Assembly: GCA_035546535.1 (NCBI GenBank)
Contig: DASZWQ010000061.1
Span: 1-64,000 of the forward strand
Direction: 5' to 3'
DNA: 64,000 nucleotides
Source: Pirellulales bacterium
GTDB taxonomy: Bacteria > Planctomycetota > Planctomycetia > Pirellulales > JACPPG01
Position numbers and translations under genes: made by a program. Position 1 is the first letter of the stretch; each line of letters opens with the position of its first letter. Below, piece by piece: positions 1 to 64,000 of the stretch. Under the pieces are notes generated by a model. The model did not search any database and was not told where the DNA came from. It saw only the letters and a list, made by a program, of their open reading frames with translations.

Positions 1-15
1 CTGCGCGAATTTCAT
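1..15 (-). CDS. Start of a gene running off the left edge (probable ABC-2 permease)
   Basis: Seven bases after the stop codon of the ABC ATPase, an ATG (complement of 13-15) opens a frame whose first five codons read MKFAQ before the window ends. ABC ATPases of this type are normally followed directly by an ABC-2 type membrane permease, so that is the likely identity. This rests on context only; no diagnostic sequence is visible. Confidence 0.4.
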
Positions 16-21
16 GGTGCT

Positions 22-948
22 CTATGACGTGATGCCCTTGGTCAATTCCATGAAGGCCGTTTCCAGGTTGACCTCTTCTTCCTTGAAAAGCGTCAGCTTG
101 TGTCCGGCGCCGATCAACAGGCTGGGCAGATCGCTGTAGTCCTGCACATCGGGCGCGAGGGTCACGGTGAGAACGCCGCCCGTGGTGTCGATCTTTTCCA
201 CTCCCTTGTGCTGCGAGAGGAGTTTGGCGGCGCCATCGGTGTTGCCGGCGACGCCCACTTTCAACACCGGCTGGCGCCGCACCATGCGAATCACCTCGGC
301 TACGTCCGCGTTCACCCGCAACTCGCCTAGTTCGATGATGCCGATCTTGTTGCAGATATCGGCCAGCTCGGGCAGGATGTGGCTCGAAACCATGATGGTC
401 TTGCCCATATTGCGCAGCTCTTTGAGCAGGCCGCGGATTTCGATGCGGGCTCGCGGATCGAGGCCGCTGGCCGGCTCGTCCAACAGCAGCACTTGCGGAT
501 CGTGCAAAAGGACGCGGGCCAGGCCGAGCCGCTGTGTCATGCCGCGCGACAGGCTGGTGACGAGCGCCTCGCGCTTGTAGCCCAGGTCGACCAGGTCCAG
601 CACCTCGTCGCAGATTTTGCGTCGCGCGTGCCCCTTGATGCGATAAGCGGCGGCGAAGAACTCCAAATACTCGATCACCTTCATGTCGTCGTACACGCCG
701 AAGAAATCAGGCATGTAGCCGATGACGCGGCGAATTTCCTTCGGTCGCGTATAAATCGAGTAGCCGCACACGTACGCTTCGCCGAAGGTCGGATTCAGGA
801 GCGTGGCCAGAATGCGCATCGTGGTCGTCTTGCCGGCGCCGTTAGGGCCGATGAAGCCGAACACGTCGCCGCGATCGAGCTTGATGTCGAGATGGCTGAT
901 CGCGTTCTTCTGACCGTATGTCTTGGTGAGGTCCTTGGTTTCGATCAT
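22..948 (-). CDS. ABC transporter ATP-binding protein
   Basis: A 308-residue nucleotide-binding subunit that would power an ABC-2 type exporter at the inner membrane. Visible motifs are Walker A GPNGAGKT (residues 34-41), a signature loop LSRGM (133-137, in place of the usual LSGGQ) and Walker B VLLLDEP (153-159) followed by SGLDP. The last 80 or so residues form the C-terminal extension typical of drug, Na+ or gliding-type ATPases. I start at the ATG before MIETKDL; a longer upstream reading has no family resemblance. It lies 46 bases downstream of the membrane-anchored protein at 995-3190, and the next gene begins seven bases after its stop, so it sits inside an operon. The substrate cannot be told from sequence. 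Confidence 0.9.
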   Translation of the reverse strand: MIETKDLTKTYGQKNAISHLDIKLDRGDVFGFIGPNGAGKTTTMRILATLLNPTFGEAYVCGYSIYTRPKEIRRVIGYMPDFFGVYDDMKVIEYLEFFAAAYRIKGHARRKICDEVLDLVDLGYKREALVTSLSRGMTQRLGLARVLLHDPQVLLLDEPASGLDPRARIEIRGLLKELRNMGKTIMVSSHILPELADICNKIGIIELGELRVNADVAEVIRMVRRQPVLKVGVAGNTDGAAKLLSQHKGVEKIDTTGGVLTVTLAPDVQDYSDLPSLLIGAGHKLTLFKEEEVNLETAFMELTKGITS

Positions 949-994
949 AGTTGACAGGCTCTGCTCGCTCGGCGGTGCGTGATGCGGGACGCTG

Positions 995-3190
995 CTAAGG
1001 TGTGAAAGTCTTGCTCTTGGTGAGCGGATAGACGAAGCGATACACGGTCTGGTGCATGTCCTCCGCGCCGCCGAGCGCATGGCCGGCGTTTGTCAACTTC
1101 ACGGCAGGCCGCTCGGCGTAGGCCACCAGGATAGCCCGGTTCTGATCGAGTAATTCCGAAAAATCGATGTACGATTCCTGCGCGTTGGTGGTGTGATGGC
1201 TCGCCCCCTCGCCGGCGGCTTGGAAGAACAGCATATCTTCGAGCGCCTGGATCGCCTTCTGCGCTTCGGCCGAATGCTGTGTCAGTGGCGATGACGTTTT
1301 CCAGGTCTCGGGATGGCGCAGCACGTGTTTCAAATCGCGCTGCTCGCCCGGCTGCAGCCGCGCCGTGGCGCCCTGCTTCAGATCACCCAGCAGGTACACC
1401 CACGTGCCCGACACAAGCATGCACTGCGATAGATCAATCGCCAGCGTGTTGCGAATGGTTCCCGCGGGCACGCCGTCAGGCGCGAGTACCATGTTGGCCG
1501 CCGGGGCTTCGGTATTTTGATAGGCGGTGCGGCCGACGAAGGCCTTCGTCGACCAGACCTGAACCGGTACGTTCCGCAAAGTATCAAGCTCCGGCGCGAA
1601 CTCGTATTGGCCGGCGAACAGCCCCCTCGATCCGCCGGTGAATCGAGAGTCTCCGCTCGCGAGCCAGGACAGCAATCGCTGCGGATCGGCCACCGGCGCG
1701 CCCGAGGGAGCAAGCGGTTCAATCGCCAGGTCGAAGGTTTGCGACTGCGGCGAAAACAGATTCAACCAGCTCGTGCCGCGGGCCCAGCCGCTGGCAACGT
1801 CGACATCCACCAGATCCACCTGATTGAGACGCAATTCGTGGCCCTTGGTATAGGTCGCCAAGGCATACGCGCCGGCGCTGACGAGGACGACCCACAGCGG
1901 GAAGGTGACCCACGTCAACTCCATACGCTTGAGCAAGCGTTTGACCAGAAAATAATCGCCGGGGCCGATCAACACGATGTAGCCGAGAATCATGGCGGCC
2001 ACCAGCGCGAACGAAATCGGCGTCACGCCCGTGAATTTACTGAGCCCCTGGCACATTTGATCGAGCAGGTCGGGCGTGCGTCGTCCGCCCGACATCGTCG
2101 TCGCTGAATTGCTGGCCGTAGCGCCAGGGCCCGTACCCGGTTCCGAAAGTCCGAGCAGCCGCGCCACCAGGTTGCCGCGCCCATCCCAATCGGGAAATGG
2201 ACGCCGGTCAAGGTCGACGGCCACGAACACCACCTGCCCGAAGCGGCGCTGCGAACGCACGACAAGCGGCAGATTGCCGTCGGCCACCTCGATACGCCCC
2301 TGCACGTCGGCCAGGCGCGGCACGGGCAGCGAAAGGCCTCCCTGAGCCGCGCGCACCTTTCGCGAACCGCCGACAAAGTTTTCCAGGTCGACGGTGCGGC
2401 GTAGCGTTGTCATCTCGACAAGCTTACCCGGCGCATAGGAAGCCAGCGGAAAGTCGGCGGCCAGAACGGCCGGCGCTTCGGTGCCTGCGCAAATGAGCAG
2501 ATGACCGCCCAGGGCGACCCACTCGTCGAGGGCTCGGCGTCGCGTGTCGCTATCGAGCATGGAGCGCACGCGGTCAGGCTCGCCCGTCGAAATTACGATC
2601 GCATCCGCACAATCGTAGCCGTACCATTGCGTGGGCAGGCTGTCGTTACTCGCCAGGTTTGCAATCGCGACCTTGACGCCCGTGCTCTGCTGGTGCAGTC
2701 GCGCCGCTTCCTCGGCGCCGATCGACGCGCCCAACGTGACAATCAGCTTTTCTTGATCGCCCAGCGGCGCCGGCAATGCGAGGCCATCCGGGCGTGGATG
2801 GTTGTCAAAAATCTCATCGACCAGATTTTTGTCGTCGGCTTGAAACTGTACGCGCAGATCGCCGAGGGCGCGCCCAAATTTCGCGTACAGAAGCACCGCC
2901 GTCGGCCGGCCCGGCAGCAATTGCACAGGGCGCGACGCGGTGACGACCGACGGCACGCCGTCGCCATCGGGCAGGATCAAACGGACCTGGCCGGTGATTG
3001 CCTCCGTAGCGCCGTCGAACGTCACTTCGACGGGCGTCCAATGGCCCAGTTTGTAGCGGCTGTCGAAGCCGACGCGCAGCTTCACGACCGCGGGCCCGTC
3101 GGCGGCGCATGCGACAGGAGCCGCCGCCAAGGACCAAAGCGCAAGCGCGAATGCAACTGGCCGGCCCCACGTTGCTGCCCACTTGCTCAT
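995..3190 (-). CDS. Exported membrane-anchored protein of an ABC transporter operon
   Basis: A 731-residue protein whose family I do not recognise with certainty. It has a signal peptide (hydrophobic stretch about residues 11-29, cleavage near ACAA-DG), a beta-rich N-terminal region, and two membrane segments near residues 385-407 and 425-445 separated by a short Lys/Arg-rich loop. A long C-terminal region of about 280 residues follows. The architecture resembles the large auxiliary membrane proteins that accompany GldA/GldG-like ABC systems, but that is inference. Its ATG overlaps the stop of the MazG gene in an ATGA arrangement, so translation is probably coupled. The ABC ATPase follows after 46 bases, suggesting a role in the same transporter. 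Confidence 0.75.
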   Translation of the reverse strand: MSKWAATWGRPVAFALALWSLAAAPVACAADGPAVVKLRVGFDSRYKLGHWTPVEVTFDGATEAITGQVRLILPDGDGVPSVVTASRPVQLLPGRPTAVLLYAKFGRALGDLRVQFQADDKNLVDEIFDNHPRPDGLALPAPLGDQEKLIVTLGASIGAEEAARLHQQSTGVKVAIANLASNDSLPTQWYGYDCADAIVISTGEPDRVRSMLDSDTRRRALDEWVALGGHLLICAGTEAPAVLAADFPLASYAPGKLVEMTTLRRTVDLENFVGGSRKVRAAQGGLSLPVPRLADVQGRIEVADGNLPLVVRSQRRFGQVVFVAVDLDRRPFPDWDGRGNLVARLLGLSEPGTGPGATASNSATTMSGGRRTPDLLDQMCQGLSKFTGVTPISFALVAAMILGYIVLIGPGDYFLVKRLLKRMELTWVTFPLWVVLVSAGAYALATYTKGHELRLNQVDLVDVDVASGWARGTSWLNLFSPQSQTFDLAIEPLAPSGAPVADPQRLLSWLASGDSRFTGGSRGLFAGQYEFAPELDTLRNVPVQVWSTKAFVGRTAYQNTEAPAANMVLAPDGVPAGTIRNTLAIDLSQCMLVSGTWVYLLGDLKQGATARLQPGEQRDLKHVLRHPETWKTSSPLTQHSAEAQKAIQALEDMLFFQAAGEGASHHTTNAQESYIDFSELLDQNRAILVAYAERPAVKLTNAGHALGGAEDMHQTVYRFVYPLTKSKTFTP

Positions 3191-3552
3191 GGCTTCTCCG
3201 CATCGGCGCAAGCGCAGACGAATTGCCCGCAACCGGGACAGCCGGCGCCGTACTTTTTGGCAACGGCCTCGGTGAGATCGACGCCGACGACGTTGGCCAT
3301 CGTGGCCAACCAGGCGAGTACGTCGGCGAATTCTCCCAGCCGCTCTTCGTGCGTGCCGCTGCGCAGGGCAGCGGCCAGCTCGCCGACCTCTTCCATGAAC
3401 CACATGAAAGTGCCGTCGACGCCGCGGGCCACGTCCTTTTTCAGATACATGTCGCGAATCAATTGCTGAAACGCGGAGAGCGCGATCGCGGTGCTGCCAC
3501 CTTGAGAACTCGGCTGAGACGTCGACGGGGAACTTGATTGGGAATCGATCAC
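3187..3552 (-). CDS. MazG-like nucleotide pyrophosphohydrolase
   Basis: A 121-residue protein with the all-alpha NTP pyrophosphohydrolase metal-binding pattern: EEVGEL (residues 54-59) followed by EFADVL (74-79), matching E-x2-E...E-x2-D. Family members hydrolyse (d)NTPs to monophosphates and pyrophosphate; the substrate here is unknown. The GTG start overlaps the upstream TPR gene stop as GTGA, and its own stop overlaps the next ATG as ATGA, so it is locked into the operon by two four-base overlaps. It has a Ser/Gln-rich N-terminal tail of about 20 residues. The C terminus carries four cysteines as C-x2-C-x4-C-x-C (105, 108, 113, 115), which is unusual for the family and could bind metal. 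Confidence 0.8.
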   Translation of the reverse strand: MIDSQSSSPSTSQPSSQGGSTAIALSAFQQLIRDMYLKKDVARGVDGTFMWFMEEVGELAAALRSGTHEERLGEFADVLAWLATMANVVGVDLTEAVAKKYGAGCPGCGQFVCACADAEKP

Positions 3553-6428
3553 TGGGACAAATCCTTCTCCAAGGCCGCCGCGCGTGGGTTGCCCGGCGCG
3601 AGCTCGCGCACCCGTTGCAAGGCTTGCCGCGCCCGATCGCGTCGGTCGGCCCGCAGGCACGCCTCGGCCAGGGCTATTTGCGACGCGACATCTTTTCCGT
3701 CGAGCTGTACGGCCACTTCAAATTCATCAGCCGCGGTTCGAAAATCACCACTCCCGACCGCCGCCTTGCCCAGCAGCCGATGCACGTCTACGTCCATGAC
3801 GTCAATGTGCAGCGCCTCGCGCCCCCAGCGCGTGGCGGCCGCATAATCGTCGGCGGCCAGGGCCAGTTGCGCCCGCTTCTTGCGAATCGGCACGTCATCG
3901 GCGTCGAGCGCGGCCAGCTTTTCCAACACTTCTGCCAGCTTAACGTCATCAGCCTGGGCAAGATATAGCCTGGCCAGCGAGCGCTGCCAGGAATCGGCCG
4001 CCGGATGGCGCGCGGCGCCGATGCGGTACAGTTCTTCTGCGGCCGCATACTGTTCGGCCTTCAGCCGCAAGCCGGCCAGCAGATTCAGCAGATGGTCGTC
4101 GGGCTCCTCGCGATTCAGATGTTCTTCCAAGAGCGCCACGGCTGTCTGTGTTTCGCCCACCACCAGTCGAACGCGGGCGAGCACGTACGCCGCCTGCTGC
4201 CGGGCCTGCGCATTGGCCTTGGTATTCTTCAAAACCGCCTCGGCCAGCTTGCGCGCCTCGGCATAATCCTTCCGCGCGAGCCGACTGGCGGCAAGCCGGG
4301 CCGCGACCCGCGCATCATCCGGCTGTGCGCGGTGCAGCCGTTCGAGCGTCGCGGCCGGTTCATCGGGCTCGACCGTGTGCGCGCCCAGGCGGGCCACCAC
4401 GTCGCGCACGTATTCGACGTATCCCTTCTCGAAGTCGGCTTGCTGCACGCCGAGCTCGCGCGCCAGCGCCGCCGGCGTATCGAGGTTATCGCGGTACGCT
4501 TTCAACATCTTGGCCAGCGCGTCGTCGCCATACTTCTCGGTCATGTACCGCGCATAAAGATCAGCCTGGCAGTAGGCCATTTGCCAATCGAGCCCCGACT
4601 GCGGCCGCACGAAGCCCAGGTTGATCGTGTCCAAGTTAAACAGCTCGTTCTTCGGCACGCGCTCTTTCAGAAGCTCATTCCAGGACGGTGGGCGCGCGAA
4701 ACCTTCATTGCGCACGGCCAACGCCTCGGTAAACCAATGCGGAATGGCGAAGTGCGTTTGCTCTAGGTTCAACACGTGTACAAACTCGTGCTTAAGCACG
4801 CGAGCCCAGTTGTATTTCGTGGGCATGTCGTTCGGCGAAGCGAGCGCCACGATCTTTCCCGCGCATGCTCCCACCGTGTGTACGAAAGGCAAGCCGATCA
4901 TTCGGGCGCTGAACCACCCGTGGCCGTTCGTGTTGCGGGCCCGGTTGAAGATTTCGAACTGCGATTTCTCGGTAGGCTCGAATTGGAAGGTCCGGCACAG
5001 CTCGGGATAGACTTCGTCCTCCAAGTAGCGGGCCGCGTAGCGCGCCAGGATCTCGTCGCGGCCGCGATCGAATCTGAGGATGAAGTGTTCCGTTTCGAGG
5101 ACGGCGTAACCCTCCAGCACTTCCAGCACTTTCAACATGTTATTGACGCGCACGTTGAAAGGATCCGCGGCGAAGGCGGCGTCGAGCTGCTGCTTGGCCT
5201 CGATTTCTTCGCCCAGCCTCATCAGCACCACACCCAGGTCGCCGTAGGCGCCGACCAGTTGCGGCATCTTCGTGATCGCTTCGCGCAGGTATTTTGCCGC
5301 GTCCGGATAGCGCCGACTCTGGTCGAGCCCCATGCCGAACGACGCATAGAATTCGCCGCAATGCGGGTTCGTGACCTCGACGCGATGGATCAAGTGCGCC
5401 AGCCGCGCTTCCTGGTCGGCGTCACCAAATCCGTCGACCACTGCATAAGCAGCGGCCAGCCGGCCGGCCGCGGCCTCGGAGGCGGGATGCAACCGCACGG
5501 CCTCTTCGAAGACCGGCACGGCCTCCGTGGCTTGAAAATTCGACAGCAGGATATCGCCGCGAACCAGCAACGCTTCTTCGACCGTCGGATCGAGTTCCAA
5601 CGCCCGAGTGAGGGCGGCGCGCGCCGCACCAACGTCGAAATTCTGCGCCGCCTGTCGGGCGAGCGCCGCGTGCACCTCGGCCGCATGAGGATTAAGCGCC
5701 AGCGCAGCCTTGAGTTCGCGCGCCGCCTCGGGCTGGTTGTACTTCTCCAGGTACAGGACCCCGGCGGCGTAGTGCGCGGGCCACCACGCCGGATCGGCCT
5801 TGAGTGCGTCGGGATACAGCTCGTTGACCAGGAAGCTGAACTGGCCGGACAGTCGGTTCCAGCGCGCGTACTGCGCGGCGCCGAGGCCGATCCAACCCAA
5901 CGATTCGGGGTCGGTCACATCATGGGTGTTGTAGTAATCGACGAACCATTTGTAGGCCGCGTTGGCTGCCTCGAGATCGCCCGTCATGCGCAAGCGTTCG
6001 GCTTGAACCCAGCGGGCCTGCAATTGATCGCGGTCGAGAGCCAGCGCGGCCTCGGCGGCCTTGCCGGCGGCGGCGAGGTCGCCACGTGCCAAGGCCCACC
6101 GCGCGGCTTCGGCTTGTAGCGCGGCGGATTGCGGACGCTTCGCGGTGGCGTCGGCGAGCAACTTGGCCACTTCGTCGCGTTTGCCGACCGCCGCGCGGCA
6201 ACGTGCCAGGCCGATCGCGGCCTCGATCGGCTGTGAGTCGGCGAGTGCCGCGTACGCTTCGGCTGCCTCTTCGTACTTGCCGGCCAGTAACAGCGCACGC
6301 GCCGTCTTCGTTTCGTTCTCGGCCCGCGCCGCGGTGACCGGACCGACCACGTGAACGGCTACCGTCGCGAGCGCAATAAACAGGCTGATCCGCAGCCGGC
6401 GCCGACTTTCGCAGTACGAGAGGTTCAC
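3549..6428 (-). CDS. Exported TPR-repeat protein with a peptidase MA-like metallopeptidase motif
   Basis: A 959-residue protein with a signal peptide (Arg-rich n-region, hydrophobic residues about 14-30, cleavage near ARA-EN). Helical TPR-type repeats fill most of residues 40-440 and 680-959. Between them lies a gluzincin-like site: HEFVH (547-551) followed 17 residues later by Glu568 in HWFTEAL, as in the peptidase MA-like family. It would act outside the cytoplasm, perhaps on the cell surface or periplasm; the target is unknown. The start is GTG at 6428; the nearby ATG at 6430 runs into an immediate stop. It heads the MazG/ABC operon, overlapping MazG by four bases. Confidence 0.85.
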   Translation of the reverse strand: MNLSYCESRRRLRISLFIALATVAVHVVGPVTAARAENETKTARALLLAGKYEEAAEAYAALADSQPIEAAIGLARCRAAVGKRDEVAKLLADATAKRPQSAALQAEAARWALARGDLAAAGKAAEAALALDRDQLQARWVQAERLRMTGDLEAANAAYKWFVDYYNTHDVTDPESLGWIGLGAAQYARWNRLSGQFSFLVNELYPDALKADPAWWPAHYAAGVLYLEKYNQPEAARELKAALALNPHAAEVHAALARQAAQNFDVGAARAALTRALELDPTVEEALLVRGDILLSNFQATEAVPVFEEAVRLHPASEAAAGRLAAAYAVVDGFGDADQEARLAHLIHRVEVTNPHCGEFYASFGMGLDQSRRYPDAAKYLREAITKMPQLVGAYGDLGVVLMRLGEEIEAKQQLDAAFAADPFNVRVNNMLKVLEVLEGYAVLETEHFILRFDRGRDEILARYAARYLEDEVYPELCRTFQFEPTEKSQFEIFNRARNTNGHGWFSARMIGLPFVHTVGACAGKIVALASPNDMPTKYNWARVLKHEFVHVLNLEQTHFAIPHWFTEALAVRNEGFARPPSWNELLKERVPKNELFNLDTINLGFVRPQSGLDWQMAYCQADLYARYMTEKYGDDALAKMLKAYRDNLDTPAALARELGVQQADFEKGYVEYVRDVVARLGAHTVEPDEPAATLERLHRAQPDDARVAARLAASRLARKDYAEARKLAEAVLKNTKANAQARQQAAYVLARVRLVVGETQTAVALLEEHLNREEPDDHLLNLLAGLRLKAEQYAAAEELYRIGAARHPAADSWQRSLARLYLAQADDVKLAEVLEKLAALDADDVPIRKKRAQLALAADDYAAATRWGREALHIDVMDVDVHRLLGKAAVGSGDFRTAADEFEVAVQLDGKDVASQIALAEACLRADRRDRARQALQRVRELAPGNPRAAALEKDLSQ

Positions 6429-6574
6429 ATTTCAACGGTATCGCGCCGCTGCCGGGCCTTCAAGGCAAGGACGGGCACGATTGATCCACGCCGCAGCCCC
6501 GATGTGCTATCCTATCGCTAGTTGCGGGCGCGACGGATTGTGCCCAAAAGATTACGGGCTTGTGGCATTTCTCC

Positions 6575-8212
6575 ATGGATGACAAACAAATATTTCTGTC
6601 GCCTGACCTGGCCTACCGGCTGGCGGCGATCGATATCGGCACCAATAGTATTCGGCTGCTCATCGTCGAGCCGCTGCGCGATGGCACCTATCGCATTCTC
6701 GACGAAGAAAAAGAGACAACCCGCCTGGGCCGCAACCTGGCAAAGACCAGGCGCTTGGATCCCGCGGCCGTCGAAGCATCGCTGGATGCCCTGCGGCGCA
6801 TGAAGCAGATCGCCGACGGGTTTCAGGCCCGCGAGATCCGCGTGATCGCCACCTGCGCGGTGCGCGAAGCGAAAGATGGCGCGGATTTCTGCCGCCGCGC
6901 CAAGGAAGCGATCGGCCTCGATGTCGAGGTGATCAGCGGCGAGCAGGAAGGGCGGCTGGCGTTCTATAGCGTCGCCCGAAGTTTTCCTCTGGCCGGCAAG
7001 AACGTGGCCATCGCCGATATCGGCGGCGGCAGCACCGAGATCATCCTCGCCTCGGGCGATATGATCGAGGCCATTTACACCACGCCACTCGGCGCCGTGC
7101 GCCTGACGGACGAGTATCTCGGCGACGGCGAGGTGCAACTCGACGATTTCGAGCGCCTGCTCAAATCGATCGATCGCAAACTGCGTCGCGAAATCAAGAA
7201 GCGTTTTTTCGTGCCGCACGTGCTCATCGGCTCGGGCGGAACGTTCACGACATTGGCCGAGATGGTGATGGCCACCAAGGGGCAGTCCGGACTTCCCTTG
7301 CGCGGTTACGAGGTTACGCACGCCGAGGTGCGCCACCTGCTCGACCGGCTGCGCAAGATGCCCGCCAAGGCACGGCGCAACGTCAACGGGCTGAGCTCGG
7401 ATCGGGCCGACATCATCGTGGCCGGCATGGCGATCATCGATCGGCTGATGCGGCGCTTCAAGGTGAACCGCTTGCAGGTACACAATCGCGGCATTCGCGA
7501 CGGTCTGGTGCTGACGATGATCGATTCGACGCTGGGCACCGCGAGCCAGGACCCGCACGATCAGGACCTGGCCATCGAGCGCTTCGCGGCAGGCTGCGGC
7601 GTGGACCTGGCGCATGGGAGGCAAGTGGCGCGGCTGGCCGGCTTGATTTTCGCGCAGCTGGCCGAGCGTTTTCAACTACGGCCCGAGGATCGCCCACTGC
7701 TCGAAGCGGCCGCCCGCCTGCAAGACGTCGGCTACTTGATCGATTACGACAAGCATCACAAACACAGCTACCACTTGATCCTCAACAGTCGGCTGTCGGG
7801 CTTTCGACCGCAGGAACTGGAGCTGATCGCCAACATCGCCCGTTACCATCGCGGTGGCAAGCCCAAGGCGAAGCACGACAACTACGAACGGCTGAGCGCC
7901 CCGGACCGCGAGCGCGTGCGGCGGCTGGCGGCGATCTTGCGGATCGCGGGCGGATTGGATCGCAGTCACAGCCAGCAGGTGCGCGACGTCGAGCTCGAAT
8001 TCCAGCCCGATGCCATCACGATGCACGTCATCGCCGACGAGTTGCCGGAAGTCGACCTGTGGGGCGCGCGGCGGCGGTGCGAGTTCTTCCAATGGGTCTT
8101 CGACATTCCGCTGCGCGTGGAAGGCTACGATCCGGCGGCGCGGCGCGGGGGGGGCGAGACGAACGGTAGCCACCTGACCAGCAGCGAAATGCCCCTGACT
8201 CAATCGTCGTAG
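6575..8212 (+). CDS. Ppx/GppA family phosphatase with a C-terminal HD-like domain
   Basis: A 545-residue protein of the exopolyphosphatase/guanosine pentaphosphatase family (ASKHA fold). The phosphate-1 loop reads DIGTNSIRLL (20-29), later loops read ADIGGGSTEI and GSGGTF, and the C-terminal region from about residue 370 carries an HD-like helical domain with the His cluster HHKHSYH. Members hydrolyse polyphosphate or pppGpp; which substrate applies here cannot be decided. I use the ATG at 6575 and not the TTG five codons upstream. It is transcribed divergently from the TPR operon, with about 146 bases between the two starts. Confidence 0.9.
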   Translation: MDDKQIFLSPDLAYRLAAIDIGTNSIRLLIVEPLRDGTYRILDEEKETTRLGRNLAKTRRLDPAAVEASLDALRRMKQIADGFQAREIRVIATCAVREAKDGADFCRRAKEAIGLDVEVISGEQEGRLAFYSVARSFPLAGKNVAIADIGGGSTEIILASGDMIEAIYTTPLGAVRLTDEYLGDGEVQLDDFERLLKSIDRKLRREIKKRFFVPHVLIGSGGTFTTLAEMVMATKGQSGLPLRGYEVTHAEVRHLLDRLRKMPAKARRNVNGLSSDRADIIVAGMAIIDRLMRRFKVNRLQVHNRGIRDGLVLTMIDSTLGTASQDPHDQDLAIERFAAGCGVDLAHGRQVARLAGLIFAQLAERFQLRPEDRPLLEAAARLQDVGYLIDYDKHHKHSYHLILNSRLSGFRPQELELIANIARYHRGGKPKAKHDNYERLSAPDRERVRRLAAILRIAGGLDRSHSQQVRDVELEFQPDAITMHVIADELPEVDLWGARRRCEFFQWVFDIPLRVEGYDPAARRGGGETNGSHLTSSEMPLTQSS

Positions 8213-8268
8213 AGCGATTCCCTCGTGCAGCGCGTCTTGAGTATGATGTATTACGTGGAGAAACACGT

Positions 8269-8487
8269 ATGACCAAAATGCTTGAGCGGGCCTTCCTGGA
8301 AGCGGCGAAGCTTTCCCCGGCTGAGCAGGACTTGCTCGCCGCACGATTGCTCGCTGAGCTGGCGGCAGACGATGATTTCGATCGCGCTATTAGTCAGTCC
8401 GGCGACAAATTGGCAAAAATGGCGGCCGAAGCCATTGCTGAGAATCGCGCCGGCAAGACTGAAGAGCTTGATCCCAAGCGACTATGA
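8269..8487 (+). CDS. Small antitoxin-like protein
   Basis: A 72-residue acidic helical protein preceded by a GGAG ribosome site (about 8256-8259). The pattern, with a leading amphipathic helix, an SPAEQDLLAARLLAEL stretch and a charged C-terminal tail, is typical of small type II antitoxins or addiction-module components paired with a RelE/ParE-like toxin. The toxin-like frame begins immediately after. Its stop overlaps an ATG as ATGA, the usual coupling point for the toxin, but see the toxin entry for the frame problem. The assignment rests mainly on this pairing. Confidence 0.6.
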   Translation: MTKMLERAFLEAAKLSPAEQDLLAARLLAELAADDDFDRAISQSGDKLAKMAAEAIAENRAGKTEELDPKRL

Positions 8488-8517
8488 AGTCGCACGACTC
8501 ATCAATTTCCCCGCCTC

Positions 8518-8751
8518 TTGTCTGCACTGCCTGCGCGGGTGCAGCGACAAGCGCGCGAAGCCTATCTTTTATTCGTCGCCAATCCGCATCATCCCGGTTT
8601 GCGATTCAAGCGGGTTCTAGACGATCCACCGATTTACTCCGCGCGCGTCGGGATTAGTTATCGCGCGCTAGCGATATTGGACGGAGACGACTTGGTTTGG
8701 TTCTGGATCGGGTCGCACGCGGATTACGATAAGCGGCTTAGCGAGCTTTAA
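8518..8751 (+). CDS. RelE/ParE-like toxin, start uncertain and possibly frameshifted
   Basis: The open frame encodes about 77 residues, containing LPARVQRQAREAYLLF and ending with WFWIGSHADYDKRL. I associate this with a compact RelE/ParE-like mRNA interferase or gyrase-poison fold. The only start in frame is TTG at 8518. The 10 codons upstream, directly after the antitoxin stop, read SRTTHQFPRL, which looks like a genuine toxin N terminus but lacks an initiator. The coupled ATG at 8484 opens MKSHD, one base out of register with the toxin body. Either the gene uses the weak TTG, or one base was gained (or two lost) near 8487, making it a pseudogene or a sequencing error. Confidence 0.6.
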   Translation: MSALPARVQRQAREAYLLFVANPHHPGLRFKRVLDDPPIYSARVGISYRALAILDGDDLVWFWIGSHADYDKRLSEL

Positions 8752-8785
8752 GGATTTTCGTCTTCGAAGTACCCAGAGGCGCAGG

Positions 8786-9556
8786 ATGACGAAACGCGAC
8801 GTCGATCCCACCGGGCGCTTCAGCTCCCGCGTCGAGAACTACGTGCGATATCGGCCCGGTTATCCCGCCGAGGTGTTGCGGGTGCTCGCCGAACAAACCG
8901 GATTCTCTCCGCGGGCGGTGGTGGCCGATATCGGATCGGGGACCGGCATCTCGACGCGTTTGTTTCTCGAACATGGCAACACGGTTTACGCCGTCGAACC
9001 GAATGACGCCATGCGTGCTGCGGCCGAAGTGCTCTCGCGCGACGAGCCACGCTTTCACAGTGTGAACGGTACGGCGGAACAGACCACGCTCGCCGATCAT
9101 AGCATCGACTACGTGGTGGCCGGCCAGGCCTTTCACTGGTTCGACGTCGATCGCGCGCGGCATGAATTCCTGCGCGTTCTGCGCCCGGGCGGCTGGGTCG
9201 TGCTGATGTGGAACACGCGTCTGACCGACACCACGCCCTTTTTGCGCGGCTACGAAAAGCTGCTCCTCGAGTTCGGCACCGATTACCAGGAAGTGAATCA
9301 CGCCAACGTCAGTCCCGAAACACTCAAGCGGTTTTTCGGAGCCACGCCGAGCTATCGGGCGATTCCCAACGAGCAAGTGTTCGATCTGGCCGGGCTGACG
9401 GGCCGATTGTTGTCATCGTCGTACGTGCCGGCCGAAGACGATCCACGCCATGCGCCGATGCTGGCGGCGCTCGCAAAACTGTTTGCAGCGCACGAAGAGG
9501 CCGGCCGCGTCCGCTTCGAGTACGATACCGAGCTGTACTTCGGTCAGCTCGTGTAA
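8786..9556 (+). CDS. Class I SAM-dependent methyltransferase
   Basis: A 256-residue protein with a Rossmann-type S-adenosylmethionine fold: motif I VADIGSGTGIST at about residues 46-57, an acidic residue ending strand 2 (VEPN), a motif near DYVVAGQAFHWF, and LRVLRPGGWVVLMW later. This is the UbiE/Methyltransferase-11 type pattern. The substrate is unknown. An AGG-containing ribosome site directly precedes the ATG. It stands between the toxin-antitoxin pair and an esterase gene, and nothing links it functionally to either. Confidence 0.85.
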   Translation: MTKRDVDPTGRFSSRVENYVRYRPGYPAEVLRVLAEQTGFSPRAVVADIGSGTGISTRLFLEHGNTVYAVEPNDAMRAAAEVLSRDEPRFHSVNGTAEQTTLADHSIDYVVAGQAFHWFDVDRARHEFLRVLRPGGWVVLMWNTRLTDTTPFLRGYEKLLLEFGTDYQEVNHANVSPETLKRFFGATPSYRAIPNEQVFDLAGLTGRLLSSSYVPAEDDPRHAPMLAALAKLFAAHEEAGRVRFEYDTELYFGQLV

Positions 9557-9604
9557 TCGGTCGGTTTTTTCGACGCCTGGCTTCTCCCAGGGCGGCTCTT
9601 GCCA

Positions 9605-10483
9605 ATGTCATCCAGCCTGTCGCTAACACCGGGAGATCATCGTCGCACGATCGCGATCGGCGGGCGCGAGCGCAGCTACCTGCTGCACGTGCCGCCGTCG
9701 TACGAGGACACGCAGCGGCTCCCCGTGGTGCTGGCTTTTCATGGTGGCGCGACCGACGCGTCGTACATGGTCCGCTTCTGCGGTTTGAACGAGACTGCGG
9801 ACGAGCACGGATTTCTTGTCGCCTATCCGAATGGCACCGGCGAATTACCGAAATTGCTTTCCTGGAACGCCGGCAACTGTTGCGGCCACGCGCGGCGGAA
9901 CAACGTCGACGACGTCGAGTTTGTTCGCGCCGTGCTGGATGAGCTCGCCCACACAGGGGCAATCGATGAGCGGCGTATCTTTGCGACCGGCATGTCGAAC
10001 GGCGCCATGATGGCTTATCGGTTGGCCGCCGAAATGTCGGACCGCGTCGCGGCGATCGCGCCGGTGGCAGGCACCATGGAGCTCGATATTGCGGAACCGT
10101 CCCGGCCCGTCTCCGTGATTCACTTTCACGGCACCGCCGACGAGTTTGTCCCATTCGCGGGCGGCCGCGGCGTGCGCAGCCTGACACAGCACGCGTTCAG
10201 CTCTGTCGAAATTACGATTCGGCGGTGGGTCGAAATCAATGGCTGCCGCGCGGAGCCGACGGTGACCGATTTACCCAACGTCGGCGCTGACGGCCTGCCG
10301 ATTGTTCGCCAAGAGTATGCCGCAGGGCCGAGCGGCGCCGAGGTCGTGCTCTACGTCGTCGAAGGGGGTGGGCACACCTGGCCCGGGCGCGTGCCGCGGC
10401 TGGCGGCGCTTGGCCCTTCGACGCAGAGCATCTCGGCCAATGACTTGATGTGGGAGTTTTTCACGCGGCATCCGCCCGACTAG
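9605..10483 (+). CDS. PHB depolymerase/feruloyl-esterase-like alpha/beta hydrolase
   Basis: About 292 residues with the LpqC/polyhydroxybutyrate depolymerase-like layout: an oxyanion-region AFHGGATD, the nucleophile elbow GMSNGAM, a later FHGTADEFVPF carrying the likely catalytic Asp, and the final His in GGGHTWPG. No signal peptide is evident, so it may act in the cytoplasm, or may be exported another way. I start at the ATG at 9605; a TTG lies two codons upstream. The natural ester substrate is not determinable. The gene ends at a palindrome shared with the convergent SMP-30 gene. Confidence 0.8.
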   Translation: MSSSLSLTPGDHRRTIAIGGRERSYLLHVPPSYEDTQRLPVVLAFHGGATDASYMVRFCGLNETADEHGFLVAYPNGTGELPKLLSWNAGNCCGHARRNNVDDVEFVRAVLDELAHTGAIDERRIFATGMSNGAMMAYRLAAEMSDRVAAIAPVAGTMELDIAEPSRPVSVIHFHGTADEFVPFAGGRGVRSLTQHAFSSVEITIRRWVEINGCRAEPTVTDLPNVGADGLPIVRQEYAAGPSGAEVVLYVVEGGGHTWPGRVPRLAALGPSTQSISANDLMWEFFTRHPPD

Positions 10484-10505
10484 CACTGGCGGCAAGCCAC
10501 CAGTG
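10484..10505. terminator. Hairpin between convergent genes
   Basis: Immediately after the esterase stop, CACTGGCGGC and GCCACCAGTG flank an AA loop and pair over ten positions with one mismatch. There is no T-tract. It lies between two convergent genes and could end transcription from both sides. Confidence 0.5.
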
Positions 10506-10541
10506 GCACCCCAACGAGGGCTGTAAGGCAGCGTCCAAGCG

Positions 10542-11510
10542 CTACTTTGCCGGGCCGCCGGGAAAGCGATGGCCGGTGACTTCCATCGGAAACGCGTAGA
10601 CGCTCGTGCGCGCGGTGACGTAGAGAGTCTTCAAATCCGTGCCGCCGAACTCGCAATTCGACGGGGACTTCGGCACCTTGATCGTGCCCAACAGCTTGCC
10701 CTGTGGGTCGAAGACTTGCACGCCCGTGGCCGCCGCGATGTACAAGTTGCCGCGGCTATCGACGGCACAACCATCGCCGCCGCCCCCTTTCTTTCCAGCG
10801 GGTTGTTCGACGGTGCAAAACACCTTGCCCGGGCCGAGCTTGCGGGGTCCAAGCACGGGATAGGCCCATTGCTGCTCGCGCAGAAACGTGATGACATACA
10901 GCGTCTTTTCGTCGGGCGACAGAATGATGCCGTTTGGGCCGACGATGTTGTCGATCAGCCGCGTGAGTTTGCCATCGGCGGTGACGTAGAACACGCCGGA
11001 GACCGGCTGATTCGATTTGCCATCGAGCGCGAAGATCGGATCGGTGAAGTAAACGCCGCCCGTGTTATCGATCACCAGATCGTTGGGTCGATTGAGCGGC
11101 TTGCCGTCGAACTCGCTGGCCAGCACGTGTTCTTCCTTCTTGGTCAGGCTCCAGACGACAATCCCGTTTTTCTGGCAGCCGACGAGGTCGCCGGCGGCGT
11201 TGAACATCAGGCCATTCGCGCCATGGGATTCTTCGCGCACGACCACGGCCGTATTATCCGGCTCGATCTTGTACACCTTCGCGGCCGGGACGTCGGTGAA
11301 GTAGACGACGCCGTTCTTGTCGGTAGCCGGTCCTTCGGTGAACTTGAACGTGCCGGCAATCTCCTTGGCTGGGCCGGTGGGGCCGATGCCGGGAATGGCA
11401 CCGTTTTCGGCAGCACGCGCGTGCGCTGCAAGAGAAACGCCCGCAATCAGTATCGCGCAGGCTGGGAGAATGGCACGTCGAAAACGTCGGGCAACAGAGT
11501 TGTCACGCAT
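10542..11510 (-). CDS. Exported SMP-30/gluconolactonase-like beta-propeller
   Basis: A 322-residue protein with a signal peptide (Arg-rich start, hydrophobic residues 15-30, cleavage after ARA). It then carries the SMP-30/LRE pattern: FTEGPATD near the N terminus (metal-binding Glu), NRPNDLVID (Asn and Asp of the site), PNGIILSPDEKTLYV, and a GDGCAVDSRGNLY segment. Family members are calcium- or zinc-dependent lactonases of the periplasm; here the sugar-lactone substrate is a guess. A GGGGAGA ribosome site precedes the ATG. It lies 114 bases downstream of the RND pump gene and may or may not be cotranscribed with it. Confidence 0.85.
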   Translation of the reverse strand: MRDNSVARRFRRAILPACAILIAGVSLAAHARAAENGAIPGIGPTGPAKEIAGTFKFTEGPATDKNGVVYFTDVPAAKVYKIEPDNTAVVVREESHGANGLMFNAAGDLVGCQKNGIVVWSLTKKEEHVLASEFDGKPLNRPNDLVIDNTGGVYFTDPIFALDGKSNQPVSGVFYVTADGKLTRLIDNIVGPNGIILSPDEKTLYVITFLREQQWAYPVLGPRKLGPGKVFCTVEQPAGKKGGGGDGCAVDSRGNLYIAAATGVQVFDPQGKLLGTIKVPKSPSNCEFGGTDLKTLYVTARTSVYAFPMEVTGHRFPGGPAK

Positions 11511-11624
11511 GAGATGGATCTCCCCGTAAGAGCCGCCGAGCGAACGATGCAGAAATGACGTGCCCGCCAGGATAGCCGAAACGCGGTCGCGTCGCGACCA
11601 GCGGTCCTCGCCGGGAATTTCCGC

Positions 11625-14600
11625 TCAGTCGTCCAGCTCATCGGCCAGGCGCTCGACGGCCGCGTGCGCCTTTTCACCGTGGTGCTCTTCGAAGCGATGT
11701 TCGTAAACTTTTCGACCGAACTTGTAGAACAGAGCTGGCGTGACGATTTGATCCATCAAGGTCGAGCTGATCAAGCCGCCCATCACGACGACAGCCAGCG
11801 GGTGCAAAATCTCTTTGCCGGTCTCGCCGGCCCCCATCGCCAGCGGGATCAAACCGATCGTGGCGGTGAGAGCCGTCATCAGCACCGGCGCCAGGCGTTC
11901 GAGGCTGCCACGGATAATCATCTTCTCGTCGAAATGCTCCCCCTCGTACTGCATCAAGTGGATGTAGTGCGAGATCATCATGATGCCGTTGCGATTCACG
12001 ATGCCGATCAGGGTGATGAAGCCTACCCAGTGCGCCACCGACAGGCTCGTGGCCTGAATCCACACGTGCGGCCACTGCCAGAACGGGGCCTCGCGCAGGG
12101 CCTCGGCCGTGGGCCATTGCGTGAGCAGTAGGGCGAGCACGGCGCCGATCGCAGCCAGCGGAATGTTCACCATCACCTGCAAGGCCGCGCGCCAAGAGCC
12201 CAGGCACTTGAGCAACAAGAGAAAGACACCCGTTACGGCCACACTTCCCAGGATCAGCAGCCGCAGGTTCGCTTCCTGCTGCGCCTCGAACTGGCCGCCG
12301 TACTCGACGAAGTAGCCGGCCGACAACGTGGGCAGCACCTTGGCGGATACCCCTTCTTCGATATCGTGAACGACGCCGACCAGGTCGCGGCCCGCAACAT
12401 TGGCCATGACCACGATGCGCCGCACGACGTTTTCGCGATTGATGGTGTTCGGCCCGGCGGTTTGCACGACTTCGGCCACCGTACCGAGCGCCACACGCGC
12501 GCCCGAGGGGGTCGTGAGCAGCGTGGAGCGCACCACCTCGATGTCGTTGCGCGCCTTGGCGTCGAACCACACCACCAGGTCGAACGTGCGTTGCCCTTCC
12601 AGTACTTGCGAGACCTTGCGTCCTTGCAGCGCAGTTTCCAGCGCGTCGGCCACGTCGGCGGGCGACAGGCCGTAGCGCACGGCGTTCTCGCGCAACACCG
12701 TGACGCGGACTTGCGGGATTTCGACTTGCGGTTCGATCTGCAGATCGACGATGCCGGGCACATTCTGCATGATGCCGTAAATCTCGCGCGCCTTCGCGCG
12801 CAGCACCTGCAAGTCCGAGCCGTAGAGCTTCACGGCGATCTGTGCGCGGATGCCCGACATGATGTGATCGAGCCGGTGCGAGATAGGCTGACCGATGTTG
12901 TAGACCACGCCCGGCACCTGCGAGAGGCGCGTACGGATGTCGGCCAGCACCTCCTCGCGCGGGCGGCCTTGTTCGTTAATACCCCAGCCGGCAATGCCGG
13001 GAATGGCACGCATGAAAGCATAGAAGATGCCCGGCTTCGGTTGCTCATGCTCGACCAGCCCGACGTCGATCTCGGAGTAGTTCACGTTCTCGGCGTGTTC
13101 GTCCAGCTCGGCGCGGCCGGTGCGACGCGAGGTGTGTGTCACCTCGGGCACCTGACGCAGCATGTCCTCGGTCAAGCGTCCGATGCGGTTCGATTCGTCG
13201 AGGCTCGTGGCCGGGGGCGCCGTCGACCCGATCGTCAACGTGCCTTCGTTAAAGGGAGGCATGAACTCGCCCCCCATGAACGCCACGGCCACGACCGAAA
13301 TCGTGGCCAGCACGGCGGTCACGGCCAACACAATCCACGCGTGTCGCAATGTGATGTGCAACAAGCGCTCGTCAATGCGTTTCAGCCAGCGCAACAGCAA
13401 CGGGTCGTGGGCGTGCTCCAGGAACTTTGCCCTAGGAAGCACGTACGATGCCAGGACCGGCGTCACGGTGAGCGATACGCCCAGCGAGGCCAAGAGCGTC
13501 AACAAGTACGAGAGCCCCAGCGGCGCGAACATGCGCCCTTCCAATCCGCCGAGTGAGAACAGCGGCAGCACGACCAGCACGACGATCAACGTCGCGTAAA
13601 CGATGCTGTTGCGCACCTCGGCCGAGGCCAGGAAGATGACTTTGATCGGATTATCCGGAACCGGCTTGGCGCGGTTTTCTTTCAGCCGGCGATAAATGTT
13701 TTCGACGTCGACGATCGAATCGTCGACCAACTCGCCGATGGCCACGGCCAGGCCGCCCAGCGTCATCGTGTTGATCGACAGGCCGAAGAAATGGAACACC
13801 AATGCCGTGACAATGATCGATAGCGGTATGGCGGTGAGCGTGATCACGCTGGTGCGAAAATTCCACAGGAACAAGAAGAGCACCACCACGACCCATACCG
13901 CCCCATCGCGGATGGCTTCTTCGACGTTCTTGATGGCTACGTTGATGAAGTTTGCTTGCCGAAAGATGTCGCTCTCGATCTTCACGTCCGGCGGCAACGT
14001 GGCCTGAATGTCGTCGAGCGTGGCCAGGATCTTGCGATCCAGCGTCAGCGTGTCGGCGCCCGGCTGCTTCTGGATGGTGAGAATCACGGCCGGCTGGCTG
14101 TTCACGCTGCCGTCGCCGCGCGCGATGGGCCCGCCGAAACGGACGTCCGCCACTTGCCGCACCGTCACGGCGACCGGCTCGCCTTCGCGAACGACCGTGT
14201 TTTCCAGATCCTCGAGCGTGATCGCACGGCCGACGATGCGGATCAGCGACTCCTCGTCGCCGCGCACCAGAAACCCGCCACCGGTGACGGCGTTCGATTT
14301 CTCCACGGCCCGCGTCAGCTCGTCGAGTGTCACGTTGTATTGGGCCAACCGCTCGGGCGAGGTCAGCACCTGAAACTGCTTGAGCGTGCCCCCCATCACC
14401 ACGACTTGCGAGACGCCGTTCTGGGCGAGCAAACGCGGCCGCAGCGTCCAATCGGCCAGCGTGCGCAGCTCCATGGTGTCGGTCGGCCCGTCGCTGCGCA
14501 GGCCGACAAGCAGGATCTCGCCCATGATCGAGCTGATGGGCGCCATGAGCGGATTCACGGCGCGTGGCAAGCGCGGCCGGGCGAGCTGCAATTTTTCGTT

Positions 14601-14930
14601 GACGATCTGCCGATCGACGTAGATATCGGTCCCCCATTCGAACTCGACCCACACGATGCTGATGCCGATGCCCGAGGCCGATCGCACCCGCAAGACGTCG
14701 GTCGCGCCGTTTAATACCGATTCGATGGGAAAGGTGACCAGCGTCTCGACCTCTTCCGGCGCCAAGCCCGGCGCTTCGGTGAGGATGGCCACCGTGGGCC
14801 GATTCAAATCAGGGAACACGTCGATCGGCAATTGCGCCGCGACGTACCCGCCATAGATCAAGAGCAGCGCCGTGGCGGCCAGCACCAGCGAGCGGTTCTT
14901 CAACGAAATCGCGATGATGCGGTTCAGCAT
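11625..14930 (-). CDS. CusA/CzcA-type heavy-metal efflux RND transporter
   Basis: A 1101-residue inner-membrane proton antiporter of the HME-RND class. The N terminus (MLNRIIAISLKNR, then a TM and QLPIDVFPDLNRP) is typical, as is the length. The TM4 proton-relay region reads GELVDDSIVDVENIYRR near residue 400. It keeps the Asp and Glu equivalent to CusA D405/E412 but has Ala where CzcA has its first Asp, so it is more CusA-like. Substrate (copper/silver or divalent cations) is not settled by eye. I choose the ATG at 14930, which has AGGTG at suitable spacing; an ATG 14 codons upstream would overlap the adaptor gene. The adaptor gene ends 28 bases upstream. Confidence 0.93.
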   Translation of the reverse strand: MLNRIIAISLKNRSLVLAATALLLIYGGYVAAQLPIDVFPDLNRPTVAILTEAPGLAPEEVETLVTFPIESVLNGATDVLRVRSASGIGISIVWVEFEWGTDIYVDRQIVNEKLQLARPRLPRAVNPLMAPISSIMGEILLVGLRSDGPTDTMELRTLADWTLRPRLLAQNGVSQVVVMGGTLKQFQVLTSPERLAQYNVTLDELTRAVEKSNAVTGGGFLVRGDEESLIRIVGRAITLEDLENTVVREGEPVAVTVRQVADVRFGGPIARGDGSVNSQPAVILTIQKQPGADTLTLDRKILATLDDIQATLPPDVKIESDIFRQANFINVAIKNVEEAIRDGAVWVVVVLFLFLWNFRTSVITLTAIPLSIIVTALVFHFFGLSINTMTLGGLAVAIGELVDDSIVDVENIYRRLKENRAKPVPDNPIKVIFLASAEVRNSIVYATLIVVLVVLPLFSLGGLEGRMFAPLGLSYLLTLLASLGVSLTVTPVLASYVLPRAKFLEHAHDPLLLRWLKRIDERLLHITLRHAWIVLAVTAVLATISVVAVAFMGGEFMPPFNEGTLTIGSTAPPATSLDESNRIGRLTEDMLRQVPEVTHTSRRTGRAELDEHAENVNYSEIDVGLVEHEQPKPGIFYAFMRAIPGIAGWGINEQGRPREEVLADIRTRLSQVPGVVYNIGQPISHRLDHIMSGIRAQIAVKLYGSDLQVLRAKAREIYGIMQNVPGIVDLQIEPQVEIPQVRVTVLRENAVRYGLSPADVADALETALQGRKVSQVLEGQRTFDLVVWFDAKARNDIEVVRSTLLTTPSGARVALGTVAEVVQTAGPNTINRENVVRRIVVMANVAGRDLVGVVHDIEEGVSAKVLPTLSAGYFVEYGGQFEAQQEANLRLLILGSVAVTGVFLLLLKCLGSWRAALQVMVNIPLAAIGAVLALLLTQWPTAEALREAPFWQWPHVWIQATSLSVAHWVGFITLIGIVNRNGIMMISHYIHLMQYEGEHFDEKMIIRGSLERLAPVLMTALTATIGLIPLAMGAGETGKEILHPLAVVVMGGLISSTLMDQIVTPALFYKFGRKVYEHRFEEHHGEKAHAAVERLADELDD

Positions 14931-14958
14931 GCCGGCACCTGGGTCCGCGAGAATTGGC

Positions 14959-17049
14959 TCATGGCGTGGCATCCTGGTGCGTGTGCGGCGCCGCCACTTG
15001 CCGCGCGGGACCGCGCGCCGTGGCATCGGGGCGAGCTCGCGGCGTGATGGCCAGCCGCGCCAGCATTCCCTCTTTCAACTCTCCGCCGCTATTGTCGAGA
15101 TCGACCCACACGCTCATCGCACGACTGAAGCTCGATAGCATCGGCGCCGTGCGATTGACCACGCCCGTGGCCGCGTACGCCGGGTTGGCCGTGATCGTCA
15201 CCGTGACCGGCTGATCGACGCCGACGTCGACCGATTCCTGTTCGTGTACATAGCCGCGGGCAACGACGCGGCGGGTGTCGTGTACCTCGAAGAGCTCGTC
15301 CTGCGAGCGTACGACCTGGCCGATCGCCAGATCAAACAGCGTGATCCGGCCATCGATCGGCGAACGAATAACGCTCGTGGTGCGGATCGCCTCGGACGAG
15401 GCTCCCTCGGTAATGTCGAGCCGGGCGATCTCTTCGATCTCGTCGTCGGCCAGGCCCATCAGCGATAACTTGTGCTTCAGGCTGTTGACGGTCGCCTGCA
15501 GGTTTTCGGTTTCGGTTTGCGTTTCCCACAAGTCCTTTTCCGCGATCCCGCCGGTTGTATTGAGGCGACGATACTGCTCGAGCACTTTGCGCGACAGCTT
15601 CAGTTGCGATTGGGCGCGCAGCAGATCCAGTTGCACGTTGCGCAGCTCGAGGCTCTCGACTTCGGCCAAGACTTCTCCGGCCTTCACCGTCTGGCCATGT
15701 TCGACGACTATCCGGGCGATGCGCCCGGTGACCGTCGAATACGCCATGGCTTTCTTATCGGTGGGAAGCTCGATCTGTCCCTGGGCGATGACTTGTCGCG
15801 GCGCGGCGATATGCTGCGCGGATCGCGCCCCCGCGGCCGATGCGGGCGCGGCGTTGGCGGATGCCGCCTGCTCGTCAGCCGCCGTGAAGAGCGAAGCCAG
15901 CTCATGCCGGCCGGTCAATACGACCGGGTCGCCGGGAAATGCTCCATCGAGAATCTCGACAAACGCGCCGCTGCGCATGCCGAGCTTCACCGGCTGGCGC
16001 ACAAAGGTGCCGGGACGTTCTTCGACCAACAACCATGGCGCACCACCGGGATCGACGACCGCATCGTAGGGACAGGCGATCGCGTCCGCGGCCACCCGCG
16101 CGCGGATGCGCAAGCGACAAAACATCCCTTCGCGCAGCAGCTTCTCGTGATTGTCGACTTCCACGTGGACGTGCAAACTGCGCGACTCGGGGTCGAGCTT
16201 TACGCCCACGTGGTCGACCTTGCCGACGAAGGCTTGATCCGGGAGAGCATCCACGAGCACGTCGACCGCCTGTCCTTCGGCCACTGACGTGCTGTCGGTT
16301 TCCAGCACCTGGCCGTGTACCCACATCACGGAGAGGTCGACGATCTCGTAGACCTGCTCCCAGGGCGCGACCACCTGCCCCACGCGCACGTTCGCGGCCG
16401 CCACGACGCCAGCCAGTGGGCTGACAATGGGAATGGTGCGAATCGGCTCGCGCGTGGTCAACAATTGATCGATCATGGCCTGGGTGAAGCCCAGGGACAG
16501 CAGCTTGCGAATGGCGATGCCGCGGTCGGCCGCCCATTGATCGCGCAGGGCTTGTGTTTCCAACACGCGCCGTTCGGAGATGCTGCCGCTGGAGGCCAAT
16601 CCGCCGCGCTGCTCGAGCAGCCGGCTGGCCAGCAGGTATTCGGTGGCGGCCTTGAGCAAGTCGAGCTGCAGCGTCTCGATTTCCTGGCTCTCAACCTCGG
16701 CCAACCGCTGTCCCTTTTCGACCGTATCGCCGGGCTGCACCAGGACCTCGGCGATGCGCCCCGCGACCAGCGACGTGGCAAAGGCGTGGGTCCGCCAGGG
16801 AATCTCGACCGTGGCATTGGCCATGATGTCGCGCTCGAGGTCTTGCAAGTGCAGGACCGTGGTCGTGACGCCCAGTGATTTCTGAGCCGCGGACGAAATC
16901 AACAAGCGATCGCCGCGCACGGCTGCGCCCGCGCTGGGCAGATTATCGTGCTCGTCATGGGCATGGACCGTTAATGGCGCGAATAGCGCGCCTGCCACCA
17001 CGATGGACCAAGACAAGGGACAGGCGATACGCCACGGACGATTCTTCAT
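14959..17049 (-). CDS. Double-length RND periplasmic adaptor (two fused membrane-fusion modules)
   Basis: A 696-residue CusB/CzcB-type adaptor, nearly twice the usual size. After a signal peptide (residues 1-30) and a short His-rich start (HAHDEHD) come two complete modules. In the first, lipoyl half-motifs lie at about 94-127 and 208-239, flanking an alpha-hairpin, with a beta-barrel after. An Ala-rich linker (390-415) leads to the second, with lipoyl halves at about 439-472 and 559-592. The two modules align well (VAGRIAEVLVQPGDTV against VTGRIARIVVEHGQTV). Adaptors bridge the inner-membrane pump to an outer-membrane channel. The ATG overlaps the preceding lipoprotein stop as ATGA. Confidence 0.92.
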   Translation of the reverse strand: MKNRPWRIACPLSWSIVVAGALFAPLTVHAHDEHDNLPSAGAAVRGDRLLISSAAQKSLGVTTTVLHLQDLERDIMANATVEIPWRTHAFATSLVAGRIAEVLVQPGDTVEKGQRLAEVESQEIETLQLDLLKAATEYLLASRLLEQRGGLASSGSISERRVLETQALRDQWAADRGIAIRKLLSLGFTQAMIDQLLTTREPIRTIPIVSPLAGVVAAANVRVGQVVAPWEQVYEIVDLSVMWVHGQVLETDSTSVAEGQAVDVLVDALPDQAFVGKVDHVGVKLDPESRSLHVHVEVDNHEKLLREGMFCRLRIRARVAADAIACPYDAVVDPGGAPWLLVEERPGTFVRQPVKLGMRSGAFVEILDGAFPGDPVVLTGRHELASLFTAADEQAASANAAPASAAGARSAQHIAAPRQVIAQGQIELPTDKKAMAYSTVTGRIARIVVEHGQTVKAGEVLAEVESLELRNVQLDLLRAQSQLKLSRKVLEQYRRLNTTGGIAEKDLWETQTETENLQATVNSLKHKLSLMGLADDEIEEIARLDITEGASSEAIRTTSVIRSPIDGRITLFDLAIGQVVRSQDELFEVHDTRRVVARGYVHEQESVDVGVDQPVTVTITANPAYAATGVVNRTAPMLSSFSRAMSVWVDLDNSGGELKEGMLARLAITPRARPDATARGPARQVAAPHTHQDATP

Positions 17050-17708
17050 GGCTGCGCCTCCGCGCCGGGGGCTGCTACTTGTTTTTCGGTATCCGTGGTG
17101 TCGGCTGTTTTAGGCAACCGGGTGGCGACCGCCGTTAGCCGTGCCAAGGGACTCACTGTTGCTTGTTCCAACTCGGCTCGATCGACGGACCGGCCATCAC
17201 CAAGGGCCGCATGTGCCAGATCAAACTGGGCGCGCAAGTCGCGACGCGCCAGGTTGACCTCTTCCCAGTCGCGACGTGGCACGCCGCTGTCGCGTGCCAG
17301 CAGCATCAGCTTCGTGATCACGATATCCACTTCATCGAGCGGCCGGTGGGCACGCGGCGGATGCCCTTCGGCAAGCGCGGAAAGAATCTGCTGGCGGTAA
17401 GCCGCCAAGCGCGCGACGGCACTCTGGTAGTCGCGCGGCATGTCGACATCGGCTTCCGTGATTGCGACGTCTTCTTCGTCGTGTTCGTGGCCGGCGGTTG
17501 CATCATGGCCGTGGCCGTGCTCGTCGTGCTCATGCGCATGCCCTTCGTGGTCAGAATGCTCGTGATGCTTGCTCTGTTCGGCTTGGTCCGTTGCAGCGCC
17601 GTGGCCGGTGCAACCTGCCGCGAATAGACAGGCGGCGCAGTAGGCGGCAAGAACGACGATCGTCGTCCGATGAGCAGGCGCGCTTGAAATGGTGGCGGTT
17701 ACGAACAT
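17046..17708 (-). CDS. His-rich lipoprotein of the metal-efflux cluster
   Basis: A 220-residue lipoprotein: a hydrophobic leader ends in FAAGC, followed by a dense His/Asp/Glu region (HHEHSDHEGHAHEHDEHGHGH) and then a mostly helical C-terminal part of about 130 residues. It probably binds metal in the periplasm and feeds or protects the RND pump; that role is inferred from composition and position. The start is the ATG at 17708, since an upstream reading adds unlikely sequence. Its stop overlaps the adaptor ATG by four bases. No outer-membrane factor gene occupies the position where one would normally be expected. Confidence 0.75.
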   Translation of the reverse strand: MFVTATISSAPAHRTTIVVLAAYCAACLFAAGCTGHGAATDQAEQSKHHEHSDHEGHAHEHDEHGHGHDATAGHEHDEEDVAITEADVDMPRDYQSAVARLAAYRQQILSALAEGHPPRAHRPLDEVDIVITKLMLLARDSGVPRRDWEEVNLARRDLRAQFDLAHAALGDGRSVDRAELEQATVSPLARLTAVATRLPKTADTTDTEKQVAAPGAEAQP

Positions 17709-17839
17709 GGACCATCCACAAGGAAAACGCGAGGATCCAAGGATACACGAATCGCCAAAGGGAAGGCCGACGCGCATCTCGAACCGCGTCGCAGCCTGTC
17801 GAAAGCGCACGATAGAGAGATCGCGCGCGAGAAGCCGTC

Positions 17840-18328
17840 TTAGGTCCGCAGGACTCCCGAGCGCTCGTGGCGCGCAGTGTCACACAGCGGGAATGAGGCT
17901 TGCCGATTCGCCGCTTCTGTCTCGGGCGTGGCGGCGACAAGAGGCACAGCCTCGAACTCGGCGGCCGGCGGTGCGGCTACAGAGACTACCGGCAGGCGCG
18001 CCGCTGAGTCGGTCACGTCGTCACCGATTAATCGCACGACAAGCATGTGCTCGCCGGAATCGGTCGAGTCTTCGTGCTCCTGATCCTGCGCCGGAAGCGT
18101 GAACTGGAAGCCGAGCAGGAAGATGTGCATATGCACCTGCGCGGCAAACCAGGCGGGCTCGTCGCAGTCGTCCGACGGCTGGAGCATGGCCAGCGGCACC
18201 GCATCGTGATGGTCGTGCGGGCTCAGGCCGCCTGGATGCGCATGCTGCATGCCGGTCGAGAAGGTGGCCGTCATCAGCAAGGCCACCGCGACCAACCGCG
18301 TGCAACTTTCTACAGGTCGACTGCACAT
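17840..18328 (-). CDS. Small exported His-containing protein, first gene of the metal-efflux cluster
   Basis: A 162-residue protein of unknown family. A signal-like hydrophobic stretch (VAVALLMTATFS) is followed by HAHPGGLSPHDHHDA, several Met and His residues (VHMHIF), and a loosely structured Pro/Ala/Glu-rich C terminus with two Cys. The ATG at 18328 best fits an exported protein. The composition suggests metal binding or sensing in the periplasm. It sits 131 bases upstream of the His-rich lipoprotein gene and downstream of a plausible promoter. Confidence 0.6.
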   Translation of the reverse strand: MCSRPVESCTRLVAVALLMTATFSTGMQHAHPGGLSPHDHHDAVPLAMLQPSDDCDEPAWFAAQVHMHIFLLGFQFTLPAQDQEHEDSTDSGEHMLVVRLIGDDVTDSAARLPVVSVAAPPAAEFEAVPLVAATPETEAANRQASFPLCDTARHERSGVLRT

Positions 18329-18377
18329 CGAGAACGGTTCCTGAACAGGCTGCGCGCCCCACCACGGCGTCTGTGTA

Positions 18378-18407
18378 AGTATACATGGTGTAGGAAGTAT
18401 GGACCAA
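18378..18407 (-). promoter_or_regulatory. Candidate promoter for the metal-efflux cluster
   Basis: On the minus strand TTGGTC (complement of 18402-18407) and TATACT (complement of 18378-18383) are separated by 18 bases, about 50 bases ahead of the first start codon. The long spacer is compatible with MerR-type activation, but no clear CueR-like dyad was found. Confidence 0.4.
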
Positions 18408-18608
18408 TCCGCCATCGCGGCGATGCCGCCGAAAAGCACCATGAGGAGTGCCGTTTCACCCGCTTCGCTCCCCACCGAAAACGGTGAGAAACCCGGGGCT
18501 CGGTGGCCCACCTTGACCCCCACTCTCGGCTCAGATGCGGTGATTTGCGGTTGCCAGCATGTGCCGCGTCGTTTTTAATGTTCGGTTGTTCAACCCGGCG
18601 GCCAGTGG

Positions 18609-18637
18609 TTGAACTGCTCCGATTGTGCTGTTAACGA
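18609..18637 (+). promoter_or_regulatory. Candidate promoter for the HU-like gene
   Basis: TTGAAC and TAACGA lie 17 bases apart, about 125 bases ahead of the HU-like start codon. The -35 box is good and the -10 box weak. Confidence 0.35.
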
Positions 18638-18762
18638 GGGCCGGCGCGGCGGTCCCCCTGGAACAAGGCACCAGCAACAGTCAATCGGCGGCTGCGTCGG
18701 ACGTGCTGCTCGGTAAGCATTCTCGCCCCCAAACCACAGATCGAATAAGGACAGGACGAATC

Positions 18763-19086
18763 ATGACGCCAGACGCTTCCAAGAAGGCCCCGACCAAGAC
18801 CGAAATCCTCAACGCGCTCGCTGAGAAGACGCAGCTCACGAAAGCTCAAATCAGTGCCGTATTCGATGCGCTCAGCGAGGAAATCGGCGCGAGCCTCGAC
18901 GGCCCCGGCTCGTTCACGATCCCCGGTCTGGTCAAGATCGAGCGCAAGCACGTGCCGGCCAAGCCCGCCCGCACCGGCGTCCCCAACCCCTTCAAGCCGG
19001 GCGAGCTGATGGACGTGCCGGCCAAGCCCGCCTCGACCAAGATCACGGTTCGGGCGCTGAAGCAGTTGAAGGACATGGGTAAGTAG
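18763..19086 (+). CDS. HU-family DNA-binding protein
   Basis: A 107-residue histone-like protein. The N-terminal helices (TKTEILNALAEKTQLTKAQ) and the later beta region (GPGSFTIPGLVKIERKHV) follow the HU/IHF fold. The usual arm region is Pro/Lys-rich (VPAKPARTGVPNPFKPGE), and the C terminus ends in a basic helix. It would bind and bend or compact DNA as a dimer. The ATG at 18763 is preceded by AAGGACAGG. It stands alone between divergent and convergent neighbours. Confidence 0.88.
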   Translation: MTPDASKKAPTKTEILNALAEKTQLTKAQISAVFDALSEEIGASLDGPGSFTIPGLVKIERKHVPAKPARTGVPNPFKPGELMDVPAKPASTKITVRALKQLKDMGK

Positions 19087-19135
19087 GCGTGAAGTAAACC
19101 GCAACGAGTCGGCCGCGGTAAGTCGAAGGCGGCGA

Positions 19136-20320
19136 TTAGTTGTCCGATCCGGGGCAGTAGAGCGTGGCCGTTAGCGCGTACAGGTGGGCTACGCGCAGCA
19201 GGTCGTCGATCGACACCCACTCATTAACGGTGTGCTGGCCGCCGGCGCGCGGACCGTGTGTAATCGCCGGCACGCGCGCCAAGGCCCAGAAGCTGTTACC
19301 ATCGTCGACGAATGGCTTGGCGCCGCAGGCGATTCTCCGGCCTTGCTGCGTCGTGTAACCGCGCTGAAAACATTGCACGAGCGGGCAATCTTCCTCCAGC
19401 AGGAACGCGCCGCGGACCGGCCGCCACTCGATTTCCGCAGTAGTGCGACTGCGCTCGGCGATGCTGTCCACCCGCTCGCGAAATTCCTGTTCGACACGCA
19501 GCGCGTCGGCATCGGGCAACCAGCGCCGCGTTCCTTCCAGCCAGCACTCTTGCGGATACTGGTTGTAGATTTCGCCGCTGTGTACCTGGCCGACGAACAC
19601 GGTTTCGATCCCTGCGACCGGATGCCGCCGTTGCGCCAGCCGGCCAGACAGCTCGTCGAGCGCCTCGATCAACGCCGCGCCCGCGCGAATCACGCTCGGT
19701 TCGTTCGCCGGGCGCATCACTTCGTGAACGGGCGGGCCTGAGCGCCGCAATGTGACTTTCCAGGTCGCCGAGCCGCGACCGGCGAGCGGCAACTCGGCCG
19801 AGAGTGGCTCGGGAATCAACACGGCGTCGCCGTGTACGCCGGCGGTGATCAGCGCGTTGAGCTGCTGGCCCAATCCCCACGGAGCCTCGTGCAGATCGTG
19901 CGCGACTAACAAGATGGCGCCGGCCGACAAGGCGCCTGTGTCGCGCAGGACGTACAACGCTTCGACGGCCGCGGCCAGGCCGGCCTTCATGTCCGAGGCG
20001 CCGCTGCCGGTGAGCTGCCCATCAATGACCGCTGGCGGCACGAATGGTAAATGTACGGTGTCGAGATGGCCATCGAATTGCAGCGTTCGGCCCGGTCGCC
20101 CGCTGTCGAAGCGCACTACCACGGCAGGCGACGCGGGATGGCCGGCGACAGGCCGATCGACGACAAACCCTTCGCCGCGCAGCAAATGAGCCAGGCAGTC
20201 GGCTGCGGCGCCGGCCTGGCCCGTCGGACTAGGGACCGCCACGAGCTGTTGCGCGGTGTTGAGCAATCGGTCGCGGCGGACGGCCGCGCGTAATCGATCA
20301 CTGACGTCTCGTAACGTCAT
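19136..20320 (-). CDS. M20-family metallopeptidase (ArgE/DapE/carboxypeptidase-like)
   Basis: A 394-residue dinuclear-zinc amidohydrolase. The first metal motif is FDGHLDTV (His and catalytic Asp), followed by GASDMKAG (bridging Asp). An acidic motif lies in HDLHEAPWG, and a late His in AGGQHTVNEWVSIDD fits the final ligand. A central dimerisation domain is present. Substrates in the family include N-acyl amino acids and succinyl-diaminopimelate; this one cannot be assigned, and no amino-acid biosynthesis gene is adjacent. The gene converges on the HU-like gene. Confidence 0.85.
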   Translation of the reverse strand: MTLRDVSDRLRAAVRRDRLLNTAQQLVAVPSPTGQAGAAADCLAHLLRGEGFVVDRPVAGHPASPAVVVRFDSGRPGRTLQFDGHLDTVHLPFVPPAVIDGQLTGSGASDMKAGLAAAVEALYVLRDTGALSAGAILLVAHDLHEAPWGLGQQLNALITAGVHGDAVLIPEPLSAELPLAGRGSATWKVTLRRSGPPVHEVMRPANEPSVIRAGAALIEALDELSGRLAQRRHPVAGIETVFVGQVHSGEIYNQYPQECWLEGTRRWLPDADALRVEQEFRERVDSIAERSRTTAEIEWRPVRGAFLLEEDCPLVQCFQRGYTTQQGRRIACGAKPFVDDGNSFWALARVPAITHGPRAGGQHTVNEWVSIDDLLRVAHLYALTATLYCPGSDN

Positions 20321-20524
20321 TTATGTTTTCCTTGAAGATCGTGCATGGCGTGGAAAGGTGTGCGGCCCGCTACAGCTTGCCCCTGCGGCAAATCATGCCC
20401 TGCCGCCATGCTAGCAAAGTTTGGCGGACGGGCGCGACGATGGTTTCGATAGGGATCGAAACGGCCCCACGCAGAGAGGCGGCCGCGTAGTTCTCACATC
20501 CACCGCCGCGCGGGGGCAAGACGT

Positions 20525-20740
20525 ATGCAGTACCTGACGCGAATCGACGTGCTTCTGGGCATTGGCTTTGCGGTCGCGGTTTTCGCGATCGTGGGCGGTA
20601 TCCGCGGCGTGTACAGCGTAGCGGCCATGTCGCGCCGCGAGCGCAGCAACCAGGCCACGACCGAGCTACCCATCGAAACGGCCATGCCGAAGCGCGAGCG
20701 GCGTGGGCCGCCGCCCGATCGGCGCCGCAAAGCGGCCTAG
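20525..20740 (+). CDS. Small single-pass membrane protein
   Basis: A 71-residue protein with one hydrophobic segment (about residues 9-30) and a very basic C-terminal tail rich in Arg and Pro (KRERRGPPPDRRRK). I do not recognise the family. The open frame has a GGGG-containing ribosome site. It ends 34 bases from the convergent STAS gene, with no clear hairpin between. Confidence 0.5.
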   Translation: MQYLTRIDVLLGIGFAVAVFAIVGGIRGVYSVAAMSRRERSNQATTELPIETAMPKRERRGPPPDRRRKAA

Positions 20741-20773
20741 GTCGAGATTGCCACCAGAGTTCGGGCCTTGCCC

Positions 20774-21148
20774 TCAGCCAAAGAAGCCGCGCTTGCCGAA
20801 CGAGGCGACCGCCTCGGCCTCGGTGTTCGAGATATCGAACAGCTTCGTGAGGTTCGTGATCTTGAACACCTCGAGCAGGTTCGGCGAGATGTTGCAGAAC
20901 TTGAGCGTGATCTTGTCGTTCTTGCAGCGCTTGTGCAGCGGCAGCAGCTTGCCGAGCATCGCCGAGGACATGAACTTCACGCCTTGGAAGTTCACCAGCA
21001 ACTTTTTGTTGCCTGCGGCTTCGAGCGCGACGTCGGCGAATTCCTTACCGATCTGATCGATCATGTTCTGATCCGTGATCGTTCCCTCCTGGAAATAGAC
21101 GACCAGCACCTCGCCTTGGTCTTGCAGTCGGAGGTGAGAGTAATTCAC
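20774..21148 (-). CDS. STAS-domain protein (anti-sigma-factor antagonist-like)
   Basis: A 124-residue single STAS domain. The conserved loop reads VKFMSSAMLGKL, where the Ser pair occupies the position phosphorylated in SpoIIAA/RsbV-type antagonists, although the preceding residue is Met and not the common Asp. Such proteins act in partner-switching with an anti-sigma kinase; no kinase gene is nearby. The start is GTG at 21148, supported by AGGGAG eight bases upstream. It follows purD on the same strand after a 70-base gap. Confidence 0.85.
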   Translation of the reverse strand: MNYSHLRLQDQGEVLVVYFQEGTITDQNMIDQIGKEFADVALEAAGNKKLLVNFQGVKFMSSAMLGKLLPLHKRCKNDKITLKFCNISPNLLEVFKITNLTKLFDISNTEAEAVASFGKRGFFG

Positions 21149-21218
21149 GGTCGGTAAGCTCCCTGGTTGGCTTCGCAGGTGGATGATTCGAGCGTGCGAC
21201 GAAGAGCCTCGATGCGTG

Positions 21219-22502
21219 CTAGGTGGTTTTCCACAGCGCCTTGTCGGAAATGTCTTTGCGGCACCAAGCGCCCTCCCAGCGAATCGCTTTGATCGCGGTA
21301 TAGGCGTTCAACTTCGCCGCCGGAATCGTCGTACCCAGGGCCGTGACCGACAAGACGCGGCCGCCGTCGGTGACGACCTGGCCATCGAGCATGGTCGTGC
21401 CCGCATGAAATACTTGCACATCTTTCAAGCGGGCGGCTTCGTCGAGACCGCGAATCGGCTTGTGCCGGGCGTATTTCCCGGGATATCCCTCGGCAGCCAT
21501 GACTACGCACACGGCTGGGCGAGGATCCCATTCCAGCGGCGCGATCTCGTCCAGGCGGCCTTCGGTCGTGGCCAGGAGCACTTCCAGCAAATCGCTTTTC
21601 AACCGCATGAGCAGCGGCTGGCACTCCGGATCGCCGAAACGGACGTTGTACTCCAGCACCTTGGCGCCTTGATTTGTCAACATCACGCCCGCGTACAACA
21701 CGCCGCGAAACGGCCGCCGCGAACGCTTCATGGCGTGTACGGTCGGCACCAGCACGTGCTCCTCGATGCGCGCGAGCATCTCGTCGGTGACCAAGGGAGC
21801 GGGGCAATACGCTCCCATGCCGCCCGTGTTGGGACCGGTATCGCCATCGTGGGCGCGCTTGTGATCCTGAGTGGCCGGTAGTGTGACGATCGTCTGCCCG
21901 TCGGTGATCGCCAGGACGCTCGCTTCTTCACCGTCGAGGCGTTCTTCGATCACGATCTGATCCCCGGCCGAACCAAACTCGCGTTTGCGCGCGATGCGAT
22001 CGACGGCCTCGAGCGCCTCGGCCCGGCCCGCGCAAACGATGACCCCCTTGCCGGCGGCCAGGCCGTCGGCCTTGACGACCACCGGCACGTCTTCGCGATC
22101 CTTGAGGAAAGTGATCGCGCTATCGGCATTGCGGAACACGCGATAATCGCCTGTCGGCACGTCGGCGTGCCGCAGCAGGTTCTTGCAAAAAACCTTGCTC
22201 CCTTCCAACTCGGCCGCGGCCTTGGTGGGGCCGAAGATGCGCAGCTTCTCGCTCGTGAAGGCATCGACGATTCCCAACGTCAGCGGCACTTCGGGCCCGA
22301 CGACCGTGAGACCGATATCGTTTTGCCGCACGAACTTGATCAGGCGCGGAAAATCGGTGGGACTGATATCGACGTTCTCGGCGACGCCAGTCGTCCCGGC
22401 GTTACCAGGGGCGACGAAAACGCGGTCGACGTGCGGACTTTGCGCGAGCTTCCAGGCCAGCGCATGCTCGCGGCCGCCGCTACCAATCACCAAGACCTTC
22501 AT
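21219..22502 (-). CDS. purD: Phosphoribosylamine-glycine ligase
   Basis: A 427-residue GAR synthetase, which makes glycinamide ribonucleotide from phosphoribosylamine, glycine and ATP in purine synthesis. It opens with MKVLVIGSGGREHALAWKL, has the ATP-grasp features KADGLAAGKGV, GEEASVLAITDG and NVRFGDPECQ, and matches the usual family length. The ATG at 22502 is the start; a longer upstream frame has no homologous look. No other purine genes are adjacent. Confidence 0.96.
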   Translation of the reverse strand: MKVLVIGSGGREHALAWKLAQSPHVDRVFVAPGNAGTTGVAENVDISPTDFPRLIKFVRQNDIGLTVVGPEVPLTLGIVDAFTSEKLRIFGPTKAAAELEGSKVFCKNLLRHADVPTGDYRVFRNADSAITFLKDREDVPVVVKADGLAAGKGVIVCAGRAEALEAVDRIARKREFGSAGDQIVIEERLDGEEASVLAITDGQTIVTLPATQDHKRAHDGDTGPNTGGMGAYCPAPLVTDEMLARIEEHVLVPTVHAMKRSRRPFRGVLYAGVMLTNQGAKVLEYNVRFGDPECQPLLMRLKSDLLEVLLATTEGRLDEIAPLEWDPRPAVCVVMAAEGYPGKYARHKPIRGLDEAARLKDVQVFHAGTTMLDGQVVTDGGRVLSVTALGTTIPAAKLNAYTAIKAIRWEGAWCRKDISDKALWKTT

Positions 22503-22683
22503 AGCCGGTGCACCAAGAGAAAAACGAGGGAAACGACGTTGCACCTGAGAACATGCCCCATCGCTGGCGATTCTAGCGCCTCAGGGAAATGCGTACAAGG
22601 ATCGCGGAAGCGGGCAGCGGGCAGTCGGCGGTCAGCAGCGAAACGTGTCGTCGCAGTTAGCTGCCGACTTGCTCGGCGGACAA

Positions 22684-23748
22684 CTAGGCTCCGATTTCGC
22701 CCAAGCACTGCGCACGAATGCCGGCAAAGACCTGCAAATAGGTCGCAAGCGGCAAGCCGTCGACACTTGCCTCGCGTCGCCCGGTCACTCCATCGACCAA
22801 CCCGGCATCGCCCACCAAACGCTCGATGAGCTCGCGTAATTCCTCCATTGTCCAGCGAGCGGCCTCGGCCAGGCCGCGCAGGCGGCATAATGCCAGCGCC
22901 AGTGCATAGGCCCCCCAATCACTGACGCCGGCCAGAATCGTGTAATCGGTCGCAATGCGGCAGGGCACGAGGGCCGCCGGGCCAACGGTGATCGCGGAGC
23001 GCAAAATCTCCCAAGGAATCGCTCCCATGCCGATTTCGTTGCCGCCATCGCCGATGCCGATGGTCGTGATGGGCAAATCGCGCTCGGCGACAACCTCGAA
23101 TAACCGATGCGCCCGAGCCGTCCAAACATCGATGGCGACGCCACGCATGTTGTGGCACACATCCCGACTGGCCGGCGGCACCTCACGCTGGAATTCGCTC
23201 GCAGGCGTGGCGTTCGTGCGGCGCTGTGCCTGTAGCGATCGCTCGGTGTGGCTAGGGCCCACGCGCTCGATCGCGATCAGATGCGAGAGTCTGCGGCCAA
23301 AGGCGGATCCCAAAAAATCATCGACCCATTGATCGGCACGTGACGGCTCGCCGGGCGTCGTCGGCCTGTGATCGCCGTCTAGCGGAATCTCATGAATCAC
23401 CGAGCGCGGGATGCCCAGGAAATCGCAGCCGACTTCGAGCGCTGCAAGCGCGTATCGGTCGGTCACAAGTGCTACGTCGATTCCGAGCGATCGCAGCGCC
23501 CGCGCCAGGAACAGGGAGCCCGGCGGGCCGTCGGTCTCGGCCGCGGGCGGTTTGGCGTCGACGATACAGAATCCGGTCACAATGGCGACGGCGCTAGCCC
23601 GCGCAGCCAGATCCAGGACGCTTGCCTGCAAGTGGCCAGGGCAAAGCGGTGCTCCGTTGCTCGTGAAACTGGCGACGCCACGGCGCGCAGGATCGCGGCG
23701 GACCAAGGAATCGAGCGACTGCCAAAAAGAATCGGGATCAGCAGCCAA
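22684..23748 (-). CDS. DUF4392 / D-glutamate cyclase-like protein
   Basis: A 354-residue protein resembling the C-terminal domain of mitochondrial D-glutamate cyclase (DGLUCY, DUF4392). Signs are VTGFCIVDAKPPAAETDGPPG near residue 60, a central GPSHTER segment, IGIGDGGNEIGMGA, and TDYTILAGVSDWGAYALA. The vertebrate enzyme converts D-glutamate to 5-oxo-D-proline; the activity here is inferred. The start appears to be TTG at 23748, with no better in-frame alternative and only a weak ribosome site. It is transcribed divergently from the Rieske/cytochrome b operon. Confidence 0.75.
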   Translation of the reverse strand: MAADPDSFWQSLDSLVRRDPARRGVASFTSNGAPLCPGHLQASVLDLAARASAVAIVTGFCIVDAKPPAAETDGPPGSLFLARALRSLGIDVALVTDRYALAALEVGCDFLGIPRSVIHEIPLDGDHRPTTPGEPSRADQWVDDFLGSAFGRRLSHLIAIERVGPSHTERSLQAQRRTNATPASEFQREVPPASRDVCHNMRGVAIDVWTARAHRLFEVVAERDLPITTIGIGDGGNEIGMGAIPWEILRSAITVGPAALVPCRIATDYTILAGVSDWGAYALALALCRLRGLAEAARWTMEELRELIERLVGDAGLVDGVTGRREASVDGLPLATYLQVFAGIRAQCLGEIGA

Positions 23749-24176
23749 GTCGTTTTTGCTTGTTCGCGGGTGGGAAGGATATCGAGATTGTAACCAAGCC
23801 CGCGCCCTTGGTGCGGTGGCGGCAAGGCCTTATTGTATGGGGCGATCGCGGGTTGTTTCGGGTCGCCAAGGAGCGACTGGTCGCGGGCCGGAGATGCGCC
23901 GGGCCGGGCGCGGCGGCGAATGGAGGTCGCCGGCCCCCTAGGTGCTCCCAAGAGGCTGGGCCGGTGGTGGCCGGCATTTTGGGGCCCCAAGGTAGTTGAC
24001 AATCGTGCCGGTTAGGATAGAAATTAAGTCGGGGAGTTCGTGAAAAATGTCACAAGACCCCTTCTCGCCCGCTCATCGAGCTGTAAATTGTTTTTCCATA
24101 GTCCTTTGCAGCGCTTGCTCGACCGGGTCCGCTTTTGGCTCTCGATCGCGCGCATCGTGCCAGCGAGTACAGCCGT
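23749..24176. other. Intergenic region upstream of the respiratory operon
   Basis: A 428-base divergent region. Bases 23800-23990 are GC-rich with short inverted GGCC/CCGG motifs and no convincing gene. A good promoter lies at 23996-24023, leaving a leader of about 150 bases before the Rieske gene that could hold regulation. No riboswitch was recognised. Confidence 0.5.
23996..24023 (+). promoter_or_regulatory. Promoter for the Rieske/cytochrome b operon
   Basis: A perfect -35 box TTGACA (23996-24001) and TAGAAA (24018-24023) lie 16 bases apart, followed by an AT-rich start region. It is the best sigma-70-like promoter I can see in the window. Confidence 0.6.
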
Positions 24177-25289
24177 ATGACTGAAAAGAAGAAGATGTCC
24201 ACGGCCGATATTCTGGCGGCCGCTCGCAAGAACGCCGCTGCTGGTGCGGCACCGGCCTCGAAGCCAGCCGCAGAGGCCGCCCCTCGAGAAGCCGCGGCTG
24301 AAGCCGAAGTCGCTGCGCTCGCTGAAACGGTGCCCGCTGAATCGGCGCCCGCTGAATCTGCGCCCGCTGAGGCAGCTCCGGCGAAGCCGAAATCGGCCGT
24401 TGCTGGTGGCGCCAAGCTGAGCGTTGCCGAGATCATGGCGATGGCCCGCGCCAACAAAGCGGCCCCCGGAGCGGCGCCGGCCAATCCTGCTGCTGCGGCG
24501 AAGCCTGCGGCCGAGAAGCCAGCGCCGAAGCCGAAGGCCGATAAGCCCGCCGCGAAGCCGGCAGCGGCTGCCGCGGCCGGACCGGCCGTACGCGATACGT
24601 CAAGCATCTTGGCGGCCGCACGCGCTGCGGCGAAGCCTGGTCCGGTGAGCAAATCAGAAGCAGCCGCGCGATTGAAGCCGTCGGCTCCCGCGAAGCCCGC
24701 TAAGGGAGAGACCGTCGCGCCGCCGATGCCGGCCAAGCCCGAGTACGCCAAGCCGAAGGCCAAGGAGGCGGCACCGCAAGAAGATCGGCGTTTCTTCCTG
24801 GGCGTGTTGTTCGGGTCGTTTCTCGGCTTGGGATTCAGCACGCTGGCCGCGACCGGCGGCTTGTGGACGCTGGCGACGCTGCGTTTCATGTTCCCCAACG
24901 TGCTGACCGAGCCGCCCAGCAAGTTCAAGATCGGCTTCCCGGGCGATTTCCCGCCGGGTGTGGTCGACGAAAAGTTCAAAGCGCAATTCGGCATCTGGCC
25001 AGTCAACGTGGAATACAAGGGTCAACGGCAAATCGTGGCCTTGAAGACCGTGTGCACGCACCTGGGCTGCACGCCGAACTGGTTGGAAGCGGAACAAAAG
25101 TTCAAATGCCCCTGTCACGGCAGCGGCTTTTACAAGGACGGCATCAATTTCGAAGGCCCGGCCCCGCGCCCGCTCGAGCGGTACGCGATTCGTCTGGCTG
25201 ACGATGGACAACTGGAAGTCGACAAGAGCCGGACGTTTCAGGAGGAGTTGGGGCAGTGGAGTGACGCTGCTTGCTTTGTATCCGTGTAA
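24177..25289 (+). CDS. Rieske iron-sulfur protein with a long repeat-bearing N-terminal tail
   Basis: A 370-residue 2Fe-2S subunit of a bc/b6f-type quinol oxidase. The cluster motifs are C293-T-H295-L-G-C298 and C311-P-C313-H314-G-S-G, giving Cys293, His295, Cys311 and His314 as ligands and Cys298-Cys313 as the disulfide. A membrane anchor (about 205-235) is preceded by an internal twin-Arg signal DRRFFLG, fitting Tat export. The first 200 residues form an Ala/Pro/Lys-rich tail, presumably cytoplasmic, with three copies of a short helix motif (8-17 STADILAAAR, 82-91 SVAEIMAMAR, 141-149 TSSILAAAR). Such a tail is absent from textbook Rieske proteins. The start is the ATG at 24177; Met7 is an alternative. 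Confidence 0.93.
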   Translation: MTEKKKMSTADILAAARKNAAAGAAPASKPAAEAAPREAAAEAEVAALAETVPAESAPAESAPAEAAPAKPKSAVAGGAKLSVAEIMAMARANKAAPGAAPANPAAAAKPAAEKPAPKPKADKPAAKPAAAAAAGPAVRDTSSILAAARAAAKPGPVSKSEAAARLKPSAPAKPAKGETVAPPMPAKPEYAKPKAKEAAPQEDRRFFLGVLFGSFLGLGFSTLAATGGLWTLATLRFMFPNVLTEPPSKFKIGFPGDFPPGVVDEKFKAQFGIWPVNVEYKGQRQIVALKTVCTHLGCTPNWLEAEQKFKCPCHGSGFYKDGINFEGPAPRPLERYAIRLADDGQLEVDKSRTFQEELGQWSDAACFVSV

Positions 25290-25361
25290 GCGTCTGCATG
25301 GCCGCGGCTGTCCAGAGTATTTCGGGAGCCCGGACGGTAACTCAGGCGCAACGGAAGCCTA

Positions 25362-25393
25362 GCGGCGGACCCTAGCCGGGTTCCCGCTTTTTT
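25362..25393 (+). terminator. Intrinsic terminator between the Rieske and cytochrome b genes
   Basis: GCGGCGGACCC and GGGTTCCCGC pair around a TAGCC loop over ten pairs with one bulged C and one G-T wobble, followed at once by TTTTTT (25388-25393). It lies inside what otherwise looks like one operon, so it may limit read-through or separate two transcription units. Confidence 0.7.
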
Positions 25394-25496
25394 CGTTTCG
25401 ACAGCTTTTTTGTTTCGAGAAACGTCTGCTGCGGAAGTTTTCGTTCGGTTCACCACCGTCATCCAGGTCGTACGTCACAAAAACGCGGAATCATCC

Positions 25497-26270
25497 ATGT
25501 CTCTCGGCGAAGCCATTCGTAACTCGCAGCTCTGGAAGAGCGTTTTCCGTCACCCGATGCCGCTCGATCGGCGCAATCGCATCGTGGTGATGTTGACGAA
25601 CTTCTTCCTGCACCTGCACCCGGTGTCGATCAAGAAGCAAGGCATCGCGCTGAGCTACACGTGGTGCATGGGCGGGGTGACGTTCTTCCTGTTCCTGGTC
25701 GAGACCGTGACCGGCGTGCTGTTGATGTTCTATTACCGCCCGACGCTGGAGTGGGCGTACAACGATATTCTTTCGCTGCGCGACGTGACCAGTTTGGGCA
25801 TCATGCGCGAGCTGCACCGCTGGGGTGCGCACGCAATGGTCATCACGACGTGGCTGCACATGTATCGCGTGTTTCTCACGGGCAGTTATAAACCGCCGCG
25901 CGAATTCAACTGGGTCGTCGGCGTGTTGTTATTGCTGCTGACCCTGCTGTTGTCGTTCACCGGCTATTTGCTGCCGTGGGATCAATTGGCGATCTGGGCT
26001 ATCACGGTCGGTTCGAACATGGCCCGTGCGACTCCGATCCTGGGGCACGAAGGGCCGGGTGCGAAGCTGTTGAACATCGACGGCATTTCGATGATTACCA
26101 ACGCCTCGGACGCGCGCTTCGTGACGATCGGCGCGCGGTTCGTCGGCGAGGATACGTTGAACCGTTTTTACGTGCTGCACTGCATCGCGATTCCGCTGGC
26201 CGTGGCCTTGCTGTTGGCGATCCACTTCTGGCGGGTGCGCAAAGACGGCGGCATCAGCGGCCCGCTGTAA
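25497..26270 (+). CDS. Cytochrome b6-type subunit of the quinol oxidase
   Basis: A 257-residue membrane protein with four helices and two bis-His haem b sites. The ligand pairs are His107/His121 (spacing 14) and His228/His243 (spacing 15, the b6 and not the bc1 value). WCMGGVT places Cys57 at the position of Cys35 in chloroplast cytochrome b6, which holds haem ci (cn). The FYYRPT motif after helix A is also b6-like. It would form the quinone-reduction and haem core with the next gene product. The start is the ATG at 25497; an upstream in-frame extension overlaps the T-rich leader. Confidence 0.94.
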
Positions 26271-26449
26271 GGCGGGCGGCCGATGCTTGCAGAGTTTGCC
26301 GACGGGAAGCGTTTTTGAGACATCAATCGAGTTGGGCGACAATATCCAGCCAAGGAGCACAGCGGCGCCGCGACGCAGCCGTTCACGGGCAGCATTGCGG
26401 GCCGCTTTACCACCTGGTCTGGCGGAATTCGTAGAAATCGGAAATCGAC

Positions 26450-27805
26450 ATGCACAGTGATCCGGGCTTTCTGACGCGAGTTGCGACGCCGCTCGGCTTC
26501 TACTACATGCTGCTCTGCGCCATCAACTGGGGCGCCGCCCTGCTCATGTGGCGCAAGGGAGCCAAGACCTACACCACGCTCGAGCTCGGGCCGGCCAAGA
26601 TACCGGTCACCAACGTGCTGATCTGGCTGCTGGTCGGGTCGGCGTTTTTCATCTGTGCGCCGCTGGCCATGATCGGCCTGCCCCCTTCGCTTCCTCCCGA
26701 AGTGAAGCAGGTCGTCAACGAGCTTTCCGGCCCGGTGACGCTGACGCTCGGTTCGCTTGCGCTGTTTACGGTGTTGTTCGTCTTCCGTCGCGCGTGGACC
26801 GCGCCGCCAATAGCCTGGACGCTGTTCAATTTGGCGCTCCTGGCGATGGGCATGTCGATGACCGACCCCAACTTCACCGCCATCGTCGCCAAGCCCGATA
26901 ACGTGCCGATCGTGGGCCTGGTGTTCCTGCTCGGCTTCTTCACCTGGCTGGCGACGTACAAGGCCGTGATCAACGACGACCGCGCGGCGCAAGGTTTGCC
27001 GCCGCTCGAAAAAGAGGACAGCGAAAAGGTGCTGGTGTGGCCCGACCTGGTCTACACCGAGCTGATCTGCATGGTCGCCCTGACGGCCTTCCTCTTGATC
27101 TGGGCCATCGCCTTGCAGGCGCCGCTGGAAGAGCCCTCGAGCCGCGTGAAGACGCCGAATCCCTCGAAGGCGCCCTGGTACTTCCTCGGTTTGCAGGAAA
27201 TGCTGGTCTACTACGATCCGTGGATGGCGGGCGTGGTGCTGCCGAGCGTCGTGCTCTTGGGGCTGATGGCGATTCCGTATCTGGATTTCAATCGCAAGGG
27301 ATCGGGTTACTACACGATTTCGGAGCGCAAGTTCGCGTACCTGGTTTTCCAGTTCGGCTTTCTGGAACTGTGGGTGATCTTGATCATCCTGGGGACCTTC
27401 CTGCGCGGTCCGAACTGGAACTTCTTCGGCCCGTTCGAAACCTGGGACGCGCACAAGGTGCTCGCGCAGAACAACGTCGACCTGTCGCAGTTCTTCTGGA
27501 TCAAGTGGCTGAATCAAAGCATGCCCAAGGCGCCGACGGGGGCGGGGGCCGGCACCGAGTTGCTTTATATCCTGTACCGCGAACTGCCGGGCATTCTGCT
27601 GGTATTCGCTTACTTCGTGCTGTTGCCGCCGATCATGGCCGCCACGATCTTCCGCAAGTTCTTCGTCAAGATGGGCTTCATCCGCTACATGCTGATGGCG
27701 AACTTGCTGTTGATGATGGGGTCGTTGCCTTTGAAAATGGTCGCCCGCTGGAGCGTGAACCTGAAATACTTCATCAGCATTCCCGAGTACTTCCTCAATT
27801 TTTGA
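26450..27805 (+). CDS. Long subunit-IV-like (cytochrome b C-terminal) membrane protein
   Basis: A 451-residue membrane protein. The middle part (about 197-290) matches the cytochrome b C-terminal/PetD region that completes the quinol-oxidation (Qo) site, including DLVYTELICMVALTAF and a long PLEEP...DPWMAG loop. Where the Qo PEWY motif should be, the sequence is KAPWYFLGLQEM, so the Glu is replaced by Pro. Before this lie about 190 residues with four or five extra predicted helices, and after it about 160 residues with two or three more, whereas PetD is near 160 residues in total. It is cotranscribed with the b6 gene (179-base gap). Confidence 0.85.
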   Translation: MHSDPGFLTRVATPLGFYYMLLCAINWGAALLMWRKGAKTYTTLELGPAKIPVTNVLIWLLVGSAFFICAPLAMIGLPPSLPPEVKQVVNELSGPVTLTLGSLALFTVLFVFRRAWTAPPIAWTLFNLALLAMGMSMTDPNFTAIVAKPDNVPIVGLVFLLGFFTWLATYKAVINDDRAAQGLPPLEKEDSEKVLVWPDLVYTELICMVALTAFLLIWAIALQAPLEEPSSRVKTPNPSKAPWYFLGLQEMLVYYDPWMAGVVLPSVVLLGLMAIPYLDFNRKGSGYYTISERKFAYLVFQFGFLELWVILIILGTFLRGPNWNFFGPFETWDAHKVLAQNNVDLSQFFWIKWLNQSMPKAPTGAGAGTELLYILYRELPGILLVFAYFVLLPPIMAATIFRKFFVKMGFIRYMLMANLLLMMGSLPLKMVARWSVNLKYFISIPEYFLNF

Positions 27806-27826
27806 CGCGGCTGAATTTTTGACGCG
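27797..27826 (+). repeat. Short tandem duplication across the stop codon
   Basis: The 13-base string AATTTTTGACGCG occurs at 27797-27809 and again at 27814-27826, 17 bases apart. The first copy contains the stop codon of the subunit-IV-like gene. It looks like a small slippage duplication. Confidence 0.6.
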
Positions 27827-27897
27827 TGGCGGGCTCGTTTCCCGCGCGCGATTATTCCTGATTATCCGACGCACTCATAGGCTGAAGGCGTTTCGAC

Positions 27898-30800
27898 ATG
27901 CCTGCTACTGAACAAACTTGGCGCGACTCGAAGCTGCTGCACGTCGTGTTCGGCATCTCGGGCGTGGCCATGCTGGTGACCACGGTGTGGATGCTGGCCG
28001 CCGACCACAATCGCGAATGGAAGCCCGTCCAGCGGAAATTTCGCGAGATCGAAACCTGGTACACGCAGGCGAAAATCAACGACCAGGACGACAGCGAGTT
28101 CCAGCAGAAGACCGTCGCGTTGAAGGAGGCGCTCGCCAAAGCCGAAGCCGAGCCGCCGGCAGAAGGGATCGTCACGTCCTTCCTCGACGAGGCGCGCACG
28201 CGCGCCGACCAGAATGGCTATCAGTCCGATCTGCCGCGCATCGAAGCGGCCGACAAGGCGCTTCGTGAGGCCGCCGAGAAGTCGGATCAAGAAAACGCTC
28301 AGGAAAACTTGATCAAGGCCCGCGCCAATCTCGTGCAGGGCATGGGCGAGGTCGTGCGCAAGGCGCAGTTCGACGAAGACAAGCGTTTCAGCTTGCTCAA
28401 ATTCCGTCGCGCCGATTTGGACGTCGTTCGCAGCAACTACAACCTGGGCGTGGGCGAAGGGTTGCCCGAGGCCGAGTTGGTGGCGCGGCAAGAGGCAGTC
28501 AATGACGTGGTAGAAAACGTCAACGAGATGACGCTCGAATATCAGCAAGCCAAGACGCATCGCCTGGAGCTGGAACAGATTCTTGGGCAGGCTGGCACCA
28601 AGATCGCCGACGCGAAAAAGGCACTCGGCAAACACCTGGCCGATCTCGAAGTCCTGGAAAAAGCCAAGGCCGACCGGCGGCTGTCGCCCACGAAAGAGAT
28701 TCTCGACCTGCCGATCATCAACGCTTTCAACAGCCCGCTGAAGATCGAGCAGATCTGGCTGCCGAAGCTGACGTTGAACAACAACTTCAGCGACGTGGCG
28801 CGCTTCGATCGTTGCATCACCTGTCACCAGGCGATCGATAAGTCGGCGGCCGGTCCGGGTTCGTTGCCCGCTTATCCGGCGCGCCCGCACGAGTTCGTCG
28901 CGCTCACCGTAAAGACGCCTGCCGAACCGCCGGAAGGGTTGAAGAAGGGCGCACCGAAAGACGGAAAAGAGCTCGCGAAAGCGCTTTGGGATGTTTACGG
29001 ATTGCAACTCGCCGACGAGGGATTGTTCGACAGCCGCGACGTGATGGTCAGCGTCGTGAAGCCGGAGAGCCTGGCGGCTGACGCACAATTCCAGGTCGGC
29101 GACGTGTTGCAATACGTCAACGACGTGGACGTGGCCCACGAGCGCGGCCTGGTGTATCGCTATTTGCTCGACAGCGTCGCCTGGGGCAAGCCGCTTTCGG
29201 TCCGCGTGAACCGTGGCTTGCCGCATCCGTTCAGCTCGCACCCGCGGCTGGACCTGTTCGTCGGCTCGCTCAGCCCACACAAGATGATGGACGTCGGCTG
29301 CACGATCTGCCACGAAGGGCAAGGGAGCGCGACCAGCTTCCAATGGGCGTCGCACACGCCGAACGATCCTCACGAAATGGCCGAGTGGCAGAAGGAGCAC
29401 GGCTGGTTCAGCAATCATCACTGGATCTTCCCGATGCGTCCCGAGCGGTTCCTGGAAAGCAGCTGCTTGAAGTGCCACTTCAGCGTGACCGAGTTGGAGC
29501 CGAGCGAGCGCTTCCCCGATCCGCCCGCCCCCAAGCTCGTGGAAGGATTCAATATCATCCGCCAATACGGCTGTTTCGGCTGCCACGAGATCAATGGCTT
29601 CGACGGCCCGTCGCGCCGGCGCGGGCCGGACATGCGCGTCGAACCGAATTACGGCGCCGTCGCGGCCAGCGTGCTGACCGACAAAGGCCTCAACGACTAC
29701 GAGCGGCAGTTGGCCGAAAAGGTCGTCGACCATCCCACCGAAAAGCAGCCGCGTAAGCTGTTGGCCGAAATGCTGGCCGACGATGCCGCGGCAAAAGCTT
29801 CGTCCGGTGACGATGCGAAGCAAGCCCGTCTGAGCGTTCAGACGCATCAACTCGGCGCTCTGCTGGGTACCGACGACGAGACGCCGGGCACCTATCGCAA
29901 GGTGGGCCCGAGTTTGCGATACGTGAAGAGCAAGCTCGACGCGAATTTCCTATCGAACTGGATTCGCAATCCGCTCGATTTCCGGCCGACCACGCGGATG
30001 CCGAAATTCTTCGGCCTCGACGGCCACTTGCGGGAAATTCGCCGCGACGAGCACGGCCGTCCGGAATTGACGGAAAAGCTCGACGCCGATGGCAAGGTCG
30101 TGCTCGACGAAGAGGGCGAGCCGGTCATGGTGCCCGTCTACGTCGCCAGCCCCGGCTTGGAAAAGTCGGAAAAGTTCGAGCCGGTCGAAATTCGCGCGGT
30201 CAGCGAATACCTGCTCGATATCAGCCAGCCGTTCAAGTACATCGAAAAGCAGCAAGGCGTGGAAGAAGCCTCGGCCGAACGCGGCAAGTTGGTCTTCCAG
30301 GTGCGCGGCTGCCTGGCCTGTCATCAGCACAAGGACTTCCCCGACGCCAAGGACACGCAAGGGCCTGACTTGTCGCGCATCGGCGACAAGCTCACTTCGC
30401 CCGAGGCGGCCAAGTGGTTGTATAGCTGGGTGCGTGAGCCGAAGCACTATCACGCGCGCACGGTGATGCCGAACTTGTTCCTCGAGCCGGTCACCGATGC
30501 CGACGGCAAAACCTCGGACCCGGCGGCCGACGTCACGGCGTACCTGCTCTCGTCGCGCGACGGCTGGAAGCCGGGCGATGCACCGGCCGTCGACGAGAAG
30601 AACTTGGACGAGTTGGCGGCCGAATACCTGCGCGGCAGCTTCACGCATCGCCAGACCGAGGAATATCTGAAGAACGGCATTCCGGCCAAGCTTCGCGACC
30701 AGTTGAAGGTCGACGAACGGCTGCTCGTCGCGACCGAGGGTATGTCGCCCGAGGAGAACACTCGGCACAAGCTCTTGTATGTCGGTCGCCGCACGATTGG

Positions 30801-32370
30801 CCGCCTGGGCTGTGCCGGCTGCCATGACATTCCGGGCTTCGAAGATGCGAAGTCGATCGGCACGGGTCTGGCCGACTGGGGCCGCAAAGAGCCATCGAAA
30901 CTCGCCTTCGAGCAGGTCGTGCAGTACATCGCGCAAGAGAATTTCGTCCACGGCCATGGCCACGTGCACAACATCGAGCAGGCGCTCGATCCGCATAATG
31001 TCGATCCGGACACCGGGTTCTTCCTGGAGGCGGTCGTCAACCACGAGCGCGAGGGCTTCATCTGGCAGAAGCTCCGCGAGCCGCGCAGCTACGACTACCG
31101 CATGACGGAGAACAAGGATTACATCGAGCGGCTGCGGATGCCGAAGTTCAATCTCACGGACAAGCAGCGCGAGGCCGTGATCACGTTCGTTCTGGGGCTG
31201 GTGGCCGAGCCGCCGGCGGCACAATACGTCTATAAAGCCGATCCGCGCCGCCAGGCGGTGCTGGACGGCGAGCGGCTGATTACGAAATTCAATTGCGACG
31301 GCTGCCATACGTTCCGCATGGAGACGTGGGAGTTCGATTACGATCCCAAGACCTTCCCCGAGCCGCCGCCGTTCGACGACTACGCCTTCGAGAAACCCCA
31401 TTTCACGCCGCAGCAGTTGGCCGATTCGAAGCGGGTCGATCGCCGTGGGCTGGGGCACGCCACGGTGACCGGCATGCCGAATCCGGAAGTTGCCGAGGAT
31501 GACGACGGCAACCCGCTGTACTACTTCGGCCTGTGGAAGTCGCTGCCGATCAACGGCCAGCCGTGGATCGTGGGCGGCCCCGAGGCCCCGGTGCAGGAGA
31601 GCCGGATCACGAAGAAGATTCCGCCCTACGGCGGTAATTTCGCCCGACTTCTGCATCCCGTGGCGCTGGCCATGGAGCAGGCCACGAACCCGAACGCCAA
31701 GGCGAGCGACGCCTGGGGCTGGGTGCCGCCGCCCTTGTTGAACGAGGGCATCAAGGTGCAGACGCAATGGCTGCACGACTTCCTGCTGAATCCTTACCCG
31801 ATCCGGCCGGCGGTGGTGCTGCGGATGCCGCGGTTCAACATGTCGAGCGAAGAGGCGACGCAGTTGGCCAACTACTTCGCGGCCGCTGACGGCGCGCAGT
31901 ATCCGTACCTGGTCGATCATCGCACCGACTCGAGCTACCTGGCCGAGCAGGACGCGAAACATCCCAAGCGATTCGAGGATGCCCTGAAGATCATCACGGG
32001 CAACGAATACTGCGTGAAATGCCACAAGGTCGGCGATTTCACGCCGGCCGGTAGCGCCGCAGCGCTGGCACCGAACCTGGACCGCGTCTACCAGCGGTTG
32101 CGCCCCGATTTTGTAGAGAAGTGGATCGGCAATCCGAAGCGTTTGCTCCCCTACACCGGCATGCCCGTGAATTTCCCGCCGGACAAACCCGCCGATCAAG
32201 CCTTATTCCCGGGCGACAGCCTGGAGCAGGTCGAGGGCGTGGTCGATTTCCTGTTGAACTACGACGCCTACATGAAGGACCGCACGTCGATCAAGCCGAT
32301 GGTCAAGCCGGCGCCGCCGGCCACGACCTCGGCCGATGCGTCGGGCGCGGTTCAGGCGGCGACGCCGTAG
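27898..32370 (+). CDS. Giant octahaem cytochrome c subunit
   Basis: A 1490-residue protein with one N-terminal membrane helix (about 12-33), a charged coiled-coil region (about 40-270), and eight CxxCH haem c sites at residues 306, 468, 523, 559, 805, 972, 1133 and 1372. A PDZ-like segment lies at about 365-440 (AQFQVGDVLQYVNDVDV). The hydrophilic bulk would face outward. It directly follows the cytochrome b genes, where b6f and bc1 operons carry cytochrome f or c1, so it is the likely electron exit of the complex and perhaps a scaffold to the oxidase. It is far larger than any classical cytochrome c1 or f. Confidence 0.92.
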   Translation: MPATEQTWRDSKLLHVVFGISGVAMLVTTVWMLAADHNREWKPVQRKFREIETWYTQAKINDQDDSEFQQKTVALKEALAKAEAEPPAEGIVTSFLDEARTRADQNGYQSDLPRIEAADKALREAAEKSDQENAQENLIKARANLVQGMGEVVRKAQFDEDKRFSLLKFRRADLDVVRSNYNLGVGEGLPEAELVARQEAVNDVVENVNEMTLEYQQAKTHRLELEQILGQAGTKIADAKKALGKHLADLEVLEKAKADRRLSPTKEILDLPIINAFNSPLKIEQIWLPKLTLNNNFSDVARFDRCITCHQAIDKSAAGPGSLPAYPARPHEFVALTVKTPAEPPEGLKKGAPKDGKELAKALWDVYGLQLADEGLFDSRDVMVSVVKPESLAADAQFQVGDVLQYVNDVDVAHERGLVYRYLLDSVAWGKPLSVRVNRGLPHPFSSHPRLDLFVGSLSPHKMMDVGCTICHEGQGSATSFQWASHTPNDPHEMAEWQKEHGWFSNHHWIFPMRPERFLESSCLKCHFSVTELEPSERFPDPPAPKLVEGFNIIRQYGCFGCHEINGFDGPSRRRGPDMRVEPNYGAVAASVLTDKGLNDYERQLAEKVVDHPTEKQPRKLLAEMLADDAAAKASSGDDAKQARLSVQTHQLGALLGTDDETPGTYRKVGPSLRYVKSKLDANFLSNWIRNPLDFRPTTRMPKFFGLDGHLREIRRDEHGRPELTEKLDADGKVVLDEEGEPVMVPVYVASPGLEKSEKFEPVEIRAVSEYLLDISQPFKYIEKQQGVEEASAERGKLVFQVRGCLACHQHKDFPDAKDTQGPDLSRIGDKLTSPEAAKWLYSWVREPKHYHARTVMPNLFLEPVTDADGKTSDPAADVTAYLLSSRDGWKPGDAPAVDEKNLDELAAEYLRGSFTHRQTEEYLKNGIPAKLRDQLKVDERLLVATEGMSPEENTRHKLLYVGRRTIGRLGCAGCHDIPGFEDAKSIGTGLADWGRKEPSKLAFEQVVQYIAQENFVHGHGHVHNIEQALDPHNVDPDTGFFLEAVVNHEREGFIWQKLREPRSYDYRMTENKDYIERLRMPKFNLTDKQREAVITFVLGLVAEPPAAQYVYKADPRRQAVLDGERLITKFNCDGCHTFRMETWEFDYDPKTFPEPPPFDDYAFEKPHFTPQQLADSKRVDRRGLGHATVTGMPNPEVAEDDDGNPLYYFGLWKSLPINGQPWIVGGPEAPVQESRITKKIPPYGGNFARLLHPVALAMEQATNPNAKASDAWGWVPPPLLNEGIKVQTQWLHDFLLNPYPIRPAVVLRMPRFNMSSEEATQLANYFAAADGAQYPYLVDHRTDSSYLAEQDAKHPKRFEDALKIITGNEYCVKCHKVGDFTPAGSAAALAPNLDRVYQRLRPDFVEKWIGNPKRLLPYTGMPVNFPPDKPADQALFPGDSLEQVEGVVDFLLNYDAYMKDRTSIKPMVKPAPPATTSADASGAVQAATP

Positions 32371-32395
32371 CGCGCCTTGTCCACGAGAACCATCA

Positions 32396-32412
32396 GGTCC
32401 GCAAAGCGGACC
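32396..32412. terminator. Perfect hairpin after the octahaem cytochrome gene
   Basis: GGTCCGC and GCGGACC pair around an AAA loop, 25 bases after the stop codon. There is no T-tract. It may mark an mRNA processing or end site ahead of the cupredoxin genes. Confidence 0.4.
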
Positions 32413-32503
32413 AATCGCAAACGTTTGATCGATAACGCAAGCCCAGTTTGACGTCGAGCCGGAGCAAGGTCTCTGGCTTGACGGTTCGAGGAGAAGAAAA
32501 CGC

Positions 32504-33271
32504 ATGATGAAGCAGCTCTGCACGCTTAAGCGACTTGGCACGAGGGCGGCATGCCTGGTTCTGGCTCTCGGCGCCGCGACAACGGCCAATGCTCAGTGGG
32601 GCAACCTGAAGGGCAAGTTCGTCTACGACGGCAAAGCGCCCGAGCCCAAGAAGCTCGATACCAGCAAAGAGGCCATGTGCGTCGCTCATAATTTGACGGA
32701 CGAGTCGCTCATTGTCGGGCCCGACGGCGGCATCAAGAACGTCGTGATCTTCGTCCGCACCAAGGGAGTGAAGGTCAACCCGTCGCTCGAGAAGCAACCG
32801 GATAAGGTCGAGATCGACAACAAGAATTGCCGCTTCGAGCCGCACATTCTGCCGATGCTGCTTTCGCAAACGCTGGTCGTGAAGAATTCTGATCCCTTCT
32901 CGCACAACAGCAACGTCACCGAGGTCGGCGGGCAGGGAGCGAATCCTTTGATCGCGCCGGGCAAGGAAGCGACCTACAAGTACGCCCGGCCCCAGGTGAT
33001 TCCGCAACCGGTGGCTTGCAACATTCACCCGTGGATGAAGGCGATGGTGCTGCCACGTGATAATCCTTACTTCGCGGTGTCGAAGGATGACGGCACGTTC
33101 GAGATCAAGGACTTGCCCGTCGGTAAGCTCGAGTTCCAGGTGTGGCAAGAGAAAGCCGGCAACGTGGATACGAAGGCCTGGCCCAAGGGACGCTTCACGA
33201 TGGATATCAAGGCCGGCGACACTAACGACCTGGGCACGGTGAAACTGGAACCGAAGTTGTTCAACAAGTAA
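32504..33271 (+). CDS. Exported amicyanin-like cupredoxin
   Basis: A 255-residue protein with a signal peptide (cleavage near ANA-QW). A type 1 copper site is suggested by His134 in DPFSHNSN and by Cys172, His175 and Met178 in CNIHPWM. The C-x2-H-x2-M spacing equals that of amicyanin, with Pro after the His. A pair of further Cys (59, 109) could form a disulfide. The C-terminal part (FEIKDLPVGKLEFQVW) resembles a carboxypeptidase-regulatory-like beta domain. It probably carries electrons between the octahaem subunit and the oxidase. GAGGAGAAG precedes the ATG. Confidence 0.8.
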   Translation: MMKQLCTLKRLGTRAACLVLALGAATTANAQWGNLKGKFVYDGKAPEPKKLDTSKEAMCVAHNLTDESLIVGPDGGIKNVVIFVRTKGVKVNPSLEKQPDKVEIDNKNCRFEPHILPMLLSQTLVVKNSDPFSHNSNVTEVGGQGANPLIAPGKEATYKYARPQVIPQPVACNIHPWMKAMVLPRDNPYFAVSKDDGTFEIKDLPVGKLEFQVWQEKAGNVDTKAWPKGRFTMDIKAGDTNDLGTVKLEPKLFNK

Positions 33272-33305
33272 TTGTCGAGTGCGCCCGCGAGCACCTCGAT
33301 TCCCC

Positions 33306-34208
33306 ATGAGGAATATCGTGAACCGTTTTTTTGCTTCGATCGTGATTCTTGCCTGCGGCGCCCTGCTGCTGGCCGGCACTTCCGGCTGCCGCGAAGCGGT
33401 GGCCATCAACCCCAAGCCGGACATCAAGCTCGCCAATGACTTGCGTGCCGGCTCAGGCGGCGGCGGGGAGGCCGGTGCCGCGCAAGCCGCGCAGCCGACC
33501 GGCACCGGTTGGGGCACGCTGAAAGGCAAGTTCGTCTACGCCGGCGAGGCGCCGGCCGCCAGCTTCCTGTCGACCGGCGGCAAGGACGGCGCCGTGTGCG
33601 GTCAGCAGGTTCCCAATCAGCAGTTGGTCGTCGACTCGGGCAACAAGGGCCTGGCCAACGTCGTGGTCTTTGCCCGCAAGGTGTCGCGAGTTTTCAAGCC
33701 CGAGGATGGTGCGGCGCCGGCCGAGGCGGCGCCTGCGATCTTCGATCAGAAGGGTTGCTTGTTCCTCAGCCACGTTTTCGCGACGAGCACGAAAGAACCG
33801 CTCGAGATCAAGAACAGCGATCCGGTGTCGCACAATACGAGCTTCGACCCGGGCGGCGGCAATACGCCGGCCAACCCGCTGCTGCAGCCGAATTCGTCGG
33901 TGACTTACAAGTTCAGCCGCGCGATGAATGCCCCGGCCGCCGCCACGTGCAGCATTCATCCGTGGATGAAGGGTTACATCATCGCCCGCGATGATCCGTA
34001 CGTCACTGTGAGCAAGCCCGACGGTTCGTTCGAGATCAAGAACCTGCCGGCCGGCGAAGATATCGAGTTCCAGGTGTGGCACGAGCAAGCCACCGGTGGG
34101 CTGGAGGCCAAGGCAGGCTGGAACAAGGGGCGCTTCAAGGTCAAGGTGCCGGCCGACGGTGAGTTGGACCTGGCCACGATCGAAGTCCCCGCCACCGCAT
34201 TTCATTAG
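33306..34208 (+). CDS. Second amicyanin-like cupredoxin, a lipoprotein
   Basis: A 300-residue paralogue of the preceding protein, with a lipobox-like leader ending GTSGC28 and a Gly/Ala-rich spacer (48-66) that would tether it to a membrane. Copper ligands correspond: His176 in DPVSHNTS, and Cys215, His218, Met221 in CSIHPWM. The shared GTLKGKFVY opening and the FEIKNLPAG C-terminal region confirm the duplication. I start at the ATG at 33306 because it begins the leader; a GTG nine codons earlier would spoil it. The gene starts 34 bases after the first cupredoxin stop. Confidence 0.8.
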   Translation: MRNIVNRFFASIVILACGALLLAGTSGCREAVAINPKPDIKLANDLRAGSGGGGEAGAAQAAQPTGTGWGTLKGKFVYAGEAPAASFLSTGGKDGAVCGQQVPNQQLVVDSGNKGLANVVVFARKVSRVFKPEDGAAPAEAAPAIFDQKGCLFLSHVFATSTKEPLEIKNSDPVSHNTSFDPGGGNTPANPLLQPNSSVTYKFSRAMNAPAAATCSIHPWMKGYIIARDDPYVTVSKPDGSFEIKNLPAGEDIEFQVWHEQATGGLEAKAGWNKGRFKVKVPADGELDLATIEVPATAFH

Positions 34209-34236
34209 AGATCGCGCGTAATTTCGAGATTCGATC

Positions 34237-35556
34237 ATGAAGAGATTTTCGTTTGACTGTCTGTCACGCCTGAGCCTGGTGGCTAGCGTCTTGGCGCTGC
34301 CCGTGCTGGTCGGTTGCGGCAAGAGCGATCCAGCCGTGTTTCGCCTGAACCTGCAAGGGCGCAGTCCGGATGACTTCCGCGTCACCTCGAAGGACAAGGA
34401 GCAGGCGGAAAAAGACGCCAAGATCGCGAACGAGGCCGCGCTGAAAACGGTTTCGACCGTGCTGTACGCCATGTTCGGCGGGCCGGACGATCCGTACGTC
34501 ATGCCCGAAACCGGGCTCGATCCGCGGAAGATCGAATTGGCATCCGGCCGGGCCGGCTCGAACGAATCGGGACGGCAGCGCGGACTTTATCGTCAGCATT
34601 GTGCTCATTGCCACGGCATCAGCGGTGACGGCGCCGGTCCCACGGCGGCTTTCTTGAACCCCTACCCGCGCGACTATCGCACGGGCGCTTTCAAATTCAA
34701 GAGCACGGCCCGCGCGGCCAAACCAACCAACGACGACATGCGCCGCATCCTGCACGAAGGGATCGCGGGCACGGCCATGCCCTCGTTCCTTCTCTTGCCG
34801 GATGACGAGATCGACGCCCTGGTCGAGTACGTGAAATACCTCAGCATTCGCGGCCAGACCGAGACCCTGCTGTTGATCAAGGTGCTGGACGAAGGGGACT
34901 CGATCGATCTGAAGACCGTGAAGCTGAGCGAGCTGGCCAGCGAATACGTGACGCCGGTCGCCGAGTCGTGGGCGCAGGCCGAATCGTCGATCATCGTTCC
35001 GCCCGATGGTCCGCCGACCGATACGCCCGAGGCCTTGGCCGCCTCGGTGGCCAAGGGGGCCGAACTGTTCCGCGGCGCCAAGGCGCAGTGCGCCAAATGC
35101 CACGGTCCGACGGCGATGGGCGATGGCAGCGAAGAGTTGCTCTTCGACGATTGGAACAAGGTCAAGCAGTTCGCCGACCTGGCCAAGAAGATCGCCGACG
35201 CCGAGCAAATCGCCGACCGCAAGGAACGATCGGAAACGCTCAGTGATCTACGAACAAAGATGATCGCCGAGAACGACAAGTGGCTGTTGCCGCAGCAGCA
35301 GGTTCAACCGCGCAATCTGCGATTGGGCACCTATCGCTTCGGGCGCCGCCCGGTCGATATGTATCGCCGCATTTTCGCCGGCATCAACGGCACGCCGATG
35401 CCGCAAGGTGGTGCTGATGCCAGCAATCCCAGTGGTATGACGCCGGAGGAAATCTGGCACATCGTCAATTACGTTCGCACGCTTCCGTACGAAAAGCTCA
35501 GCGATCCGTACGTGGGCAAGGGACGCTTGGCAGGTTTGGATACGCGGCACGAATAA
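34237..35556 (+). CDS. Dihaem cytochrome c lipoprotein
   Basis: A 439-residue lipoprotein (leader ending LVGC27) with two cytochrome c domains: CAHCH at residue 122, with a likely Met ligand in GTAMPSF, and CAKCH at residue 285, with a likely Met in GTPMPQGG. A helical, charged insert of about 60 residues lies within the second domain. Placed directly before coxB, it is the obvious donor to CuA, especially as the subunit II here has no fused cytochrome c domain. The ATG follows the second cupredoxin stop by 28 bases. Confidence 0.88.
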   Translation: MKRFSFDCLSRLSLVASVLALPVLVGCGKSDPAVFRLNLQGRSPDDFRVTSKDKEQAEKDAKIANEAALKTVSTVLYAMFGGPDDPYVMPETGLDPRKIELASGRAGSNESGRQRGLYRQHCAHCHGISGDGAGPTAAFLNPYPRDYRTGAFKFKSTARAAKPTNDDMRRILHEGIAGTAMPSFLLLPDDEIDALVEYVKYLSIRGQTETLLLIKVLDEGDSIDLKTVKLSELASEYVTPVAESWAQAESSIIVPPDGPPTDTPEALAASVAKGAELFRGAKAQCAKCHGPTAMGDGSEELLFDDWNKVKQFADLAKKIADAEQIADRKERSETLSDLRTKMIAENDKWLLPQQQVQPRNLRLGTYRFGRRPVDMYRRIFAGINGTPMPQGGADASNPSGMTPEEIWHIVNYVRTLPYEKLSDPYVGKGRLAGLDTRHE

Positions 35557-35594
35557 ACGCCCCGCACGAGTCAAAGTGGAACACCAACTTCGGA

Positions 35595-35646
35595 ACGACA
35601 ACAGTCGTTGTCGTCCGATACGCATAACCGCACAAGCACGCTTGTG
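35595..35646. terminator. Two successive hairpins before coxB
   Basis: ACGACAAC/GTTGTCGT with an AGTC loop (35595-35614) and CACAAGC/GCTTGTG with an AC loop (35631-35646) both pair perfectly. Neither has a T-tract. The second runs up to the coxB ribosome site and could modulate its translation. Confidence 0.4.
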
Positions 35647-35651
35647 GGAGG
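35646..35651 (+). promoter_or_regulatory. Ribosome binding site that decides the coxB start
   Basis: GGGAGG touches the ATG at 35652 directly, leaving no spacing, but sits six bases before the in-frame GTG at 35658. This favours the GTG as the true start of coxB. Confidence 0.6.
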
Positions 35652-35657
35652 ATGATC

Positions 35658-36412
35658 GTGGGTAGGTTTTGGAGCTTGCTATTCCTGTTGGTGCCGATCC
35701 TGGGGGTTGGCGTCTTCTGGTGGGCGCCCGGCGCCGGCTATTGGCTGCCGCGCGATATTTCGGAGCATGGCCACCAGATCGACCACCTGTGGACGTTCAT
35801 CCTCATTCTCACGGGCCTGGTATTTGCGGCTACCGAGGGACTGTTGTTCTGGTTCTTGTGGCGCTATGACGGCGCGAACAACGCGGATCCCGTGAAGTAC
35901 ACGCACGGCAGCCACAACCTGGAAGTCATTTGGACCATTCTGCCCGCCGCCACCTTGCTGTTCATTGCCATCTACCAGATGAACGCTTGGGCCGACGTGA
36001 AGATTCGCAATCCCGGCGGCGAAGGCTTGCCGGTGACAGTCGAAGTCACGGGCCGGCAGTTCGAGTGGCGGCTGCGCTACCCTGGCAAGGACGGCAAGCT
36101 CGGCACGCCGGACGATATCTATCACGTCAACGACCTGCACATCCCGGTCAACGAAGAGATTCTGGTCTCACTCAAGACCCAGGACGTGCTGCACGACTTC
36201 TTCCTGCCGAACTTGCGCGTCAAGCAAGACGCCGTGCCCGGCATGGCGATCCCCGTCTGGTTCAAGGCGACCGAGACGGGCACTTACGACCTCGTCTGCG
36301 CCGAGCTATGTGGCTGGGGGCACTACAAGATGAAAGGACGGCTCACCGTCCAGAATCGCGATCAGTACGACGAGTGGCTGTCTGAAATGTTTGCGGCTCA
36401 AGAGGCGACGAA

Positions 36413-36416
<4 letters not shown>
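35658..36416 (+). CDS. coxB: Cytochrome c oxidase subunit II
   Basis: A 252-residue subunit (from GTG 35658) with two membrane helices (about 5-25 and 48-70, plus a further hydrophobic stretch near 92-108) and a CuA cupredoxin domain. The binuclear copper ligands are visible: His179 (VLHDFF), Cys214, Glu216, Cys218, His222 and Met225 in CAELCGWGHYKM. Unlike caa3-type subunit II there is no C-terminal cytochrome c. Its stop overlaps the coxA ATG as ATGA. Confidence 0.96.
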
Positions 36417-38224
<1,808 letters not shown>

Positions 38225-38226
38225 TC

Positions 38227-39279
38227 GTGGTGCAATCGCGCACACAAATCGGCACCGCTCAGTCGCCCGCGACGTCGGCCAGTCCTTGGCCGCATCGCAT
38301 GGCGGTGTTGTTGGTCTGCGCGACGTTTCCCTTGATCTGGGTCGGCGGGCTGGTCACGACGTATGAAGCGGGCATGGCCGTGCCCGACTGGCCGAACACG
38401 TTCGGCTACAACCTGTTCCGCTACCCGTGGCAGACGTGGATCGCCGGTCCGTGGGACTTGTTCATCGAGCATGGGCATCGGTTATTCGGCGCCCTGGTGG
38501 GCCTGCTGACGATCCTGTTCGTGATGACGGTTTTCTTGTGTGATTCGCGTCGCTGGATGCGCTTTGCCGCGCTCGGCGCCTTGGCGCTTGTGATCGCCCA
38601 GGGAGCCCTCGGCGGCATGCGCGTGTTGTTCGACGAGCGCTTACTGGCCCAAGTGCATGGCTGCGTCGGTCCGGCATTCTTTGCGCTGACCGTGGCATTG
38701 GCCGTATGGACCTCGCCGCGCTGGCTTGCCGGGCGTGAAGAAATGCGCGATCCCGCGCGGGCTCGGTCTGCGGCGCGCTTTCAACGACTCGCTTTCCTCA
38801 CGGTGGCGATCGCTTACCTGCAACTTGTGCTCGGCTCGCAACTGCGTCACGTGCGACCGATGGTCGACGTCACCGTATTTCGCGCGGCGGTGTGGTTGCA
38901 CTTGTTCATGGCCGCGGCTTTGGTCGCCCATGTGATGTTGCTTGCTCTCCGGGCGGTGCGCTCGTTCGCGTCCGATTCGTACATAGTTGTCCCGGCCGTG
39001 ACCCTGGCCGGGCTTGTGCTCGTGCAATTAGGCTTGGGTGTCGGGGCCTGGGTGGTGAATTACGGCTGGCCCGAGCCGATCTTCGGCCGCTTCGCGTGGG
39101 CGCAGCAGTTCGTCGTCACGCAGGAAGGGCGCGTGCAGGCCTGGGTCACCACCGGCCATGTCGCGACCGGATCGCTGATCCTGGTCACCGCGCTCCTGGT
39201 AGCGCTGCGATCGCTGCTCCTGCCGGCTGCCGAGCGACATGCGGCGCGCAGTGCCATTGCCGCGGGGGTGTTGGCATGA
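38227..39279 (+). CDS. ctaA: Haem A synthase (COX15/CtaA family)
   Basis: About 350 residues with eight predicted helices and the conserved His motifs of the two half-domains (EHGHRLFG, QVHGCVGP, WLHLFMAA and TTGHVATGS). It oxidises haem O to haem A for the oxidase encoded next door. The start is probably GTG at 38227, two bases after the coxA stop; the ATG at 38299 would leave almost no N-terminal tail. Its stop overlaps the ctaB ATG by four bases. Confidence 0.9.
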   Translation: MVQSRTQIGTAQSPATSASPWPHRMAVLLVCATFPLIWVGGLVTTYEAGMAVPDWPNTFGYNLFRYPWQTWIAGPWDLFIEHGHRLFGALVGLLTILFVMTVFLCDSRRWMRFAALGALALVIAQGALGGMRVLFDERLLAQVHGCVGPAFFALTVALAVWTSPRWLAGREEMRDPARARSAARFQRLAFLTVAIAYLQLVLGSQLRHVRPMVDVTVFRAAVWLHLFMAAALVAHVMLLALRAVRSFASDSYIVVPAVTLAGLVLVQLGLGVGAWVVNYGWPEPIFGRFAWAQQFVVTQEGRVQAWVTTGHVATGSLILVTALLVALRSLLLPAAERHAARSAIAAGVLA

Positions 39280-40193
39280 GCAGTGTCACCACGACAACCG
39301 CTGCTGTGCCCACGTCACGCAGCCGCGTGCTCGTGCGATTGCGCGATTACGTCGAGCTGACCAAGCCGAAAATCGTCGTCATGGAGTTAGTGACGATTAT
39401 CGTCGCCGCCAGTGTTGCCAGTTGGGGGCAGCCCGATTGGCAGCTTTTGGCCTACGCGCTTGCCGGCACCGGGTTGGTGGCCGCCGGCGCGAGCGCCTGG
39501 AATCAATGGATCGAACGCAAAAGCGACGCGCGTATGCCGCGCACTGCCGATCGCCCGCTGCCAGCCGGCCGGCTGTCGGGTAGCGAAGCGATCTGGTTTG
39601 GCACGGTTACAACCATCGCGGGCGTTGCGCTATTGGCGGCGATGGTGAACTGGTTGACCGCCGCGCTTGGTCTAGCGACCTGGGCCGCTTACGTTTGCTT
39701 CTACACGCCGCTCAAGTCGCGCACTTCGCATAACACCGCCGTGGGCGCTGTCGCCGGTGCGATGCCGGTTCTGATGGGTTGGACAGCCGTCGGCGGACAT
39801 TTGAACCTGGCCGCGGCGACCTTGTTCATGATCGTTTTCTTGTGGCAGTTCCCGCATTTCATGGCCATCGCCTGGATGTACCGCGACGACTACGCGGCCG
39901 GCGGCTGCCAGATGCTGAGCGTGGTCGATCCGACGGGGCGGCGCGTGGGATTGCTCGCCGTGGTGGCGGCGCAGGTGCTCTTGCCCGTTAGCGTGTTGCC
40001 GGCCGTGGTGCGGTTGGCGGGCCCGGGATATTTCTTCGCGGCGCTGGCACTGGGGCTGGCGCAGTTGGCGGCGGCCGCCTGGTTTGCCCGTCGCTTGGAC
40101 CAGCGTTCGGCGCGGCTGCTGTTGCGGGCGTCGCTCGTTTATTTGCCGACGGTGTTGGTGTTGCTGTTGTTATCGAGTCGTATGGCGAGTTAA
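39276..40193 (+). CDS. ctaB: Protohaem IX farnesyltransferase (COX10/CtaB)
   Basis: A 305-residue UbiA-family prenyltransferase with about eight or nine helices. The first Asp-rich motif region reads NQWIERKSDARMPRTADRPL, and the second reads AWMYRDDYAAGG. It converts haem B to haem O with farnesyl diphosphate, the step before ctaA. The ATG overlaps the ctaA stop (ATGA). The order ctaA-ctaB inside the cox operon is logical for haem A supply. Confidence 0.94.
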   Translation: MSSVTTTTAAVPTSRSRVLVRLRDYVELTKPKIVVMELVTIIVAASVASWGQPDWQLLAYALAGTGLVAAGASAWNQWIERKSDARMPRTADRPLPAGRLSGSEAIWFGTVTTIAGVALLAAMVNWLTAALGLATWAAYVCFYTPLKSRTSHNTAVGAVAGAMPVLMGWTAVGGHLNLAAATLFMIVFLWQFPHFMAIAWMYRDDYAAGGCQMLSVVDPTGRRVGLLAVVAAQVLLPVSVLPAVVRLAGPGYFFAALALGLAQLAAAAWFARRLDQRSARLLLRASLVYLPTVLVLLLLSSRMAS

Positions 40194-40315
40194 TGCGAGA
40201 AAGAGACCGATCGTTCGACAAAACGGGGATGGTCTGGGTGCCAGAGCAGTACTGCCAACACCAAATGTCCGCCCCCCTTTTGTCCGACGCTTTTAGAAAG
40301 GCATAGCTACCGGTC

Positions 40316-41302
40316 ATGGCCACAGTCGCAGACGCCCATCATGGGCATGACACGCATTTGAAGTTGCAGTATCAGCCGGGCTTGCCGTTGCCAAACGGCA
40401 AGCTGTTCATGTGGCTGTTCCTGTCGACGGAGATCATGTTCTTTGCCGCGCTGATCGGCGTGTACATCGTGATTCGCTTCGGCGCGCCCGACTGGCCGGC
40501 CACGCACGACGTACACCTTTCGGAGCCCATCGGTGCGTTCAATACCTTCGTGCTGATCTGCTCCAGCGTGAGCATCGTGCTGGCGTTGGAAAGCGCCCGA
40601 GCGAACAAGGCAGGGCTGGCCAAAGCGTGGATGGCGGTCACCTTGGCCCTGGGGGGCGTGTTCCTCGGCGTGAAAATGTACGAGTACAACGCCAAGTTTT
40701 CGCACGGCATCTACCCCATGAAGCCGCGCAGCCGCATTCACGAGCGGGCCGATCTCGACTTCGGCTCGGCCGCGCGCATCAAGCTGCAATCGATCATCGA
40801 GCCCTTGGCCAAGCTGCCTGCCGACGCCATCGACAAGAAACAGTCCGACGAGCTGCTGTTGGCCAAGAAAATGAAGGAAGATTTCGGCTCGACCAACCTG
40901 GTCACCTTGCAGCGCATGGCCGACGATATCATGCCGCCGCCGACACTCGAGGGACAACACACGAGCGCGGCGGCGCACCCGGAAACCTTGTCCGAAGAGC
41001 ACCCGTGGGTGAATCTTCCGTATTCGGACGAAGGCGCCGACAAGGTCGAGTACGTGCGCGAGTTGATCGAGTCGTTCAAAATGCCGATCGTGATTCCCGG
41101 TGGCAACATGTGGGCCAGCACCTATTTTCTGCTGACCGGCTTTCACGCCCTCCACGTGCTGGTAGGCTTGATCGTGTTTGCCATCATGATGACCTGGACG
41201 CTTGATATCCGCCATGCTGTCGGTATCGAGAACATCGGCCTGTACTGGCACTTTGTCGACCTGGTGTGGATCTTCCTGTTCCCGCTTTTGTACCTGTTCT
41301 AA
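40316..41302 (+). CDS. coxC: Cytochrome c oxidase subunit III with a large soluble insertion
   Basis: A 328-residue subunit. The first three helices (about 28-55, 73-92, 103-121) and the last two (about 266-293 and 306-328, with [17 protein letters not shown]) are typical. Between them, residues about 130-262 form a charged hydrophilic insertion with no membrane segment, which ordinary bacterial subunit III lacks. The N terminus is His-rich. GAAAGG precedes the ATG. The insertion probably lies in a loop at one membrane face; its partner is unknown. Confidence 0.92.
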
Positions 41303-41344
41303 ATCCCGCGCACGCGGGCTTGCCTTTTCGCGGAGTTACCAACG

Positions 41345-41806
41345 ATGCACGACGCCAGTCATTCGGCCGACGCTCATGCGCACGCCCACGGCGATCACGG
41401 TGGGATCGCCAAGTACGTTTACGTCTTTCTGGCGCTGTGCGTGCTGACCGGCTGCTCGTTCTTTACGTATTCCAGCTTGTGGCCGTGGCACGATCAGCCG
41501 CAGGTGGGGCGCACCTTCATGATGGCCGTCTCCTGCACCAAGGCCATGTTGGTGATTTTGTTCTTCATGCACCTGAAGTACGAAGCCGACTGGAAATACG
41601 TCCTGACGATTCCCGCCTCGATCATGTCGATTCTGTTGATGATGGCCTTGGTTCCGGACGTTGGGCTGCGGATGCGCACCTACTCGCCCGAACGACGCGA
41701 GCATGCCGCCATGTCCGAGAAGGAATACCAGAAATTCCAGACTGAAGTGAAAAAGTTGGAACCGGTACACGATGAGTCGGGGCACGCGCCTGCGGCTGCC
41801 CATTAA
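41345..41806 (+). CDS. coxD: Prokaryotic cytochrome c oxidase subunit IV
   Basis: A 153-residue protein with a His-rich N terminus, three predicted helices (about 22-43, 57-78, 86-106), the family's FFMHLKYE motif after the second helix, and a charged C-terminal tail. It stabilises the oxidase core. It starts 42 bases after coxC and ends the core oxidase genes. Confidence 0.88.
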   Translation: MHDASHSADAHAHAHGDHGGIAKYVYVFLALCVLTGCSFFTYSSLWPWHDQPQVGRTFMMAVSCTKAMLVILFFMHLKYEADWKYVLTIPASIMSILLMMALVPDVGLRMRTYSPERREHAAMSEKEYQKFQTEVKKLEPVHDESGHAPAAAH

Positions 41807-41814
41807 TCTTGCCA

Positions 41815-41876
41815 GGGCTCCCTGAGCCCGCGACGGTCCGACGAAGGCTGTCACGGCTTACTCGAGCCTGTGACAG
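41815..41876. terminator. Double hairpin after coxD
   Basis: GGGCTC/GAGCCC with a CCT loop (41815-41829) is followed by CTGTCACGGCT paired to AGCCTGTGACAG (41848-41876) with one bulge and a six-base loop. There is no T-tract. The rest of the gap up to 42085 shows no gene. Confidence 0.5.
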
Positions 41877-42085
41877 TCCACGGAAGCTGTCGTCGCGGTC
41901 TGTTAGACCTACAATTGATCGGTAGCCTGGTGCGGCGCGCGGCCGCATCGAATGCCCATGTGTGCGGCGCGCCTGTGGGGGATCTGTGCGCCGGTGGGCA
42001 ATCCGCCGGTGACGCGCCGTAAAATCCGATTGGGTAGGCGACTGCCCGATCGGAACGTTCCTGCCTCGCCTTCCAAGTGACTTCC

Positions 42086-43033
42086 ATGGTTTCTTCCGCG
42101 GCCATCTCGATTTCGGGCGTCGGTTACCGCTACCGAGAGCGCCGCGCGCTAGCGGACGTCAGCCTCGAGATCGCGCCGGGCGAGATATTCGCCTTCCTGG
42201 GCCCCAACGGCGGTGGCAAGACCACGCTCTTTCGGCTGCTATCGACCTTGGTGCCGATGCAGGAGGGCTCGATCACGATTCTCGGCCTCGACGTCACGCG
42301 GCAGGCGCATGAAGTGCGCCGGCGCATTGGTGTGGTGTTTCAGGCCCCCAGCCTCGATCGCAAATTGACCGTCAGCGAGAACCTGTGGCAGCACGGGCAA
42401 CTTTATGGTGTCACCGGCGCGACGTTCGAAGAGCGGCGCCGTGAGATGCTCGCCCGGTTCGGCCTGGCGGATCGCGCTCGTGACCTGGTCGAGACGCTTT
42501 CCGGCGGGCTGCGCCGCCGCGTCGAACTGGCCAAGGGGCTATTGCATCGGCCCCGCGTGCTGCTTCTGGATGAGCCGAGCACGGGACTCGATCCGGGCGC
42601 CCGCAGCGACCTGTGGGAATATCTGCATCGCGTGCGCGACGAAGAGGGGGTCACCGTCGTGCTGACGACGCACCTGTTGGAAGAGGCCGAAAAAACCGAT
42701 CGCCTGGCGATCATGAGCGCCGGTCAACTGGTCGCCCTCGACACGCCCGAGCGGCTGCGCGGCACGGTAGGCGGTGATACGATCTGGATCGAAACGGCCG
42801 ATCCGGCGGAACTGGCCGCGGCCATCACGGCGCGATTCGACAGCCCGGCCACGGTCGTCGACGGCCGCGTGCGCTTGGAAAAAGCGGACGGTCATCAATG
42901 GGTCGCCCGGCTTGTGGAAGAGTTTCCCGGCCAGGTCCGTTCGATCACGGTGGGCAAGCCGACGTTGGAAGATGTTTTCATCGCCCGCACCGGCCATCGC
43001 TTCTGGCAGGCCGAGGAGGTGGGCGTTGGCTGA
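42086..43033 (+). CDS. ABC exporter ATP-binding protein
   Basis: A 315-residue ATPase with Walker A GPNGGGKT (39-46), signature LSGGLRRRVELAKGLL, Walker B VLLLDEPSTGLDP, and the C-terminal extension usual for ABC-2 exporters. It pairs with the following permease. Its position between coxD and sco suggests it serves oxidase or copper biogenesis, but that is only context. A CcmA-like role cannot be shown. I use the ATG at 42086 and not the GTG three codons upstream. Confidence 0.9.
   Translation: MVSSAAISISGVGYRYRERRALADVSLEIAPGEIFAFLGPNGGGKTTLFRLLSTLVPMQEGSITILGLDVTRQAHEVRRRIGVVFQAPSLDRKLTVSENLWQHGQLYGVTGATFEERRREMLARFGLADRARDLVETLSGGLRRRVELAKGLLHRPRVLLLDEPSTGLDPGARSDLWEYLHRVRDEEGVTVVLTTHLLEEAEKTDRLAIMSAGQLVALDTPERLRGTVGGDTIWIETADPAELAAAITARFDSPATVVDGRVRLEKADGHQWVARLVEEFPGQVRSITVGKPTLEDVFIARTGHRFWQAEEVGVG
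43014..43019 (+). promoter_or_regulatory. Perfect Shine-Dalgarno inside the ATPase gene, driving a TTG start
   Basis: AGGAGG lies within the last codons of the ATPase gene, six bases before TTG 43026. No ATG is available nearby in the permease frame, so this site fixes the permease start. Confidence 0.75.
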
Positions 43034-43952
43034 ACGAAGTGTTGAATCGTTGCCAACTCCTGCCGATTCAAATCCGGCGGACGTCGCACCGTCGGGTGCC
43101 CGAAGTGCTTCGCGCGGACAAAACGACGTCGGCCACACGGCATCGGCGTCCGCCGCGTCAGGCTCGGCCGTGTGGTCCCTCTGTTGGCGCGAACTGATTC
43201 GCTTCTTGCGGCAGCGCAACCGCATCGTGGGCGCGATCGGCCAACCGGTGTTGTTCTGGATTTTGTTCGGCGCTGGCCTGGGACCGTCGTTTCAAATGGC
43301 GGGCGCCGGCGCCGAGGTGAGCTATCGCGAATACTTCTTTCCCGGCACGCTGGCGCTCATCTTATTGTTCACGGCCATTTTCTCCACGATCTCGATTATC
43401 GAAGATCGCCGCGAAGGGTTCTTGCAATCGGTCCTGGTCGCGCCGATTTCGCGATGGACCATGGTGCTGGGCAAGATCCTCGGCGGCACCGTGTTGGCCG
43501 TCGGGCAGGGGCTGTTGTTTCTGATCCTGGGGCTCACCGTCGGCTTGCACTTTTCGCTCACCGGCACGATCGCGGCCGGGTTGTTTTCCGTGCTCGTGGC
43601 TTTTGCGCTTACGTCACTGGGATTTGTCATCGCTTGGCGCATGGATTCGACGCAGGGCTTTCACGCCATCATGAGCGTGTTTCTCTTGCCGATGTGGCTG
43701 CTCTCCGGTGCGTTTTTTCCGGCCGACAGCGGCTGGCTGCGCTGGATTATGATTATTAATCCGCTCACCTGCGGCATCGCCGGGTTGAGGCGGTTGCTTT
43801 ATTTGGGGGAAAGTGCGCCGGCCGCCGTGGCGGGAATGGGGAGCCTGCCATCGTTATCGGTGTCGCTTGGGGTGACTGTCCTGTTCGCTGCAGTAACGTT
43901 TGGCCTGGCGTGCTGGATCGCCGGCCAACGAACGACGGGGGACTTACTGTGA
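43026..43952 (+). CDS. ABC-2 type permease
   Basis: A 308-residue membrane subunit with six predicted helices after a soluble N-terminal tail of about 45 residues (Ser/Ala-rich). The ABC-2 hallmark region (EDRREGFLQSVLVAPISRW) is clear, as is the LSGAFFP turn. It begins with TTG, overlapping the ATPase gene by eight bases behind a perfect AGGAGG. It would export an unknown substrate with the preceding ATPase. The sco gene begins right at its stop. Confidence 0.9.
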   Translation: MAERSVESLPTPADSNPADVAPSGARSASRGQNDVGHTASASAASGSAVWSLCWRELIRFLRQRNRIVGAIGQPVLFWILFGAGLGPSFQMAGAGAEVSYREYFFPGTLALILLFTAIFSTISIIEDRREGFLQSVLVAPISRWTMVLGKILGGTVLAVGQGLLFLILGLTVGLHFSLTGTIAAGLFSVLVAFALTSLGFVIAWRMDSTQGFHAIMSVFLLPMWLLSGAFFPADSGWLRWIMIINPLTCGIAGLRRLLYLGESAPAAVAGMGSLPSLSVSLGVTVLFAAVTFGLACWIAGQRTTGDLL

Positions 43953-43954
43953 CA

Positions 43955-44761
43955 ATGCAATTGAAGATGTGGCTCTCCTTATTGCTGGTGTCGTTGGCCG
44001 CTTACGGTTCGTACGCCGGCTGGCGCGTGTACCAGGCCACGATGTTCGACCGTGACGAAGTCGTGAGCCGTCCGCGTCATATCGAGCGGACGCGGGCCAC
44101 CGGTTCGCTGGATGATGCGGCGCTTGTCGACACGTCGGGCAAGCCGTTTGCGCTCGAGGCACTCAAAGGAGACGTGTGGATCGCGAGCTTTTTCTTCACC
44201 GCCTGCCCTGGCCCGTGCGCGCAGATGAATCGCGCCTTGGCGGAGTTGCAAAGAGACGAGAAGGACCCGCACCTGAAATTCGTGAGCATCACCTGCGACC
44301 CAACGAACGACACGCCCGAGGTGTTGGACAAGTACGCCCGCACGTTTCAGGCCGATCCCGCACGGTGGACTTTCCTGAGCGGGCCGTTCGAATCGGTGCA
44401 GAAGCTGGGAACCGAGGCGTTTCAAGTTCCGGTCGGACCAAAGATGCACACCGAACGCATAATTCTCGTGGATAAGTTCAGCAACGTCCGCGGCCTGTAT
44501 CTGACGAGCGACCCCAGCCAGATGCTGGCGCTGAAGAAGAAGATCAAGAAGCTACTGGTCGAGGAGACGCCGCCCGAAGTGACCGAGGAACCCGATGCGG
44601 CCGCCGGCCACACGGTCGCCAGCGACGAAGCCGCGGCGGTTAACGCAGCGGCAGAGACCGCGAAGGAGCCCGCGGGCGATCAGTCCACGCCGGTCACAAC
44701 CGCAGCCGCGCCCGCTGATCGAGTGTCTGAAAAAGCAGCACCGACCGAGGCTGCACCGTGA
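43955..44761 (+). CDS. Sco1/SenC-type copper chaperone
   Basis: A 268-residue membrane-anchored thioredoxin-fold protein. One N-terminal helix is followed by the copper motif C84-P-G-P-C88 and the third ligand His165 in KMHTERI, the standard Sco set. It inserts copper into CuA of subunit II. The C-terminal 65 residues are an Ala/Glu/Pro-rich tail beyond the usual fold. I use the ATG at 43955; a GTG two codons earlier overlaps the permease stop as GTGA. Its own stop overlaps the next GTG. Confidence 0.92.
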   Translation: MQLKMWLSLLLVSLAAYGSYAGWRVYQATMFDRDEVVSRPRHIERTRATGSLDDAALVDTSGKPFALEALKGDVWIASFFFTACPGPCAQMNRALAELQRDEKDPHLKFVSITCDPTNDTPEVLDKYARTFQADPARWTFLSGPFESVQKLGTEAFQVPVGPKMHTERIILVDKFSNVRGLYLTSDPSQMLALKKKIKKLLVEETPPEVTEEPDAAAGHTVASDEAAAVNAAAETAKEPAGDQSTPVTTAAAPADRVSEKAAPTEAAP

Positions 44762-45249
44762 CGCTGCTTGGAACCCCAGGCCTGTTGCCACCGCCGCTCT
44801 TCGCGTTTTCGGTCGCGGATCTTCCGACCGTGAACGCCCTGCTCAATGCCACGGCCACGGTGCTGCTGATGGCCGGCTATGTGTTGATCAAGCGTGGGCG
44901 TGAGCAAGCGCATAAGCGCGCCATGCTCTCGGCGTTCGTCGTTAGCATCGTGTTTCTGGCTTGCTACCTGACGTATCACTACCAGGCGCTGCACGTGAAA
45001 TTCACCGGGCCCACCGGCGTGCGATACGTTTACTACGCGATTCTGATTCCGCACGTGATCCTGGCGGCGGCGGTGCCCTTTCTGGCCGTCGCGACGATCT
45101 ATCTGGGCGTTACGGATCAGCGAGCGCGGCATCGACGGATCGCTCGCTGGACGTTTCCCATCTGGTTGTTCGTGTCGGTCACGGGGGTCGTCGTGTACGT
45201 CATGCTGTATCACGGGCCGTGGTTGGGCTACGCCACCGAGGGTCTTTAG
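44758..45249 (+). CDS. DUF420/CtaM-like oxidase assembly membrane protein
   Basis: A 163-residue protein with four predicted helices and the DUF420 pattern: NALLNATATVLLMAGY, then HKRAMLSAF, then CYLTYHYQ, and a late HRRIARWTFPIWLFVSVTGV. In Staphylococcus the DUF420 protein CtaM is needed for haem-copper oxidase function. The start is GTG, overlapping the sco stop as GTGA, which supports a role in oxidase assembly. It is the last gene before a hairpin. Confidence 0.85.
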   Translation: MTLLGTPGLLPPPLFAFSVADLPTVNALLNATATVLLMAGYVLIKRGREQAHKRAMLSAFVVSIVFLACYLTYHYQALHVKFTGPTGVRYVYYAILIPHVILAAAVPFLAVATIYLGVTDQRARHRRIARWTFPIWLFVSVTGVVVYVMLYHGPWLGYATEGL

Positions 45250-45274
45250 GCTCCGGCCGATCGTCAGCCGGAGC
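45250..45274. terminator. Hairpin at the end of the oxidase assembly genes
   Basis: GCTCCGGC and GCCGGAGC pair perfectly around a nine-base loop directly after the DUF420 stop. There is no T-tract, but its position fits the end of the transcription unit. Confidence 0.5.
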
Positions 45275-45400
45275 AGGACAACACATAGCGACAAAATTGC
45301 GTCCTTTTACGGATAAACCGGCCATCGATCCTCTCTACCCAGGCCCTCAAGAACGGCTATAATTGGGTCGCGTGGAGCTGTGGATCACAAGAGCGCGAAC

Positions 45401-45736
45401 ATGAAGCCCACAAGCGATCAAAAGCGTATCAATCGTCGTCGTCAGGCGCTGTCGAGCGTGGCGCTGATCGCGGCGGTTGCGGTTGTCTTGCTGGCCGCCC
45501 AGACGGCGTCGGCTTGCCCCAGTTGCAAGGCGGCGTTGGCCAATCAAGACGGCAAAGGGGACCTGGTCACGGGGATGATGTACAGCATCCTGTTCATGCT
45601 CTCGATGCCGTTCGCGATCTTTGGATCGCTCAGCGGCTACTTCTATCATCTCGTGCGCCGTGCCCGCCGCGAAGAAGACCTGAAACGAGCTGCGGGCGGC
45701 GAACCGGCGACGGGCGATTCCCGTAGCGGACACTAA
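45401..45736 (+). CDS. Small membrane protein with a CPSC motif
   Basis: A 111-residue protein of a family I do not recognise. It has a basic start, a hydrophobic segment (about 17-36), the motif ACPSCKAAL (Cys39, Cys42) just outside that segment, a second hydrophobic segment (about 60-84), and a basic C-terminal tail. If the first segment is cleaved, the Cys pair would sit at the mature N terminus in the periplasm, where it could bind copper or a haem. Its place after sco and DUF420 hints at oxidase assembly. An alternative GTG start lies seven codons upstream. Confidence 0.65.
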   Translation: MKPTSDQKRINRRRQALSSVALIAAVAVVLLAAQTASACPSCKAALANQDGKGDLVTGMMYSILFMLSMPFAIFGSLSGYFYHLVRRARREEDLKRAAGGEPATGDSRSGH

Positions 45737-45815
45737 CTCGCGCGCTTTCGTCTGACAGTTTCAGTCCGACAGCTCGATTCCGAAAAGCGCGCCGCGGCGT
45801 CGATCACCAACTGAG

Positions 45816-46232
45816 TCAGCCGGGTGTGCTGCGCCGCGCGTGTTCAGTTGCTGGCGGCGTGCTCGCCGAAGAAGTGGCCGCCGATGTCGGCAGTGGATCG
45901 GCGAAATGGTCCCAGGCCATCCACAAGGCGCGTGCGTAGCGGAAGAACCACATGGGAAAGAGCACGCAGAAGGCGCCCAGCGACATAAGCAGCGTGCGTT
46001 CGGAGACCTCGGTAAACATGAGTAATACGAGCGCGGCCACCGTAACGATGAAGGCCGTGACGCCGTAGTTGAAATAGATCGAGCCCAGGAAGTAGCCCGG
46101 CTCGCGCTCGAATTTCAGTCCGCACGCTTCGCACTCGCGCGGCATACGGACCCAGCCGCTGAAAAGCTTTCCTTCGCCGCAGCGCGGGCAGCGCAGCCGC
46201 ATTGTCCGTCCCAGAATCTTCCACAGACTCAT
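45816..46232 (-). CDS. DUF983 zinc-ribbon membrane protein
   Basis: A 138-residue protein with a four-Cys zinc ribbon (Cys15/18 and Cys34/37, MRLRCPRCGEGKLFSGW) followed by two predicted helices (about 56-74 and 82-110). This is the DUF983 layout, often found near oxidase genes; the molecular role is not known. It is on the opposite strand to its neighbours. The Ser/Thr/Pro-rich tail is not conserved-looking. Confidence 0.82.
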   Translation of the reverse strand: MSLWKILGRTMRLRCPRCGEGKLFSGWVRMPRECEACGLKFEREPGYFLGSIYFNYGVTAFIVTVAALVLLMFTEVSERTLLMSLGAFCVLFPMWFFRYARALWMAWDHFADPLPTSAATSSASTPPATEHARRSTPG

Positions 46233-46348
46233 GTTTGCTCCGCCTTTTCACCGCGCGCGTTGCGGCGCGGCCAGACTGTACGATACTCTACTGCCAACGG
46301 CGCGACCATGTGCCGCCAGCGAGCCAAACACCTGTCGGAGAAGGTTTC

Positions 46349-46519
46349 GTGCGAACGATTGGTCGGTTGATGCAGATCGCGGGCCTGGTGCTTCCGATCT
46401 TGGCGATCCTCATGCAAATCACCGATCGGATCAGCGTCGGCAAGATGCTGGTCATGGCCGTCGCCGCGATCTCGCTGTTCTACATCGGCCGCTTGCTCGA
46501 AGGGTATGCGCAGCGCTAG
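46349..46519 (+). CDS. 56-residue membrane protein
   Basis: A short protein starting at GTG, preceded by GGAGAAGG at good spacing. Two hydrophobic stretches (about 9-22 and 31-49) are separated by a polar turn (TDRISVGK). I do not know a function. The clean ribosome site and the recognisable membrane pattern support it as real. It is divergent from the DUF983 gene. Confidence 0.6.
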   Translation: MRTIGRLMQIAGLVLPILAILMQITDRISVGKMLVMAVAAISLFYIGRLLEGYAQR

Positions 46520-46661
46520 CAGGCAACAAGTCAGCCCGCCCGGGGGCGGAGCGGCCGTCAGCATGGGCGTGGCCGGCGGCGCGTAGTAATTCTCGGTAAT
46601 TTTCCAGTCGGTATCCCTGTCGCCGCAGGGGCTTGCGCTGCGAGCCTTCAGGCCGGCTTTC

Positions 46662-46690
46662 TTTCCGCGAGTCGCGTCGCGGCTTATACT
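46662..46690 (+). promoter_or_regulatory. Weak candidate promoter for the MoxR/vWA block
   Basis: TATACT (46685-46690) has a poor -35 match TTTCCG 17 bases upstream and lies about 95 bases before the propeller gene. The remaining gap from 46520 shows no gene. Confidence 0.25.
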
Positions 46691-46783
46691 TAGAGGTCAT
46701 GGAGTTAGTTGCTGCGCGCGACGGACTCTCCTCCAAAACGGCCAAGGCCCGCCCGAGCCCTCTGCGAGGTCCGTGCGAACGTG

Positions 46784-49189
46784 ATGATCGGTTTGCCAAG
46801 CCGGAAAGTCTGGGCGGTGACGGCGTTAGCACTGTATCTGTTGCCCGCTGGCGTCGATGCGCAGCAGCAATTCTTCTACGGCCTCTCCAGCCGCTTCGAG
46901 CTTTCCGACTCGGTCGAGGTGCCGCAAGCGGATGCCGATACGCTGGCCCGGCTCGAGCAAGCCAGAGCCTTCGCCGCGGATCAGCAATACGACGAGGCGA
47001 TCGAAGCACTCCGGCAGGTCATGGAACAGGACACGGGGCGCGTCATCCGGGCCAGCGATCGCCGCTACACGAGCGTCCGGGAATATTGCCACATGCGGAT
47101 AGCGGCCTTGCCGGCCGAAGCGCTTGCCCTGTATCGGGGCCGCGTCGATGCGCAAGCCAGCGGGCTGTTCAAAGAAGCCACCACAGAGCGCAGCGCGGCG
47201 AAGCTGCGGCAGTTGCTCGATCAGTATTTTGCCAGCAGCGTCGGCGACGATGCCCTGATGGCGCTGGGCGAGATGGCGCTCGAACGAGGCGAGCACGGCG
47301 AAGCTCGCTCGTGGTGGGAGAAGCTCATTCCCACGCCGCCGCAATCGATATCGCGCGAGCACTTCGAACGGGTGCTGGCCGACGAACAACTACCGGCCGA
47401 GCATCGCCAGGAACTCGAGAAGTGGTACGTCGCCGATAGCGCGCTGCCGCCGCAAACGTATTGGCTGCGCCGCGACGAGCCGCTTGACGATGCAGCGCGC
47501 CGCTCGCTGGTCGAATTCTGGAACGCCCGTGGCATTTTGCCCGGCCGTTTGGCTTATCCTGATTGCGATATCGACATGCCGGGCCTGCGCGCCCGACTCG
47601 TGCTGGTGTCGATTCTCGAAGGTTCGCTGGCGCGCGCCGCCGAAGAACTGACGGGCTTCAAGACATTACACAACGACGCCCGCGGGCGGCTGGGCGGACT
47701 GGAAGTGACGTACAGCGATGCCCTGACGGATTTGCTGGCCAAGGCGCGCGACTGGCCGGCCGAGGCGGAAGGTCGCGACTGGCCCACATTTGCCGGCGCG
47801 CAGTCCCGTTCGCATGCGGGCCCGGTGGCCCTGTCGCCGGATGTGCCTCTCTGGACCGAGGCGATCCCGTTGCCGAAGGCGCCGGTCACCGATTCGTTTT
47901 ATCCCTCACCGCGAGTGGCCGAGACGAAGAATGAGTTATTGAGTTATCACCCGATCGTCGTCGGGAATCTGTTGGCGGTGAGCACGCTGCACGAGATTCG
48001 CGTGTACGACGTGCGTACCGGACGCCCCGCCTGGGGAGCGGACGCGACGATCTTTCGTCCGGCCGAGCCGGTTTCCGAGCGCCTGCACGGCACCGTGAGC
48101 ACGTTGGGCGTACCGCGGTTCACGCTCACGGCGCAGGATGGCTTTTTGTACGCTCGCCTGGGAGACCCCCTCACCACGCGTCCGGAAGACCATTTGAACT
48201 ACCGCCAGCCGAGCTACCTGGTGGGGCTCGATCTGGCGGGCGAAGGGCGTCTGGCGTGGCCGCCGCTTCGCGCCGAAGAGAAATGGGCGTTCGAAGGGTC
48301 GCCGGTCAGCGATGGGCGCCGTTTGTACGTTGCGCTGCGGCATGGCACGCGACCTCAGCTGCACGTGGCCTGCTACGATGCACGCACCGGCCGGCGGGTG
48401 TGGCGACAATTCGTCGCCAGCGCCGAAACACCGGCCCGAGGTCAGTCGGGGGAGTGTACGCACAACCTGTTGACGCTCGTCAACGGCGTGATCTATGCCA
48501 ACACGAACCTGGGAGCCGTGGCAGCCCTCAGCGCCGACACGGGCCGACCGCAGTGGATCGTCCGTTACCCGCGTGCCAAGAAAGGGGACCTGAATCAGCG
48601 CGCCACGCACTTCTATCGCGACTTGACGCCGTGCCTGTACGAGCGTGGCCGTTTGATCGTGGCGCCGGCCGATAGCGAAAGCGTGCTGGCCTACGACGCC
48701 GCCACGGGGCTTTTGCTATGGGAAACAAGCCTCGCCAAGGACGTGGTGCATCTTTTGGGCGTTGGCGGCGACGCCCTGTGGGCCAGCGGCGAGAAACTGT
48801 GGCACATCAGCGTGGACACGGGCAAAGTGAGCTACCCTTGGCCCGAGGGCCCTACACCCAAGGGATTCGGCCGCGGGCTGCTGGCCGGCGGCAGGGTCTA
48901 TTGGCCAACGGTACGCGCGATTCACGTTTTCGATCAGCGCAGCGGCCAGGAGCAGGCGCCCCTCCAACTCGAAGCGCGCGGTTTGCACTCCGGCAATTTG
49001 ATCGCGGCTGGCGAAATATTGCTGATTGCGGGGAACGATCGCATCACGGCCCTGGGGCCTGCCCATCTGTCGCCTGCCGACGGCACGTTAAGCGGCGACA
49101 AGCAGCCGCCCTCCGATACGGCGCCTGCGGCAAAAGCACACGAGCAAACAGCGACGAACAATCGGCTGAAGCGCAGACAAGATCGTTAA
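46784..49189 (+). CDS. Exported PQQ-like beta-propeller protein with a helical N-terminal region
   Basis: An 801-residue protein. A signal peptide (cleavage near VDA-QQ) leads into a helical, TPR-like region (about 40-330) with EQARAFAADQQYDEAIEAL, then WPTFAGAQSRSHAG, the entry motif common to PQQ-dehydrogenase-like propellers. Blades with YDARTGRRVWRQF, LSADTGRPQWIV and YDAATGLLLWE follow. No PQQ or haem ligand set is evident, so it is more likely a binding or scaffold protein of the BamB-like kind than an enzyme. MoxR starts 24 bases later. Confidence 0.82.
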   Translation: MIGLPSRKVWAVTALALYLLPAGVDAQQQFFYGLSSRFELSDSVEVPQADADTLARLEQARAFAADQQYDEAIEALRQVMEQDTGRVIRASDRRYTSVREYCHMRIAALPAEALALYRGRVDAQASGLFKEATTERSAAKLRQLLDQYFASSVGDDALMALGEMALERGEHGEARSWWEKLIPTPPQSISREHFERVLADEQLPAEHRQELEKWYVADSALPPQTYWLRRDEPLDDAARRSLVEFWNARGILPGRLAYPDCDIDMPGLRARLVLVSILEGSLARAAEELTGFKTLHNDARGRLGGLEVTYSDALTDLLAKARDWPAEAEGRDWPTFAGAQSRSHAGPVALSPDVPLWTEAIPLPKAPVTDSFYPSPRVAETKNELLSYHPIVVGNLLAVSTLHEIRVYDVRTGRPAWGADATIFRPAEPVSERLHGTVSTLGVPRFTLTAQDGFLYARLGDPLTTRPEDHLNYRQPSYLVGLDLAGEGRLAWPPLRAEEKWAFEGSPVSDGRRLYVALRHGTRPQLHVACYDARTGRRVWRQFVASAETPARGQSGECTHNLLTLVNGVIYANTNLGAVAALSADTGRPQWIVRYPRAKKGDLNQRATHFYRDLTPCLYERGRLIVAPADSESVLAYDAATGLLLWETSLAKDVVHLLGVGGDALWASGEKLWHISVDTGKVSYPWPEGPTPKGFGRGLLAGGRVYWPTVRAIHVFDQRSGQEQAPLQLEARGLHSGNLIAAGEILLIAGNDRITALGPAHLSPADGTLSGDKQPPSDTAPAAKAHEQTATNNRLKRRQDR

Positions 49190-49213
49190 CCGAGGTCGAT
49201 GACGAGGAACAGC

Positions 49214-50269
49214 ATGTTCGCGGATGATGATGTCCAATCGGTGCAGAAATTGAACGAGGCGTACGGCCGGCTGGTGGCCGAATTGGGACGCGTCATCGTC
49301 GGCCAGCAGCAGGTCATCGAAGAGTTGCTGATCGCCATGTTCGCCCGCGGCCATTGCCTGCTGGTCGGCGTGCCGGGCCTGGCCAAGACGCTGCTGATTC
49401 GCACGTTGGCTGACACGCTGTCGCTCAAGTTCAGCCGCATCCAGTTCACGCCCGACCTGATGCCCTCGGACATTACCGGCACGGAAGTGATCCAGGAGGA
49501 CAAAGCGACGGGCGTGCGGCAATTCAAGTTTCTCGCCGGCCCGATCTTCGCCAATGTGATCCTAGCCGACGAAATCAATCGCACGCCGCCGAAGACGCAG
49601 GCGGCATTACTCGAGGCGATGCAAGAGAGCCAGGTGACGGTCGGCGGAGCCCGGCATCGGTTAGCGCCGCCGTTCTTCGTGCTCGCCACCCAGAACCCGA
49701 TCGAGCAGGAGGGGACCTACCCGCTGCCCGAGGCGCAGCTCGACCGCTTCATGTTCAATACGTTCGTCGACTATCCGGACGAGGACGAAGAGTTGGAAAT
49801 CGTGCGGCGCACCACGGCCGACGTGGCCCCGACGTTGGAAACGACGCTCTCGACCGAGGATATCCTTTCTCTGCAAAACATCGTTCGCCGCGTGCCGGTG
49901 GCCGAGCACGTGGCCCGCTACGCGTTGCGCTTCACGCGGTTGACGCGTCGCGAAAAGGGCGAAGTGCCTCCGTTCGTCCGCGATTATGTCAGTTGGGGCG
50001 CGGGGCCGCGGGCGAGCCAATACCTGGTGCTGGCCGCCAAGGCCCGGGCCGTGTTGCACGGCCGCTACCATGCCGAGTGCGAAGACGTTCGCGCCGTGGT
50101 GGCGCCGGTGTTGCGGCATCGGATCGTCACGAATTTCAATGCCGAAGCCGAGGGCATCAAGCCCGACCATATCATTCGCAAGTTGATCGAAGTCGTTCCG
50201 GAATCGGACCTGGAGACCAGCGGCGGTGGACGAGTTGCAGAAGTATTTAGATCCACAGACGCTCGCTAG
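49214..50269 (+). CDS. MoxR-family AAA+ ATPase
   Basis: A 351-residue ATPase (from ATG 49214) with Walker A GVPGLAKT (52-59), Walker [10 protein letters not shown], sensor 1 LATQNP and a C-terminal lid domain. MoxR proteins act as chaperones, often on vWA-domain partners, which are encoded immediately after. GAGGA five bases before ATG 49214 supports that start over the ATG five codons upstream. Its end overlaps the DUF58 gene by 44 bases. Confidence 0.94.
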
Positions 50270-51128
50270 GCTGCACGGCCTGGAGCTACGCGCGCGCTCG
50301 ATCGTCGAAGGGTACGTGGCCGGCATGCACCGCAGTCCGTACCACGGCTTTTCGGTCGAGTTTGCCGAGCACCGCGAGTACGTGCCCGGCGACGACCTGC
50401 GCTACGTCGACTGGAAAGTCTTCGCCAAGACCGACAAGGTCTACCTGAAGCAGTACGAAGAGGAAACCAATCTCGTCTCGTACCTGCTTCTCGATACAAG
50501 TGAAAGCATGCGCTACAAGAGCGAACACACGTCGCTCAGCAAGCTGGAATACGCGCAGTGCGTTGCCGCCTCGCTTGCCTACCTCACGCTCAAGCAGCAG
50601 GACAGTGTCGGCCTGGTGACGTTCGATCAAGAGATTCGCAGTCTCTTGCGCCCCAGCGGCAACCCGTCGCACTTGAAGCAGATCGTGCATTTGATGGACG
50701 AGATGCACGCCGCGAGCAAGACCGCGACCGGACCGATTTTCCACGATTTGGCCGAGCGGCTGAAAAAGCGGGGCCTGGTCGTGATTCTCAGCGATCTGTT
50801 CGACGACGTGCCGTCGATGATGGCCGGCCTGAAGCATTTGCGCCACAAGCGGCACGAGGTGGTGATCTTTCACATCCTCGATCCGGCGGAAATGGACTTT
50901 CCCTTCGAGCAAACGACGCTCTTCAAGGGGCTCGAGCAACTGCCCGACGTGTTGAGCGAGCCGCGGGCCCTGCGGCGGGCCTACCTCGCCGAGTTTCAGG
51001 CGTTCTTGCGGCAAGTGCAAAGCGGCTGCCGCGCGCAACGCATCGATTACGTTCCCATGCGCACCGATCAAACCTTGGACGTCCCCTTGTCCGCCTATTT
51101 GTCGTCTCGTTTGAGGCATGCCGGCTAA
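50226..51128 (+). CDS. DUF58 protein with a vWA-like fold
   Basis: A 300-residue protein with the DUF58 core [18 protein letters not shown] followed by [13 protein letters not shown], and a MIDAS-like DTSES (90-94) inside a von Willebrand A fold. DUF58 proteins normally sit beside MoxR, as here. The start is GTG 50226, overlapping moxR by 44 bases. No membrane segment is seen, so it is probably cytoplasmic and may recruit MoxR to the membrane vWA proteins downstream. Confidence 0.92.
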
Positions 51129-51196
51129 GGTGCGGTCGCGACACACGCACGGTCGCGGCGAGCAACCTTTTTCAAACTCTAGCGCCAGGATCAACG

Positions 51197-53401
51197 TTGT
51201 TCGCATCACTCGTACTGCTGGGCTTGTGGATGCATCCGGCCATGCTGGGCTGGTTGGCGGCGGCTGCTGCGCCGCTGGTGATCCATTTGCTCAGCCGTCG
51301 CCGCTACCAGGAAGTGCCCTGGGCGGCCGTGCAATACCTGCTGGCGGCGGTGCGCAAGAACTCGCGGCGCATTCATCTGGAAAACTGGCTCATTCTGGCC
51401 GTGCGAACGGCGCTCGTCATGGCGGTCGTCGCGGCCGTGGCCGAACCGATGATCGAGCGCAGCGGCGTGGTCGCCCATACGGGTCAGCCGACGCACAAGA
51501 TCCTGGTGCTCGATGCCTCTTACTCAATGGCTTACAAGCCGACGGACCGCACGCGCTTCGATCGGGCCAAGCAACTGGCGGAGCAGATCGTCGAAGAACG
51601 TGGTCAGGGAGACGGCTTCACGCTGGTCCTGTTGGCGGATCCTCCGCAGACAATCGTTGCCACGCCCTCGTTTTCGCCGACCGAGTTTCTGGGAGAAATC
51701 GCCGCGACCAGGATCACCCACGGCGGCGCCGACCTGGCATCGACTCTCGCGCAAGTCGAGCAGGTGGTAACCGCCGCGCGGCGCGAGTATCCGCGACTGA
51801 CGCGCGAACAGATTTATATCCTCACCGATTTGGGACGCACGACGTGGGCGCCCGACCTGAGCGCTGCCGCTCTGGGCGAATTTCGCGAACGCAGCCGGCG
51901 CTTGGGCGAATCGGCCTCGCTCTCGGTGATCGACTTGGGGCAGGCGGGCGCAGAAAACATCGCCGTCGAGCAGCTACGGCTGCAAGACGGTTTCGTGACG
52001 GTCGGCCAGGAAACTATCATCTCGGCCGAGCTACGAAATTTCGGGCGACAAGCTCGATCCGGGCAAACGATCGAGTTGTTTGTCGACGGACGGCACACAG
52101 CCCAGCGCGCGATCGACCTGGCGGCCGGCGGCCGTGCGGCCGTGAGCTTTCCTTGCTACTTCGATAGTGCCGGTGAACACGCGATCGAAGTGCGGCTGAC
52201 GCCTGATCTGCTCGAACTCGATAACCGCCGTTACCTGGCCGCGCCCGTCAAGGATCAGGTCCGCGTGCTGTGCGTAGATGGTCGTCCGTCGGGAGGAAGA
52301 TTCAAGTCGGCGACCGATTTTCTGACGGTCGCTTTGTCGCCAACGGCCGGTGATCGGCAGCGGTCCCGCGTTCACCCCGAAGTCGTCGCGGAAAGTGCGC
52401 TATTGGACACCGACCTGACTCAATACGAGTGCGTTTTTCTGTGCAACGTCGCGCAGTTCACGGAGCGCGAAGCCGCCGTTCTCCAGTCGTACTTGAACTT
52501 CGGCGGTGGCCTGGTCTTCTTTCTCGGCGACCAGGTGCAGCCGGAGAACTACAACCGACTTTTGGCCGCCAAGACCGACAGTGACAGGCACGTCCTGCCC
52601 GCACGATTGGGAAGCCCCGTCGAGGCGGGGGAACACGGTCTTGATCCGCTCGGCTACCGGCATCCGTTGGTGGCTGCTTTTCGCGATGCCGAGCAGACCG
52701 GTCTGCTTACGACGCCGTTGCAAACCTACTTTCAGCTGCAACTCCCCCAGCCCACGCGGGCGCAGGTAGCGCTGGCGGCAGGCAAGGGGGACCCGCTGGT
52801 CGTCGAAGAGACGATCGGCCGCGGACGCTCCATTCTGGTCGCCACCAGTGCCGACGTGAGCTGGACCGCCATGCCGATGTGGCCCAGCTACGTTCCTTTG
52901 GTGCAAGAGATGCTGCTGTTCGCCGCGGGCGGCCGGCTCGGCGAGCATAACCTTCTCGTCGGTCAGCCGCTGGGAGGAGTTCTGCCGCAGGGGCGCGCCA
53001 GCGGCGCCGCGGTGCATTTACCCTCCGGCGAGACAAAGCGCGCGGTAGTGACCAATGACGGCGCCGATCGGGCCTGGTCTTACGCGGAAACCTCGCAAAG
53101 CGGCATCTATCGCGTCGCGCCCGCCGATCAATCTGGCACGTCTCAAGCGGAGCAAGCGTTCGCCGTGAACCTCAATACGGCGGAGAGCGATCTGGAACAG
53201 GTCACGCCCGAGGAACTGGCTCGCGACGTGTGGCCCGGCGTGCGTTACTTTCATCGCACGAATTGGCGCGACTCCGAACCGGGCACGACCGAAGCGATCG
53301 TGGTGCGGAATCGGCTGCACATTTGGCTGTTGGCCACGGCCGTCTGCCTGTTGTTGACCGAAAGCTTTTTAACCTGGTTCAGCGGGCGCTACGCGCAATG
53401 A
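51197..53401 (+). CDS. Membrane-anchored vWA protein (BatA-like N terminus)
   Basis: About 734 residues. Two helices near the N terminus (about 14-33 and 64-82) flank a basic RRRYQEVPWAA linker, the BatA-type arrangement. A vWA domain follows with MIDAS DASYS (106-110), then beta-sandwich regions, a GGGLVFFLGD segment resembling a Rossmann/GATase-like domain, and a C-terminal helix (LHIWLLATAVCLLL). The bulk would be periplasmic. The start is taken as TTG 51197, with AGGA six bases before; ATG 51230 is the alternative. Its stop overlaps the next ATG. Confidence 0.85.
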   Translation: MFASLVLLGLWMHPAMLGWLAAAAAPLVIHLLSRRRYQEVPWAAVQYLLAAVRKNSRRIHLENWLILAVRTALVMAVVAAVAEPMIERSGVVAHTGQPTHKILVLDASYSMAYKPTDRTRFDRAKQLAEQIVEERGQGDGFTLVLLADPPQTIVATPSFSPTEFLGEIAATRITHGGADLASTLAQVEQVVTAARREYPRLTREQIYILTDLGRTTWAPDLSAAALGEFRERSRRLGESASLSVIDLGQAGAENIAVEQLRLQDGFVTVGQETIISAELRNFGRQARSGQTIELFVDGRHTAQRAIDLAAGGRAAVSFPCYFDSAGEHAIEVRLTPDLLELDNRRYLAAPVKDQVRVLCVDGRPSGGRFKSATDFLTVALSPTAGDRQRSRVHPEVVAESALLDTDLTQYECVFLCNVAQFTEREAAVLQSYLNFGGGLVFFLGDQVQPENYNRLLAAKTDSDRHVLPARLGSPVEAGEHGLDPLGYRHPLVAAFRDAEQTGLLTTPLQTYFQLQLPQPTRAQVALAAGKGDPLVVEETIGRGRSILVATSADVSWTAMPMWPSYVPLVQEMLLFAAGGRLGEHNLLVGQPLGGVLPQGRASGAAVHLPSGETKRAVVTNDGADRAWSYAETSQSGIYRVAPADQSGTSQAEQAFAVNLNTAESDLEQVTPEELARDVWPGVRYFHRTNWRDSEPGTTEAIVVRNRLHIWLLATAVCLLLTESFLTWFSGRYAQ

Positions 53402-55779
53402 AGGGAACCGTGCCAAGTTGGTTGGAGCCGCTGCTCGGCCTGGAGCCTGCCGAGAGTGGTGAAGGTACGGTCTGGACGCTCGACTATTATTGGCCCTGGC
53501 CGGCCGGTATCACGCTCTTGGCAGCGGCGGCGGTGGTAGCGCTTGTCGTCTTTTTCTACTTGCGCGAGGCAGGGCGCGCGGGCCGGGCCATGCGTCTGAC
53601 CTTGGCCGGCGTACGCCTGGCCGCCTTCGCAATCATCTGCGTGATGATCGCACAGGTCACCGTGGCCTTACAGCGTACGGGTTTGCCCTACCTGGTATTC
53701 GCCGTCGATGACTCGGCCAGCATGGGCGTGGTCGATCGGTACGACGATCCGCAGCTGGCCTCGCTGGCCAAAAGCCAGTTGCAAGGGATCCGGCTCGACA
53801 AGATGACGCGCTTGAACCTCGCCAAGAGCGCGCTCTTGGCCGACGACGGCCAATTGTTGCGAGACGCGGCGCGCGGCCACAAGGTGCGACTGTATTTCGT
53901 GTCGGACACGGCACGCAGCGAGTTGGGCGATCCGGACGAACTGATCGACCGCGTCCGACAGGTCGAGGCCAGCGGCACCAGTTCTCGCCTTGGCCAGGGG
54001 ATTCGCTCGATCTTGAACGATTTGCGCGGGGCGCCCCCTTCGGCGATTGTTCTCTTGAGCGACGGCATCAACACCGATGGCGAATCGTTGGCCGACGCCG
54101 CCGGCTATGCGCGCCGCCGCGGCGTGCCGCTGTTGACCGTGGCGCTGGGCAACGAGCGACCGAATCGTGACCTGGCGCTCAGCGACCTTTTGGTCGACGA
54201 CGTCGTGTTTGTCGATGACGTGGTGAACTTCGAATTCAAACTTACCGGCCACGGCTTTGCCGACAAAACGGTCGAAGTCGTGCTGCGCGACAAGAGCAAT
54301 CCTGCGCCCCTGGCGAAACTGACCGTCGCCGTCGGGGCTGACGGCGTGGCCAAGAAAGTCGTCCTTCCCTACCGGCCGACGGCCGTCGGCGAATTCGAAT
54401 ACGTCATCGAGGTGCCTGGCCAGGCCGACGAGGTGCAGCCCGACAACAATCACGTCGAGCACCTGGTGAGCGTGCGGAAGGATCAGATCCACGTTTTGCT
54501 GGCGCAGGCTTATCCGAACTACGAATTCCGCTATCTGAAACACCTTTTGGAGCGCGACAGCACGATCGAGCTGCACACGGTGCTGCAGGAGGCCGATCCC
54601 GCGTACGCCGAGATCGACCAGTCGGCGCTGCGGTCATTCCCGGTGCGGCGCGAGGATCTGTTCAAGTACGACGTCGTCCTCTTCGGCGACGTCAATCCCA
54701 CGTTGTTGGGCGCAAACGTCATGCGCAACCTGCACGAGTTTGTCAGCGACAAAGGGGGCGGACTGGTTTTTATCTCCGGGTTGCGCTTTACGCCCGACGC
54801 CTACCGCGACACGCCGCTGGCGGCGCTATTGCCGCTGGAGTTCGACGGCGCCACGCCGGGTGCGCCGATCACGGGGCGGGGCGAGGGGTTTCAGGTCCTG
54901 CCCACCGAGCTGGGCCTGGCAAGCCCGACGATGCAGTTAGGAGATACGCCCGAGGAGTCGCGCGACATCTGGAGCAAGTTGCCGTCGCTGTATTGGATGT
55001 TCGAAGTTTCGAAGTTGAAACCGGCCGTGCGCGTACTGGCCGAGCACGCGGCGCGCTCGGGAGACAACGGCGCGAAGCTCCCCTTGATCTGCTTGCAATA
55101 CGCGGGCGCCGGCAAGGTGTTGTTTCACGCCATCGACAGCACCTGGCGCTGGCGCTATCGCGTCGGAGACGTGTTCTTCGCGCGATACTGGATCCAGACG
55201 ATTCGCTATCTCAGCCGGGCCAAGCTGCTGGGCAAAGATCGCTCGGCCGAACTCACGACCGATCGGCGCGATTATCGTCGCGGTGAGACGGTCCTGGTCC
55301 GCGCACGCTTCACCGACGAGCGTTTGGCTCCTGTCCAGGACGACGGCGTAACGATCGTCCTCGAACAACAAGGGGGCAAGAACACGCGCGTGCAACTCGA
55401 ACGGGCCCCGATGGGGCACGGCGTCTTCGAAGCGGCGCTTCCCGACTTGCCCGAGGGGCGCTACCACTCCTGGATTGCCGCGCCGACCCTGGAGGGGAGC
55501 GCGCCGGCCGCTGATTTCACGGTGACTTCGGCCGCCGGCGAATTCGAGCGGGTCGAGGCCGATTTCGTCGAATTGGCGCGCGCCAGCGAAGCCACCAAAG
55601 GCCAAAGCTTCACGCTGGCCACGGTGAGCCAACTGCGGAAGTCGTTGCCCCCTGGGCGGCAGGTGCCGATCGAAGCCTTGCCCCCTGTTGAGCTTTGGAA
55701 TCGTTGGCCGCTGCTGCTGGCATTCCTCGGCCTGTTGGTCGGCGAGTGGCTGCTGCGCAAACGGCACGCGATGGTATAA
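53398..55779 (+). CDS. Second membrane-anchored vWA protein
   Basis: A 793-residue protein with two N-terminal helices (about 36-54 and 70-90), a vWA domain with MIDAS DDSAS (104-108), Ig-like or CARDB-like beta domains, and a segment (KGGGLVFISGLRF) typical of GATase1-like domains fused to such proteins. A final helix (WPLLLAFLGLLVGEWLL) anchors the C terminus. It overlaps the preceding gene by four bases (ATGA) and is similar to it in plan. Together they may form a hetero-oligomer in the envelope. Confidence 0.85.
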   Translation: MKGTVPSWLEPLLGLEPAESGEGTVWTLDYYWPWPAGITLLAAAAVVALVVFFYLREAGRAGRAMRLTLAGVRLAAFAIICVMIAQVTVALQRTGLPYLVFAVDDSASMGVVDRYDDPQLASLAKSQLQGIRLDKMTRLNLAKSALLADDGQLLRDAARGHKVRLYFVSDTARSELGDPDELIDRVRQVEASGTSSRLGQGIRSILNDLRGAPPSAIVLLSDGINTDGESLADAAGYARRRGVPLLTVALGNERPNRDLALSDLLVDDVVFVDDVVNFEFKLTGHGFADKTVEVVLRDKSNPAPLAKLTVAVGADGVAKKVVLPYRPTAVGEFEYVIEVPGQADEVQPDNNHVEHLVSVRKDQIHVLLAQAYPNYEFRYLKHLLERDSTIELHTVLQEADPAYAEIDQSALRSFPVRREDLFKYDVVLFGDVNPTLLGANVMRNLHEFVSDKGGGLVFISGLRFTPDAYRDTPLAALLPLEFDGATPGAPITGRGEGFQVLPTELGLASPTMQLGDTPEESRDIWSKLPSLYWMFEVSKLKPAVRVLAEHAARSGDNGAKLPLICLQYAGAGKVLFHAIDSTWRWRYRVGDVFFARYWIQTIRYLSRAKLLGKDRSAELTTDRRDYRRGETVLVRARFTDERLAPVQDDGVTIVLEQQGGKNTRVQLERAPMGHGVFEAALPDLPEGRYHSWIAAPTLEGSAPAADFTVTSAAGEFERVEADFVELARASEATKGQSFTLATVSQLRKSLPPGRQVPIEALPPVELWNRWPLLLAFLGLLVGEWLLRKRHAMV

Positions 55780-55817
55780 TCTGCTGGTGGCGGGATTTGA
55801 GGCGAGGAACCATCGTT

Positions 55818-58800
55818 ATGCCGCATCCGCTCGAGCAGAAACTCGCGCGAATCCGCCGTCGTGCGCGGCAATTCGTCCTCGCCAAGGCGATTGCACGCAG
55901 CGTGACCCTGGTGCTCGTGGCCGGGCTGGCGCTGGCGGCCCTCGACGCCTTGTTTCATTATCACGACCGCGGTTTGCGGGCCATCTCTTCGCTGGCGCTG
56001 CTCTCCGCCATCACTGTGGCCGGCCGGCGCGTCTGGCGCACGCTGCGCGACAGCCGGTCCGGCAACGTGCAAATCGCGCAAAGGTTGGAACGGCTCTTTC
56101 CCACCCTGCGCGGACGTTTGGCCAGCGCCGTCGAATTCTCGCGCGAGCCGGCCGACGATCCCCTGGCGGGCTCAGTGGAACTGCGCCGCGAAGTCATTCG
56201 TGATGCCACCTGCGCCGTCGAGAAACTGGACCTGTCCTTGGCGCTCGACGACCGTCCGGCGCGCCGCGCGCTGTACGGTTTGGGTGGCGTCGCGGCGATC
56301 GTGGCGTTGCTCTCTGTCGCCGCGGGCCCGAGCTCTCGCATTGCTGCCCGGCGCTTGCTCAACCCGCTGAGCGACGTCGAATGGCCGCGTACGCACCAGT
56401 TGGCGATACTCAATCCCGTCGAACGCCTGCCCCACGGCCAGTCGTTCGAGGTCGAGGTCGTCGATCAGGGTTCGAGCATGCCGCCGGACGACGTGGTGAT
56501 GCACTATCGTTTTCCCAGCGCCGATGGCGAAATCGTCGAAGAGACCGAACCGCTCAAATCGCTGGGGGGGCCGATGCTGGCGCGCCGCGAAGGAGTCGAG
56601 CGCTCTTTCGAGTATCGCGCCGTGGGAGGGGACGATTACACGATGCCCTGGATCGCGCTTGCGGTCGTCGAGCCGCCGGCCGTGCGTGGTTCGTCCCTGA
56701 TGTTGCACTTCCCCGGCTATACCGGTTGGCAGCCGCGCGCGAGCGAAGCCAACATTCGAGCGCTCGCAGGAACCAAAGTGGCGGTCAATGCCACGTTTAC
56801 GAAGCCGCTCGCCGAAGCGGCCTTGCAACTGGACGACGACGCGGAGATTCCGGCCACGATTCGCGCCGACGGTTACGCGGGCTCGATCGCCCCGGATGCC
56901 GATACGCCGTTCGAGATTCGCACGTCCGGGGCCTATTCGTTCCTGCTGACGGACCGCGAGGGGTTTCATAACGCCGCGGCGACGAAATATGAGATTCGCG
57001 CCGTGCCCGACGCTCCGCCGACGGTCGAGGTCGTGCAGCCGAAGGCGAACCTTTTCGTCACACCCGACGCCGCGATCACGCTCAGCGTTCGCGCCGGCGA
57101 CGATCTGGCGGTCCGCCGCGTGTCGCTCGATTTCCTGCGCAGCGACAAGTCGGATACCGGTGAAGAATCGCTCGAGTTGCTCGCGGGACCGGACGTGGTG
57201 ACGGCCGAACTGGCCACGGCCTCGGCCGCCGAGGGATTTGCCGGCGACCATCACGAGATCTCTTACCAGTGGCAGCTCGCGCCGCTGGGGCTGGCCCCTG
57301 GCACGCAGGTCTCCTTTCACGCTTCGGCTGTTGACTATGCAGGCCAGGCGGGGCAAAGCCTGCCGCGGCGATTGACGATCGTTTCGGCCGAAGAAGTTCA
57401 AGACCGACTTGCCGATCGGCAGACGGTCATCTTCAACGAGCTGTCGCGCGTCCGCGAGCTCGAGCAATCGGCGCGCTCGCACGTCTCGGGGCTGCAGGTG
57501 CAGCTCGACCAGACCGGGCAGCTGAAGAAAACCGACATCGATACCTTGCAGGGCGCTAGCCTGAATCAGCAGCAAGTCGAACGCGAGCTGACGAATGACC
57601 ACGAAGGATTGCGCGGTCAGATCAACGACTTGCTGGATGAGCTGAGCATCAACAAGATCGACGGTCCCGATACTCAGCGACAGATGCAAGACCTGCTCGA
57701 CCGGTTGTCGCGACTGGCGGCCGGCCCCTTGCCCGACGCCTCGCGCCATTTGTCCGCGGCGGCGAAAGCAGCGCAGGCGGAGTTTCCCGAATCGGATCAG
57801 CATGCACGCGACCGCAGCACCGCTCAAACGCCGCTCGAAGATGCTGCCAAGGCTCAGGATGAAGTTATCGATGCCTTGTCGCGCATGCTCGACGACATGA
57901 AGCAATGGGTCAGCTTCCGGCATTTCCACCGCGAAGTCGGCCAGGTGGCGAAGGCGCAAGAGGAACTCTTGGAACAGACCGCTGCGCTCGGCCAGCAAAC
58001 ACTTTCGCGGGCGTTCGAAGATCTCGATCCGCAGCAGCGTGCCGATCTGCAAAAGCTCGCGCAGCGGCAACTGGAGCTGGCGCGCCGCGTGGATCGCATT
58101 GAACAGCAAATGGATGATTCGGTCGCGACGGCTCGCCAGGAGGATCCCATAGCCGCCGACAGCATGGCCGACGCGCTGGCACACGCGCGCGAGCAAGGAC
58201 TGTCGGAACAGATGCGCCAAGCCGGGCGCGGCGTCGAACAGAACCGGATCGGCCAGGCTCAGCAGGCTCAGCGGCGAAGTGCCGACGATCTGCGCGAATT
58301 GTTGGACATTCTTTCCAGCCGGCGCGAAAACGAGCTGGGACGGCTCGTCAAAAAATTGCGCGAAGCCGAGAAAGATCTCGAGCGAATGGCGGCCGAGCAA
58401 GAGGGGCTGCGAAAGAAGATCCGCGAAGCCGAAAAGCGGCCCGAGGCCGAGCGCCGCCGCGAGCTCGAACGCCTGGCGCGGCAAGAAAGAAAACTGCAAG
58501 AAGAGGCCGATCGCTTGGCGCGCAAGCTCGATCGGCTGCAAGCCGAACAAGCCGGCACGCAGCTGGGCAAAGCCGCCGGACAGATGGGACAGTCGGCCGA
58601 TAGTGGCACGGCCGGCGATGCTGGCTCGGCCGCCGAACAGGCTGAAGCAGCGAAGAAAGACCTGGAAGACGCCCAGCGTGAGCTGGCCGCCAAGCGCCGA
58701 GAAGCCGAAAGTGATCTGGCCCAGGAGCAATTGGCCCGCATCGAGGATGCCATCGACAGCTTGCACGAGCGCCAGCAAAAAATGGTGGGCGAAACCGTGC

Positions 58801-59468
58801 ATTACCAATTGAGGCAGTCCGAACGTGGACAGTTAACGCGCGCCGAAGCGGCCGGTGTGCGCGAGCTGGCCCGCACGCAATTGGCATTGCGGGATGAAAT
58901 GCAGGAATTGGCCAAGACGCTCGCCGGCGCCGAGGTTTTTCAATTTGTTTTGGATCTGGCTGGGCAAGACATGGGGCAAGCGGCCGAGCGGCTCGATCGC
59001 CGCGACATCGGCGACGAAACCGTACGCATCGAGAATAGCGCCGTCAGCCGAATTACGCAGCTCAAAGACGCGTTGGCCAACGACGACTCGTCGCCCGCGG
59101 AAAACGGCGGGCAAGACGAGGCAGGGCAGGAGGACGGCGGCGGAGAAGGGGCCGGAGAAGGACCCTCGAAGCGTGCGCGCCGCTCGCTTGCGGAGCTCAA
59201 GCTGCTGAAATCGATCCAGGAAGAGCTCAATACTCGCACCGCCGCCCTGGCCGAGTCGCGGCGGCAATCGTCGCAGGCCACCGCGGAGCAAGAAGCCGAG
59301 TACGGAAAACTCAGCCGCGAGCAAGGGCGGCTGGCCGACCTGGTGACGAACATGATGCAAACGGACGACCATCGTCCCGAGGATGATCCCAACCACTTGC
59401 CGGACATTCGGCAAGCGGGGGACGCGCCCGCCGAAATCCCCGAGCGGACACCGAAGGAGCTACCATGA
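55818..59468 (+). CDS. Large DUF4175-like coiled-coil membrane protein
   Basis: A 1216-residue protein. Two helices lie at about 28-46 and 56-70. Beta-rich extracytoplasmic domains occupy about 150-520. From about 540 to the end lies a very long charged coiled coil rich in Glu, Arg, Ala and Gln (for example RRRELERLARQERKLQEEA). It resembles DUF4175/TIGR02302-type proteins; the function is unknown. GAGGA nine bases before the ATG supports the start. Its stop overlaps the next gene by four bases. It could span the periplasm or organise a surface layer, but that is speculation. Confidence 0.78.
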   Translation: MPHPLEQKLARIRRRARQFVLAKAIARSVTLVLVAGLALAALDALFHYHDRGLRAISSLALLSAITVAGRRVWRTLRDSRSGNVQIAQRLERLFPTLRGRLASAVEFSREPADDPLAGSVELRREVIRDATCAVEKLDLSLALDDRPARRALYGLGGVAAIVALLSVAAGPSSRIAARRLLNPLSDVEWPRTHQLAILNPVERLPHGQSFEVEVVDQGSSMPPDDVVMHYRFPSADGEIVEETEPLKSLGGPMLARREGVERSFEYRAVGGDDYTMPWIALAVVEPPAVRGSSLMLHFPGYTGWQPRASEANIRALAGTKVAVNATFTKPLAEAALQLDDDAEIPATIRADGYAGSIAPDADTPFEIRTSGAYSFLLTDREGFHNAAATKYEIRAVPDAPPTVEVVQPKANLFVTPDAAITLSVRAGDDLAVRRVSLDFLRSDKSDTGEESLELLAGPDVVTAELATASAAEGFAGDHHEISYQWQLAPLGLAPGTQVSFHASAVDYAGQAGQSLPRRLTIVSAEEVQDRLADRQTVIFNELSRVRELEQSARSHVSGLQVQLDQTGQLKKTDIDTLQGASLNQQQVERELTNDHEGLRGQINDLLDELSINKIDGPDTQRQMQDLLDRLSRLAAGPLPDASRHLSAAAKAAQAEFPESDQHARDRSTAQTPLEDAAKAQDEVIDALSRMLDDMKQWVSFRHFHREVGQVAKAQEELLEQTAALGQQTLSRAFEDLDPQQRADLQKLAQRQLELARRVDRIEQQMDDSVATARQEDPIAADSMADALAHAREQGLSEQMRQAGRGVEQNRIGQAQQAQRRSADDLRELLDILSSRRENELGRLVKKLREAEKDLERMAAEQEGLRKKIREAEKRPEAERRRELERLARQERKLQEEADRLARKLDRLQAEQAGTQLGKAAGQMGQSADSGTAGDAGSAAEQAEAAKKDLEDAQRELAAKRREAESDLAQEQLARIEDAIDSLHERQQKMVGETVHYQLRQSERGQLTRAEAAGVRELARTQLALRDEMQELAKTLAGAEVFQFVLDLAGQDMGQAAERLDRRDIGDETVRIENSAVSRITQLKDALANDDSSPAENGGQDEAGQEDGGGEGAGEGPSKRARRSLAELKLLKSIQEELNTRTAALAESRRQSSQATAEQEAEYGKLSREQGRLADLVTNMMQTDDHRPEDDPNHLPDIRQAGDAPAEIPERTPKELP

Positions 59469-60325
59469 CGTTCTGGCACAGCGCGAGAACCTGCGCGGCT
59501 TTCCTCCTGATGGTCATCGCGGCAATCGCGCTGGTCTCGGCAGTTTCTTCAGCGCGCGCGGGCGAAGCCGAGGAAGCCCCTTCCACGGCCAAAGACAAAG
59601 ACAAAGACAAAGACTCTTCCCGCGGCGAGCGATCGGCACTCGATGAAGAGTTGCTCAAGGACCTGGGTCCCGATCCACTCGAGAAAGAACTGGAAGGCGA
59701 AATGCCCGCTGCCAAGAAGGATAAAGCCAAGAACGAGGCAGACCCGAAAGAGACAGACGACAAGCGCAACCCACGCGATCAGGAGTTGCTCAAAGGGCTT
59801 GGTGATGGCGAAGACCTGGGCGAGGCCGGGGCAAACGACCCGTTGGGTCGATTGAGCCGCGCGATGCGCGACGTCGAGGCCTTGATCGCGCGCCAGCAGG
59901 CCGACCAGGACACGATCGCCAGGCAGGAGAAGATCATTCGTCAACTCAACGAGCTCATTCGCCAGGCACAGAAGCAAGGTCAAAACAGCGGCCAATCTTC
60001 AAGCGGAGGCAACAGTGGCAAGGGAGCCAATCAGGCGACGAAGCGCCGCGAGTCGTCGCAGCCGGAGCGGCGCATGGCAGCCGCGGACGACGCAGCTAGC
60101 GAGGCACCGGCACGGCAAAGCTCGAAGAGCATGCGCGAGCGACGAGCCGAGAAACCCGACATGGCCGACATGCGCGATGTGCTCAAAGGGGTGTGGGGAC
60201 AGCTTCCCGAGCGTCAACGGGAACAAATGCTACAATCGTACGAAGAGCAATTCCTGCCTAAATACGAGCAACTGATCGCCGATTATTTCCGCTCGTTGAC
60301 CGAGGAGGAGCCACGCAAGCCGTAA
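59465..60325 (+). CDS. Exported charged low-complexity protein
   Basis: A 286-residue protein of unknown family. It has a signal peptide (cleavage near ARA-GE), a KDKDKDKD run, long Asp/Glu/Lys stretches, a short coiled coil (ALIARQQADQDTIARQEK), a Gln/Ser/Gly/Asn-rich linker, and a conserved-looking C terminus (DVLKGVWGQLPERQREQM). That end resembles a short motif seen in partners of planctomycete vWA clusters, though I cannot confirm this. It overlaps the DUF4175-like gene (ATGA), so the two are likely partners. Confidence 0.75.
   Translation: MTFWHSARTCAAFLLMVIAAIALVSAVSSARAGEAEEAPSTAKDKDKDKDSSRGERSALDEELLKDLGPDPLEKELEGEMPAAKKDKAKNEADPKETDDKRNPRDQELLKGLGDGEDLGEAGANDPLGRLSRAMRDVEALIARQQADQDTIARQEKIIRQLNELIRQAQKQGQNSGQSSSGGNSGKGANQATKRRESSQPERRMAAADDAASEAPARQSSKSMRERRAEKPDMADMRDVLKGVWGQLPERQREQMLQSYEEQFLPKYEQLIADYFRSLTEEEPRKP
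59591..59614 (+). repeat. Hexanucleotide tandem repeat AAAGAC x4
   Basis: Four perfect AAAGAC units encode the KDKDKDKD run. Because the unit is six bases, a change in copy number would alter length without breaking the frame. Confidence 0.85.
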
Positions 60326-60390
60326 TGTGTCCGCCGTGTACGGGACCCATTTCACGGTACCTGGCCGTCGCTTCGGCAGAGAGGGGAAGC

Positions 60391-61497
60391 ATGCACGACT
60401 TTCGCCGGATCCTTTCCGTTCTGCTGATCCTGAGCATCTGCGCTACGCACGCGCCGGCGCGCATTGTGGCCGCCGAAGGCGAGGACAGCGGCAAACGCGG
60501 AGGCACCGCCAGGCGTGAAGCCGGCGTCAAACCCGAAGATAGCGCTGACCGCACCGGCGTCGAGCTGATGACCCCCGTCACGCTGCGCAGCATCGATCGC
60601 GGCCTGGCCTATCTCGCCAAACGGCAGCAAGAAAACGGCGCCTTGGGCTCGGGCGGCTGGAGCCACAACGTCGCCGTCTGCGCACTGGCTGGCATCGCGT
60701 TCGTCGCCTCGGGCAGCACGCCGGACGAGGGGCCGTATGGCAAAGAAGTCGCCCGGGCCGTCGACTTCATTCTTGATAATACGGGGGATGAGGGATTCAT
60801 TCACGTCAACGACGACACCGGCCACGGACCGATGTACGGGCACGGTTTCGCCACGCTCTTTCTTTCCGAAACTTACGGCATGACGCGGCGCCGCGACGTG
60901 CGCGAAAAGCTGTCCAAGGCCGTAAACCTGATCGTCGATACGCAAAACTCCGAAGGAGGTTGGCGCTATCAGCCGCAACGGCGCGATGCCGACATTTCGG
61001 TCACGATCTGCCAGGTGATGGCCCTGCGCTCGGCGCGCAATGCCGGATTGTACGTGCCGCATTCGACGGTCGATCGGTGTGTCGAGTACGTCAAGCGCAG
61101 CCAGAATGCCGACGGCGGATTCATGTACATGCTGCAAGGGGGCCCGAGCGCCTTTCCCCGTTCGGCGGCGGGCGTCGTCGCACTTTATAGCGCGGGAATC
61201 TACGACGGTCCGGCAATCGAGGGTGGGCTGACGTATCTCATGGAGAGCCTGCCGCGCGGCAATGTCTTGGCTCGCGACAGCCATTATTTTTACGGTCACT
61301 ACTATGCCGTGCAGGCGATGTGGCATGCCGGCGGCGACCGCTGGCGGCAGTGGTATCCGGCGATTCGCGATGAGCTGCTCGCCCGGCAGCGTGACGATGG
61401 CTCGTGGACGGACTCCATCTGCCCCGAATATGGCACGGCCATGGCGTGTATCGTGCTGCAGATGCCGACGAACTATTTGCCGATCTTTCAGCGCTAG
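60391..61497 (+). CDS. Exported alpha/alpha-toroid protein (prenyltransferase/squalene-cyclase repeat fold)
   Basis: A 368-residue protein with a signal peptide (about 1-29) and repeats of the terpene-cyclase-like toroid: GLAYLAKRQQENGALG, VNLIVDTQNSEGGWRY, VEYVKRSQNADGGFMY and LARQRDDGSWTD. The acidic DxDD motif of true cyclases is not seen, so a binding or complement-like fold is more likely than cyclase activity. GAGGGGAAG precedes the ATG. It lies in the same block as the vWA proteins, 65 bases after the preceding gene. Confidence 0.82.
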   Translation: MHDFRRILSVLLILSICATHAPARIVAAEGEDSGKRGGTARREAGVKPEDSADRTGVELMTPVTLRSIDRGLAYLAKRQQENGALGSGGWSHNVAVCALAGIAFVASGSTPDEGPYGKEVARAVDFILDNTGDEGFIHVNDDTGHGPMYGHGFATLFLSETYGMTRRRDVREKLSKAVNLIVDTQNSEGGWRYQPQRRDADISVTICQVMALRSARNAGLYVPHSTVDRCVEYVKRSQNADGGFMYMLQGGPSAFPRSAAGVVALYSAGIYDGPAIEGGLTYLMESLPRGNVLARDSHYFYGHYYAVQAMWHAGGDRWRQWYPAIRDELLARQRDDGSWTDSICPEYGTAMACIVLQMPTNYLPIFQR

Positions 61498-61509
61498 CTG
61501 GTCGCCACG

Positions 61510-62709
61510 ATGCTACGTTCGTCAACCATTACGATTTTGCACCGCGGGGGGCGCATCGGACTGTTGTTCATCGTTGCGCAGGTAGCCGTCGCGTATGCTG
61601 CCACGGTAATTCCTGCGACGGGCGCGCGCTTCGAGGGGCAACTGCAATCGGTGACCGCCGACGGCCAGGCGACGTTTCTGGTCGATGGCGCGCGACGTTC
61701 GATATCCCTTGGCGATGTCTCGCGGTATGGCGCACTGGTCGAGCCGGGTCAGGGAATCGAAATCCTATTGACCGGTGGCGGCTTGATCGTGGCTGACGCG
61801 GTTCATTCGGCCGACGAGGAGTTGCACATCGAGTCGGCGCTTTTCGGCGAACGAACGATTCCACTCGAATTCGTGGCCGGCGTCGTGTTCGATCCGCCGC
61901 GCGATTTGCCGGAGCGTGATCGGTTGATCGAGCGCGCGATGGATCACGCGGCCCGCAGCGATCGGCTGCTCCTCGCCAACGGTGACGAGCTGACCGGCAC
62001 CGTCGCGTCGGTGAGCGGCACGGCGGTCGGCATCGAATCGCAGGGGCAGAAGCTGTCTGTCGACCTGCCCCGCATCGCGGCCGTCGCCTTCGATCCGTCG
62101 CTGGCCGCCGCACCACGCGCGTCCGCCGAACGGATTCTCGTGGGCTTGCGCGATGGTAGCCGCTTCGCGGTGAGCGGCATCGTGCTTGGCGATAAGGAAG
62201 CCCAAGTCAAAATGCCCGACGGTGCGACGTGGACATTCCCTGCCGAGGCGCTTGCGTGCTTGCAGCCGCTTTCGGGCAAGGCGAAATACCTCTCTGACCT
62301 GACGGCCGAAGGCTATCGCCATTTGCCGTTTCTCAATCAGTCATGGCCTTACCGGAATGATGCCAGCGCGACCGGCACGCAACTGCGCGCCGCAGGCCAT
62401 ACTTATGCGAAGGGAATCGGCATGCACAGTGCGGCGCGGCTGACGTACCGACTCGACAAGCGCTATCGCCGTTTCGCGGCCGAGGTCGCCCTCGACGATC
62501 AGGTGGGCGATCGCGGCGCCGCGACCTTCGGCGTGTATGTCGATGACAAATTGGCATGGAAGAGTGACATGATCCACGGCCGCATGGCGCCCGTGCCGGT
62601 TGATGTCGACGTGTCAGGCGGCAAGCGATTGAGCCTGATCGTGGAATTCGGCGACCGGGGGGATGAGCTGGATCGGGCCAACTGGCTCGATGCGCGGCTG
62701 ATCGAGTAG
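61510..62709 (+). CDS. Exported NPCBM-domain protein
   Basis: A 399-residue protein. After a signal-like hydrophobic stretch (about 15-30) come two related beta-rich repeats (LQSVTADGQATFLVDG; VSGTAVGIESQGQKLS), then a C-terminal domain from about 275. That domain carries YAKGIGMHSAARLTYRL and a final DRANWLDARL, the signature of NPCBM/NEW2 carbohydrate-binding modules. It may bind a surface glycan. It follows the toroid gene by 12 bases and closes the block. No catalytic domain is attached. Confidence 0.82.
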   Translation: MLRSSTITILHRGGRIGLLFIVAQVAVAYAATVIPATGARFEGQLQSVTADGQATFLVDGARRSISLGDVSRYGALVEPGQGIEILLTGGGLIVADAVHSADEELHIESALFGERTIPLEFVAGVVFDPPRDLPERDRLIERAMDHAARSDRLLLANGDELTGTVASVSGTAVGIESQGQKLSVDLPRIAAVAFDPSLAAAPRASAERILVGLRDGSRFAVSGIVLGDKEAQVKMPDGATWTFPAEALACLQPLSGKAKYLSDLTAEGYRHLPFLNQSWPYRNDASATGTQLRAAGHTYAKGIGMHSAARLTYRLDKRYRRFAAEVALDDQVGDRGAATFGVYVDDKLAWKSDMIHGRMAPVPVDVDVSGGKRLSLIVEFGDRGDELDRANWLDARLIE

Positions 62710-63240
62710 GTCGACCACGGGTTTACATCTGTTTAATCGCTTAGCATGTTCACGCCGCCGCGCGAGCCATTCTGGTAAATCTCGTCCTGTAACGCCCAAG
62801 GCGTCGAGTGAGTCAGCCCAGGCAACCAACATTATGCATCAACTAGCGCGGTGCCTCGCGCGGAATTTGGCCCCGGAGGGGCCTGGGCGTGTAGCCGTGG
62901 ACGCGAGTCCACGGTAAACGTTCTCAAAATAATCGTCGTAAGCCCCGCAGGGGCGACATTCGCTTGTCCGCTGAAATCGATGTCGCCCCGTCGGGGCTTC
63001 CCGCATTCTATGTGACGTTTTCACGTGGGCTTACGCCCACGTCTACACGAATTCGCCCCTGCGGGGCTCGAAGCCGTCGGTGTGAGTCAATGGCCGATAG
63101 CACCTGCGTAATGATCGTTGCCCTGGGCTAATCTGTCGCACACCTTCGGCGTGCGTCCCTCGAAACACAAGGCGTGAATTGCTGGGGCCCCGCCATGGGC
63201 CGCGTGAGCACTTCACCCGTGACCATTCATCGACAGCGCA
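62710..63240. other. Intergenic region with palindromes, no gene seen
   Basis: A 531-base gap. The central part (62869-63067) is dense in palindromes, described separately. A further hairpin with a TTCG-type loop lies at 63137-63155. I find no protein gene with a plausible start and ribosome site. Confidence 0.6.
62869..63067. repeat. Cluster of five palindromic elements
   Basis: Hairpins occur at 62869-62883 (GGCCCC/GGGGCC), 62895-62914 (CCGTGGAC/GTCCACGG), 62942-62954 (GCCCC/GGGGC), 63023-63042 (ACGTGGGC/GCCCACGT) and 63055-63067 (GCCCC/GGGGC). A 19-base unit beginning AAGCCCCG occurs at 62940-62958, inverted at 62981-62999 with only two central bases swapped, and again in shorter inverted form near 63051-63069. 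The pattern is like dispersed REP-type intergenic elements. Confidence 0.75.
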
Positions 63241-64000
63241 TTACGCGCCGTATTTACCCAGCCTGCCGGCGTTGGCCAGGGCCAGCGGCATCAGGTACTT
63301 CGCTTCGAACTGACCGAGCCCGCCGCGCAGGCATTCGCGTTCGCAGAAGGCTTCGGCCGAGTCACTGCGGCACACGTCGGACAAAAGCAGCGTCGGCACC
63401 GGATGCCAACTGTGCGTGCGCAACCGGCTGGGAGTGCTGTGATCGCCGGTGACGATCAACACCGTGGGGGCCATGGTCATGATGCGCGGGATGGCCGCGT
63501 CGAGCTCTTCGATCTTTTGCACCTTGGCCTGGAAGTTACCGTCCTCGCCCGTGCTGTCGGTGTATTTGTAATGCAGGAAGAAGAAATCGTAGTCGGTCCA
63601 GTTTTCGATCAAGAGCGTGAGTTGATCGTCGAGCGTTTGGGCCGATCCTGCCAGGTCCATGCCCACCAGCCGCGCCAGGCCCTTGTACATCGGGTAGACG
63701 GCGATGGCTAGCGCCTTCAAACCGTAAACGTCTTCGAACGCAGGTAGCGCGGGGCGCGACGAGAAGCCGCGCAACGTGAGCCCGTTGGCCTTCGATTGAT
63801 CGGCGAGCAGGGCTTGCGCTTGCTTGACGAATTCGGCGGCGACTTCGGCCGTCTTCGCGCTATCCGGGGCGCTGGCTTTTGGCGCCAATGGCGCGACGCC
63901 CGTCGCTTGCGGATCAGTATCGTGAACATTGCCGCCCAGGCCGGCGGCGCGAAACACAACCACGAAGCGGTGCTCCTTGACCGGCTCGACGAACACCTCG
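63241..64000 (-). CDS. apgM: Archaeal-type cofactor-independent phosphoglycerate mutase, partial
   Basis: The C-terminal 250 or so residues of a 2,3-bisphosphoglycerate-independent phosphoglycerate mutase of the alkaline-phosphatase superfamily; the start lies beyond the right edge. It interconverts 3- and 2-phosphoglycerate in glycolysis. Diagnostic parts are LHYKYTDSTGEDGNFQAK (metal-site Asp), then IPRIM, and TGDHSTPSRLRTHSWHPVP, with the Asp-His and later His of the binuclear site. The spacing is that of the archaeal family and not of GpmI. The partner glycolytic genes are not visible. Confidence 0.88.
   Translation of the reverse strand, partial: EVFVEPVKEHRFVVVFRAAGLGGNVHDTDPQATGVAPLAPKASAPDSAKTAEVAAEFVKQAQALLADQSKANGLTLRGFSSRPALPAFEDVYGLKALAIAVYPMYKGLARLVGMDLAGSAQTLDDQLTLLIENWTDYDFFFLHYKYTDSTGEDGNFQAKVQKIEELDAAIPRIMTMAPTVLIVTGDHSTPSRLRTHSWHPVPTLLLSDVCRSDSAEAFCERECLRGGLGQFEAKYLMPLALANAGRLGKYGA

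Follow-up and report, generated by a model that had tools for sequence, protein, structure and literature searches.

An octahaem cytochrome c related to anammox Kustd1485 as a probable cytochrome f/c1 replacement in a Rieske/b6 gene cluster adjoining an aa3-type oxidase in a Pirellulales bacterium

Analysis of a 64,000-nucleotide stretch of DNA from a Pirellulales bacterium (GenBank assembly GCA_035546535.1, contig DASZWQ010000061.1, positions 1 to 64,000; hereafter the window) indicated that one long open reading frame (ORF) encodes a membrane-anchored octahaem cytochrome c, which probably stands in for cytochrome f/c1 within a Rieske/b6-type quinol:cytochrome c oxidoreductase. We infer its membership of this complex, together with the haem ligands, the electron path and the oxidase as acceptor described below. 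Immediately upstream of its gene lie the Rieske, b6-type cytochrome b and subunit-IV-like genes, confirming the cytochrome f/c1 position assigned by the initial annotation. Two cupredoxin-like proteins, a dihaem cytochrome c and an aa3-type oxidase are encoded downstream of it, and the cluster reads as follows:

24135..25289, + strand: Rieske protein with a long N-terminal tail (PF00355; conserved position)
25410..26270, + strand: b6-type cytochrome b, probably starting near 25497 (PF00033; 44 distinct sequences aligned)
26450..27805, + strand: subunit-IV-like membrane protein of 451 residues with APWY at the Qo motif (PF00032)
27898..32370, + strand: octahaem cytochrome c of 1490 residues, Kustd1485 type (eight CxxCH motifs; eight-haem orthologues; homology to the protein taken as Kustd1485, E 3e-61)
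32504..33271, + strand: cupredoxin-like protein with a CNIHPWM motif (motif C..H..[MLQ] in 78 of 84 homologous ORFs)
33279..34208, + strand: second cupredoxin-like protein with a CSIHPWM motif and a lipobox-like start (motif; sequence)
34237..35556, + strand: dihaem cytochrome c with a lipobox-like start (PF00034; two CxxCH motifs)
35652..36416, + strand: cytochrome c oxidase subunit II, CuA motif CAELCGWGHYKM (TIGR02866, above cut-off)
36413..38224, + strand: cytochrome c oxidase subunit I (TIGR02891, 604 bits, below the cut-off of 671)
38038..41806, + strand: putative haem A synthesis/assembly proteins and oxidase subunits III and IV (named by inspection; conserved order)

The b6-type cytochrome b of the window carries the haem His ligands, the cN Cys and the equivalents of His62, Arg266 and Lys267. 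The label cupredoxin-like refers only to the CxxHPWM motif (counted in the looser form C..H..[MLQ]) and not to a family match: a Pfam scan of these proteins gave no match, and the sole match of the first of them in the PDB was a weak one to copper nitrite reductase.

The 1490-residue ORF with eight CxxCH motifs was confirmed by motif count and by residue shuffling. The motifs number exactly eight (at residues 306, 468, 523, 559, 805, 972, 1133, and 1372, with successive spacings of 162, 55, 36, 246, 167, 161, and 239), and every one of the 16 cysteines of the protein falls inside them; residue shuffles of the ORF contained a mean of 0.005 such motifs, with a maximum of 1. The start codon is supported by the N-terminus MPATEQTWR, which is kept in two orthologues. 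Hydropathy analysis of the ORF revealed one transmembrane segment only, near residues 16-34. A long stretch at residues 60-250 is predicted to be helical by AF2, with a pLDDT of 56-92 per ten-residue block, mostly 70 or more. The AF2 model from a three-sequence alignment has a mean pLDDT of 50 in the first half of the protein and 32 in the second half, and a PDB sequence search with the octahaem protein yielded matches to isolated c domains and to PDZ domains and one to a coiled coil, and nothing further. The anchor and the helical stretch named by the initial annotation are retained. The long reach from the membrane that it read into them is conjectural, and the long helices of Kustd1485 wrap around the anammox Rieske/b complex in the published model (PMC12954380). 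The regions of the octahaem protein are:

27943..27999, + strand: single N-terminal transmembrane segment, about residues 16-34 (hydropathy; conserved N-terminal columns)
28075..28647, + strand: long helical, coiled-coil-like stretch, about residues 60-250 (AF2 helices)
28813..29478, + strand: haems 1-3 (C306-H310, C468-H472, C523-H527) with H448, H461, and H486, putatively bis-His (alignment invariance)
28999..29217, + strand: PDZ insertion in the haem 1-2 gap, residues 368-440 (Pfam PDZ, sub-threshold in the window)
29572..30000, + strand: class-I c domain of haem 4, C559-H563 to M701, with a variable insert (invariant ligands)
30310..30468, + strand: class-I c domain of haem 5, C805-H809 to M857 (PF00034 best stretch 793-885; invariant ligands)
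30811..31140, + strand: class-I c domain of haem 6, C972-H976 to M1081 (invariant ligands)
31294..31827, + strand: class-I c domain of haem 7, C1133-H1137 to M1310 (invariant ligands)
32011..32163, + strand: class-I c domain of haem 8, C1372-H1376 to M1422 (Pfam scan; invariant ligands)

Comparison of the window protein with the octahaem protein of an anammox locus, L073, gave a match with an E value of 3e-61 (28% over 719 aligned columns); a separate aligned segment spans haems 2-4, and all ligands align. The homology thus runs along the haem-bearing chain and is not confined to a single shared c domain. The L073 Rieske protein matches PDB entry 9rk3 over residues 52-168 (E 7e-81), and H62, R266, K267, and R550 of the cytochrome b and NAD(P) oxidoreductase of this locus stand at the exact positions given for Kustd1481/Kustd1483 (PMC12954380). 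On the basis of this match and these residues, we take L073 to be Kuenenia or a very near relative, its cluster to be R/b-2 and its octahaem protein to be Kustd1485, which the published description counts among the subunits of the complex, standing in for cytochrome f (PMC12954380).

Alignment of 52 octahaem homologues from the phylum (51 distinct) revealed that, in addition to the eight CxxCH motifs, exactly eight other columns hold the same His or Met in at least 51 of the 52 rows (H448, H461, H486, M701, M857, M1081, M1310, and M1422), the lone gap being row L082, in which the frame is cut by a contig end. The three invariant His residues fall around haems 1-3 and one invariant Met follows each of haems 4-8, implying, from conservation and order, three bis-His and five His/Met haems. 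Since one Met follows each of haems 4-8, these haems are likely to lie in five class-I c domains in series. Spectroscopy is thereby given a concrete expectation in this ligand set. The 246-residue stretch from haem 4 to haem 5, previously read as room for extra domains, holds the rest of the haem 4 domain, including the invariant Met701; the corresponding spacing in L073 is 100 residues. The PDZ-like region, on the other hand, proved real, with the domain search placing a PDZ domain at residues 368-440 in the gap between haems 1 and 2. The match in the window protein (E 3e-4) is under the Pfam cut-off; among eight Pirellulales orthologues scanned, five have the domain above the cut-off (best E 2.9e-10) and three below it. 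No Pfam PDZ match was found in the octahaem proteins of L069 and the anammox L073, and the domain is a lineage-specific insertion, perhaps used for docking.

A match to the octahaem protein at E 0.001 was found in 53 of the 57 same-order genomes, a few of these being only weak matches to single c domains, and a strong match in 49. Most same-order loci read keep the gene order of the window, and each full-length orthologue has eight haems; L058, L059, and L061 reach a contig end, and the downstream genes are readable only in the other loci. In three loci of one family (L053, L054, and L057), no oxidase subunit gene was seen adjoining the octahaem gene, and in L054 and L057 the b6 gene sits on a different contig from the octahaem gene. 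Across 294 genomes of the phylum, 108 have both the octahaem and the b6 gene, 5 the octahaem gene only, 16 the b6 gene only and 165 neither, so that one of the pair occurs without the other in 21 genomes. These counts depend on thresholds of our own choice (octahaem, E 1e-12; b6, E 1e-55), the latter set after other cytochromes b were seen to match mostly more weakly than 1e-46, one of them reaching 5e-63. On the 294 genomes, Fisher's test gave 1e-55, a figure that is descriptive only because the genomes are related and their shared ancestry is ignored. Within the 57 same-order genomes, both genes are found in 46, the octahaem gene only in 3 (G015, G039, and G056, each in several hundred contigs) and neither in 8; all eight genomes without a strong octahaem match are thus also without a strong b6 match. 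The octahaem gene is thus conserved together with that of the b6-type cytochrome b, in support of the position assigned by the initial annotation.

In the proposed electron path, cytochrome b and the subunit-IV-like protein would together form the Qp site at which quinol is oxidised. The Rieske cluster would take one electron and hand it to a haem of the octahaem protein, while the second would travel via the b haems. From there on, the octahaem protein would carry the high-potential electrons mainly via its five His/Met haems and may deliver them to the lipoprotein dihaem cytochrome c and/or the cupredoxin-like proteins, from which they would reach CuA of the neighbouring oxidase. Elsewhere the genome contains two further genes for cytochrome b, one having a single fused haem site and the other two, as well as an NrfD-type gene in the vicinity of those for an iron-sulfur/molybdopterin-like protein and for subunit I of an oxidase; because of these genes, the Rieske/b6-octahaem complex need not be the main or only complex III.

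Other roles for the octahaem protein were weighed against this path. Homology with the Kuenenia complex would be consistent with electron bifurcation, in which the low-potential electron goes to a cytoplasmic acceptor and the octahaem arm serves as the downhill branch, an arrangement proposed to explain how Kuenenia forms NAD(P)H. In anammox cytochrome b, His62, Arg266, and Lys267 are proposed to hold an extra haem b (PMC12954380), and in our cytochrome b alignment (46 rows, 44 distinct) His62 and Arg266 are kept in all 44 distinct sequences and Lys267 in 43, the exception being Arg. However, of the octahaem loci read, just the three anammox ones (L073, L076, and L083) carry the NAD(P) oxidoreductase gene, and the window cluster lacks it; the oxidoreductase's best relative in the window genome is 34% identical over residues 19-261 of 566, under half of the protein, and lies on another contig. 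Bifurcation in this bacterium is thus improbable. A 42% relative of the oxidoreductase is carried by L096, a locus taken, from gene content and order, as the Kuste4569-4574 cluster. Since the three residues are kept where no adjoining NAD(P) oxidoreductase gene was found, the alignment suggests that the proposed extra-haem site is not restricted to NAD(P)H formation, and comparing the oxidase-linked and anammox versions would be a direct test of whether the His62 site is linked to that process.

A fixed bridge within a complex III-IV supercomplex, with the PDZ domain and the coiled coil as scaffold and no mobile carrier needed, would agree with the oxidase genes adjoining in most Pirellulales loci and with the PDZ domain being conserved in these loci, L073 and L069 having neither a PDZ nor an oxidase match. 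Yet candidate carriers, the dihaem cytochrome c and the cupredoxin-like proteins, are encoded between the two complexes, and L053 has a PDZ domain above the Pfam cut-off with no oxidase gene adjoining; we consider such a bridge unlikely. It is very improbable that the protein works on its own as a multihaem wire leading to other acceptors and has nothing but the operon in common with the Rieske/b6 proteins: the octahaem gene co-occurs with the b6 gene and Kustd1485 is placed inside the complex (PMC12954380), although the b6 gene does not adjoin the octahaem gene in L054 and L057. The role of the octahaem protein as the cytochrome f/c1 replacement could extend further, to a phylum-wide Rieske/b6-octahaem class in which one eight-haem core is fitted either to an aa3-type oxidase in aerobic members or to NAD(P)-linked bifurcation in anammox bacteria. 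We regard this class as possible rather than probable; if it exists, the site in cytochrome b that has been linked by proposal to NAD(P)H formation would be of greater age and serve some other purpose.

Several known systems resemble the window cluster in part. Cytochrome f and cytochrome c1 contain one haem each. The window protein shares with them its gene position and a putative role as Rieske electron acceptor, but has eight haems and no Pfam match to either family. No close match to a standalone cytochrome family with an unrelated role occurred; the SoxX model was matched above its NCBIfam cut-off, and this match is not taken as identity because it covers one c domain of 80 residues only. 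Alternative complex III, with its NrfD-type quinol-oxidising subunit, does not fit a cluster with Rieske/b proteins, and the single NrfD match of the genome lies on another contig. Among the Geobacter-type Ext proteins of NCBIfam, the cytochrome b and the subunit-IV-like protein of the window are best matched by ExtP and ExtQ, with scores under the curated cut-offs (ExtP 258 against 290 bits, ExtQ 57 against 150, and ExtS 26 against 100). The Methanoperedens Rieske/cytochrome b cluster, likened here by description, also encodes multihaem cytochromes c with the Rieske/b proteins, but these are two pentahaem cytochromes of an archaeon (PMC4683180). In the R/b-3 cluster, Kuste4573 and Kuste4574 are likewise multihaem proteins encoded beside a b6-type cytochrome b; Kuste4573 has six haems and Kuste4574 is an HAO-like octahaem protein. 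The window protein has no Pfam match to HAO-like octahaem cytochromes and does not significantly match either multihaem protein of L096, the one with six haems or the one with eight, the sole match to the latter covering 35 residues (E 0.2).

The closest counterpart is Kustd1485 of the R/b-2 cluster Kustd1480-1485 (PMC12954380). Like the window protein, it has eight haems, the same invariant candidate ligands, an N-terminal anchor and a helical stretch, and its gene adjoins those of the Rieske protein, the b6-type cytochrome b and subunit IV. The two differ in length (948 residues in the frame read for Kustd1485, 1490 in the window) and in the PDZ domain between haems 1 and 2, for which the L073 protein gave no match. 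The window cluster, unlike Kustd1480-1485, contains no NAD(P) oxidoreductase gene and continues with the cupredoxin-like proteins, the dihaem cytochrome c and the oxidase. In the literature searched, which left key subscription papers outside, no description of an oxidase-linked octahaem version outside anammox was found. A multihaem protein in the f/c1 place, which the initial annotation contrasted with the single haem of classical c1 or f, is not in itself new: in anammox Rieske/b complexes, a hexa- or octahaem protein is already described as replacing cytochrome f, along with an NAD(P) oxidoreductase (PMC12954380). What may be new here is the oxidase-linked version, with which the octahaem Rieske/b complex would extend from anammox bacteria to many other planctomycetes, tied there to oxygen respiration.

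The b6-type cytochrome b gene downstream of the Rieske gene has TTG as its listed start codon (window position 25410), with an ATG located further 3' near 25497. Since most of the cytochrome b orthologues are approximately 257 residues long, a length that fits the ATG, the TTG is probably placed too far upstream.

The Rieske protein of the window (24135-25289, forward strand) carries an N-terminal tail of approximately 200 residues, which is rich in Ala, Pro, and Lys and contains three copies of a short SxADILAAAR-like motif. Among the 44 Rieske rows, in which the window sequence is counted twice, 21 contain at least two copies of the motif, with the orthologues that carry it found among the homologous loci L035-L066, L004, and L005; none was found in the anammox Rieske proteins. 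At another homologous locus, L072, the octahaem protein itself bears an N-terminal Ala-rich, IAAIKAR-like repeat resembling that of the Rieske tail.

At locus L074, genes for a nitrate-reductase-delta-like protein, an iron-sulfur protein, and a molybdopterin oxidoreductase (14032-18999) lie upstream of the Rieske, b6, and octahaem genes, and their products may represent a further partner of the complex. Elsewhere in the window's own genome, contigs C50, C124, and C33 (loci L091, L092, and L093) carry two more cytochrome b genes, whose products have c domains fused to them, as well as a gene of the NrfD type that lies close to an oxidase. This single genome is thus predicted to encode several quinol-oxidising complexes.
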